Origin: Physcomitrium patens
Lineage: Eukaryota > Streptophyta > Bryopsida > Funariales > Funariaceae
Assembly (NCBI RefSeq): GCF_000002425.4
Contig: NC_037257.1
Coordinates: 10,196,983-10,260,982 of the forward strand
Length of the DNA stretch: 64,000 nucleotides
Direction: 5' to 3'
The translations under genes were made by a program, and so were the position numbers. Every line of letters starts with the position of its first letter. The stretch's first letter is position 1. The notes under the pieces were generated by a model that saw nothing but the letters and a program-made list of their open reading frames with translations, made no database searches and was not told where the DNA came from. Below, piece after piece: positions 1 through 64,000 of this stretch.

Positions 1-13
1 AGAACATACCCAC

Positions 14-1873
14 CTGCAAACAATGAGCGTAATGCTCCAGCCATCGAAGCATCCCATCCTGTGACTCCTCGTCTGACGCGCCATCTTGCTCCGGCACACA
101 CGCCATCATCTCTCCATCTAAAAGCAAATTTCTAGTGCCGACGTATACATTACCGTCCTCGCAGTCTAAGAAGATGAACTTGTTCAAGTTACTTGACGCA
201 GCTATAATAACGCGGCGATTCCGACACGGCGAAGGCAAAATGCGACTAGTCAAGTTCAGCATCTACAAGCATGCCGAAAACGTGTAAGTCATTCCAGTAT
301 CAGAAAATAAGAACTACTCTAACACAACACATGATAAATAAATCCAATCCCAAGTGAATATCAAAAAGATGTCAAAGAATCACCTGTCGTAAAGATAAGA
401 GATGAACATTAACGAAGTGGTGTGAGAAGTTGTAGCCTCCAATAAGACCAACGTAATGATCTTCAACTTGATCATCGTCTAACACATTCTCAGGTATTCT
501 TTGGCCATTACAAAGGCGATACAACAAGCGAGCGGCAGGAGGGAAGCGGCATTTTAAAGTTGCTTCTGTTTCAGCAAGTTCCTCCAATGTGGCACCTGCA
601 ACCACCAGACAAATATGAGCTACACATTTAAGAAAAACGATTGAATCCACAAACGTTGAAAACCAATTCGGGAAAAAAATTGGCACAATCATTAAAAAAA
701 ACTTTTAACATTGATGATGAGTATATAATGAGTTCCTTGATAGACCGGGCACCAGAAAAATTGAGTAAGTAAAACAACTCTAATGAGCATGAATGTCCGT
801 AACCACATACTGAGCACGCCGGATAGAAGTGAAAACCACAACAAAGAAGCATATAAATACCGGGGGCTAGTGAATTAGAAACTTCTTTAAAATTGTCTCT
901 CGCCCAAGACCGTATTGAATCCCAGCAGAGCTTGCTGCGTTGAAACAAGCGCGATGTTTTCCATGATTGGTACGTTTCCTGACATACATTGAGGTGCAGC
1001 AAGCATTGTGAAATGAAGATGATCAGTCCCTTGAAAGCTTAACACTTACTCAAAGCACCACAATAATGATCACTGTGACGAGATTTGAAAATACAATAGC
1101 CCTAACCTTCAACAACTAAGAGGTAAATATGTGAAGGCTAAACCCATATCCACTTCTCACGACAGAAAACTGCTTGCAAACGCCTAATTGAAAAGCTAGT
1201 GTCCCGCTACCACCCATGCTACAATTATGGATCATTCAACCACAAAGTAATAGGTCCCAAGTAGGCAGCAGAAACTTCATTGCGATTCTAGAGAAACACG
1301 ACAACGGTAAGGATGGCACGTATCTCCATCAGTGCGGATTTGATTTCTACGCAGCGTTAGACCCTAAAAATTACCATAGTTCATAAACTGCTCTTCGACC
1401 CAGAAGAGAACAACAGCACGACATTACATTCAATCACCGCTTTATAAGTTCGTGTGTACGATACGCTACAACCGGAACCAATGAATTAGACTAGGGTCAC
1501 AAAAAACACAAAATAGTCACCATGAATCAACAGCCCTAAGCTTCGAGCTTTCACACACCTAAGCGAATAAGTCACAGTTTACGGAGAACCTTGCGAATGC
1601 AACCAATATGAATGAGATCGCCATGCCTGAAATTAAGAAGACCCAAGGTAGGGCGAAAATTCTAGAATCACCCACCTTCCATGTGGAGCAGGGGCGATCG
1701 AGGGGGTCCAACTTCTGGATGGTGGGGAAGTCTCTGCGACAGTGCGGCTCCCAGAGAGCGTCCTGGCTCACGGTCTGGTTCCAGAAACGCGCCACACAAG
1801 CAGCCCTAGCGCAATCGGACGCTGAAACCTTGGCGATGATCGATTGCAACAGCGCAGTCGGCAACTGCTCCAT
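14..1873 (-). CDS. SKIP16: SKIP16-like F-box protein, 5' part (four coding exons; 3' end outside window)
   Basis: F-box substrate adaptor of an SCF ubiquitin ligase. I join four exons on the minus strand: 1676-1873, 861-978, 384-595 and 14-262, giving 259 residues. Donors read AAG|GTGGGT, CCG|GTATTT, CAG|GTGATT and CAG|GTGGGT. Acceptors read TCAG|GAA, TGCAG|GTG and TGTAG|ATG. The reading phase is kept at every junction. Residues 1-50 are an F-box (LPTALLQSIIAKV, then CVARFWNQ and ALWEPHC). The middle (WDSIRSWARDNFKEV, then FPPAARLLYRLCNGQ) is the SMI1/KNR4-like part. The C-terminal ApaG domain typical of SKIP16 would lie beyond the left edge and is not seen. The start at 1873 is chosen because the F-box follows at once; an in-frame upstream ATG at 1951 would add a non-conserved 26-residue leader. 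Family assignment comes from the domain order and recognised sequence; no search was run. Confidence 0.85.
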
Positions 1874-2871
1874 TGCGCTTGCGCCGACTCCACCCGTCCC
1901 CAAACTCCAGATCCACCACAATCCACTCCGATCTTGGGAGCTCTCTCCCACCTAACGCTAAGCCTGCAACAACCCAATTGTAGCGACGCATAAAACAGAC
2001 GGCTAAACCACAAAACAAAGCAGAAGTGAGCCCATGTTTGCCGCCTCTCATGCTTGTGTGGAGCATAGCATGCGAGCTGGTCCTCCAGCTCGCAGCACGC
2101 CGGGCAAGCTGGGCGAGCGGAAGGATGAATGTTTTCCTTATTTCATTCATCCATATGTGAATATATCATTTGTCTATCAGTCTGTCGAAGCTTGAGTCCC
2201 ATTGCAGCGTTGCTTTGGGCTGCATATCTGTTCGTTTTTCTACGTGTCGGTGTGATTTCATATGTGTGTGCTTGTGTATATGTGTGTGTGTATATATATG
2301 TAAAAATAATAATAATAATTAATTAATTGGTCAAAATCTTACTTTTAAGTTAGTGAGACTTCAAGTAAGATTTGATACATAAGTCAAGTTAATTTGAATT
2401 TAAGATTGTCAACTAAAAAATGTAATCTAAAATTTTTAAAGCTAATACTTCATAAATTAAGATGTTCATATTTATAGATAGTAGAATACTGTATTAATAA
2501 CTCAAATATTTCAAAACATTATTCACATTATATCAAAACATAATTTCAAAACCATATTCACAATATTCACAAAAATCAATAGAAATTATCCACATTAATA
2601 AGATTTCAATGTACTCTAAGACCTTAAAACAGTATGAAATTATACTTGAATGAATCTTAAAATATCATTACAGGTCAAAAATACGTTTTTTACAGCAAAA
2701 GAATATAAATGGAAATGGTCAAATTAAATTACATTAATTAAAATGGTAAAAGTAAATACAATACATATAGAAATTTTTTGAATATAATTAATATGTATTA
2801 AGTTATAATATATAGTATTTTTCCATTGGTGAAATAATCATGGAAATAAAATTTAGAAACATATTTTTTGT

Positions 2872-2908
<37 letters not shown>

Positions 2909-3267
2909 AATAAAAAAAATGCATGAATACTTGTAAGACCTAGATTTATAAAAGCATTAAATTTTTGAATTGTTTCAAGACTCAAATGAGGATGTAATCA
3001 AAGAAATGAAAGTAATATGATATATAATTCTTAAAAGGTAAGTATTTATTTATCAATAGAGACAAGGTTGTTTTAGATATATTAAATTAGTACATGTCTA
3101 TATATATATATATATATATATGTATATCTATGTATGTAAATACAATGCATTTCTTGCCACTAGTAATTTTTTATTTTTATTCAATTCAAGGAAGTATTGA
3201 AAGTAAAATTAACACTTTTTAATCTAATAATTAGATAAGTGTTAGGTGATCTATTGCATCCAATGAG

Positions 3268-3304
<37 letters not shown>

Positions 3305-3656
3305 AAAATGGGATAAATTTTATGTTTGGTATTCTTTTATAATTAGTATAAAAATTAACCTTTTTAAATATTACAAATACATTTAAGTTAACTCACTCAA
3401 AATTTTAAGAAGTATAACTAAATAATCTCCACTTCTATTTTGGCCTAACTTCTAGGAAGCTTAGTATAAATTCTACAAAGTTCAATAAATTTTAAGGCCC
3501 AAGTTTTAAATCCTTTGTAGGAAATATTCATCAGTCGATTCTTCTCACAGTAATCAGTAATAATATAATAATGCTGAAATTCTTTCTGATGTAAACAACA
3601 TTCAATTTTTTTGTTCTTTTATTGGAAATTTGTAAGTATTGGTTCTTGAGTGAAGA

Positions 3657-3688
<32 letters not shown>

Positions 3689-3701
3689 TTGGATGTATTT
3701 A

Positions 3702-3734
<33 letters not shown>

Positions 3735-4065
3735 TATGAGTTCAACAAAGAGAATGGTTCTGAGAGTCATGCTGTTGTGATATTTTCTGATGATTTCAAA
3801 AAACAGAAACAAAAACTTTTTACAGGATGTAAGCTTTATCTACTGGCCTATTGGTAAAGAGAAACTTTTGAGGTAGATTTCAGTCCTATGTCATTGAAGA
3901 TTCAGCTAGGATTGAGATTACAGAGGTTAAGAGAATATATATATATATATATATATATATAATAAGTATAATAGATTCTTAAAACTTCAAGTTATATATA
4001 TATATATATATATGTATACACACACACACATGTACCAACAAATATAACTTTTATAACTTATAAAA
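1874..4065. other. Upstream region of SKIP16-like gene and AT-rich intergenic DNA
   Basis: About 250 bases next to the start codon are GC-richer and probably hold the 5' UTR and promoter; I see no unambiguous TATA box. From about 2270 the DNA becomes very AT-rich and I find no gene. The small ORFs here are chance. Confidence 0.6.
2876..4013. repeat. Cluster of TA dinucleotide microsatellites and a poly-A tract
   Basis: Runs of alternating TA lie at about 2876-2906, 3098-3123, 3657-3684, 3713-3734, 3935-3961 and 3994-4013. A 31-base A tract lies at 3270-3300. Short TG/CA runs occur at 2276-2293, 3700-3712 and 4018-4030. Such clusters are slippage-prone and can cause assembly errors. Confidence 0.9.
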
Positions 4066-4480
4066 AACTAGTGGGAACTTGTGATGTTGGATATCACAAT
4101 CTTTGGCACATCCATCCATTTCTTTGTGTATCCACGTTCCATCATTTTCATGTTTCCTAGATTTGATGTTCATTAAATCCTTGGTTCTCTAGTTTCCTAA
4201 TTTCTAGATTCCATTATTTTCATGTTTGGTCAATCAAAAGTTTCTTTGACTCATTATGTTTTAATCGTGATATTATATATTTATATACATATTTATTTTA
4301 AATACAAAGAAATAAGAAATGCTTTTGATTGGCCAAACATGGGAATGAAAAAATAGAAGAATCAAAAAACAAAAAATCCATAAAACCAAAGAACATGGGA
4401 CTAAGGGAGTATAAATAAATAAAGGAATGGATGGATGTATCAAAGATCATGGTGTCCAACTATACATCTTTTTACTAGTT
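4066..4480. mobile_element. Palindromic MITE-like foldback element
   Basis: The two halves are imperfect inverted copies. AACTAGTGGGAACTTGTGAT at the left edge faces ACTAGTT at 4474-4480. ACATCCATCCATT near 4109 faces AATGGATGGATGT near 4427. CATGTTTGGTCAATCAAAAG near 4221 faces CTTTTGATTGGCCAAACATG near 4323. There is no coding potential. TA-rich flanks suggest a TA-targeting MITE, but no clear duplication can be defined. Confidence 0.65.
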
Positions 4481-4689
4481 ATATATATATATATATATAT
4501 ATACACATTGACTCTCAAAATTGAGTCAATTAGTAAAATAATAAATATTAAAAATCCTAGATTTCAGCTTGAGATTATTAATCTACTGACAATTAGTAAA
4601 ATAATAAATATTAACATAGATCTACTGACTTCGTTTTGTAACGTAGATCTACATGGAGATTAATAATTTGTCCATCCTCTCTAAGAAAC

Positions 4690-4811
4690 TAAAATAACTT
4701 AGATACGGTTGGGCATGCCATAATGGAACTTTTAATATTGCTTAGGAGTGATAGAATTGGAAGAAGCTTTTATACACTTCTATAATATTTCTTTTAGTTG
4801 ATAGTGGATAT
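4690..4811 (-). pseudogene. Tc1/mariner transposase, C-terminal tail
   Basis: This continues the transposase interrupted at 26147. Joining across the GATAT duplication gives LNEYPLSTKRN, which resembles the LNEYP region of Tc1-type enzymes. Further on, ITPKQY, a stop, and GMPNRI, a stop, then VI match the family's SMPRRIQAVI ending after one frame change. It is non-functional. Confidence 0.7.
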
Positions 4812-5042
4812 TGTCACGGCCATAATCATGTAAGCTAATAATTACATATAGAAATAGGTAGAAGTAAGTAAAAGTAGGTAAAAGTAAGTTAATTCTATAA
4901 TATTTAATATAAAAGCTTCCTAGAAATTTCCTAGACGCTGCTTTGACTTCATAGGTGTCTTTAATTGACTTTTTGGATTAGAAACGTGGTCAACAAGTTG
5001 GCCATGTGTCACACATGTTATTAGCTTGAAGATCAAGCTAAC
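4812..5042 (+). repeat. Left LTR of element B, first part
   Basis: U3 segment that matches 25586-25816. It is cut by element A after CTAAC. Confidence 0.92.
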
Positions 5043-5055
5043 TGTTAGGGACATA

Positions 5056-5340
5056 TTCCTTAGAACTTTCTAGAGAGAGGTTTCTAGAACCTTCTAGAAA
5101 ACAAGCCTCTGGAACTTTCTAGAAGAGAAGCCTCTGGAACCTTTTAGAGAGAAGTTTCTAGAAGCTTCTAGAAAGGAAGTCTCTGGAACCTTCTAGAAGA
5201 GAAGTTTCTAGAAGCTTGTAGAAAGGAATCCCCTGGAACTTTCTAGAAGCTTCCTAGTTAATAAAAGTAGCTCGAGAAGTTTATAGAACCTTCTAGAAAG
5301 GAAGCCTCTGGAACCTTCTAGAAGCTTCCTAGTTAATAGA
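5056..5340 (+). promoter_or_regulatory. Heat-shock-element-like array in LTR of A
   Basis: Repeated GAAnnTTCnnGAA modules. GGAACCTTCTAGAAG lies at 5185-5199, with a further module at about 5309-5325. The block 5151-5174 contains five alternating GAA/TTC units at 5-bp spacing. This is the consensus bound by heat shock factor trimers. The same array is in the 3' LTR at about 19498-19782. Binding is inferred. Confidence 0.7.
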
Positions 5341-5369
5341 AGTAGCTCGAGAAGCTTCCTAAGTAGGAG

Positions 5370-5412
5370 TATATATAGGGATCGAGGCTGAAGAGTTCTT
5401 CAGTCTCGACAA
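5370..5412 (+). promoter_or_regulatory. TATA box and self-primer sequence in LTR of A
   Basis: TATATATA at 5370-5377. About 31 bases later, AGTCTCGACAA (5402-5412) would be the first bases of the RNA. It is exactly complementary to TTGTCGAGACT at 5540-5550, just after the LTR. Upstream, 5382-5393 forms a near-perfect inverted repeat with 5398-5409. Confidence 0.7.
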
Positions 5413-5539
5413 CACATCTCTTGGAGTTCTAGCTCACCTTTCTAGTGTTGTTCTTGTACTCATCTGTTTAATCTAGTTCTGCCACTTCTTCTTGAACTTC
5501 TTGTTAGATTTCAAGTCTGTATTTTGTGTCCATGACAGT

Positions 5540-5573
5540 TTGTCGAGACTACACTAACTTGAGATATCAGAGC
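5540..5573 (+). promoter_or_regulatory. Primer-binding region of element A
   Basis: TTGTCGAGACT at 5540-5550 begins 2 nt after the LTR end and pairs perfectly over 11 nt with the predicted RNA 5' end. Further on, TATCAGAGC at 5565-5573 matches part of the initiator-Met tRNA primer site but lacks the leading TGG and lies 27 nt from the LTR. Confidence 0.65.
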
Positions 5574-5817
5574 TAGTTCTTTCTTAGTAGAGTGTGGATT
5601 ACCCCTCTACTTAAAGGTATACTAGCATTTTTTAGAGGTTGCGGATTACCCTCCTCTAAACTGATACTTCTTCTGTTACAATATTGGAGTCTTATTCTTC
5701 TTAGAGAGAGTGGATTACCCCTCTTCTTGAAATTCTTAAGGCGTTTTATAGGTTGTGGATTACCCTCCTATAAACCAATATTGCCTCTTATAGGGTCATT
5801 TTTGTCCTTCTTTTAGA

Positions 5818-6843
5818 ATGGCCGGAGGTCAAGACATTAGTATGACAAAAAGTTCGGAGTCTAAGTTAGATGCTATTATGAATGCCCTTGCTACGTTATC
5901 ACAAAGAACTGCAGAGATTGAAGGAGTGGTGGCAAGGCTTCATAATGATGGAGTATCTGAGATAGCACAATCTAAACTACACCAGCCTCAAATTTCGACA
6001 CTTGGAGAAACAACTTTACCTCAGGTTCGACAAGAACCACTAGTTCTACAATATAAGGAGCCTCGAGTTAGCCTTCCAGATAAGTTTGATGGAACACATT
6101 CCAAGTTTCGAGGATTCGTCAATCAAATCAGGTTGATAACAGTTTTACAGCCCGAACGATATCCAACGGAGGAGTCACGTGTTGGGCTTGTTGGAACCTT
6201 ACTTAAGGGTCAAGCTCTATTATGGTTTGCTCCTTTGTTTGAGAAACGATCATCCATATTAAACAACTTCGAAACCTTTTTGGAAGCATTTGCGGAAGCA
6301 TTTGGTGAACACGATAAGGTTCGATGGGCTACAACAAAGATCCGGTCGCTACGACAGGGGATGCGTTCTACATCAGTCTATGCTTCGGATTTCAGGCAAT
6401 TAATATGCGACATCAATTGGGATGAAGAAGCGTTGATGAGTCAATTCTATTGGGGTTTAAGAGATGATGTGAAGGATTTGCTGTTAACTCTTCCTGATCC
6501 ACGAACGTTCAATGAAGCCATTAGCCTAGCCGTGAAGTACGATAATCGCCTATTCCAACGTCGCCAAGACCAACGCTCAAGACAACATACAATTCGCCAT
6601 GCTCCAACTATGTCGGCAAGCAGTGTAAATTCGCATTCAGAGGTGGAAGACATGCAAATTGATGCGGTATGTATCAAATCTCTTACTATAGAAGAAAAAA
6701 AGCGACGTATGGAGGAAAATTTATGCTTGTATTGCGGTGGAGAAGGCCACAAAGTCGGAAACTACCCCAAAAAGCAAAATCGAGGCATAGTCAAGACTAG
6801 GGGAGTATTTGTTCAGGAAAACGAGGATGCCCAGCCACAGTAG
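5818..6843 (+). CDS. gag: Gag of element A
   Basis: Capsid/nucleocapsid protein of 341 residues, unbroken. The N-terminus is helical with SESKLDAIMNALATL. The central part resembles retrotransposon gag (LPDKFDGTHSKFRGFVNQI, then GTLLKGQALLWFAPLFE). The nucleocapsid zinc knuckle near residue 305 reads CLYCGGEGHKVGNY, so the last Cys of the CCHC is Tyr, which should weaken RNA binding. It ends in TAG, and pol continues in the -1 frame. ATG at 5818 follows a purine-rich leader; gag proteins of the related elements start at the matching place with ATGGC(A/C). Confidence 0.9.
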   Translation: MAGGQDISMTKSSESKLDAIMNALATLSQRTAEIEGVVARLHNDGVSEIAQSKLHQPQISTLGETTLPQVRQEPLVLQYKEPRVSLPDKFDGTHSKFRGFVNQIRLITVLQPERYPTEESRVGLVGTLLKGQALLWFAPLFEKRSSILNNFETFLEAFAEAFGEHDKVRWATTKIRSLRQGMRSTSVYASDFRQLICDINWDEEALMSQFYWGLRDDVKDLLLTLPDPRTFNEAISLAVKYDNRLFQRRQDQRSRQHTIRHAPTMSASSVNSHSEVEDMQIDAVCIKSLTIEEKKRRMEENLCLYCGGEGHKVGNYPKKQNRGIVKTRGVFVQENEDAQPQ

Positions 6844-7247
6844 GAACCGTGCGGCTGGACAATGAAATATCCCAACAACAATCAGGTTCCTTTCTTTCTG
6901 CCCAACCTGCCCTTTGTTTTACAATCCCTCTGTTTATCAGCCCTCAAAAACTGAGAACCTTAGCACTACTAGACTCAGGAGGATCTGCTTGTTTTTTAGA
7001 CAAAGAATTTGCAAAGCGTCATAAGATCCCTTTAGTACAAAAATCAAAACCTGTTCATGTTGAGGTCATAGATGGGTGACCTTTATTGTCTGGTAGCATC
7101 ACCCATGAATCAAAACCTATAGAAGTAACGTTTAAAGACCATAGTAGTTATATTATTTTTAATATTATTAGAACCCCATCAAATCCTATTATTCTTGGTC
7201 TTTCTTGGTTGGAAAAACATAATCCATTGATAGATTGGAGGTTGCAG
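6801..7247 (+). pseudogene. pol: Protease region of element A, cut by C
   Basis: The -1 frame relative to gag opens at 6801. It contains the aspartic protease motif ALLDSGGSACFLD (about 6970-7010), followed by KPVHVEVIDG, a TGA at 7077-7079 where relatives have Arg (CGT), and the conserved segment IILGLSWLEKHNP. It stops at element C. The other half of pol starts at 15892. Confidence 0.88.
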
Positions 7248-8578
7248 TGTCGTATTACGTGCTTTCCTGCTCGAGAACGCGCCGGGCGTCTGGCTGTAGA
7301 AGGTAGTATGGAGATCCGCCGATAGTCAAGCAGTCTATCAGTTTTTACTGCTGGAATATAAACGACTGCAAGAATACACCGTAAATCTTTACTGATGCCC
7401 TTCGACTGCTTGTCGAAGTCCTTTTTTTGCCCCAGCCGGTAGGTCTCTAGACGTTACAGAGAACCCCGAACAACCCAAACTGTTAATCTTCAATACCCCT
7501 TTGTACTTACGATCTTGTATCCACTGACTGTCCTGTTAGATTAACCCAATAAATTTCATTCACTCCGCATACTCAATCCTATAGACACCCCTTTAATCCT
7601 TCAATCACAGACCTAACTTGATTTTATAAAACAGTCAAGAGTATTCAAACCCACTTCATTTAAAAATCCCGATTCACCATTACAACACTGACTTCAGCAG
7701 CGATTGCCTCAGTCGTCCCAAAACTCTACGAAGAAGAAAAATCCAAATTCTATGTCTTTCCTTCCCCGACCCGAAGCATGAAGCTCCTCTCTCTAATTCC
7801 CTTGATCTTCTAAAAACCTCCAATGAAAAACCGAACTAGTAACCTTGCAAAAGCTTGAAAACTCGCTCCCCCCGATTCCCCCGAAAAAAAACCTCCCCCC
7901 CTCAAAACAATATCCCCCATAACCTTATCCTCTGAATTTCTTCAATCTTCTGTCTTAGATCCGGAATTGGCTCCCACCTCAAGCTTGGATCCGAAATTGG
8001 CTCTCGCCATCAAACTTTCTCCTCCGTTTTTACCTTTAAGAAATCCATTTACCGAAAACAACGTTCCCTGAAACGGCACAGAGAACAGGACAGCCTGAAA
8101 CAGAATCGAACCCCGTAATCGGGACCACATTGAGTCGCCTGACCAATTCAGGTCCTATATTGGGAAAGATGCCCGTAGTAACCTGGATGTTCTCGTAATT
8201 GGGTCAAATTGGTCCTCGCGTCAGATTGGCTGACCCGTAGTAAGACTTGGATTTCCCGTAATTAGACTACATTGGGTTGACCGGCCAATTCAGGTCTCAT
8301 ATTGGATAAGAGGACCCGGATTGGATTATCAAAATTGGATCCAATTGGCTCTTCGAACCCGTCATGTGAATTGGTCCTTCTCTTCCTGCTGACTCCCATT
8401 ATTGGAATCGAATGGAGCATTTCAGTATGCCCCGGCTGACTGTAACGGAGTGACTGAACCTGACCACTCAGTATTTGTACTGGAGTTGGTTGATGCTCCC
8501 AATATTCGAGGTAACTGAATATTAATAAAATTCCTCTTTCTTTTTATTTTCACTGTATACTCGTGTTACAACACGACA
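7248..8578 (-). repeat. 3' LTR of element C
   Basis: Matches 14561-15891 over its full length. In sense orientation it contains a degraded coding segment, including a stretch that matches 51839-52048 (for example FQAVLFSVPFQ against FEAVPFSMPF). Confidence 0.92.
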
Positions 8579-8640
8579 TCCACCCCCTCTGAACCTGTGC
8601 ATCCTCCGGTATGCACCAATTTACCCAATTGCTGTTTGAT

Positions 8641-9741
8641 TCAGAATATATCCCCTACGTCTTTGTCCAGTTCGTCTTCGTCACCTTCATTATCCATATC
8701 ACTTTCATCTTCTTGCTGCGGAATCTCTGTACCTTCATTAAGGTCTTCCATATTCATCTCTGCGTGTCTTCGTTTAAATATTTTTACTCTCTTCCCTGCA
8801 ATTGGTATTTTCAATTTTGTACCATCTAACTCCCGTAATGAGTAAGTCGCATTATCATGAACAGTTGTTCTAACATATGGTCCAAACCAACGTTTTGAAA
8901 ATTTCCGCAAAGTACTATGTTGATTATCCAGACTATTGTCATAAACAAGTACCCAGTCACCTTCCTCGATTGCTTTTGGTCTCAATCGATGTTGCTTATC
9001 GAATCGCGCCTTGTTTTGTAACCTTGCTCTTTTTAACCTTTCCAATGCTATCTGGACATCTTCCGTTCTTTGCTCCAATTGTCGAATCTTAATAGCCAGA
9101 AGTTCTTCTCTTGTCAATCCATCTTCCCATGGTAGCATACTCCAAGTAAGTACCTTTTCTTCAATCGACATAATTGGTTTTTGACCTGTCATAAGTTCTA
9201 CTGGCATATATCCTGTCACCGAACTATGTGTTGTTCGATCAGCCCATAATGCAAATGACAAAAGCCGTGGCCACTCTTTAACTTTCCCATTACAAGCTTT
9301 AACCAATGCTTTCACAATCGGCGGGTGATCGCGTTCGCTTTTCGCATTCCCTTCCGGATTATAAGCAATAGTCAGTGATAGTTTAACTCCACATTTTTCA
9401 AAGAACTTACGAGCTTCTTGCGCATTTAATTCTCCACGATCTGCAGTGATTTTCCCTACGCACCCGTAACGGCAAATGACATCTTCAAGCAAAAACCTAC
9501 AAATCCCCTCTGTAGATTTTGTCCTCAATGCTCTTCCTTCTACTAGATTTGATAAATCTTCACGAGCTAAAACCAAATATCTCATCTGCCATAACCCAAT
9601 CGGCATAATAACCAAATCAACAACCCATTTAAAATGAATAGCCAGAGGATACGTAGGATGAAGACCATCTCGATGTCGGATATTAGAATACGATTGACAG
9701 ATTTCACATGACTCTACAAATGAGAGCACATCTCGATACAT
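8641..9741 (-). CDS. pol: Integrase of element C
   Basis: 366-residue open segment. The catalytic triad can be placed at VVDLVIMP (first Asp), TADRGEL (second Asp) and AKSERDH (Glu). A GPY-like region follows (KRWFGPYVRTTVHDNATYSL). The tail is strongly acidic (EDESDMDNEGDEDELDKD) and there is no chromodomain. The part upstream of 9741 (AGHRGIWATF) belongs to the zinc-binding N-terminus and is separated by a stop. Confidence 0.85.
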   Translation of the reverse strand: MYRDVLSFVESCEICQSYSNIRHRDGLHPTYPLAIHFKWVVDLVIMPIGLWQMRYLVLAREDLSNLVEGRALRTKSTEGICRFLLEDVICRYGCVGKITADRGELNAQEARKFFEKCGVKLSLTIAYNPEGNAKSERDHPPIVKALVKACNGKVKEWPRLLSFALWADRTTHSSVTGYMPVELMTGQKPIMSIEEKVLTWSMLPWEDGLTREELLAIKIRQLEQRTEDVQIALERLKRARLQNKARFDKQHRLRPKAIEEGDWVLVYDNSLDNQHSTLRKFSKRWFGPYVRTTVHDNATYSLRELDGTKLKIPIAGKRVKIFKRRHAEMNMEDLNEGTEIPQQEDESDMDNEGDEDELDKDVGDIF

Positions 9742-9756
9742 ATTTTTCCATCAATA

Positions 9757-10578
9757 TCATTCCTTGAGTTTAGCAAAAGTAGCCCAGATTCCTCTATGCC
9801 CTGCCCATAAACTATCATGAAACTCCTTTAATAATTTTAGTTTTTCTTCCCTTTTGCCTATCACTCGTTGTGGCATCCCAATTCCTTTCTTCGGTCTCTT
9901 CCATAAGAATCCATCTCGAAGTAAAAATCCATATGCTTTTTTTCTTATTTGTTTGAATTTTTCTGTAGACCAATTTCCCTGCTTAGACAAGGTATTCAAA
10001 TAATGACCAATATCCAATAATTCTCCTTCATAAGATTCTTCAAGAAATAGCTTGTCTTCTCTGTTGAGATTCGATATTGAATAGAATTTCAATCCGACAT
10101 CATCAATGTCTTCAACCATTTCGTCCTCCCTCTCGTATCTTGCTCGAGATAGCATGTCTGCTACTAAATTGTCCTTTCCAGTGATATGCTTAAATTCTGG
10201 ATTTAGTGACTTAATATAAGCAATCCATCTCAACATTGGAATATTTGGCGTTGAACAATTAATAATCATTCCAAGCAATGGCAAGCAATCTGTTTCAATT
10301 ACTACTACTGCCCCAATCAAATAGTCCTTTTCAGCTTTCATAGCCGAAACGACTCCCCAAAGTTCTCTTTTGACTTGCGAATATGCACGCTGACGAATAC
10401 TTAAAACTTTAGCCCCAAATCGAACTGCAAGTCTACTCCCATTCGAATCATCTTGACCTACAGCCCATCCAACGACAATTGGACTAGCGTCTACAGTAAG
10501 AATCACTGGTCTATTGCACTTATAATCAACCTTCCTCAATATTGGAGGTGACATCAATAAACTCTTCAATCTTTGCAT
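9757..10578 (-). CDS. pol: RNase H region of element C pol
   Basis: 273-residue open segment in the same frame as the integrase. RNase H residues can be seen in ILTVDASPIVVGWAV (Asp), KRELWGVVSAMKAEKDYL (Glu) and VIETDCLPL (Asp). NLVADMLSRARYE marks the end of the domain. It continues into the integrase zinc-binding region. Confidence 0.85.
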   Translation of the reverse strand: MQRLKSLLMSPPILRKVDYKCNRPVILTVDASPIVVGWAVGQDDSNGSRLAVRFGAKVLSIRQRAYSQVKRELWGVVSAMKAEKDYLIGAVVVIETDCLPLLGMIINCSTPNIPMLRWIAYIKSLNPEFKHITGKDNLVADMLSRARYEREDEMVEDIDDVGLKFYSISNLNREDKLFLEESYEGELLDIGHYLNTLSKQGNWSTEKFKQIRKKAYGFLLRDGFLWKRPKKGIGMPQRVIGKREEKLKLLKEFHDSLWAGHRGIWATFAKLKE

Positions 10579-10818
10579 TGCCTGAATATGCCTTTATTTT
10601 CATTCAAATCGGTAACCTTTGCGTAACAGTTCATATAATGGATCCGCTATGTGAGCAAAATGAGGGATCCAGATTCAGTAAAATACACATGCACCCAAAA
10701 ACCTGCGAACCTCTGTTAAAGAACCACAATCCTCTTTCATCCTTCCAATTGCATCAACTTTAGTCGGATCTGGTTTTCTTCCGTAAGATCTGCATAAATG
10801 TCCAACAATTACAACCTC

Positions 10819-12039
10819 TCACACTCCAAATACGGACTTCATACCCGATAATGTAAGATGAACTTCTCCAAGCCGAGTTAAAATCTTTTCACAATCTTGT
10901 ATATGATCAACAACATATCTGCGACACCCCCTCGTATCTAAAGTTTCATCCTTGTCTCCTTCTTTGCACCCTTTTATAGGAACATCATCCAGAAAAGGCA
11001 TAGTCTTTTCCGGAATAAAATCTCTGAATACCTTATTCATCCCATTCATCATATGTGCAACCGAGTTGGTCGCGCCTTGAGGAAGAGTGCACATTCTAAC
11101 CAATCCAAGCGATATCCTCATCGTTGTCATATCTCTACTTCCTTCGGCAAGTTGAAATTGATCATAACCTGAATACAAATCACCCATTGAATAGATCGCC
11201 CTTCCAGCAAACGCCTCAGCAAATTCATCCACAATAGGTCCAATTCCTGCATTCCTGACAGTTACAGCATTCACCGGCTGCATATCTTGAATAAACCGCA
11301 GTGACCTATTCGTCTTAGGTACCATAAACCATCGACTAGAATACGGCGCAAATGAAGGTTCTAATATTTTCATCTTTATCTTTTCTTTCAATAGTTCGAC
11401 CAATTTAGGTAAATGTGCCCTCTGTATTGGAATCGGTCTTAGATTCCAAGGTACATGCGGTACAGTGAAGATAACCATAGGTGTTATAATATTTGGATCC
11501 ACACACCCAATTTCATGAGATTCGAAGGCAAACGATCTACCTTGTTCAGCCAACATCTTTTTAAAGCAAGTAATTTCCTCCGGCAATAAAGAACCATCAG
11601 AACCAATCTTCAATTCTTCAAAAGTCTCTTCAGTAAACTGATGTCCAATACTCATTGGATCTCTTAAACTTGCTTCTTTTGATGCTTCTCCCATTTGTTC
11701 TTTAGAATCCTCTGGTAATGGTCCGGCAACAGGCTTTACCTTCTTATCTGCCGTTTTATATCTCGTCTCTACTGTGACTTCTCGTACTTGAAAAGATTCA
11801 AGCATGGTATAAACCTCTCTCGAATGAATCTCAACAATCTTATCATTATCCCCTAACCCAATAAATGTAATCAATTCCAATGAATCTTCCAGCCCATTTT
11901 CTTCATAAACATCCAAAATCCTCTCATCATCTTGCAATGTACATATCTTGCGTAACTGTCCTTCAATATCATATAATCTTTTTCTTTCTTTTCTTTTAAA
12001 ATCATCAACTTTCTTATACATAATATTTCCATTCTCCAA
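10819..12039 (-). CDS. pol: Reverse transcriptase region of element C pol
   Basis: 406-residue open segment. RT motifs: SRWFMVPKTNRSLRFIQDMQ, then YSMGDLYSGYDQFQLAE (first Asp), LPQGATNSVAHMMN, and the catalytic box MPFLDDVPIKG, where Phe replaces the usual Tyr. It lies in the -1 frame relative to gag-protease. The frame change is near 12110. Confidence 0.87.
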   Translation of the reverse strand: MENGNIMYKKVDDFKRKERKRLYDIEGQLRKICTLQDDERILDVYEENGLEDSLELITFIGLGDNDKIVEIHSREVYTMLESFQVREVTVETRYKTADKKVKPVAGPLPEDSKEQMGEASKEASLRDPMSIGHQFTEETFEELKIGSDGSLLPEEITCFKKMLAEQGRSFAFESHEIGCVDPNIITPMVIFTVPHVPWNLRPIPIQRAHLPKLVELLKEKIKMKILEPSFAPYSSRWFMVPKTNRSLRFIQDMQPVNAVTVRNAGIGPIVDEFAEAFAGRAIYSMGDLYSGYDQFQLAEGSRDMTTMRISLGLVRMCTLPQGATNSVAHMMNGMNKVFRDFIPEKTMPFLDDVPIKGCKEGDKDETLDTRGCRRYVVDHIQDCEKILTRLGEVHLTLSGMKSVFGV

Positions 12040-12116
12040 TATACCAATAAAACTCGCATCAAAGGCACCTTCATCTCGCGAGAGTACCTCCTCTTTTGTA
12101 CCTCCATAATCTCGCT

Positions 12117-14489
12117 TTACAGTGGTACCTCCCCAAAATCCTTAAATCCTTCAACAATCTTTGGCAATGGTTTCTTCCTCAACCTATCTCGATTCCGTTC
12201 ATGGTTAGGAGGTACTGTTAGAAATTGTACAGCTTTCCTCCCATCTTCGCTCCGTACCCTTGCATAAGCAGAACCATCGTCAAGTACCTTTGTTTCCATC
12301 TGTGTTGCCGTGATATAAGATTGTCCTAAAATCAACGGATAAGACGTTGTATCTTAAACAAAGAAATGTTGCTCCGTCGCAACATCCCCAATCCAAATTT
12401 TGACATCTGGACAAGCTCCATATAATTCGCCTCTTGTGTTATTAGCCGCTCGTATTGCCCATCCATGTTCCATATCAATTGGCCATTTTTGCTTCTTATA
12501 AAGATCTTTAGACATGAGATTTATTTCAGAACCATGGTCGACTAAAACAACTATTGGTTCTTCTATATCTCCTACTTTCACCAATACTTTAGTAGTTGAC
12601 CTTGCCCAATGCTTTTGAGTATAATGGCTCAAAGTTTCTATTTCCTTGTCACTAGAATCTTCAAAACGTACTCGTTGATTGTATCCATTCTTTTCATTTG
12701 TTGGTTGCTTGTAACCAGTATCAACCTCTTCTTCATCTCTATATATTCTTGCATCAATAGCGTGACTCATTCCGGTTTCGTCCATTAATTGCCTCTTTTG
12801 CTTAATGCTGTCAATGATGACATCATGGAAGTCCTTCTTTGCAATTTCCAAGACTTCTTTCAATGTGAATTCTACCTTAGCGTTTAATATACGTTCTTTC
12901 AACACCCCTTTCAAATTTGTTGCCGCTTCAATGTCAGAAAGTAGCTTATAAGCAATTGATTTGCCCTTATCTTTTGTCTCCTTTGTTTTTTCTCCCAATG
13001 ATGCTGAGGTATCCTTTACAGGCAATTCTTGTGAAGCTGCCTCCCGAGCCTTGTCTCTTTGAGTTTGCCTCTTAGAAGAATTTCCTTCTCTAGTATCATC
13101 AAAATTTCCTCGTCTTTTTTCTTCCATCAAAGCTTCATGTTGGCTCTTAGCAATATATGCATGAATTGAAAGAGACTCAACAGGATCCTCCCAACCTGTT
13201 CTTCGTCATATTGTAGCTGCAGTTCTCAATAACGCTTCTCGAGGTAATTTCCCTTCTAGCATTGTAGAAACGGCAGAAGCCCAAAACTCACTAGTTTCCG
13301 TACTTCCACCAATTTCATCATCTATTCTAGCACCATAACTTGCACTTTCTCGTACTACTGTTTCATGCTCTTTTAAGTAATCTTGAACTAATGCTCTCAT
13401 TCCTCCCTTGCCAAAATTGGTTTGAAGAAGATCCTCCCTATCTTTCAATGCTATCTTCCCATCTTTCCAGTAAATAATTCCCTGCCGTATCATATTATTA
13501 AATTCATTGCAATCTTTTCTAGTGTGTGAAGCATCATCACACCAAATGCATCTTTGTACGTATCCCTGTTTTGAAACATTCTTTGAATTGTTTATAGAAG
13601 TATTCTCTTCAAGTCTTGCCAATTTGATTTGAAGATCTCGCATTCCTCGTATAATTTCTTCCATACCCATATCTGCTTTCTTTGACAAGGATGTCGAAGG
13701 TTGAACTGTAGGCATTGTCGGTGGTGTTGTACGTACTGGAGCTTTGGGTGCTTGTACTGTTTTCGGAATATTGCTCCTATCCTTCTTCCTTTCTTTTTTT
13801 GTAAGCAACCCCACCGCATCTTCAACGTTCTTCCACTTCGTTGTCAATCCTTCATCTTCTTCTTTGTCTTCAAGAAGGGGTTCTAATTTCTCTTGCAATT
13901 CTCTATTAGAAGCTTGAAGAAATAGATCAACTTTGTTCGGCTCCAATGTCAATTTTTCTACCTTCGATAATTGAGAGTACTGCCTCTCAAATTCCCTTAG
14001 TAGCTCTGTTGCTTACAAATTCTTATTGGGCCGTTCAATCCATCCCAGAAACAGCTTCTTAGTAACGCGATCAGCATCTTCCAAGAAATATTCGTCTTTC
14101 AATGCATGTGAAAAATCCTCCCATGAATTCCCACAACGATCCGTAATCGATGTAATGTGGTCCCTTATCTCCGGTATCGTGGCAAGTCCAAATAGTGCAA
14201 CCATTTTCTTCTCAGAAACCTGATTTAATTCCATTTCACGAACATAACATCTTAAATACCTTGAAATACTCCTCCCATCAAATTGATCAATTTTATTGAC
14301 CACTGCTTGCAATGCTTTGGTTGCCAAAGCTTCTTTTCGAACATTGCTTTGCTGTTGTTGCATTGATAATGAGAAGGCTTGAAACAAACTAGCAATAGAC
14401 GGATCCATGTGCATACCTTGTCCTTTAGAAGACTCCCCACCAGAAACTTCTCCCAAAAATCCTTCAAAATTTTTATTTTCGTTTTCCAT
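12117..14489 (-). pseudogene. gag: Gag-protease ORF of element C, broken by three stops
   Basis: One frame from ATG at 14489 to TAA at 12117. In-frame stops lie at about 14013 (TAA), 13206 (TGA) and 12354 (TAA); each lies where a CAA or CGA codon is expected. Gag has a Gln-rich stretch (MQQQQSN), a coiled-coil-like segment and a zinc knuckle CIWCDDASHTRKDC near 13530. The protease motif reads VVLVDHGSEINLM, so the usual D-S/T-G is D-H-G here. A conserved LILGQSYI follows the stop at 12354. Confidence 0.85.
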
Positions 14490-14542
14490 AAAAATAAAGA
14501 TAAAATCAACCGAAATCCAATACCTTCTACCTCAAGCTTTCA

Positions 14543-14560
14543 TGTCGGGTTCACCACTTA
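14543..14560 (-). promoter_or_regulatory. Candidate tRNA primer-binding site of element C
   Basis: On the minus strand, a few bases after the 5' LTR, TGGTGAACCCGACATG begins with TGG, as tRNA-primed elements do. A nearly identical site adjoins the 5' LTR of E (about 45971-45990). I cannot name the tRNA. Confidence 0.6.
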
Positions 14561-15891
14561 TGTCGTATTACGTGCTTTCCTGCTCGAGAACACGCCGGGC
14601 GTCTGGCTGTAGAAGGTAGTATGGAGATCCGCCGATAGTCAAGCAGTCTATCAGTTTTTACTACTGGAATATAAACGACTGCAAGAATACACCGTAAATC
14701 TTTACTGATGCCCTTCGACTGCTTGTCGAAGTCTTTTTTTTGCCCCAGCCGGTAGGTCTCTAGACGTTACAGAGAACCCCGAACAACCCAAACTGTTAAT
14801 CTTCAATACCCCTTTGTACTTACGATCTTGTATCCACTGACTGTCCTGTTAGATTAACCCAATAAATTTCATTCACTCCGCATACTCAATCCTATAGACA
14901 CCCCTTTAATCCTTCAATCACAGACCTAACTTGATTTTATAAAACAGTCAAGAGTATTCAAACCCACTTCATTTAAAAATCCCGATTCACCATTACAACA
15001 CTGACTTCAGCAGCGATTGCCTCAGTCGTCCCAAAACTCTACGAAGAAGAAAAATCCAAATTCTATGTCTTTTCTTCCCCGACCCGAAGCATGAAGCTCC
15101 TCTCTCTAATTCCCTTGATCTTCTAAAAACCTCCAATGAAAAACCGAACTAGTAACCTTGCAAAAGCTTGAAAACTCGCTCCCCCCGATTCCCCCGAAAA
15201 AAAACCTCCCCCCCTCAAAACAATATCCCCCATAACCTTATCCTCTGAATTTCTTCAATCTTCTGTCTTAGATCCGGAATTGGCTCCCACCTCAAGCTTG
15301 GATCCGAAATTGGCTCTCGCCGTCAAGCTTTCTCCTCCGTTTTTACCTTTAAGAAATCCATTTACCGAAAACAACGTTCCCTGAAACGACACAGAGAACA
15401 GGACAGCTTGAAACAGAATCGAACCCCGTAATCGGGACCACATTGAGTCGCCTGACCAATTCAGGTCCTATATTGGGAAAGATGCCCGTAGTAACCTGGA
15501 TGTTCTCGTAATTGGGTCAAATTGGTCCTCGCGTTAAATTGGCTCACCCGTAGTAAGACTTGGATTTCCCGTAATTAGACTGCATTGGGTTGACCGGCCA
15601 ATTCAGGTCTCATATTGGATAAGAGGACCCGGATTGGATTATCGAAATTGGATCCAATTGGCTCCTCGAACCCGTCGTGTGAATTGATCCTTCTCTTCCT
15701 ACTGACTCCCATTATTGGAATCGAACGGAGCATATCAGTATGCCCTGGCTGACTGTAACGGAGTGACTGAACCTGACCACTCAGTATTTGTACTGGAGTT
15801 GGTTGATGCTCCCAATATTCGAGGTAATTGAATATTAATAAAATTCCTTTTTTTTTTTATTTTCACTGTATACTCGTGTTACAACACGACA
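14561..15891 (-). repeat. 5' LTR of element C
   Basis: Partner of 7248-8578. The end reads TGTCGTGTTG in sense orientation. Confidence 0.92.
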
Positions 15892-18800
15892 ACGGAAGAT
15901 GACTTTTGCCACAAAACCACCCAAGAAAAAACCTAGTAAAAAACCTCGAAAAAAGAAATCCTTATTCATTGGAGCAAGAGCGTTTATAAGATCATCTAAG
16001 GAAGGCACTCCATTTGTCATTTATGCGGCTCCAACTACCGAGGAGAAGATCTCAACAGTAAGTATACCGGAGCGATATAAAGATTTTGAAGACGTGTTTC
16101 AAAAGTAGAACGCCGACATACTACCGGAACACCGACCATATGATTGTGCCATAGACTTGCAAGAAGGAGCATAACCACCTTTTGGCCCAATCTACAATCT
16201 ATCGCAAACGGAGTTGGTAGAGTTACGAAAGTACATCGACGAGAATCTAGCCAAGAACTTCATTCGTCATTCAAAATCATCATCTGGAGCATTCATCTTA
16301 TTTGTGAAGAAGAAAGATGGATCATTACGGATGTGTGTGGACTATCGAGGCCTCAACAAGGTAACAAAGAAAAATCATTATCCATTACCCTTGATTTCTA
16401 GTCTCTTAGAATAACTTGGACGTGCGAAGATCTTTACAAATATTGATCTAAGGGGAGCTTATAATCTTGTACGAATCAAGGAAGGAGATGAGTGGAAGAC
16501 AACATTCCGTACAAGGTATGGTCATTTCGAATATAATGTCATGCCTTTTGGTCTTACCAATGCTCCAGCGGTTTTCCAACATATGATGAATGACATCTTT
16601 CGAGAACACCTCGACGATTTTGTTGTCATCTACTTGGACGATATTCTAATATTCTCTAAAAACGAGGAAGAGCATGAGGAGCATGTTCGTTTGGTCTAAG
16701 AGAAACTACGCAAGCGAGGACTATATGCCAAATTAGAAAAGTGTTTATTTCACCAGACGGAGATGGAATTTTTGGGGTTCATTGCAACTACAGAAGGTTT
16801 GAAGATGGACCCCAAGAAAGTAGAAGCAATCATGTCTTGGGAGGTTCCAAAGGCGGTTAGAGACGTACAATGCTTTCTTGGTTTTGCTAACTTCTATCGG
16901 ATCTTCATCAAGAATTATTCTCAAGTTGCTGCTCCTCTCACTCGATTAACATGCAAAGATAAGTTGGAATGGGGACCTTTGGCGGAGAAGGCGTTTCAAG
17001 ATTTGAAGACAACATTTACTACAGCTCCAATTTTGGTACATCCAGACTTTACAAATGCCTTCTATTTAGAAACTGATGCTTCAGATTTTGCTTTGGGAGC
17101 TGTGCTTTCACAAATGAGTGAAGATAAGAAGCTCCATCCAGTTGCATTCTATTCTCGGAAGTTCTCTGCTGCTGAAATCAATTATGAGATCCACGATAAG
17201 GAACTTCTTGCTATAGTGGATTCTTTCGAAGAATGGTGTCTTTTTCTTGAAGGAGCTGCACATCCAATAACCGTATATACGGATCACAAGAATTTGGAGT
17301 ATTTCATGACGGCTCGAGTTTTAAATCGGCGTCAAGCTCGGTGGAATATGTCGCTATCTAGATTCGATTTTGTTATCACTTATCGACCTGGAAGGCAGCA
17401 AGGACTATCCGATGCTTTATCAAGGAGATCGTATCTTGCACCAAAGGCTGGAGAAGTAGCGTTTGATCAACAATGTACAACGTTATTGAAGCCAGAGAGA
17501 TTTCAACTTTGTGCTACTATTGTATCATTTGATGCTGACTTCCTAAACCAGGTACGTGCTATGACCATTAAAGATTCAGTAGCCATTGATATCAAGCAAC
17601 GTACCAATGACGACAAGTTCAAGGTGGAGGGAGATCTTTCATACTTTGAAGAGCGATTGTACATTCCAAAAGGACTAGTATGACTCCGAGTTCTTCAATC
17701 TCGCCATGATTTTCCAGCTGCGGGACATTTTGGATTCAATAAGACCTTGGAGCTTATTTCCCGAGATTTTTGGTGGCCCCAAATGTGGAAGGATGTGAAA
17801 GATTTTGTCCTCTCTTGTGACATCTGTTCAAGATCTAAGAATCCTCGGCATCGCCCTTTTGGACTTCTACAGCCATTGCCAATTCCACGTCGACCATGGT
17901 CTTCAATTTCTATGGACTTCATCACAAACTTGCCATCATCAAACTCATTTGACAGCATCTTTGTCGTGGTAGATCAGCTTACAAAGATGGCACACTTTGT
18001 TCCTTGTAAGAAGACATCGTCCAGTGAAGTCACAATAAGACTCTTTTTCGATAATGTGTATCGATATCATGGACTACCAGATGATATCATATCAGATCGA
18101 GGTACCCAATTTGTGTCAAAGTTTTGGAGATCTCTCTTTGGGATATTGAAGGTGGATATCAAGCTTTCTTCAGCTTTTCATCCTCAAACTGATGGCCAAA
18201 CGGAACGGGTGAACCAAGTCTTGGAGCAGTACTTACGATGCAGTATCAACTATCAGCAAGACAATTGGACTGCATATCTATCACTAGCCGAGTTTGCATA
18301 TAACAACACCCTCCATGCGTCGATTCAACAAACACCATTCTTTTCCAACTATGGGTATCATCCGAAGCTTGATTTATTGAGTCCGTCAACAAATTTCAAT
18401 CCAGCAGCTGAAGGATTTGTGAAGCAACTATCAGAGCTTCAAACTATGTTGAAGCTTCAATTACAATCCGCTCAAGAATCCTATAAGATGTCTGCAGATA
18501 GATTTCGGAATCCATCACCTACTTTCAAAGTTGGAGACAAAGCCTGGCTTCTTCGACGAAATATCAAGACCAAGCGACCATGTGATAAGTTGGACTATCG
18601 AAGATTGGGACCATTTATCATCCAGAAGCAAATTAATCCAGTGGCATACCGGCTGGAGTTACCGGCTTCTATGAAGGTACATCCAGTCTTTCATGTTTCT
18701 CTGTTGGAACCTTATCGAGAGTCATCTTTTCCTGAAAGAGTGCAATGTCCGCCACCTAGTATTAAAATCGAGAACCACGAAGAATACGAGGTTGAAAAGG

Positions 18801-18967
18801 TATTGGATTCACGGCGAAGGTGGGGAAAGTTAGAATATCTTGTTCATTGGTGCGGCTATGACATTAATGAGCGAACGTGGGAGCCAGCTGAAAATCTTGC
18901 GAATGCGCCATAAAAGGTACAGGAGTTTCATCAACGACATCCCGATAAACCTAAATCAATTCGATGA
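15892..18967 (+). pseudogene. pol: RT-RNase H-integrase-chromodomain of element A
   Basis: A single frame broken by stops near 16106, 16171, 16412, 16697, 17681 and 18911. The order of domains is clear. [17 protein letters not shown], then the intact catalytic box [10 protein letters not shown]. RNase H: FYLETDASDFALGA, HDKELLAIV and [11 protein letters not shown]. Integrase: zinc-binding HDFPAAGHFG and CDICSRSK, then catalytic MDFIT, SDRGTQF and GQTERVNQ. A GPF segment and VHPVFHVSLLEPY precede a chromodomain (EYEVEKVLDS, YLVHWCGYD, TWEPAENL). The piece 17747-18913 is a 388-residue open integrase-chromodomain. Chromodomains of this group are thought to target heterochromatin. Confidence 0.92.
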
Positions 18968-19083
18968 TAGCTTCTTTCTGAAGCTTGTTCTCCCAACAAT
19001 ATAAGAAAAGGGGAGAGCACCAGCAAAATTCATAGTTGATGTAGTTATTTTCTCCAAGATAGATCGTAGTTTGGTCTTTTGAT

Positions 19084-19437
19084 ATGGATAGCCAAGAGAT
19101 AGATACTATGCCAGTCAGAGTATCGCAATCGAATAGCTCACGAAGGCGACTCCGAGATGAAGAACTACATGTACCACGACGACAACGGAGGATACCGAGT
19201 AACTGATCACTGGTGATCGTATTTGAGATCGAGCCTGCTTACGATGGTCAACCAGAAGGCGTGTTTGCAGGATAATTTCACAATGAGGACACGGAAGTTC
19301 ATGCTTGGTCAGAAGTCGAAGGCATGGGCCACTACCGTTGGCTTCAAGGGTCGATGAACCACTTGCCTCGTGAACAACAGTTGGAGTTCATAGCAGAAGT
19401 TATGCGACAGATCTTCATTTTCTTGCGTTGGTACTGA
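19084..19437 (+). pseudogene. Accessory 3' ORF of element A
   Basis: Starts MDSQEIDTM, has an RRRLRDEEL patch, and after two in-frame TGA/TAA stops ends with EGMGHYRWLQGSMNHLPREQ. It aligns in frame with 25122-25544 in B and 56686-57108 in G, including GMGHY-WL. Function unknown. It lies between pol and the polypurine tract. Confidence 0.6.
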
Positions 19438-19484
19438 TCAACAACATTGCTTCTCAGAGACCTCGAAGCTAAAGGAGGGGATGA

Positions 19485-19979
19485 TGTTAGGGACATATTC
19501 CTTAGAACTTTCTAGAGAGAGGTTTCTAGAACCTTCTAGAAAACAAGCCTCTGGAACCTTCTAGAAGAGAAGCCTCTGGAACCTTTTAGAGAGAAGTTTC
19601 TAGAAGCTTCTAGAAAGGAAGTCTCTGGAACCTTCTAGAAGAGAAGTTTCTAGAAGCTTCTAGAAAGGAATCCCCTGGAACTTTCTAGAAGCTTCCTAGT
19701 TAATAAAAGTAGCTCGAGAAGTTTCTAGAACCTTCTAGAAAGGAAGCCTCTGGAACCTTCTAGAAGCTTCCTAGTTAATAGAAGTAGCTCGAGAAGCTTC
19801 CTAAGTAGGAGTATATATAGGGATCGAGGCTGAAGAGTTCTTCAGTCTCGACAACACATCTCTTGGAGTTCTAGCTCACCTTTCTAGTGTTGTTCTTGTA
19901 CTCATCTGTTTAATCTAGTTCTGCCACTTCTTCTTGAACTTCTTGTTAGATTTCAAGTCTGTATTTTGTGTCCATGACA
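19485..19979 (+). repeat. 3' LTR of element A
   Basis: Same length as the 5' LTR, three differences by eye. TATA at 19812-19819; self-primer AGTCTCGACAA at 19844-19854. Confidence 0.93.
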
Positions 19980-19984
19980 CTAAC

Positions 19985-20314
19985 TATGTGGCCCACATGT
20001 AGAAAAACTTGCCTTGTAAGTCAAGACATGTGCCCTATAAAGTCAACACATATTGGAGGTCCTATAGAACGTCGCCACGTAGCCCCTAGTTAGAGAGTAT
20101 ATATAGAGACAAGAGTGAAGGCTTTTTCACTCTTGTCAACTCCTTTCTTGCTTCTAGTCTGTTTCAAGGGTCTCTAATTTTCTTGTCTTTTGGCAATAGC
20201 CATTCCAGTTTCTCTTTCAATATATATACTTTTTTATATATATTTTTTTACCTCTCTTTGAGTGAATGCTCACTTGTTTGAATTGTTTTTTTCATCGAGT
20301 TCTTGTCCTTGACA
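19985..20314 (+). repeat. Left LTR of element B, second part
   Basis: Resumes B after the insertion of A and matches 25817-26146. TATATATA at 20098-20105. The predicted RNA start CACTCTTGTCAA lies at 20128-20139. GACAAGAGTGAA (20108-20119) and TTCACTCTTGTC (20126-20137) form a perfect 12-bp inverted repeat. The LTR ends CTTGACA. Confidence 0.9.
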
Positions 20315-20316
20315 GA

Positions 20317-20346
20317 TTGACAAGAGTGCACTTACAATATCAGAGC
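20317..20346 (+). promoter_or_regulatory. Primer-binding region of element B
   Basis: TTGACAAGAGTG at 20317-20328 is the exact complement of CACTCTTGTCAA at 20128-20139. Ten nt further on, TATCAGAGC (20338-20346) resembles an initiator-Met tRNA site lacking TGG. Confidence 0.65.
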
Positions 20347-20527
20347 TTTGTTTTTCTTGAGTAAGAGTGGACTACCTCTTTTTTTTGACAAGACATAAGC
20401 ACATTAGAAGTTTGCGGATTATCCACTTCTAAACTGATATTGTTCTTAGTATCTTCTTTGTTATCAAGTCTTTTCTTTTTCTTTTGTCTTGAGCAATATC
20501 AGACAAATTTTTCTTCTTAGTATCATT

Positions 20528-21532
20528 ATGGCAGAGCTTGTTGAAATGAAGAGTGTAATGGCACAAATGCAAGAACAATTGAGGGAATTAATGCTTGCAA
20601 TGCATCAACTCAATTCACCAACACAGGAAAGAACAAGAATAGCAGAAAGTGGAGATATAGAGATGATCGGAGCTGCTTCAACATCTGCACCAAATCACAT
20701 TCCTTCTCCAATTGTACAACACCCTGTAAGCACTAGAGAACCAAGAATTGCTTTACCCGAGAAATTTGATGGTACAAGATCAAAGTTTCGAGGGTTCATC
20801 AATCAAGTACAATTGGCAATTGAACTTCAACCGCAAAGCTATCTAACTCCAAGATCACAAGTCAGGTTTATTGGCACTCTACTTTCTGGTTCTGCATTAT
20901 CGTGGTTTTCGTCTTTTCTTGAACAACGAAATCCAATATTGGACAATTTGAAAGCTTTTTTGGCGGAGTTTCGATCTATGTATGGTGAACACGATGCAAC
21001 TCATGTCACAACAAACAAGATCCGAATTCTGCGACAAGGAAACCGCTCAGTAACAATGTATGCTTCACAATTTTGACAACTTGCAATTGACATCAAGTGG
21101 GATGATGCTGCACTCATCAGTCAATTTCTTTATGGATTGCAATAAAAAGTAAAGAAATTGATGATCAACTTACCTGATCCTCAAACTTTCAGTCAAGCAA
21201 TCGATTTTGCGGTAAAATGTGACAATCGACTTTTTGAATTTCGATTCGAGAGTCGTATACGGGAACCTCAACGTTATTACTCAATGACAATATCAACATC
21301 TTCGCCAAATGTATATTCGGAAGTAGAAGACATGCAAATTGACGCGGTACGTTTTAAACCCCTAACTGAGCAAGAAAAGATTCGTCGTCGTCAAGAAGGA
21401 TTATGTTTATACTACGGAGAACCTAAGCACACTGCTCAACATTGTCCAAAGAAACAACGTAACTATAAAATGAGGGCTATGGCGGTCAAAGAAGACAACA
21501 TGTCAGAAAATGGATTCGTCCAGCTACAATAG
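20528..21532 (+). pseudogene. gag: Gag of element B
   Basis: Starts MAELVEMKSVMAQMQEQL. The core reads LPEKFDGTRSKFRGFINQV and ALSWFSSFLEQ, and the zinc-knuckle region reads CLYYGEPKHTAQHC, with the second Cys changed to Tyr. In-frame stops occur at 21074 (TGA where element I keeps CGA) and near 21143 (TAA). It ends at TAG 21530-21532; pol lies in the -1 frame. Confidence 0.87.
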
Positions 21533-24500
21533 GGACCGTGCAGTTGAAACCTAGTACAATTCCTAATGAAGGTCCTATCCTCTCCTCAGAACCCTCTTCT
21601 TATTTTATAATAGAATTATATTTAGGACCTAAGAATTACAAAGCCTTTGCTTTATTAGATTCGAGAGCCTCAGCATGTTTTTTAGATGAACAATTTGTTA
21701 AAAGTCATAAAATACCTTTTGTACAGAAAACTAAACCCGTACATGTAGAAGTCATTGATGGCCGTCCTTTGTCTTCTGGAGATGTCACTCATGAAACTCG
21801 CCCTATAAAAGTAATAATAAACGGTCATGTTAGCTACATAGCTTTTAACATAATTAAATCCCCGTCCAATCCAGTTATTTTAGGTTTATCCTGGCTAAAA
21901 AAATATAACCCTCGAATAGATTGGAATTCTCGTAAACTTGATTTTTTCCAAAGCATTATTAATAATTCTACCAAGTAAGTAAAAAGTTATAAATCTAGTA
22001 TAGTAAAACCCGTACTTATAGGTGTAAAAGCATTTATATATGCAGCAAAAGAAAGATCAACTTTTGCTATTTATGCTACACCTATTTCTGAAAGCATAAA
22101 GACTTCAAGTGGCATTCTAAGTCAATATCAGCATTATCAAGACGTTTTTGAGAAAAAGAATGCAGATATTCTTCTTGAGCATCACCCATATGATTGTTCA
22201 ATCGACCTCAATGAAGGAACTCAGCCACCATTTGGACCAATTTACAGTTTATCGCAAGATGAGTTGGCTAAACTCAAGACATATATTGACAAGAATTTAG
22301 CGAAGAATTTCATACGCCATTCAAAATCTCCAGCAGGAGCTCTAATTCTATTCGTAAAGAAAAAAGATGGATCTTTACGAATGTGTGTTGACTATCGAGG
22401 ACTCAACAAGATCACAATCAAAAACAGGTATCCATTACCTTTGATATCACGACTCCTTAACCAGTTGAATCAAGCTAAGATTTATACAAAAATAGATCTA
22501 AAAGGAGCATATAATCTAGTACGAATCAATGAAAGAGATGAATGGAAGACTGTGTTTCGAACCAGGTACGGACATTTTGAATATAATGTCATGCCTTTTG
22601 GACTCACGAATGCACTGGCTGCTTTTCAACATCTCATGAATGATGTATTTCATGAATTCTTAGACAATTTTATCGTCTCCTACCTAGACAATATCCTGAT
22701 CTATTCTAACAACGTCGAAGAACATGAAATACATGTTTGTCAAGTATTACAAAAACTTAGAGATGCAGGATTGTACGCCAAGATGGAAAAGTGTGTATTT
22801 CATACTACTCAAGTTGACTTTTTAGGATACATCATTTCAAATGATGGTCTCATGATGGATTCTAAGAAAGTCCAGACAATCATGGATTGGAAGATTCCAA
22901 GGACAATAAGAGATGTCCAATGTTTCTTGGGATTTGCCAATTACTATCAAATCTTCATCAAAGACTTTTCACGAGTTGCAGCTCCATTTACACGCTTGAC
23001 CAATAAAGACAAATTCCAATGGAATCAAGAAGCGGAAGCAGCATTTGAAGCCTTGAAGACATCGTTTGTATCTGCACCAGTCTTATATCGTGTTGACTTT
23101 TTCAAGGCATTTTTTATGGAAATAGACGCATCGGATTTTGCCTTGGGTGCAATTTTGTCACAAATGGGAACAGATGACAAACTTCATCCGATAGCTTTTC
23201 ATTCAAGAAAATTCTCAGCAACCGAGATCAATTATGAAATCCATGATAAAGAACTGCTTGCAATCGTGGATTCCTTTCAAGAATGGCGTCATTATCTAGA
23301 AGGCGCTTCTAGTCCAGTCACTGTGTATACAGATCACAAGAACCTCGAGTATTTCATGTCAACATGCATGTTGAATCGTCGTCAAGCTCGTTGGAGTATG
23401 TCTTTGTCAAGATTCGAGTTCATTATCACTTATCGGCCAAGAAAACAACAAGGTTTGTCCGATGCATTGTCTAGACGTTCTTATTTTGCACCAAAAGAAG
23501 GAGATGCAGCTTTTGAGCAACAAAGAATGGTCCTCTTGAAACCGGAGCAATTTCATCTCCGAGCAATGAAATCAACATTGACTGTTGATTCAACTTTTCT
23601 CAAGCAAATCCAGTCCAATATGTCCTGAGACCCTCTTGTTCATGATATTGAGAATAATTCTCCCAAGTCTGATGATTCTTCTAAGTTCGAGTTCAAAAAT
23701 AATCTATTATATTTTGAAGGACCCCTATATGTTCCAGAAGGAGAAGCACGTTTACGTGTTCTTTAAGCACGTCATGATTTTCCAGCAGCAGGACACTTTG
23801 GATATAATAAGACTTTGGAACTCATATCAAGAGATTTTTGGTGGCCACAAATGTGGAAGTCAGTCAAAGACTTTGTACAATCATGTAATATTTGTTCAAG
23901 ATCAAAAACTCCTCGTCATCGACCTTACAGACTTCTTCAGCCATTACCTATACCAGAACAACCATGGTCTTCTGTTTCTATGGATTTCATCACAGATCTT
24001 CCAAGCTCAAGATCTTATGATTCTATATTTGTGATAGTAGATCGTTTCACCAAGATGGCATATTTTGTGCCATGTACAAAATCTATCACAGGTGAAGAAA
24101 CAGCTAAGCTTTTCATTGATAATATCTATCGCTATTATGGATTACCTAAAGATATCATATCGGATAGGGGAACTCAATTTGTGTCGAGATTCTGGAGGAC
24201 CCTTTTCAAGATTTTAAAAGTGGACATAAAGCTATCTTCGGCTTTCCATCCTCAAACTGATCGACAAACACAGCACGTAAACTAAGTCTTGGAGCAGTAT
24301 TTAAGGTGTACCATCAATTACCAACAAGATGATTGGACAACCTTTCTGCTATTGGCAGAATTTGCTTATAATAATACGGTACATTCTTCCACGCAACAAA
24401 CACCTTTCTTTGCCAATTATGGCTATCATCCACGACTTGATGCTTTTGATTTTTCAAAAGTTGATAATCCTCCAGTAGAAGATATGGCAAATCTGTTGTC

Positions 24501-25026
24501 AGAGTTACATACAATAATGAAGGCACAATTGAAGGAAGCTCAAGAACGACAAAAGATAAATGCAGATGTATATCGTAAGGAGCAACCACAACTCAACGTG
24601 GATGATAAGGTATGGCTACTTCGTCGTAATATCAAGACCACTCGTCCTTGCGACAAGTTGGACTATCGAAGGCTGGAACCATTTTCTATTTCTGCACAAA
24701 TCAATCCAGTTGCATATCGTTTACATCTACCGAAGACAATGAAAATCCATCCAGTATTCCACGTGTCTCTTCTTGAACCATACAAGACAGTGGACATACC
24801 AAGAAGACGACAAGCTCTACCTCCTCTTATAGAAGTGGACAATAATGAAGAGTTTGAAGTAGAAGAAGTCTTAGATTCAAGGCGACGTTGAAATAAAATA
24901 AAATATCTTATCCATTGGCGCGGATATGATATTAGTGAATGCACATGGGAGCCAATGAAGAATCTTGCAAATGCAATAAAGGCGGTGGAGGCTTTTTATC
25001 GACGACATCCATCAAAATCAAGATGA
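21533..25026 (+). pseudogene. pol: Pol of element B (PR-RT-RNase H-integrase-chromodomain)
   Basis: One frame with stops at 21976, 23626, 23764, 24283 and 24889. Protease ALLDSRASACFLD has DSR instead of DSG. RT reads YLDNILIYS, so the second catalytic Asp is Asn. RNase H reads FFMEIDASDFALGA, HDKELLAIV and [11 protein letters not shown]. Integrase keeps MDFITDLP and SDRGTQF, but the third catalytic residue is Gln (RQTQHVN). The chromodomain reads EFEVEEVLDS, YLIHWRGYD and TWEPMKNL, after a stop. RT and integrase should both be inactive. Confidence 0.9.
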
Positions 25027-25121
25027 AAACCTTCTTTATAAAAGAAACAACATCTAGGCAAGATAACATTCTACTTTTCAATTCTTGTTCGTAGCTTCGT
25101 TGTAGTGGTGGCGCTCAGGAG

Positions 25122-25544
25122 ATGGAGAACCAACAACCAGCGGATTCAACTCAAGAGCCTTCATTTGCTGACCTGTCGGACGAGACATTACGATTGTCAC
25201 AACCTTCAAGACGACGCAATCGAGATGAAGATCTTCAAGAACGACATATTCTTCCTCGAATAGATGGTGAGATACAACGCGTTTGGTATCACGATTTGGG
25301 AAGGGACTCCCGATGTTTGGTGATTTTGCTAGAGGTAGGAACAACTCCTGATGGTGTTCCAAATATTCTATTCGAAGGAAGTTACGAAGGCCTCAACAAT
25401 GATCAAATAACTGAGTGGTCTTCCCGCCCTGGTATGGGACACTATTGATGGTTGAGAGGCCCTATCAATCATCTTCGAAGAGAACAGAGATCAGAATATG
25501 TGGCGAATACAATTCGTCGCATCATAGATTTCTTCAACATATGA
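25122..25544 (+). pseudogene. Accessory 3' ORF of element B
   Basis: Separate ORF 95 bases after pol. It starts MENQQPADSTQEPSFADLSD and has a basic patch PSRRRNRDEDLQ, a middle segment (RCLVILLEVGTTPDGVPNIL) and GMGHY. A TGA at 25446 follows, where element A has CGT for Arg, and the frame then continues WLRGPINHLRREQ to TGA 25542-25544. It would be 140 residues if unbroken. I recognise no domain. Related copies occur at the same place in A and G. Confidence 0.65.
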
Positions 25545-25585
25545 TGACCGCTCCTTGTGGAACTCGTCTCTAGAAGGGGGGGTAA

Positions 25586-26146
25586 TGTCACGGCCATAAT
25601 CATGTAAGCTAATAATTACATATAGAAATAGGTAGAAGTAAGTAAAAGTAGGTAAAAGTAAGTTAATTCTATAATATTTAATATAAAAGCTTCCTAGAAA
25701 TTTCCTAGATGCTGCTTTGACTTCATAGGTGTCTTTAATTGACTTTTTGGATTAGAAACGTGGTCAACAAGTTGGCCATGTGCCACACATGTTATTAGCT
25801 TGAAGATCAAGCTAACTATGTGGCCCACACGTAGAAAAACTTGCCTTGTAAGTCAAGACATGTGCCCTACAAAGTCAACACATATTGGAGGTCCTATAGA
25901 ACATCGCCACGTAGCCCCTAGTTAGAGAGTATATATAAAGACAAGAATGAAGGCTTCTTCACTCTTGTCAACTCCTTTCTTGCTTCTAGTCTGTTTCAAG
26001 GGTCTCTAGTTTTCTTGTCTTTTCGCAATAGCCATTCCAGTTTCTCTTTCAATATATATACTTGTTTATATATATTTTGTTACCTCTCTTTGAGTGAATG
26101 CTCACTTGTTTGAATTGTTTTTTTCATCGAGTTCTTGTCCTTGACA
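25586..26146 (+). repeat. Right LTR of element B
   Basis: 561 bp, TGTCACGG to CTTGACA. TATATATA at 25930-25937; self-primer CACTCTTGTCAA from 25960. Followed by the GATAT duplication. Confidence 0.94.
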
Positions 26147-27013
26147 GATATTCATTTAAATTTTGTTTCACAAATGCCCACACATACTTAATTAAATTTA
26201 GATCATATAATTGAGGAGGCAAAGTTAGTATATCAACAAAATTCATTGAAAACTACTTTTTGAGTGATTTTGCAATATCTTTAGAATCATTTTCATGTTA
26301 AAATATAATACAAAAAAAGTTGAAATGATTTCATTCAATTGTCTTCATAAGTTGATCTTACAAAATGCTAAAATATAGATCTTATTTCATCTTCCCTTCT
26401 ATCTTGCACATGTAAACCATTCCATGGAAAGTCATACAACTCCACAAAAAAATTGTACCACTTCCATGTTTAATTGTCTGACTCACATGATGAGCTTGTA
26501 ATTGAAATTCTCTATCCCTTATCCAACACTAAAGACAACCATTAAATTGAAATTGATTGATCTTAGTCTCATTACTAAAAATCACATTATATTAATTACA
26601 ACCAGTCTAATCTTGATAAAGTTTAATAAATTCTAAATTACAACACACATTTTTGGTTGTGAGCAATTACTTCTTTTGCTTTTGTAATGATCCAAGACTT
26701 AATTCATGAAGTGCATGTCTTACTATATTGGTGGTCACCACCACATTTAAGTGCCTACTTAAAGCATTCATTATATCTAAAACTTTATCTAATCCATCAA
26801 TTAGAATGCTCTTATACAAGCTTATCTTTGAGCAAAGAAGATGCTTTTTTGGCACTCTCTTCTTAAAGGCTCTATGTAAGGAACATACTTTCCATGAATT
26901 CTAGAGTATTTAGATTAAGTGATATCTAACAATTTTGATACTTCATATATGCTACACCCATGCTGCAATAAGGCTATAGCATTTAACATCTTTTTCTCTT
27001 GTAATGCTCTCAT
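26147..27013 (-). pseudogene. Tc1/mariner transposase, N-terminal and catalytic part
   Basis: Cut-and-paste DNA transposase remnant. Reading from 27013 leftwards there is a helix-turn-helix (ALLQHGCSIYEVSKLLDIT), a linker that still matches the family (TNIVRHALHELSLGSLQKQKK in part), the first catalytic region with SDETK-like codons (26562-26576), a segment reading VSQTIKHGSGTIFLWSCM, and the third Asp region PPQLYDLNLIKYVW (about 26180-26222). Several stops and frame changes break it. The C-terminus continues at 4811 on the other side of element B. Confidence 0.75.
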
Positions 27014-27360
27014 GGACAAAGCAAACCTTCACAATTATAAGAAAAAATGTCCTAAAAGACCACACTACCAACCAAAAGTTAGAAGAAGAATCCTAAGAAA
27101 TATTTTAAAATTTATTCTTGCAATTAAAGGTGACTAATGAAAATAATTCCAAAACTGAGTTAGTAGACCAAAGTTCATTTGAAATGCAATTTCTCTCTTG
27201 CTATAATAGTTCTCAAGCTAAAATTTAGAATAATGATAGTTAGCTTGCTTGCACATCTCATCCAATTTGTTTTTTGGCAAGAAGATTAGTATTCTTATAG
27301 ACATGGCTTCTCAAATTTTGTTGTTTTGTTGATTAATTCACTTTTGAGAGTCAATGTATA

Positions 27361-28032
27361 TATAAACCACTTGAAGTTTTTAAAAAAATTACATTTATTT
27401 CTGATTGTTACTATAAATTAAACTTTTAGTTTCCAATTTTTTGATTTATTTTTTATTGACCAAGTTTTTGGTGTTAAATTGGTTATTAAAAAAATATCAT
27501 AAACACATGTTAGCAATTTTTTAAAAGATGTGTTTTTTATATTTTTATTTTTTCCTTCAAAGATGCTTCTCTATAATACACAAAGTAGTTGTACAGAAGG
27601 TGAATGAATATATTTATGTGGACCTATTATTCTCAGTCCAATATATTTTGGTAGGCCAATCTTAATTGGCTATATGGAAAGTATTTTGTGTTTGTATGTC
27701 TATTAAAAAATATTTATTGTAAAATAAGAGTGACAACTAGAATGCAAGGTACAATATTCTTCTCTTCAATTTTTTCCTATGTATTTCAAAAAATAAAACA
27801 AAATAAAACTCTGAATCCATTCTGATATGGCATCAAATTCTTTATAATAGCTTTGTAGAAATAGTATTGGAATATGATATAATATGTATTGACATTTTAT
27901 ATTCAATATTTTTTTCATGTTTGAAAGTTGATAGAATAAAGATGTTTTCATAGAAATCTTATGAATTCTACAAAGAATATTACATTCACCAATTATAGCT
28001 ATGGTATTGTGTACATAAAATTTGTATTATTT

Positions 28033-28067
<35 letters not shown>

Positions 28068-28281
28068 CAAGCATGGATTGAATGAAAACATTTGATTTTA
28101 CCTTCTGCATTCAAGCTACACAATGCAAAAAATAGCACCCTTCAATCCATTCTTTTTAAGATAAAAAAAAACCATATTAAATCCACATCAAAACATATAA
28201 TTTTTTATTGATTATTTATTATTTATTATTTATTTTTTATCATTTAAAAACACCATTGGAAATGTTAATCTCAAATAAAAA
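27361..28281. other. AT-rich intergenic DNA
   Basis: No gene seen. A TA dinucleotide run lies at about 28038-28066 and TTTATTA repeats near 28208-28235. Confidence 0.6.
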
Positions 28282-28599
28282 TTACATTATTCCTTGGTAA
28301 ATACCTCTCCATGTGAAAGAGGAATTTTTTTGCATAATCATCAGCAACTTGAAGCGCATAAAACATTGGAATAAGTGTAGCATGTCCACCACGCTTGGGG
28401 CTGCTCCCACAGTGGCCTGCGTGGCAAGAAAATGCCACGTAGGCGATGTAGAACCATGGACGCTTGCTAATAAATGTTGCTTCAATGGCAACGCTTCCTT
28501 AAGAATATCGCACAGGGCGTCGACTGTGCCGATGTGTAATTGGGCCGCGCCGCGGTGACTTCGGTGGATGGTTACACAACCAAACAAGGCACTGCGCAA
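28282..28599 (-). CDS. Unrecognised 105-codon ORF, possible exon or gene fragment
   Basis: Open on the minus strand with GC-richer codons than its surroundings. It includes the segments QLHIGTVDALCDILKEALP, QATVGAAPSVVDMLHLFQC and FTWRGIYQ. No signal peptide and no family I can name. A possible splice acceptor (GCGCAG) lies just upstream near 28593, so it may be the last exon of a gene or a remnant of one. It could also be chance. Confidence 0.3.
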   Translation of the reverse strand: MRSALFGCVTIHRSHRGAAQLHIGTVDALCDILKEALPLKQHLLASVHGSTSPTWHFLATQATVGAAPSVVDMLHLFQCFMRFKLLMIMQKNSSFTWRGIYQGIM

Positions 28600-29204
28600 T
28601 TATTTCCTGATCGGCAGCAAACCACTCCAAATAAAATCTTGCATCCAAGCTCACTTCGATGAACTACACTGTTCGAGGGATTAAAGAAAACTCCTCAGAG
28701 CCCGTGATCAAGAGCCGCATCGGCACGCCAAGTGCGTAAATTCCTCGTGGACATGACTCTGGCCCGAGTACGATACACACTGCGTTGTCAATCTCCACCT
28801 CCATGTCCACAGTGCGCCCATGCTGCGTTCTGTCTTGTCCCATCTTCGATGTACGAGCTCACTGCATAACTTGGATCCCCCAGTTGATGGAGAGTTCGGC
28901 GTGAAGGGCAGGAATCCTGGAGGTTGGGATTCGAGCTACTGTCCAAGTTAACGGGCGATTCGATCTGAAGTCGTTCGGAGGGCCATCGATGGGTTGCATC
29001 ATTATCGGGGCACTATCAGGAAGCTAGCCCTTAGACTAACCCCAAACTTCCGAAACAGGCGCCAGCGATGGTGGATCCACGACGTTGTCTCCCCGCGGCG
29101 TACAAATAAAAGTGTTTGATGAGGTGACCATAAGCTATCGACTACCCCACATCGCTGCAGTTGTGAGGTCTCACGAGGCGTGGGGTCTTTTATTATCGGT
29201 GACC
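28600..29204. other. Region upstream of PR-1
   Basis: GC-richer non-repetitive DNA, likely PR-1 promoter and 5' UTR. I see no clear TATA box. An in-frame ATG at 29085 exists but would put 40 residues before the signal peptide. Confidence 0.5.
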
Positions 29205-29714
29205 ATGGGGCATGACGTGAAGCGGTTGGGGTTGAGTTGTGTGTTTTTGCTCTCAGTGATTTTTGTGGTTGTGGACGCGCAGTTGCCGCCGGATGCAAAC
29301 CAGCCATCAGCATTTCTTACACCGCACAATGCCGCGCGGTCTAGAGTGGGCGTGCCGCCGCTGAAGTGGAGCAACACTCTAGCGACGTATGCTCGCAAGT
29401 ACGCATACTCTCAGCGGGGCAAGTGCCGGCCCTTGACGCACTCGCAAGGCCAATATGGGGAGAATCTGTTCTGGGGGTACGGGAAAGCTTGGACGCCGAG
29501 GGAGGCCGTCAACTTCTGGGTAGGCGAGGCCAAGGACTACAGGTATTCGACGAACTCGTGCACTCCAGGGAAAATGTGCGGACACTACACGCAAGTGGTG
29601 TGGCGGACGACGAGAGAAGTGGGGTGTGCTTCGGTGCTGTGCTCGGATCAAGCTATCTACATCATTTGCAGTTACAACCCGCCTGGAAATTGGATTGGAC
29701 GTCGCCCCTATTAG
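29205..29714 (+). CDS. PR1: Secreted pathogenesis-related protein 1 (CAP superfamily)
   Basis: Intronless 169-residue protein. Residues 1-25 are a signal peptide (hydrophobic LSCVFLLSVIFVVV, predicted cut after VDA), so it should go to the apoplast. The CAP domain follows: FLTPHNAARSRVGVPPLKW, then GENLFWGYG, AVNFWVGEAKDY, CGHYTQVVWR and IICSYNPPGNW. The four residues of the CAP cleft are present: His41, Glu86, Glu108 and His127. Six cysteines lie in the mature protein, as is usual for plant PR-1. PR-1 proteins are secreted in defence and bind sterols; this is family knowledge. The start at 29205 is preferred because it begins directly with the signal peptide. It ends GRRPY. Confidence 0.93.
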   Translation: MGHDVKRLGLSCVFLLSVIFVVVDAQLPPDANQPSAFLTPHNAARSRVGVPPLKWSNTLATYARKYAYSQRGKCRPLTHSQGQYGENLFWGYGKAWTPREAVNFWVGEAKDYRYSTNSCTPGKMCGHYTQVVWRTTREVGCASVLCSDQAIYIICSYNPPGNWIGRRPY

Positions 29715-31765
29715 TTAGGTCTCGATGGATCCCCCCTGGAGCTGCTTGATGAGCCTGAATCTATTGTGACGTTTCGCACACGGTTCGGAGCGATGATGAT
29801 TCAGACTTGATTCTGGGACATCATGCTTTATCTCTCTGCAAGCAGTGTTTTGTAGAGGAAGTCATGAAGTGACGGGAGACTTGTTGATTTAGTGTGCTTT
29901 GGTGGCCAACAAGCGCCGGTTGCGATGTAGAGAAGTAGTATTCGGAAGAGTCACTGGAAAGTGAATCATGTGTATGTGGAATCCTTTCTCTAATCATCAT
30001 GTCAATGGCCTGTTGCGCCGATTAGGGTCTAAATACATCGTTGCTTACCCAGTTGATCAGTTTAGTGTCTAACATTTCGTCCCTTGTGCCTTGAATTTTT
30101 TACTGTTACACATGTTCATGTTCTCATCTGGCTCTGATGTAGCAGTTCCTCATTCACACTAACAATCAATTATGAACGCACAGCGCATGTAATTGAGAAG
30201 TATTTGCTTTGGATATTTCGATTTGGATGAATTTACTACATTGGGAACAATATTCAATTGGATTTACTACATTTAGAACTATGTTCGAATGATTGAATGC
30301 TCGTATATTCAACAGCTCGGACATAATACATGAAATTCCTTAGTTTTACCCCAAGGTTCGAGTGTACTCTTTGAAAGTGCACTGGGTTAATTCCGATTAA
30401 AATATAGGTGTTATTCGGAAGTAGCCTTTGGTTTACCTTGTCACTCTTGCATTTCAAGTACACTTTGATCTTGTTTAATGTTTATACTTAAAACGTTTAA
30501 AGCTTTTCACTAGCCCCGACATCCTTGCCTGAGGTCAAATGAAACGATGGTCCTTTGCAGCGGGTCCCACCGCGTAACTCCCAGCAATGAAATCATTTTC
30601 AAATAATCCACATTACAACAATAATAAAAATAACATCAATGACAACCTAACTAAAATGGAAAATCCAATACTAATTATAACTGGATATCATTCGGTGAAG
30701 GTTTGAATCCGTTGTAAGGACCTGGTTTATAGGAATCCAACTTTAATAACATGCAACAATGACTTTCCGATGAGTCTGGAATACTATTCTTACAAAAGAA
30801 AATTTAGATGGAACCACAACGTTCGGAAATAAATACTGCACGAAAGTTCAATACTTAGCTACAAAACAAAAGTTTCTGTTTTTTTGAAACATAAAGGGAG
30901 TGGACCTCTTTGCTGGATGTAGGCTTAGTATAAAGGACCCACATATTTCAAACACTGTTGGGTTGAGTATTTACTTTAAAACTAACCTCCTAATGTGTGG
31001 AATATGCCATATAGACAGATGTTAGACTAATTGTTGCACCCTGCCCCAGTGTATTTGCTGATTCCACTCAAATAGAGCCCATACAGGTATGCAGTTTGCT
31101 TTGGAAGATCCCCTCCAATGAGAGATTGCTCAGAGATTGGCAAATGATGTCCTCCCATTTTCAGATAGAAAAATTAGATTCAATACTAATTGAGTTGGCA
31201 AAGCCAAACATCAACCTGCCTAAGTTTTGACTAAGATGATGAAACTGGCCTTGAAACAATCCCAAGCATCATTGAATGTCATTGTGGTCACATGCATCAA
31301 TGGTGCACATTGATGCTAGTTCATCTCTGTACCTGTGCAACATTGCACAATGGTAGTCTTCCATGTGCTCAATGTTAAGTGGTGCTCAAAAGTGTGCAAG
31401 ATGTGCACAGTGTAGATCAAACACATGACTAATGAATTGGTTCATTTGGAGCACCAGAAGCTGTTTTGATATCAGATGCATGGCTTTATTGGTATCTTTG
31501 TTGCTATTACATTAAGCTCACGTTGACTTGCAATATTCAATTGAATAGATATCTCATAAATTGGACAACATTGAAGAACACTATGGATTAATCAAGAGTT
31601 GGCAAGGCAACAAGGAGATCAAAAGTCAACGAGCCTTGATTATGAATGTGGTCAAGAATTGAATTATATTTAAGCCAAAGAACATCTTTTTTAAGAAACT
31701 TGATTAATTCTAGGCCAACATATGAATGATCATTCATATCATAAAGAATGTTAATTTCAAATAAA
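29715..31765. other. Downstream of PR-1, no gene recognised
   Basis: The 3' UTR probably lies in the first few hundred bases. The rest is unique-looking DNA without coding signal. A small patch near 31275-31410 is rich in TGTGCA/TGCACA words but has no regular period. Confidence 0.5.
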
Positions 31766-32063
31766 TATCATAGACATACATAATTACCTAGATAAGAAGT
31801 GTTAGATAGAAAGTAAATATAGATAGATTTGATAATATAATATAGAATAGTTTATTAAAAGCTTTATAGATACAGATTTGATTTTATATGTATTTGTAGT
31901 TGTTTGATAGGTTGAAAATTTGGCCAATAAGTTTGATACATGTTGCACATACTAGCAACTTGTAAAATAAGTTAACCATATGTTGTATATATAAGAAACT
32001 TGTTTTGTAAGTTAGACACATGTTGGAGGTCTTATAGAACACTGCTGTGTAATTCCTAGTTAG

Positions 32064-32101
<38 letters not shown>

Positions 32102-32314
32102 TAAGAATAAAGCCTTCTTTATTCTAATGATTTTATTTTTTATTTTTATTTTTATTTTTTATTTTAAAGTTTGTTTTAAAAGTCTTTAGTCTTTTCATCT
32201 TTTGCAATAGTTATTCTAGTTTTAATACTATGCTACTTTGAATGAATATCTATTCTTTTGAATGATATAAGAGTGTATTGAGGTTTTTATTATTTAAGTT
32301 TTATATCTTGAATA
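31766..32314 (+). repeat. Decayed B-type LTR (F1)
   Basis: Starts TATCATAGACATAC, has the TA-rich TATA region (TA run 32063-32096) followed by AGAGATAAGAATAAAGCC, GCAATAGTTATTCTAG, and ends CTTGAATA. These match the order of landmarks in the B LTR. Confidence 0.7.
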
Positions 32315-32658
32315 ATAGATTGATATTAAGATTTTCTAGTTTTTTACTTTGCTATAACAACACTATATCTTATGATTAAAAAGATTGTGATTGAAATGTT
32401 ACAAATGGCAAATATTGGAGCAATAGTTGCAACAATAATATAATAAAAAGTCAAAAGAACCTATGTTGGCATCTTTAATATGATATTGTCAAGCAATCAA
32501 TGATGATACTTTTGCATCCAGTGATAGTGGTGTAAAACTATAGCCAATATATTATATTTTTTGATTAATTTGTATTAATTATGATAATTAAAATTTACTA
32601 TACACTCAAATAAATAGAAAAAATATACAACATATGATAGAATATATCATCCAATAAT

Positions 32659-33150
32659 TGTCACAAGTATATATATTTATTTAGAGAAGAAATATTAAAT
32701 AAAAGATAAATATAGATAGATTTGATATTATTTTATGATACATATTTGACTTTATATATGTTTGTAGTTGATTGATAGATTAAAAACTTACCAATAAATT
32801 AGCCATAAGTTCCACATGTTGGTAGCTTATAATACAAACTAACAATGTAGCGTACATATAAGAAACTTACCTTGCAAGTTAAGACATGTGTTAGAGTTCT
32901 AATAGAATGTCGTCACATAGCTCTTAATTAGATAATATATATAGAGATAAGAGTAAAGCCTTCTTTAATCTTGTTAATACCTTTGTAGTTTTAAGTCTTA
33001 TTTCAAGACTTCTTGATCTTCTTGTCTTCTTGTCTTTAGCAATAGCTATTCTAGTTTAATATTATATTATCCTTGAGTGATTTTTTAGACTTTTCAAGTA
33101 GCATAAGGATATATTGATCTTTTAATCCTTTGAAATTCATATCTTTGACA
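32659..33150 (+). repeat. Decayed B-type LTR (F2)
   Basis: Starts TGTCACAAG, has ATATATAGAGATAAGAGTAAAG and GCAATAGCTATTCTAG, and ends CTTTGACA. TTGACAAGAGT at 33153-33163 follows, the B-type primer site. The stretch 32315-32658 before it shows nothing I can identify. Confidence 0.78.
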
Positions 33151-33469
33151 GTTTGACAAGAGTGTTAACTCATTATTTTTATTATTTTTTTTAAAAAAGG
33201 TGGATTATTCTACTTCTATTGTTGTATTTTAAAGATTATAGATTATCTATCTTCAAACTAATATTTAGTTTTTTAATACTATTTTATTTTATTTTCTTTT
33301 TCTTTTTTATAAAAATAGATATTTATTCATCTTTATAGAAATTTTTATTTGATATTAGAGGTTACAGATTACCTTCTTTTAATTTGACATGTGGATTTAT
33401 TTGAATTGTTTATAGAAAAAAAACTATAGATGCTATTTTTAATAGAAGTAAAAATAAATTTGAAACTAT

Positions 33470-34376
33470 TGTAAATCTTTGAGAGCTTGTCAACACTTTT
33501 AGGATAGAAATTTCACGTGTTTCCAATGTGAATAATAGAAGTACTATTTCTATGCCTATGGAAGAAGTCAATAATAAAGTTCAAAGTTTATGCCAAGAAG
33601 TTATGCAATTATGAGAAGAAAATAGATCAAATTTATAATCAAATCTAAAAAGCATTTTTACTATAAGTATGAAGAATGTAATGATAAGTATGCCGATTTT
33701 TTTTTGATAGAACAAGTTTAAAGTTTTGAGGGTTTTTATAACAAGTAAAGTTCTATCTAAGATTATATCATTTCTAATATCCTTATAGATTTACTCAAGT
33801 TGGATTCATAGGTGTGCTTCTATTTGAGAGTACTCTTTGTTGGTTTGTACTTTTGATGGAAAATAATTCATAACTAATCTATAATTTGAATTTATTCCTA
33901 CAAGTATTTACAATCATATTTGGAGAATGTAATTAAAAAGAGTATCAAAGATAAAAATCATGTTTAGCTACCATATATACTATTAAATTCTAAAATCTTG
34001 CTTATGATGTAGATTGAAATGACAAAGCCCTTATCAATTAATTTTAATATGAATTAAAAGAAAAATTTAACGATTTATTATTAATAAAGCCAAAAAATGA
34101 CTAATTATAATAGTTTATTATTTAAGCTATTGCATGCAATAATCAACTTTTTGAAAGATGCCAAGAACAAAGATTTGCTTAAGGAGGTATAAGTCAAGTC
34201 ATAGTGATACATTCTAAGTTCTTAGAAGCTTATTCATTTAAATTATTTCCTATGCAAATTAACATGATATGTTTTAAACTTCTTATTGAGCAAGAAAAGA
34301 TTTAATGTTATTAAAAAAGTTTTTACCTATATTGCAGAGAATTCAAACATATTGCTCAATATTGTCCAAAGAAGTA
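33470..34376 (+). pseudogene. gag: Decayed gag after LTR F2
   Basis: Fragments such as SKNKFETIVNL (compare SESKLDAIMNALATL in A) and a knuckle remnant near 34335 (AQYCPKK). Many stops. Gag is followed directly by another LTR, so pol is missing here. Confidence 0.6.
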
Positions 34377-34378
34377 AT

Positions 34379-34755
34379 GTATTATGGACATACATATTTA
34401 TTCTAATATTTATCTATATGATTAAATAGAAGTAGGTAAATATAGATTTATTTTATAATATTTTCTAAAAAAGCTTCTTATTTTATGAAGTTTATGAAAA
34501 CATTGCTTTGACAAGCTATTTTATGTCAATACAAAACAAGCTAACTATTTGGTGCTTATATAAAAAACTTGACTTGTAAGTTAAGATATGTGTCTTACAA
34601 AGTCAATACGTTTTAGAGGTCTTATAGGACATTGCCACATAGCTTCTAGTTAAGAATATATATGGAGGTAAGAGTGAAGCCTTCTTTACTCTTAGTCTTT
34701 TTGATTGACACAAGAGTTTTTTTTTTTTTTTTTTTCAAGTTTTATGTCTTTGATA
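34379..34755 (+). repeat. Decayed, shortened B-type LTR (F3)
   Basis: Begins TATGGACATACATATTTATT, has the TATA area and AAGAGTGAAGCCTTC, and ends CTTTGATA. TTGACAAGAGT at 34758-34768 follows. It is shorter than the others and carries a T-rich run. Confidence 0.7.
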
Positions 34756-35009
34756 ATTTGACAAGAGTGCCAATTTATTGTTCTTATCTTGTTTTAGAAA
34801 TGAGTGAATTACTTCACTTCTATTGTTGTATTTTGGAAGTTACGGATTACCTACCTTAAAACAAACTATTTAATTTTCTAATATTAATTTTTTTCTTAAA
34901 AAGAGTAGATTATCCTTCTTTGTAGAAATTTTTATTTGACATTAAAGATTATAAATTATCTTCTTTTGATTTGACTTGTAGATTTATTAAGTTATTAAAA
35001 ATAGAATAA

Positions 35010-37800
35010 AAAATTATAGATGTTATACTTATCAAAAGTGAGAATAGATTAGCAACTATTATAAATCTTTACAAATTTTTCAATATTCTTAAGATAGAAA
35101 TTTTATGCATCACTAGTGTCAATTAAGGAAATATTAATCCTATGTCCATAGAAGAAGTTTAGAGTTTGTATAAAAAAAATGTGCACTTGAAGGAATAAAG
35201 TAGATTGACCTTGCAACCAAATCTAAGAAGTTTTGTTTGTATAAGTATAATGGCAATAAAGATTAGTATGCCCAAGAAGTTTGATGGAATAAGATCAAAA
35301 TTTTGAAGATTTTTGCAAGAAGTCAAGCTCTATTTAAGGTTGCATTCCTTCAAATATTTTCATGGATTTACTTAAGTTGGGTTCATACATGCACTTCTAT
35401 CTAGAAGTACTTTCTCTTTATAATTTGAATTCATTCCTAGAAATATTTATGGTCACATGTAGAGAAAGTGATCAAAAAAGTATAGCAGAGACCAAATTCT
35501 TATCTTTACAACAAAAATCACAATTAGCCACTATGTATGATGTTTAATTTTAAAACCTTGCTTGCCACATGGGCTGGAATGACAAAGTCCTTATCAATCA
35601 ATTTTGATATAAATAAAAGGATAATATTAAAGATTTATTATTTTTAATATTGATAGCAAAATCTTTGAAACAATTTATTGCTCAAGTTATTGCATGCAAT
35701 AATTGATTATTTAAAAGGTGCAATGAAGAAAAATTTGGCTAAAGAGGAATAAGTCAAGTAATGACAATAGTTCTTAAGTTTTAAAAACTTATTTATTAAG
35801 GTCAAAATATAGATATGGTACATTTTAAATCTCTTAATAAATAAAAAAGAATCATCATTGTTAAGAAGGATTGTGCCTAAATTAAAGAGAATCTAAGCAC
35901 ATTGCTCAATATTATCTAAAGAAGAAACATAATTCCAAAATGAGCAATATGGTTGCCAAAGAAGACAATGTATCAAAAAACAAGTTTTTTCAATTATAAT
36001 AGAAACTATACTGTTGAAATCTTATGCAACTCCTAGTAAGGATTTTATTCTCTCCTCAGATCTTTCACCTTGTTTTACAATAGAAGTTTATTTAGGTTTA
36101 AAAAATCACAAAGTCTTAGCCTTGTTAGATTTAAGAGGCTTAATCTATTTTATAGACCAAATCTTTGTCAAAAAATAAGATATATCTTTAGTTAAAAAAA
36201 TCAAATATATACATGTAGAAATAATAGATAGTTGTTCATTGTCTTTTGGAGATGTTATACATGAAACTATTTCTATAGAAGTAGCAACTAGTGGTTGTAA
36301 TAGTTTAATAATATGTAATATGATTAAATCTCCTTTTAACTCAATTATTTTAGAATTATCATGGCTAAAAACATATAATCCTTAGATGGACTGAATTTCT
36401 TGCAGTCTTGATTTTTTTCATAGTTTAGTCTAAGATTCTACTAAGTAAGTAAAAATCTATAAGATTGATATATTAAAATCGTAATTAGTAGGTATAAGAA
36501 ATTTCATGCATGTTATAAAAGAAAGGTCAATTTTTGTTATATATGCCATATCTATTGTTGATGAAAAAAAGATTTCAAGTGGCATTTTAAGCCAATACGA
36601 AGATTATCAAGATGTCTTTGAAAAAAAATGTAGATATTATTTTAGAGCAACGTCCTTATGCTTGTTCCATCAATCCTTATGAAGGAGATTAACTACCATT
36701 TAAACCAATTTATAGCCTATTACAAAATGATTTGGCTGCTCTCAAAGAATATATTGATAAGAATTTGGCTAAGAACTTCATATGCCATTCCAAATCTCAA
36801 GTAGAGGATTTTATCTTATTTGTGAAGAAAAAAGATGGATCTTTGCAAATATATGTAAACTATCAAAGACTCAACAAGATCACCATTAAGAATAAATATC
36901 ATCTATTTTTAATTTCAAGACTTTTTAATCAATTGAATCAAGTAAAGATCTATATAAAAATAAGTCTATGAAGAGTATACAATTTGATATGCATTAAAGA
37001 AGGAAACAAATAAAAAATTATATTTTAAAACAGGTATGGATATTTTGAATATAATGTCATGTCTTTTTGACTCTTGAATGCATCATATACTTTTAAATAT
37101 CTAATGAATAATATCTTTTGCTAGTTTCTAGATAATCTTGTCATCTATTATTTAGACAACATCTTGATCTATTCTAAAAATATAAAAAAATATGAAGTTT
37201 ATTTTCTTTAGGTGTTACAAAAATAAGAGATATAAGATTATACACCAAGATAAAAAAGTGTGTATTTTATTCTACTCAAGTTAACTTTCTAAGATACATC
37301 ATTTCAAACAATGGTCTCATGATAGACCTAAAGAAGGTCTAAACTATTATAGATTGAAAGATCTCAAATACAGTTAAAGATACACAATATTTTTTAAGAT
37401 TTGCTAATTATTATTGGATCTTCATGAAGAATTTTTTTCAAGTTGTCGCTCCTCTTGCATGCTTGACATATAAAGACATACTTTAGTAGATCAAAGAAGC
37501 TAAAGTAACTTTTGAAGCCTTAAAAACAACATTTATTTTTGCACCAATTTTTTATTGCATCAACTTTTTGAAGATATTATTCATAGAAATAAATGCATCA
37601 AACTTTGCTATGGATGTTGTTTTATTATAAATAGGAGTAGATGACAAATTCTACTAAGAAGTTTTTTTTCTAAGAAATTTTTAAAAGTTCAATTTAATTT
37701 TGAAAAATATGAATAAGAGCTTCTTGCAATTGTAGATTCATTTCAAGAATGATGTCATTATCTAGAAGGTGCTTTTAATCTAGTCACCATTTTTATATTA
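35010..37800 (+). pseudogene. Decayed gag-pol after LTR F3
   Basis: Gag remnant to about 36000, protease near 36110 (ALLDLRGLIYFID), RT from 36700 (KKKDGSLQIYVNYQ; catalytic box YYLDNILIYS), and RNase H to 37800 (FIEINASNFAMDV). Many stops and frame changes. It ends where an LTR fragment of another family begins. Confidence 0.75.
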
Positions 37801-37805
37801 CATAA

Positions 37806-37934
37806 AACCTTACTTGAGAATATATCAAGTACCTAGTTCTGGAAGGTAGAAGAAAAATTACAACAAGAAGATTTTAATTCTAATAGAATCTTAAATAACT
37901 CCAATTAAATCTCAACAATACTAATCAAGCTTTA
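37806..37934 (-). repeat. Fragment of a C/E-family LTR end
   Basis: ACCTAGTTCTGGAAGGTAGA and the following bases match 53127-53200 and the start of the C and E LTRs. It truncates the RNase H of F and abuts the left LTR of H. Confidence 0.5.
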
Positions 37935-38430
37935 ATTATAACAGAGTATAGATAAGATAATTAGAACCATGGAAGTTTTTAGAATTGAGATTAAATAAGT
38001 GAACTAAATAAAATCCAGTATAGAATATTCTAAAAAAGATTTAAGATAGTTATTTATATGGAGTCCATCATAGAATCCTCTAAAAGAGAAATTTTAGGCA
38101 CTTATTTTGGTAGAATCTACTACCTAAGAACATTCTAGAAAGTCTAAGATAGTAAGACAAGGTATAAATAAGACTAGCTAGGATATTTTAGGACATCTGG
38201 TCAAGTATGGCTTTTGATTCTTTCACTTAGTAAAGTTTGGTTCTGCATCTTTTTGTTCAAATCTATTCTATTATGTTTCTAATTGCTCAATTTTATCTTT
38301 CATGTTTAATTTTGTTTAGTTTTATTTACTTTTTTTCTCGTCTATTTTATCCTATTTTTTGAAGAGGCCTTATGTTGTTGTGGATTGGAAGGATCTTGAA
38401 TTTTTGAGATAGTCTAGTCATGTTTTATTA
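37935..38430 (+). repeat. Left LTR of element H
   Basis: Begins near AACAGAGTATAGATAAG. The end is not sharp, but TTAGTATCAGAGTAA near 38438 looks like a decayed initiator-Met tRNA primer site, so the LTR ends just before it. One heat-shock-like word (GAACATTCTAGAA) lies near 38135. Confidence 0.55.
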
Positions 38431-38559
38431 GTATCAGAGTAAATTTTAGACTATTTACTTTTGGTAGCATGCCAATAGTTACCATTTAGTCTAAGGTCAG
38501 TTCATGTGATTACATTGGGTATTCTGTTGAAGCTTTCACAAACTACTCTTAAAAAATCA

Positions 38560-38969
38560 ATCAAGAAGTGAGAAGACATTACAATAGATGTGGCAATCAT
38601 TTGGTGGCGACATCAAGTTCAAAGTTATGGAGCTTAAGGTGGATTTTGTGACTAGGAGGAGTTTAAGACCAAGTTTAGGAATCAATTTTGGCCAATCAAT
38701 ACGGAGAAGATAGCACGCAATGACTTAACAAATCTTACACAAGATAGATTGGTATAAGATAATGTTTATCAATTCAAGTCCTTATGTCTCCAAATTGGTG
38801 ATGTTTCAAAGGCAAAGATGATGGATCAATTCCTACAAGGCTTGAAACCTAAAATCTAGTGAATTAAGGAATCTATAAACATTCAAAGAGGCAATTTGGA
38901 TTGCAAAGAAGGTCAATGCTAGAGATTTCAAAAATTGTAGAGTACAATGTTGCATTACGTATAGCCCAA
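38560..38969 (+). pseudogene. gag: Gag of element H, first part
   Basis: Decayed gag: NQFWPINTEKIARNDL, then VYQFKSLCLQIGDVSKAKMM and DQFLQGLKPKI. It is cut by element E at 38970. The zinc-knuckle part continues at 46972. Confidence 0.65.
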
Positions 38970-39949
38970 TGTTGTATTACGTATTGTTCAGCTTAAGAAT
39001 GTACCTGGCACCTAGTTGTACAAGGTGAGATTGTGTTTCACAAGTAGCCAAAAAATCCTATTAGATTTTATCCTTATGAGAAGAATACAATCTGAATTTC
39101 AATTCAAAAGTGCTTAAAAAACTCTTCTTAGTAGTCTTAACCATATATAAATCCCAATTACCTTGTTACTTTCATATTTAAGCAAATTAGATTTTTTTTG
39201 TAAGCCCCAATTCTAATCAGTGAGCTTTAACAAGCTGTAACATCTAATTTGATTATCCACTTAATATAGAATTTTGCATGCAATTGTCAATATAAGTCTT
39301 CTATATGCTGAAGAATTTTTAACCCAATCCAACTTATAGATTGTGAGAAAACCTCCAAAAATTACACTAATGTCACTCGGCCGCCAACTTGAAAAGTGAA
39401 GCAGAAATTCCAACAATGATTTCTCCCTTTCCAACCATTAACTTTGTCTTAAAATTGGTGTGTAGCTTGGTCTTCAAGTCGTCTCTAGAAAGAAATTCAA
39501 GCTAGCTTTCAAACCTTAACCTCCGATCTTTAAATGATTCCTTATTTTGCCCTAGGCCATTGTTTTAGTGGCCAAAGGTCTGATTTCGACCTTGTCTCAC
39601 AAATGGTCGACCCTCGAGTATCAATCTAACCTATCCTAAGGTGTTTTTAGCCCAATTCTACTCTCAACTTAATCCTAGTAATAACTATATTAATTATTTA
39701 TCTCTTTTAACTTGATTTTATTAATTTATGGTCTTTTTAAGGTAGTAGAAGAGTCTCTACAACCTAGAAGGTAAAATTAATAATTAACCTTCAATCTACT
39801 AACTATTAAGATAAGAAAATAATCTAAGAGATTTTTATAAAAGCCATGCTTAGATACCTCAAATTATAATTGAACTAAGATAATTAGATATTAATTAGAA
39901 ATTCAACTTTTATTACAATTTTACTATATAGTCATATTATATTATGACA
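38970..39949 (-). repeat. 3' LTR of element E
   Basis: Pairs with 45991-46971; the two share most words, for example TTGGTCTTCAAGTCGTCTCT and GGTCTGATTTCGACC. Confidence 0.85.
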
Positions 39950-40014
39950 TCCACTTCTTCTTAACTTGCGCATCCTTCGGCATGCACCAAATGAACCATA
40001 TATCATAATTGGTA

Positions 40015-43000
40015 TCATGCCATCTCTTCATTTTCTTCATCAAATCCTTCATTTTTATTTTCACCATCCTCTTCAAAACAATTATCTTCTTCAAAAATAT
40101 CGATATCTTCAGCCAGATCATCCATATTGATTTTTCTATCTCGTCTTTTAAAAATCTTTACTTGCTTCCCAGCAATAGGTATTTTTAACCTCGTACCATG
40201 TAACTCCCTTAATGAATATGTGATATTACCATGAACTGTTACTACCACATATAGTCTAAACCAATGTTTTGAAAACTTCCACAAAGTACTATGTTGGTTA
40301 TCTAGATTGCTATCATAAACAAGTATCCAATCATCTTCTTCAATTGCTCTAGGTCTCAATCGATGTTGCTTATCAAATCGAGTCTTATTTCCTAATCTTA
40401 CCTTTTGTAACCTTTTTAATGCTAGTTCTACATCTTTCGATCTTTGTTCAAGTTGTCGGATTCTAATGGCTTACAATTCTTCTCTTATCAACCCATCTTC
40501 CTATAGTAGCATACTCTAAGTTGGCACATTTTCTTCAATTGGCATAATTGGTTTTTGACCTATCATAAGTTCCACTAGCATATATCCTGTCACTGAACTA
40601 TGTGTTATTCGATCAGTCCATAATGCATAAGGTAGAAGTCGAGGCCATTCTCTCACTCTTCCATTGCAAGCTTTAAGTAAGGCTTATACAATTGGTGGAT
40701 GCCCACGTTCAGTCTTTACATTCCTCTTTGGATTATAAGTAGTAGTCAATGATAATTTGATTCCACATCTCTTAAAAAAATCACGAGCTTCATGTACATC
40801 TAATTCTCCTCAATCTACAGTGATCTTTCTTACACATCCATAGTGACAAATAACTTCCTTAAGTAAAAACCTACAAATTTCCTTTGTGGACTTTGTTCTT
40901 AGTGCCTTGCCTCCTACTTGGTTTGATAAAACTTCATGATCCAAAACTAAATATCTCATTTGCCATAGTCCCATCAACATAATAACCAAATCCTCAACCC
41001 ATTTAAAATGAATAGCCAAAAGATATGTCAGATGCAATCCATCTCAATGTTGTATATTTGAATACATCTGACAAGTTATACAAGATTCTACAAACAAAGT
41101 TACATCTTGATACATATTCTTCCACCAATATCGTTCTTTCATTTTAGCAAAAGTAGCCCAAATTCCTCTATGTCCCACCCATAGACTCTCATGAAACTCT
41201 TTGAGTAGTCTTTGTTGATCTTCTTTGATACCTACTACTCGTCTTAACATTTCAATTCTTTTCTTTGGTCTCTTTCATAAAAACCCTTCTTGAAGTAAAA
41301 ATCCATAAGCCTTCTTTTTTATTTGATTAATTTTTTTTTATTGACCAATTTTCTTATTCAGTCAAGGTATTCAAATAAAGACCAATTTCTAGTAATCCTC
41401 CTTCATAAAGCTCTTCAAAAAATATGTCTTTCTTATTAAGATTTGATACTGAATAGAATTTTGTTCCAACATCATCAATATCTTCAATCATCTTGTCTTC
41501 TCTTTCATATACTGCTTGAGATAACATATCTGCTACCGGATTGTCTTTTTCCACAACATGCCTAAATTTTGGATTTAGTGATTTGATATAAGCAATCCAT
41601 CTCAAAATCGCAATATCTAGTATTGTACAATTGGTAATCATTCCAAGTAAAGGCAAACAATCTGTTTCAATTACCACCATAGTTCCAATCAAATAATCCT
41701 TTTCAGCTTTCATAGCTGAAACAACTCTCCCTAGTTCTCTTTTCACATGTGAATATGCATGCTAGCGAATACTTAAAACTTCAGCTCCAAATCGCACTGC
41801 AAATTTGTATCCATTTAAGTCATCTTAACCTACAGCCCATCCAATGGCAATCACACTAGAATCCACAATGAGAATCATTGGTCTATTGTACTTATAATCA
41901 ACCTTCCTCAACACTGTAGGTGATATCAATAATTTCTTCAATCTTTGCACTGCTTTAACATGCTTTTCTTTCCATTTAAATCGATAGTCCTTGCATAACA
42001 ATTCATACAATAGATGCACTATATGACCATAATGAAGAATCCAAATACAATAAAATATACATGGACCTAAAAACCTACGAACCTCTATTAAAGAACTACA
42101 ATCCTCTTTCATTCTCTCAATCATATTAACTTTAGTCGGATCTCATTTTCTTCCATAAAATCCACATAAATGTCCAACAATCACAACTTCTTGTACTCCA
42201 AATATAGAATTTTTATCTAATAATGTAAGATGAACTTCTCCAAGCCGAGTCAATATTTTTTTACAATCTTGTATATTATCAATAACATACTTGCAACACT
42301 TCCTCTTATCTAAAGTTTTATCCTTGTCTTCTTCTTTCCACCTTTTATAGGAACATCATCTGTAAAAGGCATAGTCTTCTTAGGAATAAAATCTCTTAAT
42401 ATCTTATTCATCCCGTTCATCATATGTGCAAGTGAGTTGGTTGTGCCTTGAAGAAGAGTACACATTCTAACTAATCCAAGTAGTGTTCTCATTGTTGTCA
42501 TATCTCTATTTCTTTCTGTAAGTTGAAATTTGTCATAGCCAAATACAAATTACTCATTGAATAGATTGCTCTTCCTGCAAATGCCTCAATAAATTCATCT
42601 ACTATAGGCCCAATTCCTACATTCTTGATAGTTACTGCATTCATTGGTTGCATATCTTGAATAAAATGTAATGACCCATTTTTCTTAGGTACTACAAACC
42701 ATCGACTAGAATATGGTGCAAAAAAGAGCTCCAAAATCTTCATCTTTATCTTTTCTTTTAATAATTCTACCAAGCTTGGTAAATAAACCTTGGTACTGGA
42801 ATTGGCCTTAGATTTTAAGGTACATGTGGTACACTGAAAATAACCATAGGTGTTACAATATTTGAATCCACACACCCAATTTCATAAGATTCAAAGGCAA
42901 ATGATCTACCTTGTTTTGCCAACATCTCTTTGAAGCATGTAATTTCCTCTAGTAATAAAGAACCATCAAAATCAATCTTCAATTCTTCAAAAGTCTCTTT

Positions 43001-45890
43001 AGTAAACTTGTGACCAATATTCTTTGGATCTCTCAAGCTCCTTTCTCTTGATGCTTCTTTTATTTGTTCTTTAGAATCTTCTTGCAAAGGTCCAGTAATC
43101 GGTTTATTTTTCTTATCTACTATCTTATATTTTGTCTCAACTATAACCTTCGGTACTTGAAAAGATTCAATCATATCATAAACTTCTCTTGAATGAATTG
43201 GTATAACTTTATCATCATTATCTAATCCAATACATGTAATCAATTCCAAAGGATCTTTCAATCTATTTTCTTCATAAATATGAGTAATTTTTTCATTATC
43301 TTCTAATATCCCTAACCTATATAATTCTTTTTCAATAGTACTTATTTCCTTCCTTTCTTTTCTTCTAAAATCATCAATCTTCTTATATACAATGCTTCCA
43401 TTTTTAAAAATGCTAATAAATCCTCCATTAAAGGTACCTACATCTTGCGAGAGTATCTCTTTTTTTGTACCTCTATAATCTCGCTTTATAGTGGTACTCC
43501 AAAAAATCCTTGAATTCTTCAACAACCCTTGGCAATGGATTTTTTCTCAATTTGTCTCGATTCCGCTCATGATTTGGAGGCACAATCAAAAAATTTACTG
43601 CCCTCCTTCCATCTTCATTACAAATTCATGTATAAATTGAACCATCATCAAGTATCTTTTTTTCTATCCGAGTTAGAATAATATATGGTTGTCCCAAAAT
43701 AAGACGATAAGATGTTGCAACTTGAACAAAAAAAATTCTGCTCCATTGCAACATTATCAATTTAAATTTTTACATCTGGACAAACATCATATAACTCCCT
43801 TTATGTATTATTAGCTACTCGTATTATTCATTCATGCTCCATATCAATTGGCCACCTTTGCTTCATATAAAGATCCTTCGACATAAGGTTTATCTCTTAA
43901 CCATAGTCAATCAAAGCAACAACCGGCTTGTCCATATTTCTAATCTTCACTAATGCCTCTGTAGTTGCTCTAGCCCAATGCTTCTGAGTATAATGACTTA
44001 AAATCTCTCTATCTTTATTATTTTGATCATCAAAACATATCCTTTGATTAAAACTCCTCACTTCATTTGCTAATTATTTGTAACAATTATCAAATACTTC
44101 TTTTTCACCTTCATATATGTGTGCATCAATAGCATGATTCAATCTAGCTTCTCCCATTAATTGCTTCTTTCGTTTAACACTGTCAATAATGACATCATGG
44201 AATTCTTTCTTGACAATTCCTAAAATTTCTTTCCATGGAACCTCAACTTTAGCATTGAGCACACATTCTTCAAGCACTCCCTTTAAATCTGTTGCCGCTT
44301 CAATATCAGAAAGTAGTTTATAAGTTGTCAATTTAACTTTATCTTTCATCTCCTTTGCTTTTTCTTCCAATATTGTTGAAGTATCCTTTGTGGGCAATTC
44401 TTGTGAAGCCGCTGCACGAGTCTTATCTCTTCAAATTTGCCTCTCAGAAGATTTTTCTTTTCTTGAATTATCAAAATTTCTTCTCTTCTTTTCTTCCATT
44501 AAAGCTTCATGTTGGCTTTTAGCAATATATGTATGTACTAATAAAGCTTCTATATGATCTTTTTAATTCATAGTACCACAAATTGTTGCAGCAGTTCTCA
44601 ATAAAGCTTTTCATGGCATCTTTTCTTTTTGTATTGTAAAAATAGCAGAAGACCAAAGTCCACTTGGTTGAAAATTTCCAACAAATTTTTTTCTGCTATC
44701 ATTATCCACTCTAGTTCCATAACTTGCAGCTTCTATTGCCACAATTCCATGTGTTGCCAAATAATCTTTAACCAATGCTTTCATGCCTCCTTTACCAAAG
44801 TTGGTTTGGAAAAGATCACCAGTATCTTTTAATATAACCTTCCCATCTTTCCAATAAACAATGCTTTATTATACCATCTCATCAAATTCACCACAATCTT
44901 TTTGAAAATGAGAATCATCATCACATCAAATACATCTTTGTACATACCCTTTTTTAAAAGTAGCCTTTGAACTTATTCTAGAAGTCTTTTTTTCAAGCCT
45001 TGCAAGTTTGATTTAAAGATCTCGCATCCCTCGAACAATCTCTTGAAGTTCCATATCTTCTTTTTTTGGTGTAGTCAATGGAGGTTGGACAATAGGTACA
45101 ATCAATCTTGTAGTAGGCATTGAGGTCTTTGGTACTTGTATCACTCTTCGAGTATCAAACCTATTCTTTCTTATTTCTTTTTTTGCAAATAATCCAATAG
45201 CATCTTCAACAACTCTATATTTTGTTGTCAATCCTTCCTCTTCTTCCTTATCTTCAAGAAGAATCTCTAACTTCTCTTATAATTCTTTATTAACAGCTTG
45301 AAGAAACAATTCAACCTTGTTTGGTTCCAATGTTAATTTTTCCATTTTTGATAATCAAAAAAATTGCCTTTCAAATTCTCTTAATAATTCTATAGCATAT
45401 AAATTTTTATTAGGTCGCTTAATCTATCCTAAGAATGATTTCTTGGTAACTCGATCAATATCCTCCAAAAAATACTCATCCTTCAATGCATGTAAAAATA
45501 CCTTCCATGAACTTTCAAATTATCCCATAATAGATCTTATATGCTCTCTTATCTTTGGTATCATAGCAAGCTTAAATAATTGAATAATCTCCTTCTCAGA
45601 AATGTGATTCAATTCCATTTCTTGCACATAACATCTTAAATATTTGAAAATATCCCTCCCATAAAATTGATCAACCTTATTAACCACAACTTGCAATGTT
45701 TTGGTTGCCAAAGCCTCTTTGCGATCATTGCCCTGTTGCTGTTGCATAAATAATGTAAATACTTGAAATTTTTTTGCAGTATTTGGATCAAAATACATAT
45801 CTTGTTCACCAGTAGAAATCCCACTTGAAGTTGCATTTCAAGGTCTACTTGAAGCTCCATCCAAAGCTCCATCAAAAAGTCTAAATTCAA
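40015..45890 (-). pseudogene. Gag-pol of element E
   Basis: Order on the minus strand from 45890: gag (MQQQQGNDRKEALATK), linker, protease (a decayed DYG triad, EINLMSKDLYMKQ), RT (SRWFVVPKKNGSLHFIQDMQ; MPFTDDVPIKG replaces the LDD box), RNase H (ILIVDSSVIAIGWAV, VIETDCLPLLG) and integrase to 40015. It has many stops. Protease-to-RT again needs a -1 frame change, here at T-TTT-TTG (43506 down to 43500). Confidence 0.85.
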
Positions 45891-45990
45891 CCTTCTTGCC
45901 TTCTTGCCTTCTTACACCATTAATTCCAAATAACCACAAATACAATCCAATACCTTCTACCCTAAACTTTCATGTCGGATTCACCACTTA

Positions 45991-46971
45991 TGTCATATTA
46001 CATGTTGTTCAGCTCAAGAATACACCGGGCACCTAGCTGTGGAAGGTGAGATTGTGTTTTACAAGTAGCCAAGAAACCCTAATAGATTTTATCCTTATGA
46101 GAAGAACACAATCTGAATTTCAATTCAAAAGTGCTTAAAAAACTCTTCTTAGTAGTCTTAACCATATATAAATCCCAATTACCTTGTTACTTTCATATTT
46201 AAGCAAATTAGATTTTTCTTGTAAGCCTCAATTCTAATTAGTGAGCTTTAACAAGCTGTAACATCGAATCTGATTATCCACTTAATATAGAATTTTTCAT
46301 GCAACTGTCAATGTAAGTTTTTTATATGTTGAAGAATTTTTAGCCCAATCCAACTTATAGATTGTGACAAAAACTTCCAAAAATTGCACTGATATTACTC
46401 GGCTGCCAACTTGAAAAGTGAAGTAGAAATTCCAACAATAATTTCTCCCTTTCCAACTATTAACTTTGTCTTAAAATTGGTGTGTAGCTTGGTCTTCAAG
46501 TCGTCTCTAGAAAGAAATTCAAGCTAGCTCTCAAATCTTAACCTCCGATCTTTAAATGATTCCTTATTTTGCCCTAGGCCATTGTTTTAGTAGCCAAAGG
46601 TCTGATTTCGACCCTGTCTCACAAATGGTCGATCCTTGAGTATCAATCTAACCTATCCTAAGGTATTTTTAGTCCAACCTTACTCTCAACTTAACCCTAG
46701 TAACAACTATATTAATTATTTATTTCTTTTAACTTGATTTTATTAATTTATGGTCTTTTTAAGGAAGTAGAAGAGTCTCTACAACCTAGAAGATAAAATT
46801 ATTAACTAACCTTCAATCTACTAACTATTAAGATAAGAAAATAATCTAAGAGATTTTTATAAAAGCCATGCTTAGATACCTCAAATTATAATTGAATTAA
46901 GATAATTAGATATTAATTAGAAATTCAACTTTGATTACAATTTTACTATGTAGTCATAGTACATCACGATA
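45991..46971 (-). repeat. 5' LTR of element E
   Basis: 981 bp; begins TGTCATATTACATG on the plus strand and ends ATCACGATA. Confidence 0.85.
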
Positions 46972-47677
46972 GCAAAGTCCTTTGTCGGTATCTAATATTA
47001 CATCACATCAACCAATGCTAATGGAAATTGATGTCTTACAATAATCACTGATATCACAAAGACAACAAATATCAGTATAAAAAGAATTATGTTTCTATTA
47101 TCGAGAGCCAAGCCATTAGATTGGAGGTTATTGAAAACGTCAAAGTATAAGTACTAGCAAGACAAGGTGAGTTCACAATTTTAAAACTCATGAAGGCAAT
47201 AATGAGTCAAAACAAGAAAATGAGACTCTCTAGTAAAGGCGCCAAGGGCCACTACTAGGAGTAGCTATTGTCTCTCAAAAACAAATAACATAGCCTTGGA
47301 CAACTATAAAAAGGATCGGCTAGTATTTCTTATAAGACTACTAAGTGGACAACCATATTTAGTACTTGTAGATTGTGGCTTTATAGAAAATTACATCTCA
47401 ACTAAAATTATCAATCAATTTAAAATTAAAACCAAAGAAATCAAAAGAAGAAGTGTATACCTTGTAGATGATCGAGAGAGCGTATTAAGTGAGACGTGTG
47501 AAGAAGAAACCTTGAGATTGACGGACACCTACATCTTAAGAGAGATTCAAGGTAACAAAGCTAAGGTATGATATTATCATTGGTATGCCATGGCTAGAGA
47601 TAGAAAATAAGTAAGTTGATTAGATAGTAAGGACAATCTCTTTTAAAGATGGAAGACGTAAGATGAATCTTTGCACT
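46972..47677 (+). pseudogene. Gag end and protease of element H
   Basis: Zinc-knuckle remnant near 47090 (CFYYREPSH). Protease at about 47320-47570: SGQPYLVLVDCGFIENYI (D-C-G triad), then VYLVDDRESVLSE and, after a frame change, IIIGMPWLEIE. It is cut by element G at 47678. Confidence 0.72.
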
Positions 47678-48219
47678 TATCATGGACATACATATTTATC
47701 TTGATATTTATTTAGATAATAAGAATAGATAGAAGTTAGTCAAAGTAGATAAATATAATATCTTGTGAAAAGCTTTCTAGAAGCTTCTTAATCATTGCTT
47801 TACCTTTATACATGTCTATAGGTGATTAATAGGTTGAAAACTTAACCAAAAAGGAGGCCGTGTGTCAATATGTTGACCACTTGTAATACAAGTTGGACAT
47901 ATGGCATATACCTAGGAAACTTGCTTTGCAAATTAGACATATATCCTACAAGTTGGATGCATATTAAAGGTTCTATAGCATATCACCACATATTCTTTAA
48001 TTAAGTAGTATATATAGAAGCAATAGTGAGGCTTTCTTCACTCTTGTCAAGTCCTTTGTTGGTTTTTACTCTAGTTTCAAGAGTCTTATGTTTTCTAGTC
48101 TTTGGCAATAGCCATTCCAATTTTTTTTTGAATATACATACTTTCTTCTATTTTTTCATTTTCTTTTTGACACAAATTCTATGACTTTATGCATCTTCTT
48201 TGACTTTGTGTCCTTGATA
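47678..48219 (+). repeat. Left LTR of element G
   Basis: ACTCTTGTCAA at 48040-48050, about 30 bases after the TATA run, pairs with TTGACAAGAGT at 48222-48232, 2 nt after the LTR. Confidence 0.85.
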
Positions 48220-48428
48220 TATTGACAAGAGTATACATAAAATATCAAAGCTTTGACTTTTCTTGATTAAGAGTGGATTATCTCTTTTTCTTGATAAGAC
48301 ATAAGCATATTAGAAGTTATGGATTACCCTCTTCTAAATTGATATTATTTCTAGATTATTTATTTATTTCTTGATTCTTGAGTATTGTATTTTGTGAGAA
48401 TAGACACCTTTCTTTTTATTGTACTAGT

Positions 48429-49435
48429 ATGGCAGAGCTTGCTGAAATGAAGAGTACAATGGATGAAATGCAAGAAAAAATAAGAGAATTAATGCTTGCA
48501 ATGTATCAACTCAGTCTACCATTACAAGGAGCAACAAGATTATCAGGCAATGAAGATATAGAAATGATTGGAGTTACTTCAATATTTACACTAAGTCATA
48601 CTAGTGCTGCTACAATAAAACATTGTTCAAGTTTCAAGGAACCAAAAATTGAATTGCTTGAGAATTTTGATGGCACAAGATCTAAGTTTTGAGGATTCAT
48701 CAATCAGGTATAAATAGTGATTGAACTACAACCTCAAAGTTATCCAATTCAAAGATCACAAGTCAAGTTTATTGAAATAGTACTTTCAAGTTCTGCTTTA
48801 TCATGGTTTTTATCATTTTTTGAATGACGTGATCCAATATTGGATAATTTGGAAGCATTTTTAGTGGAGTTTTGATCTATGTATGAAAACCATGATGTAA
48901 TCTGTATTGCAACTAATAAGATTCGTGTCCTGTAACAAGACAATCGATCAATGACATTATACACTTTACAATTTTGAGAATTAGCAACAAATATTAAGTA
49001 AGATGATGTAGCTCTCATTAGCCAATTTTTCTATGGATTGTAATATGAAGTAAAGAAATTGATGCTTAATTTACCTGATTTCAAACTTTGAGTTAAACAA
49101 TTGACTTTGCTGTGAAATGTGACAATCAACTTTTTGAGTTTTGATCTAAGAATCATACAAAGCAACTTCAATGTTATTACAATTCAATGATGACACCAAC
49201 AACTTCTCAATTTAAGCATTTGGAAGTAGAAGACATGCAAATTGATGCAGTATATTTTAGACCTCTTACCAAACAAGAAAAGATTCATCAATATTAAAAA
49301 AGATTATGTTTATATTGTAGAGAAGCTTAGAATACTATTCAATATTATTCAAAGAAACGATGCAACTACAAAATGAGGAGTACTACTATCAAAGATGAAA
49401 ACATGTCAGAAAACAAATTTGTCTAGCTACAATAG
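48429..49435 (+). pseudogene. gag: Gag of element G
   Basis: Starts MAELAEMKSTMDEMQEKI. It has the conserved FDGTRSKF, after which TGA replaces CGA. The knuckle region near 49310 is decayed. Ends at the conserved TAG 49433-49435. Confidence 0.8.
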
Positions 49436-51230
49436 GGACTGTGCGGCTAGAATCTTGTACAATTTCTAATGAAGGTCCTATTCTCTCATCAAAACCCTCT
49501 CCTTATTTTATAATAGATGTGTGTTTAAGATCTAATAATTACAAAGTCTCTGTCTTAATAGATTCAGGAGCCTTTTCTTATTTTTTAGATGAAGAATTTA
49601 TTGAAAGTCATAATATATAATTAGTACGAAAAACTAAACCTGTACACATAGAAGTCATGGACGATCATTTGTGATCTTTTGGAGATGTTACTAATGAAAT
49701 ACTTCCTATAGATGTAGTAATAAATGGTCATAATAGTCGCATAATTTTTAATATAATTAGATCTCCCTCTAATCAAGTCATTTTAGGTTTATTGTGGCTA
49801 GAAAAGTATAATCCTGTGATAAATTGGATTTCTTGTAAACTTGACTTTTCTTCAAATATCATTAAGAATTTTTCTAATCCAATAGAAAGCCATAAGTTTA
49901 ATATAACCAAACCTATACTTGTAGATGCAAAAGCTTTTTTGCATGCTACAAAAGAAGGATCGTCTTTTGTTATTTATGCCACATCCATTTTAAATGATGG
50001 AAAGCTTTCAAGTGAAATTTTAAGTTAATATCAAGATTTTCAAGATGTTTTTGAAAAGAAGAATGCAAAAATTCTCTCAGAGCATTATCCATATGATTGC
50101 TCAATCGATCTTAAAGAAAGAACTTAGCCACTATTTGGTCCAATCTATAGTTTATTATAAAATGAATTGGCTGAAATCAAGAAGCACTTTGACAAGAACT
50201 TGGCCAAGAATTTCATACACCATTTAAAATCTCGTGTAGGAACTCCTATCTTATTTGTAAAGAAAAATGATGGATCATTGAAAATATGTGTAGATTATCG
50301 AGGACTCAATATGATTACCATCAAGAATAGATATCCTTTGTCTTTAATATTTGGACTTCTTCATCAATTTAATCAAGCTAAGATCTATACAAAAATAGAT
50401 TTACAAGGAGCATACAATCTGGTCTACATTAAAGAAGGAGATGAATGAAAGATTACATTTCGAATAATATATAAATACTTTGAATATAATATCCTGCCTT
50501 TTGGACTCACGAATGCACCAGCTACTTTTCAACATCTTATGAATGATGTTTTTTATGAGTTTCTAGATGATTTTATTGTCTGTTACTTAGACGACATTTT
50601 AATCTACTCTAAAGATATAGAAAAATATGAAGCTCATATTTGTCATGTATTACAAAAACTTAGGGATGTATGATTGTATGCTAAGATGAAAAAGTGTATA
50701 TTCTACACTATCTAAGTTGATTTCTTATGATACATCATTTCAAACAATCATTTAATTATGGATTCTAAAAAAGTTCAGGCAATCTTTGACTGGAAGAGTC
50801 CAAAAATAATAAAGAGATATATAATGCTTTTTAAGATTTACCAATTACTATCAGATCTTCATCAAGAATTTTTTTCAAGTTGTAATATAACTTATATGCT
50901 TAATTTGTAAAAATAAGCTCAAGTAGAATAAAGAAGCAGAAGCATCATTTAAAGTTTTGAAGAAAGTTTTTACTTCTACACCAATCCTGCATCGAGTCGA
51001 CTTTTTTAAGGATTTTTATGGAGACAGATGTATTTGACTTTGCCTTAGGTGCAATCTTATGACAAATAGGATCAGATGGCAAATTTCATCCAATTTTCAT
51101 TCAAGAAAATTTCCAACAATTGAGATTACTTATGAGATCCACAATAAGAAACTTCTTACAATCATGGATTCTTTTCAAAAATAGCATCATTATTTAGAAG
51201 GCACTTTAAGTCCAATCACCATATATAAGA
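49436..51230 (+). pseudogene. pol: Protease and RT, start of RNase H, of element G
   Basis: Protease VLIDSGAFSYFLDEE, then LWLEKYNPVINW. RT has [32 protein letters not shown] and an intact catalytic box CYLDDILIYS. It is cut in RNase H at 51230 and resumes at 54890. Confidence 0.82.
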
Positions 51231-53094
51231 TGTCATAATATGTTATCATGTTGCAATACAACTATATGATAAAAATATAAATAAAAAAGATTTATTAATA
51301 TTTAGTCATCTTAGATGTTAGAAACAATGGCCAATTCTAGTGCCAATATTCAGGGGCCAGTTAATGTCACCCCATTGTAAGCTGTACCACTGAATGTGAC
51401 AACAGCATATGCTCCACTGGTGTCATCCAACTAAGTACCTTCCATATCAACGGGACGACCAAGATCATTTTCTAACCTTACATGGAACAAGTCTAGTAGG
51501 TATATATTGTGGAGACACCCAATATGCCTGATAGGGGTGCAAGAAGACCACTTCATTGTTTCGGTTGCAGACAAATTGGTCATTATGCTAGTGAATGTTC
51601 GAATCCCAGAGCTAGTGACAATTATGCACCAGTGTGTGGGAATAGCAAGCAGTCGGGGCATACTTATTAGCAATATAATGCTCCATTCAATTTCAATAAT
51701 CGAGATCAGCAGATCCAAAGCCAAGAAAAAATTGAAAGGATAAATCAAGGTCCTCAAGATTCTCCGATAAATTGGGTGGAATGAGTCCAAGCCGTTCTTA
51801 CTAGGAGTCAGCAAAAAGAAAAAAGACCAATTCAATATTTGGATGAGTCTGATGTGAAGGGCCAATTTGACCCAATTACAGGGACATCCAATCCAGGTCT
51901 TGATATGGGCCTCTTACCCAATATGAGACTTGACTTGGTTGGCCAACCCAATGAGGTCCCAAATATGGAGGCTTCAGTTCCATTTGAAGCTGTTCCGTTC
52001 TCTATGCCATTTCGGAGAATCATCCTTTCCGTGGAAAGATCCTCTTAGAGGCAGGAATTCCATGGAGGCGGGTCTGTTGTTTTGATTCGCAGTCTAGGGC
52101 AGAAGAATACGAGACCTCACGAAATTAAAGGAGAGGAGAAGAAAAAGAAGGAGGCATTCTAAGCTCAAATTTTTGGAGTCGGAGAGTTAGTTTCAAGCTC
52201 CTTCGAAAGGTATAGAATTGGGTTTCATAGAGATTGGGAGGACTTTGCAATCGTTGCTGAAAGTTAGTATTTATATTGATGAATTGGGTTTTTGCAATAA
52301 AGTAAAGGCTAGTACTCTTGACTGTTTTGCAAAATTGGAGAGACATCTGTGGTTGAAATTTTAGAAGTGTCTAGATGGTTGAGTATACTAAGTGTATGCA
52401 AATTTTTTTGTTAATCTTATGGTATGGATAGAAGATATTTGATCATTAGTATAAAGAGGTATCAAAAGTTGGCATATTAGAGTTGTTTAGGATTTTTGTA
52501 ATATCTCAGATCTACCAACTGGAATAAGGTGAATTTTAACACGATAAGTCAAGGACTTATAGGCGAAGCTGCACACAAAGTTTGAATGAGAATTAATGGT
52601 CAGAGAAGGAGAAATTACAAGTTAAAGTTTATCATCAACCTTCTAGGTGGCGGTCAAGGGACTTTAGCGTGGATTTACGGTGTTCTTACAATCTGTAAGT
52701 TGAATTGGATTGCACTTCTTAAGCATTTAGAAGACTTGTAAAGACACTAGTAGTAGAAGTCTCACAACAATCAGACAATCAGATGGAGAATTACAGCTTG
52801 TCAAGGCTCGCTATCTACGATTAGGATTTTAAAAAATAAAAAAATAAAAAAATAAAAATAAAAAAATAAAAATAACAAATAACAAAAGAATTTGTGCTTA
52901 TAATATCTAGAAGCTATTAAAAATAGTGTTCTAAGCACTTTGTATTGGGATTAAGCTTTTATATTGAAATCCGAAATAGTTTGTGTTCAGGTAGTTGAAA
53001 TCTACTAGACTACTTGGATACTTGCAAAACATCATTTTATCTTCCACAACCAGATGCCCGGTGCATTCTCAAGCTAGATAGTACGTAATACAAC
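51231..53094 (+). repeat. C-family LTR segment in sense orientation
   Basis: Starts TGTCATAATATG and ends TACGTAATACAACA. From 51640 on it matches the reverse complement of the C LTR (ATGCTCCATTC, GAGTCAGCA, then FEAVPFSMPF-coding bases). It contains an extra coding block that is shortened in the C LTR. An A/T-rich AAAAATA run lies at 52829-52881. Confidence 0.7.
51327..52048 (+). pseudogene. Gag-like zinc-knuckle ORF inside a C-family LTR
   Basis: Decayed reading from ATG 51327 (MANSSANIQGPVNVTPL), with one frame change, into CFGCRQIGHYASEC, a full CCHC knuckle at 51557-51598. A second, partial knuckle (CGNSKQSGHTY) follows, then NAPFNFNNRDQQ and a Pro/Asn-rich tail to 52048. The LTRs of C keep pieces of the same reading frame. 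Not recognised beyond the knuckles. Confidence 0.55.
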
Positions 53095-54889
53095 AACGTG
53101 AAGTCTTGTTTGAGAATATTCTGGGTACCTAGTTGTAGAAGGTAGAATGGAAATTGTAACAACAAAATTCTAATTTTAATAGAATACTAACAATGCCTAA
53201 CAAGCTTTAATCAAATTCAGAGAAACCTCAAAGGAATTCCAAAGAAACAATAAGAAATCTTAAAGAAATATTAGAATGAATACAAATATATTTCAAATAC
53301 ATCTCAATTCAATTTTAATTTAATTTTAGTTGAAATCTTACTTCATTCCAACTTTAAGCCAAAAACTAGCTAAATCTTAAATCTTAAATAATCTCAAATA
53401 AAATTCTAAATCCTAAATCAAATCCTAATCAAATCCTAACTAAATCTTAAATCCTAAACCAAACCCTAAATCCTAAATCAAATCCTAAACCCTAAATCAA
53501 ATCCTAACCAACTTCTAAACTCTAAAATAAATCCTAATTCTAAATCAAATCCTAACTAAATCCTAAATCCTAAATCAAATTCTAATTCTAAATCAAACCT
53601 TAATCAAATCCTAAATCCTAAATCCTAAACCAAATTCTAATCCTAAATCAAACCTTAACCAAATCCTAACCAAATCTTAATCTAATATCAAATCTTAATC
53701 AAACCTTAATCCTAATCCTAAACTCTAAACCAAAACTTAACTAAATCTTAACCAAATCTTTATCCTAAATCAAATCCTAACCAAATTGTAACCAAATCCT
53801 AACTAAATCCTAATCCTAAATCAAATCCTAACCAAACCCTAGTAATTTCTACAACAAAATTAATCCTCAATAACTAATGAATGAACCATTGATCTTAACT
53901 CAAATTTTTCATACTTCTTAAAAACTAAGTTAAAAACAAGCACAAAAAATTTGAAAAGGATCGAAATTACCAAATAGACGATAACATCAAAAACATGCTC
54001 AAGTATTAGCTGGCTTTCTTTTCCAACCTTGATGCTAATCTTCCAGAGCCAATATCTCTTCTTTCCACCGTTCAATTGATTTCAAAATTCTCATATATAT
54101 AGAAAAATAAGTCTAATATCCTCTCACTTAAGTTTCACTCCAATCCAACTAGTAGATTGCAAGAAATCTTAAAAACTCTTATTGGACCTAAAATTCTACT
54201 TTCTACGACCTTAACTCACTTAAACCTCAATAACCCTCAATTCAATAGTTATGTCGAGCTAAGATTCACAACACACATTAAGCACAGCTATGACCATTAA
54301 TTCAAAAAAATTCACTTATAGATCTATTACAAAACTCTTGAAATCACTAAAAACATCAACCCTATTTTATTACACAAAACTTAAGTCATCAAAAAACAAT
54401 CTTAACTTTGTACAGCTCTTACAAAGTCATAAAAACTCTAAATCATCCAAAATCAATGCTCATAGAAACTTTATTCAATCTGCTATCAAATTCCACTCTT
54501 CGATTTGCAAAAGAACCTTGGAGTAGTTTTCGAGACTCAGTTTTGTGCCTCAGGGTCTGATTTCGACCCTGTTTCATAACCGGCCCTCTCCAGGTATTAA
54601 TATCTGATTTTTCTAAGTAAATTTTACTAGAATTTACTCTTAACTTCCTTCTAAAGATGCCTATATCATTCATTTTTTCTAATCTACTTTGTTTTGCTTT
54701 ATTTATGGTCCTACAAAGTAAGTAGAAGTCACCTTTCTAAAAGGCAGTATTAGTACCTTTTAGTTTTACTACCCTTTTGACTATTAACTATATTTCTAAG
54801 ATAATTTGCTCTAATACTTTGAACTAAGATCTTGTACATTATAATAATTTCTACACTCTTTCATCTATTAGTCATGTGATATCACGATA
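53095..54889 (-). repeat. E-family LTR segment in antisense orientation
   Basis: Starts ACGTGAAGTCTTG, continues with GGGTACCTAGTTGTAGAAGG as at the C/E LTR start, contains GGTCTGATTTCGACCCTG as in E, and ends ATATCACGATA as in E. It lies tail to tail with 51231-53094. Confidence 0.65.
53371..53845. repeat. Degenerate telomere-like CCCTAAA/CCTAAATC array
   Basis: About 470 bases built of CCTAA words, with AAATC spacers and a few exact CCCTAAA heptamers (the plant telomere unit), for example near 53463 and 53489. Spacing is irregular (mainly 7 and 11). Confidence 0.75.
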
Positions 54890-56587
54890 ATGGATCACAA
54901 GAATCTTGAGTATTTCATGTCAACACATATTTTGAATCATCTCCAGGCTTGTTGGAGTATGTCTTTGTCAAGATTCAAGTTTAATATCACTTATCAGTCA
55001 AGAAAATAATAAGGTTTGTCTATTACTCTTTCTAAATATTCTTATTTTATACAAAAAGAAGGAGAAGCAGCTTTTGACCAATAAAAGATAATGTTATTGA
55101 AGCTACAATAATTTCATCTCCAAGCAATGAAATCAAAATTTACTATTGATTTGATTTTTTTCAAGCAGATCCAAGCAAGTATGTCCTCAAACCTTCTTAT
55201 TCATGATATTAAAATAAATTCTTCTAAGTCTCAAGATACTTCTAAATTTGAATTTAAGGAGAATCTATTCTATTTTGAAAGACGCTTATATGTTCCAAAA
55301 GGAGAAGGACAATTACATGCTCTTGAAGCTCTTCACAATTTTCCTACAATAGCATATTTTGGATATAATAAGACTTTGGAGCTTATATCCAAAGATTTTT
55401 AGTGGCCTTAAATGTCGAAGGTTGTTAAAGAATTTGTACAAACATATGATGTTTGTTCAAGATCAAAAACTCTTCATCATCGACCTTATGGATTCCTCCA
55501 ACCATTACCTATACAAGAACAATCTTGGTCTTTTGTCTCTTTGGATTTTATCACGGATTTTTCAATTTAAAGTTCATATGATTCTGTATTCATCATTGTA
55601 GATCTTTTCATCAAGATGGCACATTTTGTACCATGTACAAAATCTATCACACGTGAAGGAGCAACTAACCTCTTCCTTCACAACATTTATTGCTATCATA
55701 GATTTTCAAAGAATCTTATATCAAACTAAGGAATTTAATTTTTATCAAGATTTTAGGAAACTCTTTTCAAGATATTGAAGGTGGATATAAAACTATCTTC
55801 GGCTTTCTACCCTCAAATTGATGGACAAACAAAACGGATAAATCAAGTTTTAGAGTGGTATTTGAGGTGTACCATCAACTATCAACAAGATGATTGGACA
55901 ACTTTTTTGCCATTGGTAGAGTTTGCTTACAATAATTTGGTATATTCTTCTACTCAACAAACATCTTTCTTTATCAATTATGGTTATCATCCACGATTTG
56001 ATACTTTTGACTTTTAAAAAGTTAATAATCCTGAAACAAAAGATGCTATAAATCGATTGTTAGAGCTACATGTAATAATGAAGGCACAATTAAAAGAAGC
56101 TCAAGAATGACAAAAAACCAGCACATATGTCTATTACAATGAACAACCTCAATTCCATGTAGAGGATAAGGTATGGTTACTTTGTCATAATATTAAAACT
56201 ATTCGATCTTGTGACAAATTGGATTATTATAGGGTTGGACTATTTCCCATTTGTAAACAGATCAATCTAGTTGCTTATTGATTATACCTACCGGAGTCTA
56301 TAAAAATCCATCTTGTATTTCATGTATCTTTACTTGAGCCATACAAGATAATGGATATACATGGAAGGAGATAAATGCCACCACCTTCTATAGAAATGGA
56401 CAATAATAAAGAATTTGAGGTAGATGGAGTCTTAGATTCAAGGCGGCACTTAAATAGGTTAGAATATCTAGTACATTGGCATAGATATGACATTAATAAA
56501 CTTACATGGGAGCCATCTATGAATCTAGAAAATGCATTAGCCAAAGTTAAAGCTTTTCATCAACGACATCCATCAAAACCAAAATGA
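54890..56587 (+). pseudogene. pol: RNase H end, integrase and chromodomain of element G
   Basis: Resumes at [11 protein letters not shown]. The zinc-binding region decays (FGYNKTLELISKDF), the integrase core keeps VDIKLSSAFYPQIDGQTKRINQ in part (Glu of the triad now Lys), and the chromodomain reads EFEVDGVLDS, YLVHWHRYD and TWEPSMNL. It ends at TGA 56585. Confidence 0.82.
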
Positions 56588-56685
56588 AGAGTCAAGAAAT
56601 TCTTTCCTATAAAGTAAAGTAAGTCCAATGGAGATTTCATTCTTTCTTATAACATTATTTCTTTAGATTTTTTAATGCTTAGGAG

Positions 56686-57108
56686 ATGGAGAACCAACAA
56701 CCAACAAATTCAATTTAAGAGCTATCATTTACTGAATTATCAAAAGAGATATTGCAACTATCACAACCTTTGAGATGGCAAAATCGAGATGAAGACCCTC
56801 AAGAATGACATGTTATTCTTTGAATAGATGACAAGATACAACACGTTTGATACCACGACCTTTGAAGGAACTCCTAATGTTTAGTGATACTTTTAGAGAT
56901 AAGAACCTCTCTTTATGGAATTATTAATGTTTTATTTAAAGGAAGTTATGAAGGCTTCAATAATAATTAAATATCAGGGTGGTCTTCTCACCCTAGTATG
57001 AGATATTATCAATGGTTGAAGGAACCTATCAACTACCTTTGAAGGGCATAAAGATCAGAATATGTAATAAATACAGTTCGGCACATCTTGGACTTCAATT
57101 ACATGTAA
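56686..57108 (+). pseudogene. Accessory 3' ORF of element G
   Basis: Begins MENQQPTNSI and aligns with the B copy through QNRDEDPQE, LFKGSYEGFNN and the final YVINTVRHILDFNYM. It is exactly the same length as in B (423 bases with stop) despite many stops. Confidence 0.6.
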
Positions 57109-57149
57109 TCACCGCTCCTTGTCGAACTTGTCTCTAGAAAGGGAGATAA

Positions 57150-57694
57150 TGTCATGGACATACATATTTATCTTGATAATTATCTAGATAATAAGAATAG
57201 GTAGAAGTAAATCAAAATAGATAAATATGATAATATCTTGTCGATAGCTTCTTAGAAGCTTCATAGACGTTGCTTTACCTTTATACATGTCTATAGGTGA
57301 TTAGTAGGTTGAAAACTTCATCAACAAGGAGGCCATGTGTTGACATGTTGACCACTTGTAGTATAAGTTGGACATATGGCACACACCTGAGAAACTTGTC
57401 TTGTAAATTAGACATGTGTCATACAAGTTGGACGTGTATTAGATGTCCTATAGCATGTCGTCATATATTTCTTAATTAAGTAGTATATATAGAGGCAAGA
57501 GTGAGGCCTTTCTCACTCTTGTCAATTTCTTTCTTCGTTTTTAGTCTAGTTTCAAGAGTCTTATGTTTTCTAGTTTTTAGTAATAGCGATTCCAATTCTT
57601 CCTTGAATATACATACTTTCTTCTATTTTGTCACTTTTATTTTGATACAAATTCCACGACTTTATGCATCTTCTTCCAATTTGTGTCCTTGATA
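57150..57694 (+). repeat. Right LTR of element G
   Basis: 545 bp, TGTCATGGACATAC to CCTTGATA. Confidence 0.86.
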
Positions 57695-59123
57695 ATACCT
57701 CTACATCAAGTGAAGAGGAAAAATAATCTGCAATCAAAGACTTACTTGTAGGAACAACCTTTATAAAGAAGTAGCTATATGATGAGCAATTAGTATATAT
57801 GGTGGTTCTAAATCTTACGTTAGTAGTAGAAAAGGCAACCAAAGGAGTGGAATGGATAGAGAAACTTATACAAAAATATCAAGATATCTTCTAATTGACA
57901 TACCTAGTGGCATATCTCTTGATTGAGGTGCCTTGTTTCAAATAGAACTATTGCATGGAGCCAAATCAATAAGTTGACCAATTTATTATCTACGACCAAA
58001 AGAACTTGAAGAGCGGCGGAAGATATTGGATAAACTTTTAGAAAAAGACCTCATTTGAGAAAGCACATTACCATGGGGAGCACATATACTCTTTGCACCT
58101 AAGAAAGATGGTGGACTTTGCCTTTGAATTTACTATCAAGGTCTCAATAAGCAGACTATTAAAAATACATATTCACTTTTAATGCGTGGATGATTTTCTT
58201 GACCAACTTCAAGATGTGACCATCTTTAGTATATTGGATCTTCAGAGTAGATATTGACAAACACCTATTAGAAGAGAAGATGTAGAAAAGATGGCATTTT
58301 ATATGCACTACGGATATTTTGAATGGCTGATTTTACCCTTTAGTCTTACCAATGCTCCAGCTTCTTTCATGAATTACATGAATAGATTGTTTTGAGATCT
58401 TTTGGATAAGTATGTAATTGTCTTTATTGATGATATCCTCATGTATAGTAAAATCCGTAAAGGGCATAAGTAATACCTATGATATGTATTATGTCAACTA
58501 CAAGTTAGTTGATTTTATTATAGATAATAAAAATATGAACTTTAGAAGTCGAAAGTCACATTTTTGGAGCATGTGGTGTCCTCCATAGGAATGCGTATCG
58601 AAGAAGATAAGGTAAAAGCAATGGAGGATTGACCAACCCCCAAAGATGCTTCTGAAGTTTGCTCTTTTTGAGGCCTTGCTAGATACTATCATTGTTTTAT
58701 TTGGCGATTTGCTCACATTATTGCTTCATTGACAACCCTATTGAAAAAGAATGTTCCATTTGAATGGAAAGTAGAGCATCAAAATGCCTTTGATAAGTTG
58801 AAAGAGGCACTCATTACTGCTCTAATATTACAATCGTATAATCCTAATCTTCCTTATACACTTGACATTGATACTTCCAACTTAGGTATTGGAGCCATTC
58901 TTCAACAAGACTTTGATAGGGGCCATCAACTTGTGGCATATAAATCACTCAAGCTCAGAAAGGCAGAGCACAATTACTCTGTACGTCATTAGAAGCAATT
59001 AGCAATTGTACACATTATAAAGGTATGGCGATACTATCTATTGGAGAAGCCAATGGTTATTTTTACTAACCAAAAATCATTGCTATATGATTTATATCTG
59101 GAAAATATGAAATTGCAACATCA
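57695..59123 (+). pseudogene. pol: RT and RNase H of element H
   Basis: Begins with pre-RT sequence (VEWIEKLIQKYQDIF). RT motifs WGAHILFAPKKDGGL, FSLTNAPASFMNYMN and an intact box VFIDDILMYS. RNase H 58729-59110: YTLDIDTSNLGIGAIL and LRKAEHNYSVRH. Several stops. Cut by a solo LTR at 59124. Confidence 0.82.
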
Positions 59124-59675
59124 TGTCAAGGACAAAGACTCGATGAGGAAAAATATACACCAAAAGGCTATCTCGATATAATAAGTCAAAATATAAACAA
59201 GTAGGTATATTAAAAAGAAACTGGAATGGCTATTGCCACAAGACAAGAAACTAAAGACTCTTGAACCTGGACTAGAAGCAAGAAAGGAGTTGACAAGAGT
59301 GAAGAAGCCTTCACTCTTGTCTCTATATATACTATCTAACTAGGGGCTACGTGGCGACGTTCTATAGGACCTCCAATATGTGTTGACTTTGTAGGACACA
59401 TGCTTTGACTTACAAGGCAAGTTTTTCTACGTGTGGGCCACATAGTTAGCTTGATCTTCAAGCTAACAACATGTGTGGCACATGGCCAACTTGTTGACTA
59501 CGTTTCTAATCCAAAAAGTCAATTAAAGACACCTATGAAGTCAAAGCAGCGTCTAGGAAGTTTCTAGGAAGCTTCTATATTAAATATTATACAATTAACT
59601 TACTTTTATCTACTTTTACTTACTTCTACCTATTTTTATATGTAATTATTAGCTTACATGATTATGGCCGTGACA
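59124..59675 (-). mobile_element. Solo LTR of the B family
   Basis: 552 bp in reverse orientation: TGTCAAGGACAA to GGCCGTGACA. Perfect target duplication CATCA at 59119-59123 and 59676-59680. No internal sequence, so it is the product of LTR-LTR recombination. Confidence 0.93.
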
Positions 59676-61326
59676 CATCATCATTTGAATGATTAGTTTC
59701 AGCTTTTTGATATCCAACTTGAGTACAAACAAAGGCAATAATATATTGTGTCAGATGGTTTATTACAGAGACTAGATTTAAAAGGTGAATTGGAAGACAA
59801 GACAAAAATCACTACCATTAATAGTATCATTTTAGATCTAATAAAAGAAGTAAAATAGAAGGAAGTTAGGAAATGTGATGCTTATTTTAAGATGGTTAGC
59901 AATCAATTGAAGATGTACAATATACAATATCAAGATTATACTTTTAATTAAGGTTTGCTCTGTTTCAAGAAGTAAATTTATGTACCCGACAATGCTAAAT
60001 CCCAAATGTGCATTCTTTAGGAAGGACACGATATTCTAATATGTAGACATTTAGAATGAGAAAAGATCTTAGAACAAATCTCAAAGACATGGATTTGGAT
60101 AGGTTTGGATCATGATGTTCAAGCCTTTGTATGCACTTGTGAGTCATGTCAATATAACAAAGCATGCAATGCAACATCTCTTAGACTATTACAGCCAATT
60201 TCACTATCCACGACACATTGGAAGTAAGGGACTATGAATCTTATTACATGTTTGCCGTAGATGCTTCATAATCATACTGTGGTTATTATCTTTGTGGATC
60301 AACTCTCGAAGGAACTTCACTTGGCCGTAGTACGCTTAGATATTGATATTGCAATGCTTCTATGTGTCTTCTTTGATACCATTTTTTGTTACCATAGATT
60401 ACCTCATGTCATTATTTCACATCAAGATCCATGCTTCATAAGAAGTTTTTAGTAAGCGTTATTCAAGCTATAAGGCACATGACTTGCCATATCTATAGCC
60501 TTCCATCTTTAAACAAATAGGTAAATAAAGCATACAAATCATATTTTGGAGAATATGCTACAGGCATTTGTGGCAGTTCATCATAATGATTGGGATGAAT
60601 ACTTGACACCCTTGGAGTTTGCTTATAATGATAGTATTCAAGTAAATATTGATTATTCATCATTTTTCCTTAATATCAGTCAACATCCAATTATGCCAGT
60701 AATTCTCTATCGTCATATTGATACTAACAATCCAACAATGGAGGAATTTATACAACAGCTTATAACGGCCTTATAAGAAGCAAGACATCACCTCTTTATT
60801 ACACAAAATTATTAGAAGTAATATATAGATAACCATTGGCAATACAAGACCTTCAAAGAGGGTGATGAGGTATTACTCTCTAACTCCAACTTGCTACTTG
60901 CTACATCAGCTCAAATCCAAAAACTAATACCTTGGTGGCTTGGACCTTTTCATATTTTTTGTAGTGATATTTGATGTCGCATACCACCTTAACCTTTTGC
61001 CACATATTCAAGTCCATCCAATCTTTCATATTTTGCAACTGAAGGAATTTCATACTGAGCCAAAGTGCTTTTTGAATTGACACCAACCACTACCACCACC
61101 AGTTGTACTTCATGACCAACAAGAATATAAAGAAGAGAATGTTTTGGGGCATCACTACCTTTGTCATGGCAGTAGATCTCCACAACTTTAGTACAAAGTT
61201 CTTTAGGAAGGTTATTCCATTCACGATGCAATGTAGAAACATGCACAAAAGCTCACCTATTACCAAGAGACAATTCAAAGATACCATCGGAAGCAAAACA
61301 AGGATATTCCGTATCAATGGATAGAT
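59676..61326 (+). pseudogene. pol: RNase H end and integrase of element H
   Basis: Resumes at QLFDIQLEYKQ. Integrase zinc-binding CESCQYNK; core VIIFVDQLSKELH, then VIISHQDPCF (SDRDP changed to SHQDP); LEFAYNDSIQ; then VHPIFHILQLKEF, the region before a chromodomain. A chromodomain is not convincing here. Confidence 0.72.
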
Positions 61327-61436
61327 ATTAACAATAACAAGGTATAGATAAGATAATTATATAGATATTTAGAACCATGGAAGTTTTTAGAATTGAAGTT
61401 AGGTTAATGGACCAAGTAGGACCTATTGTAGAATAT
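61327..61436 (+). repeat. Start of right LTR of element H
   Basis: Matches the left LTR of H from 37935 (TATAGATAAGATAATT, AACCATGGAAGTTTTTAGAATT). Interrupted by element I. Confidence 0.65.
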
Positions 61437-61966
61437 TATCACGGACATACATATAATTACCTATATGAATAGATAAAAGTATGTAAAAGTAGGTTAATTG
61501 TGTAATATCTTCTAGAGAAGCTTCTTAGAAGCTTCATAGACGCTGCTTTGACTTTATAGGAGTCTATAGTTGATTTTTAGGTTAGAAACTTGGTCAACAA
61601 GTTAGCCATGTGCCACACATGTTGGAAGCTTAAAGAACAAGCTAACTACGTGGTCCATCCATAGAAAACTTGCCTTGCAAGCAAAGGCATGTGGCCTAGA
61701 AAGTCAACATATATTGGAGGTCTTATAGAACATCGCCACGTGGCTTCTAGTTAGATAGTATATATAGAGGCAAGAGTGAAGCCCTCTTCACTCTTGTCAA
61801 CTCCTTTCTTGCTTCTAGTCTAGTTTCAAGGGTCTCTAGTTTTCTTGTATTTTGGCAATAGCCATTCCAGTTTCTTTCTTAATATACATATTTCTATTTT
61901 GTCCTATTTCTTTTTGAGAAAAGTCTCACTTACTCTTTAGCTTTCATCGAGTTCTTGTCCTTGACA
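61437..61966 (+). repeat. 5' LTR of element I
   Basis: 530 bp, TATCACGG (first G mutated) to CTTGACA. ACTCTTGTCAA at 61790-61800, after the TATA run, pairs with TTGACAAGAGT at 61969-61979. TATCAGAGC lies at 61990-61998. Confidence 0.88.
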
Positions 61967-62178
61967 GATTGACAAGAGTACACTTACAATATCAGAGCTT
62001 TATCTTTTCTTGATTAAGAGTGGATTACCCCTTTTTCTTGATAAGACATAAGCGCATTTGAAGTTGCGGATTACCCTCTTTTAAACTGATATTGTTCTTA
62101 GTATTTTCTTTGTTATCAATTCCTCTCTTCTATTTGTTTTGAGCGTTGTTAGACATCTTCTCTTTTCTAAGTGCTACT

Positions 62179-63186
62179 ATGGCAGAGCTTGTTGAAATGA
62201 AGAGTGCAATGGCACAGATGCAAGAACAATTGAGGGAGTTAATGCTTGCGATGCATCAACTCCATTTACCACCACAAGGAGCAACAAGAATGGTAGGAAG
62301 TGAAGATATAGAGATGATTAGGGCTGCTTCAACATCTGCACCAAAGCATATCCCTTCTCTCAGAATGGAACACCCTTCGAGTGTTAGAGAACCGAGAGTT
62401 GCCTTGCCCGAGAAGTTTGATGGTACCAGATCCAAGTTTCGAGGATTCATCAATCAGGTCCAACTAGTGATTGAACTTCAACCCCAGAGCTATCCAACTC
62501 TAGGGTCACAAGTTAGATTCATTGGTACACTTCTTTCAGGTTCAGCATTGTCATGGTTTTCATCTTTTCTTGAACGACGAGATCCAATATTGGATAATCT
62601 GGAGGCTTTTTTGGCGGAGTTTCGATCCATGTTTGGAGAACATGATGCAATTCGTGTTGCAACCAACAAGATCCGTATTTTGCGACAAGGCAATCCATCA
62701 GTAACATTATATGCTTCGCAATTTCGATAACTTGCAACTGATATCAAGTGGGATGATGCCGCATTTGTGAGTCAATTTCTCTACGGATTACAATATGAGG
62801 TAAAGAAATTGATGCTTAATTTACCTGATCCTCAAACATTGAGTCAAGCAATTGACTTTGCTGTGAAGTGCGACAATCGACTTTTTGAATTTCGATCCGA
62901 GAGTCGCACAAGTGGGCCTCAACGTTACTACAATTCAATGGCAACACCGACGTCTCCTCAACACATACCTTCAGAAGTAGAGGATATGCAAATTGATGCG
63001 ATACGTTTCAAACCTCTTACTGAGCAAGAAAAGTCTCGTCGTCGACAAGAAGGATTGTGCTTATATTGTGGAGAACCTAAGCACACTGCTCAATATTGTC
63101 CAAAGAAGTGACGTAACTACAAAATGAGGAGTACGGCTGTCAAAGAAGACAGTATGTCGGAAAACGAGTACGTCCAGCTACAATAG
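62179..63186 (+). pseudogene. gag: Gag of element I
   Basis: Starts MAELVEMKSAMAQMQEQLR. The core reads LPEKFDGTRSKFRGFINQV and ALSWFSSFLERRDPILDN. The zinc knuckle is nearly complete: CLYCGEPKHTAQYC at about 63058-63100. It is broken by only two stops, TAA at 62728 (from CAA) and TGA at 63109 (from CGA), before the TAG at 63184-63186. Confidence 0.9.
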
Positions 63187-64000
63187 GGACCGTGCGGCTG
63201 GAATCTTGTATAACTTCTAATAAAGGTCCTATCCTCTCCTCAGAACCATCTCCTTGTTTTATAATAGATGTGCGTTTAGGACCTAATAATTACAAAGCCT
63301 CTGCCTTGGTAGATTCAGGAGCCTCATCTTGTTTTTTAGATGAAGAATTTGCTAGATGTCATAGAATATCATTAATACAAAAAACTAAACCTGTACACGT
63401 AGAAGTCATAGATGGTCGTCCGTTGTCTTCTGGAGATGTAACTCACGAAATACTTCCTGTAGATGTAGTAATAAATGGTCATAGTAGTTGCGTAATTTTT
63501 AATATAATTAGATCTCCTTCTAATCCAGTTATTTTAGGCTTATCATGGTTAGAAAAGTATAATCCTCGAATAGATTGGATTTCTCGTAAACTTGATTTTC
63601 CTCAGAGCATTAATAACAGTTCTATTAATCAAGTAAAAAACCATGAGTCTAGTATAGTAAAACCCGTACTTATAGGTGCAAAAGCATTTATACACGCAGC
63701 AAAAGAAGGATCAACTTTTGCTATTTATGCTGCACCTATTTCTGAAAGCGTAAAGACTTCAAGTGGCATTCCAAGTCAATATCAGGATTATCAAGACGTT
63801 TTTGAGAAAAAGAATGCAGATATTCTTCCTGAGCATCGCCCATACGATTGTTCAATCGATCTCAAGGAAGGAACTCTGCCACCATTTGGACCAATTTACA
63901 GTTTATCGCAAGATGAGTTGGCTGAACTCAAGACATATATTGACGAGAATTTAGCGAAGAATTTCATACGCCATTCAAAATCTCCAGCAGGAGCTCCAAT
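63187..64000 (+). pseudogene. pol: Protease and start of RT of element I
   Basis: In the -1 frame relative to gag. Protease ALVDSGASSCFLDEEF with an intact D-S-G, then HVEVIDGRPLSSGDV and LGLSWLEKYNPRIDW. Pre-RT: YQDYQDVFEKKNADILPEH, FGPIYSLSQDELAELK, ending in FIRHSKSPAGAP at the window edge. No stop seen in this frame, so only the missing 3' part decides whether it is functional. Confidence 0.85.

Follow-up and report, generated by a model that had tools for sequence, protein, structure and literature searches.

Elements in the window

The window, a 64,000-nucleotide stretch of the Physcomitrium patens genome (C5:10196983-10260982), contains nested long terminal repeat (LTR) elements, in which element A is inserted into the 5′ LTR of element B. 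The 5′ LTR of A (TG...CA) occupies 5043..5537 of the plus strand and its 3′ LTR lies at 19485-19979; the two are 99.4% identical and the element has a 5-bp target site duplication (TSD), CTAAC. The 5′ LTR of B is split by A into two parts on the plus strand, 4812..5042 and 19980..20314, and the 3′ LTR of B is located at 25586-26146, with the TSD GATAT. Among the open reading frames (ORFs) of A there are matches to gag, RNase H, integrase, a Tf2-1-like SH3 domain and a chromodomain. Domain matches on the plus strand place the integrase zinc finger and core, the SH3 domain and the chromodomain of A at 17747..18913 and, within one ORF of B, reverse transcriptase and RNase H at 22264..23628. With a chromodomain at the integrase end and reverse transcriptase and RNase H of the Ty3/gypsy type, the A- and B-type elements are chromodomain Ty3/gypsy elements. 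Protein matches to the elements include one named Absidia glauca.

The features of A that bear on priming lie on the plus strand, around the end of the 5′ LTR. The TATATATA box at 5370..5377 is situated 32 nt upstream of the predicted +1, and the predicted RNA 5′ end or self-primer (+1 to +11) is found at 5402..5412, with C and A at -1 and +1, respectively. A U3 arm at 5382..5392 (-20 to -10) is the complement of 5399-5409. The LTR end is separated by a spacer of 2 nt (5538..5539) from the self-primer-binding site (self-PBS, 5540..5550), which is complementary to the primer. The next base, 5551, is position 12 counted from the PBS start; it is hypervariable in a sister subfamily and is a candidate run-off scar. 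Two leader modules follow, each with two hairpins that carry GGATTACC loops: module 1 at 5565..5666, closed by a stem of TATCAG (5565-5570) and CTGATA (5661-5666), and module 2 at 5679..5783, closed by CAATATTGG (5679-5687) and CCAATATTG (5775-5783). Farther upstream, the U3 of A (5063-5357) includes degenerate internal repeats with many TTCTAGAA-like motifs and a 76% internal match.

The minus strand of the window holds two related gypsy-like elements, 7248-15891 and 38969-46964. Their LTRs measure 1331 and about 975 bases, respectively, and their PBS, of the TGGTGAA type, lies 3-4 nt beyond the LTR. A chromodomain match is absent from the four ORFs examined in the element at 7248-15891.

Pairing between the predicted RNA 5′ end and the PBS

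The original prediction held that four elements of the window, A, B, G and I, carry an LTR stretch of 11-12 nt complementary to the site next to the LTR. Coordinates and letters of all four pairs are borne out by the window sequence: besides A, the self-primer and self-PBS are at 20129..20139 and 20317..20327 in B, at 48040..48050 and 48222..48232 in G, where the pairing is present and the LTR end has decayed, and at 61790..61800 and 61969..61979 in I, all on the plus strand. A PBS adjoining the 5′ LTR and complementary to an LTR stretch of at least 10 nt is present. As to the length, an 11-nt core is common to all four, whereas the 12th pair, supplied by 20128 with 20328, exists in B and is absent from A, G and I.

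The window was also scanned blind for complements of 10 nt that have a TATA some 31 nt upstream and a CA directly before the second arm. The plus strand gave eight rows, seven of them from A, B and I and one at an unrelated place near 54126; the minus strand gave three, from two unrelated places, and the reversed-letter control gave 1 and 1. On the minus strand, an 11-nt complement (37757-37767/37126-37136) with well-placed TATA and TGACA falls inside a stretch resembling the pol of B and is probably due to chance. Match length alone is not decisive, because LTRs shuffled 500 times per element reach complements of 9 (A), 11 (B), 12 (G) and 10 nt (I), from an input in which the LTR of B was 6 bases over-long at its start and the LTR end of D, used among the controls, may be one base off. 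The weight rests instead on the position after the TATA box and on recurrence across copies.

For recurrence, the genome (470.4 Mb, 101 contigs) was scanned with the pattern TGACANNTTG-N8..30-TATCAGAGC, in which the LTR end, the three opening bases of the PBS and a motif farther downstream are fixed and the LTR arm is left free. It gave 2499+2394 = 4893 matches, and the backward-read control gave 0. From 76 loci, most of them collected with this pattern, 72 oriented copies were obtained; the other four, fetched without the downstream motif, missed the full pattern. In plants, the RNA start is expected about 32 nt past the TATA box. When the best complement of the PBS was sought within 560 nt upstream, it was found 31-32 nt past TATATA in 70 of the 72 junctions. 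One of the two exceptions has an altered box (30 nt) and the other an altered sequence between box and arm (37 nt). The distance from arm to PBS ranges from 134 to 188 nt. Pairing is perfect in 46 junctions, one base is non-complementary in 20 and two are in 6, and the second-best complement site reaches at most 9/11.

Register was examined in 83 copies, some of them from the window, that comprise 41 A-type and 42 B-type copies; a PBS matching one type at 8/11 bases or more was required, so conserved copies are favoured in this set. Primer and PBS form 872/913 Watson-Crick cells in register; sliding one against the other by 1-4 bases lowers the count to between 50 and 282, or 31% at the most. 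The pairing ends sharply on both sides: a 12th pair on the primer 5′ side is present in 17 of the 83 copies and absent in 66, and on the 3′ side it is present in a single copy and absent in 82. The arm starts with A after C, the base at -1 being T in 5 of the 41 A-type copies.

The U3 arm and other readings of the complementarity

A third complementary stretch, the arm directly upstream of the predicted +1, forms pairs with the bases from -3 to +9, and the register is identical in the A and B types. Across the 83 copies, the U3:R cells are Watson-Crick in 862/996 and paired in 934 when G-U is included. The hairpin energy is predicted at -18.9 kcal/mol in A and -18.8 in B, and the isolated primer:PBS duplex is predicted to be weaker (-16.2 and -14.4 kcal/mol, respectively). 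An RNA that starts at +1 contains the U3 arm only in its 3′ LTR. The U3/R hairpin may thus act as a switch between the two ends, by masking the primer copy at the 3′ end, and would offer an answer to the question of why the primer copy in the 3′ LTR does not compete. A promoter role of the palindrome at the DNA level is conceivable as well.

The same palindrome raises the question of whether the PBS merely resembles the R arm as a by-product of promoter symmetry, with no role in priming. The palindrome is real and its register is identical in A and B, as such a by-product would have it. The R:PBS pairing is nevertheless tighter (872/913 against 862/996 Watson-Crick), and the PBS is fixed at 2 nt from the LTR, outside both the LTR and the promoter; we regard this origin of the complementarity as extremely improbable. 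Service of the PBS to a tRNA or half-tRNA, the LTR match being of other origin, finds a point in its favour downstream, where TATCAGAGC lies 10-14 nt past the self-PBS in the collected copies. This motif has 9/12 of the bases of TGGTATCAGAGC, which we take to be the initiator-Met PBS sequence, and TGGTATCAGAGC is complete in one subfamily, 10 nt past the self-PBS (L029, L043 and L059, 3/72 copies). These counts do not give the frequency of TATCAGAGC, because the motif was built into the search pattern; four of eight loci fetched without it missed the full pattern. The motif is, however, at least 23 nt from the LTR end, and TATCAG pairs with CTGATA to close a leader module whose sister module has a closing stem altered on both sides. 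On these grounds, TATCAGAGC is better read as leader structure, and a fossil tRNA-iMet PBS in TATCAGAGC/TGGTATCAGAGC was rejected because of the TATCAG/CTGATA stem. The site that does adjoin the LTR starts with TT and not TGG, in 100/100 rows of a search that left the site free; a PBS starting with TGG 0-5 nt from the LTR was found in none of A, B, G and I and in 0/100 rows. The tRNA-type elements C and D of the window differ: their PBSs are of the TGG type, and no self-complement of at least 6 nt starting 0-5 nt past the LTR was found in them. Priming by a tRNA or half-tRNA is accordingly judged very improbable.

Compensatory change and decay

The primers of A and B differ at positions 2 (G/C), 6 (C/T) and 8 (A/T), and the PBS compensates all three; positions -14, -18 and -20 of the U3 arm covary with primer positions 2, 6 and 8 in the same A/B comparison. 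The compensatory change claimed in the original prediction is therefore genuine at these three sites and modest in extent, since it amounts to one lineage transition between A and B. The proposed alignment of family members was carried out for one subfamily of 49 copies, 19 of which had been fetched for a variant PBS and one for the bases following the PBS. It gave three paired double changes against 56 one-sided changes, the majority C>T and G>A. A hand estimate from single-site frequencies expects about 2.3 doubles from independent change, so the three doubles are close to the chance level of independent decay, and covariation inside the subfamily was dropped as support. The pattern within the subfamily is decay, with no further compensation. 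Retention of one arm without the other, named in advance as evidence against self-priming, is seen in individual copies, where one-sided changes dominate, and is not a property of the whole family.

Among the one-sided changes, PBS position 6 has changed, almost always G>A, in 10 steps in a set of 50 copies, with no matching change in R, and in 9 steps in 70 copies of the subfamily s1. We also note that in s1 the adjacent C, which belongs to the same CpG, is altered less often (7 steps in the 50 copies and 5 in the 70). A PBS change common to L087 and L107 was considered as an inherited mismatch and rejected; the two copies differ at 41/558 sites, and the change is therefore probably independent.

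The variable base after the PBS

Position 12, the base directly past the PBS and opposite the base before the predicted +1, shows unusual variation. Across 100 rows of s1 it is T in 63, A in 18, G in 14 and C in 5, with 32 transversions; none of the 14 other free columns has more than 5. On a tree of 70 s1 copies, built without the PBS region, position 12 requires 20 steps, 15 of which are transversions. The other 473 columns of this set require 0-3 transversion steps (mean 0.42 over all 474), about 20 of them having been fixed by the search pattern (LTR end TGACA, positions 14-28) and the others free. The adjoining position 11 is invariant. The 70-copy set excluded 20 copies, and 40 of the 70 were the next matches listed in the 100-row s1 search; in a set of 50 copies that includes the 20 excluded, position 12 requires 13 steps, 10 of them transversions, and the next column 5. 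Shuffling of the labels gave a mean of 25.9 steps and a minimum of 21 in 300, so that, with 20 observed, position 12 is nearly, although not fully, independent of descent.

In the 41 A-type copies, position 12 takes 11 steps (mean 1.7), and its 4 transversion steps tie for the highest of 567 columns, U3 columns having 3-4. Against a general pattern, it is solely A or G in the 42 B-type copies, with 5 steps and 0 transversions, and position 13 takes 7 steps. Elsewhere, it is A in 6/6 copies of s4, and A and G only in s2 (n=6) and s3 (n=5).

On running off the end of a template, reverse transcriptase can add a base, mostly a purine, that has no template. Position 12 may accordingly be a run-off scar, in which, with every transposition, the enzyme reaches the (probably capped) 5′ end of the primer and adds an untemplated, mostly purine base that is fixed at second-strand transfer; we put this forward tentatively, at slightly less than an even chance. 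Position 12 could instead be an ordinary relaxed or mutable site that bears no mark of RNA-end copying, which we consider quite possible though not the better bet. The B-type copies, where change is confined to A and G, transversions are missing and position 13 changes more, agree with such a site, as do the invariance of s4 and the A/G-only state of the small s2 and s3 samples. The s1 copies speak against it, since all 473 other columns stay at 3 transversion steps or fewer, and position 11 is invariant. Change confined to A and G in lineages that were already A or G fits run-off, in an explanation that is post hoc. Start-site slippage was also considered as the cause and set aside, as the base at -1 and position 12 do not track; T at -1 occurs in five A-type copies, and position 12 is A in one of these. 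Were the run-off scar real, the precise 5′ end of the RNA of self-primed elements could be read from genome sequence alone, and the PBS would be shown to be copied from the primer.

Relationship to known elements

In Tf1, the first 11 nt at the RNA 5′ end pair with a PBS that adjoins the LTR. Tf1 and Tf2 of Schizosaccharomyces pombe, Tj1, Tosmo and Tcry are chromodomain Ty3/gypsy elements whose RNA 5′ end pairs with an LTR-adjacent PBS, as is the case here with a predicted 5′ end; the elements described here differ from the Tf1 group in their moss host and in that the side duplexes of the pretzel are only partly found. The Tf1 pretzel has been described, and Tf1/sushi elements noted in non-seed plants, in the accessible part of PMC10085805; Tj1 is treated in PMC4600332. 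The U3/R hairpin and the double-hairpin leader modules receive no mention for Tf1 or Tj1 in the accessible parts of these two papers.

Judged by copy number and chromodomain, the elements are very probably RLG1 of P. patens, for which the available text of PMC7466625 (2020) reports 5092 complete copies, a chromodomain integrase and transcription in protonema. This compares with the 4893 junction matches found here, and the chromodomain integrase is common to both. The term PBS is absent from that text. The original prediction stated that no land-plant case had been described, which is incorrect: according to the accessible part of Neumann 2019 (PMC6317226), self-priming was predicted for the majority of Tcn1 chromoviruses, in mosses and club-mosses. 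The plant Tcn1 clade in that source thus resembles the present family in host group, chromodomain and predicted self-priming. The same source takes as its criterion a complement that begins 0-5 bp past the LTR and is 10 bp or longer, and predicts self-priming for the TAR elements too, which belong to another superfamily (Ty1/copia). In contrast to its complement per element, pairing, slid controls, start geometry and variation are counted here over many copies. Tcn1-like elements were placed in Physcomitrella (PMC3350952, as far as its text is accessible), and for SM-Tcn1 of Selaginella the portion of Novikova 2010 (PMC2864245) consulted reports that neither tRNA priming nor self-priming was found. 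The accessible parts of PMC3601003 and PMC12786077 contain nothing further on moss elements. A literature search with wordings not targeted to these features, and with subscription papers mostly outside its range, returned no U3/R hairpin or variable base after a self-PBS in the texts as available. So far as this range of sources indicates, the three-way complementarity, the hypervariable position past the PBS and the double-hairpin modules appear to have gone undescribed before.

Proposed mechanism

Self-priming from the RNA 5′ end remains the best explanation of the 11-nt pairing in register, without being the first case in a land plant. The elements are very likely Tf1/sushi-type (Tcn1-clade) chromoviruses, most probably RLG1, that use the initial 11 nt of their own RNA as the primer of reverse transcription. 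The transcript would start at the A about 32 nt past the TATA box, a site to which the TATA spacing, the C/A at -1/+1 and the hypervariable position 12 point indirectly, and the first 11 nt, whose complementarity is evident, would fold onto the PBS 2 nt beyond the LTR. By analogy with Tf1, RNase H would cut after nucleotide 11, and the released 11-nt primer would start minus-strand strong-stop DNA. The hypervariable column suggests that plus-strand synthesis later copies through the primer as far as its 5′ end; this would restore the PBS and leave position 12 variable. Where the RNA runs through the 3′ LTR, the second primer copy would be held in the hairpin by the U3 arm, leaving the true 5′ end as the only one free to prime. 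The run-off scar and the U3/R masking hairpin, if both are true, would form a two-ended mechanism for choice of the right primer. A model moss would then offer a self-primed element with many copies and natural transcription, in which Tf1-type priming could be tested directly in a land plant.

Folding of the leader

When A was folded without constraints, the primer:PBS helix and both leader modules were obtained (z -2.97, 0/100 shuffles as good). In the minimum-energy folds of individual copies, the helix is present in 35/42 B-type and 15/41 A-type copies and missing in 26/41 A-type copies. The two extra duplexes of the three-duplex Tf1 pretzel were partly found, and the downstream one of A alone stands out: shuffles were as good in 2.3% for the downstream and 94% for the upstream side duplex of A-type copies, and in 45% and 13.5%, respectively, for B-type copies, with 22-59% in control stretches.

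The leaders of A-type elements contain two double-hairpin modules and those of B-type elements one. Several pairs in the stems of module 2 are altered on both sides across the 41 A-type copies, and the consensus fold of a joint alignment of A and B (79 distinct rows) retains parts of the modules and not the closing stem. The modules at 5565-5783 recur at the same place in related loci and are a candidate Gag-binding or packaging signal.
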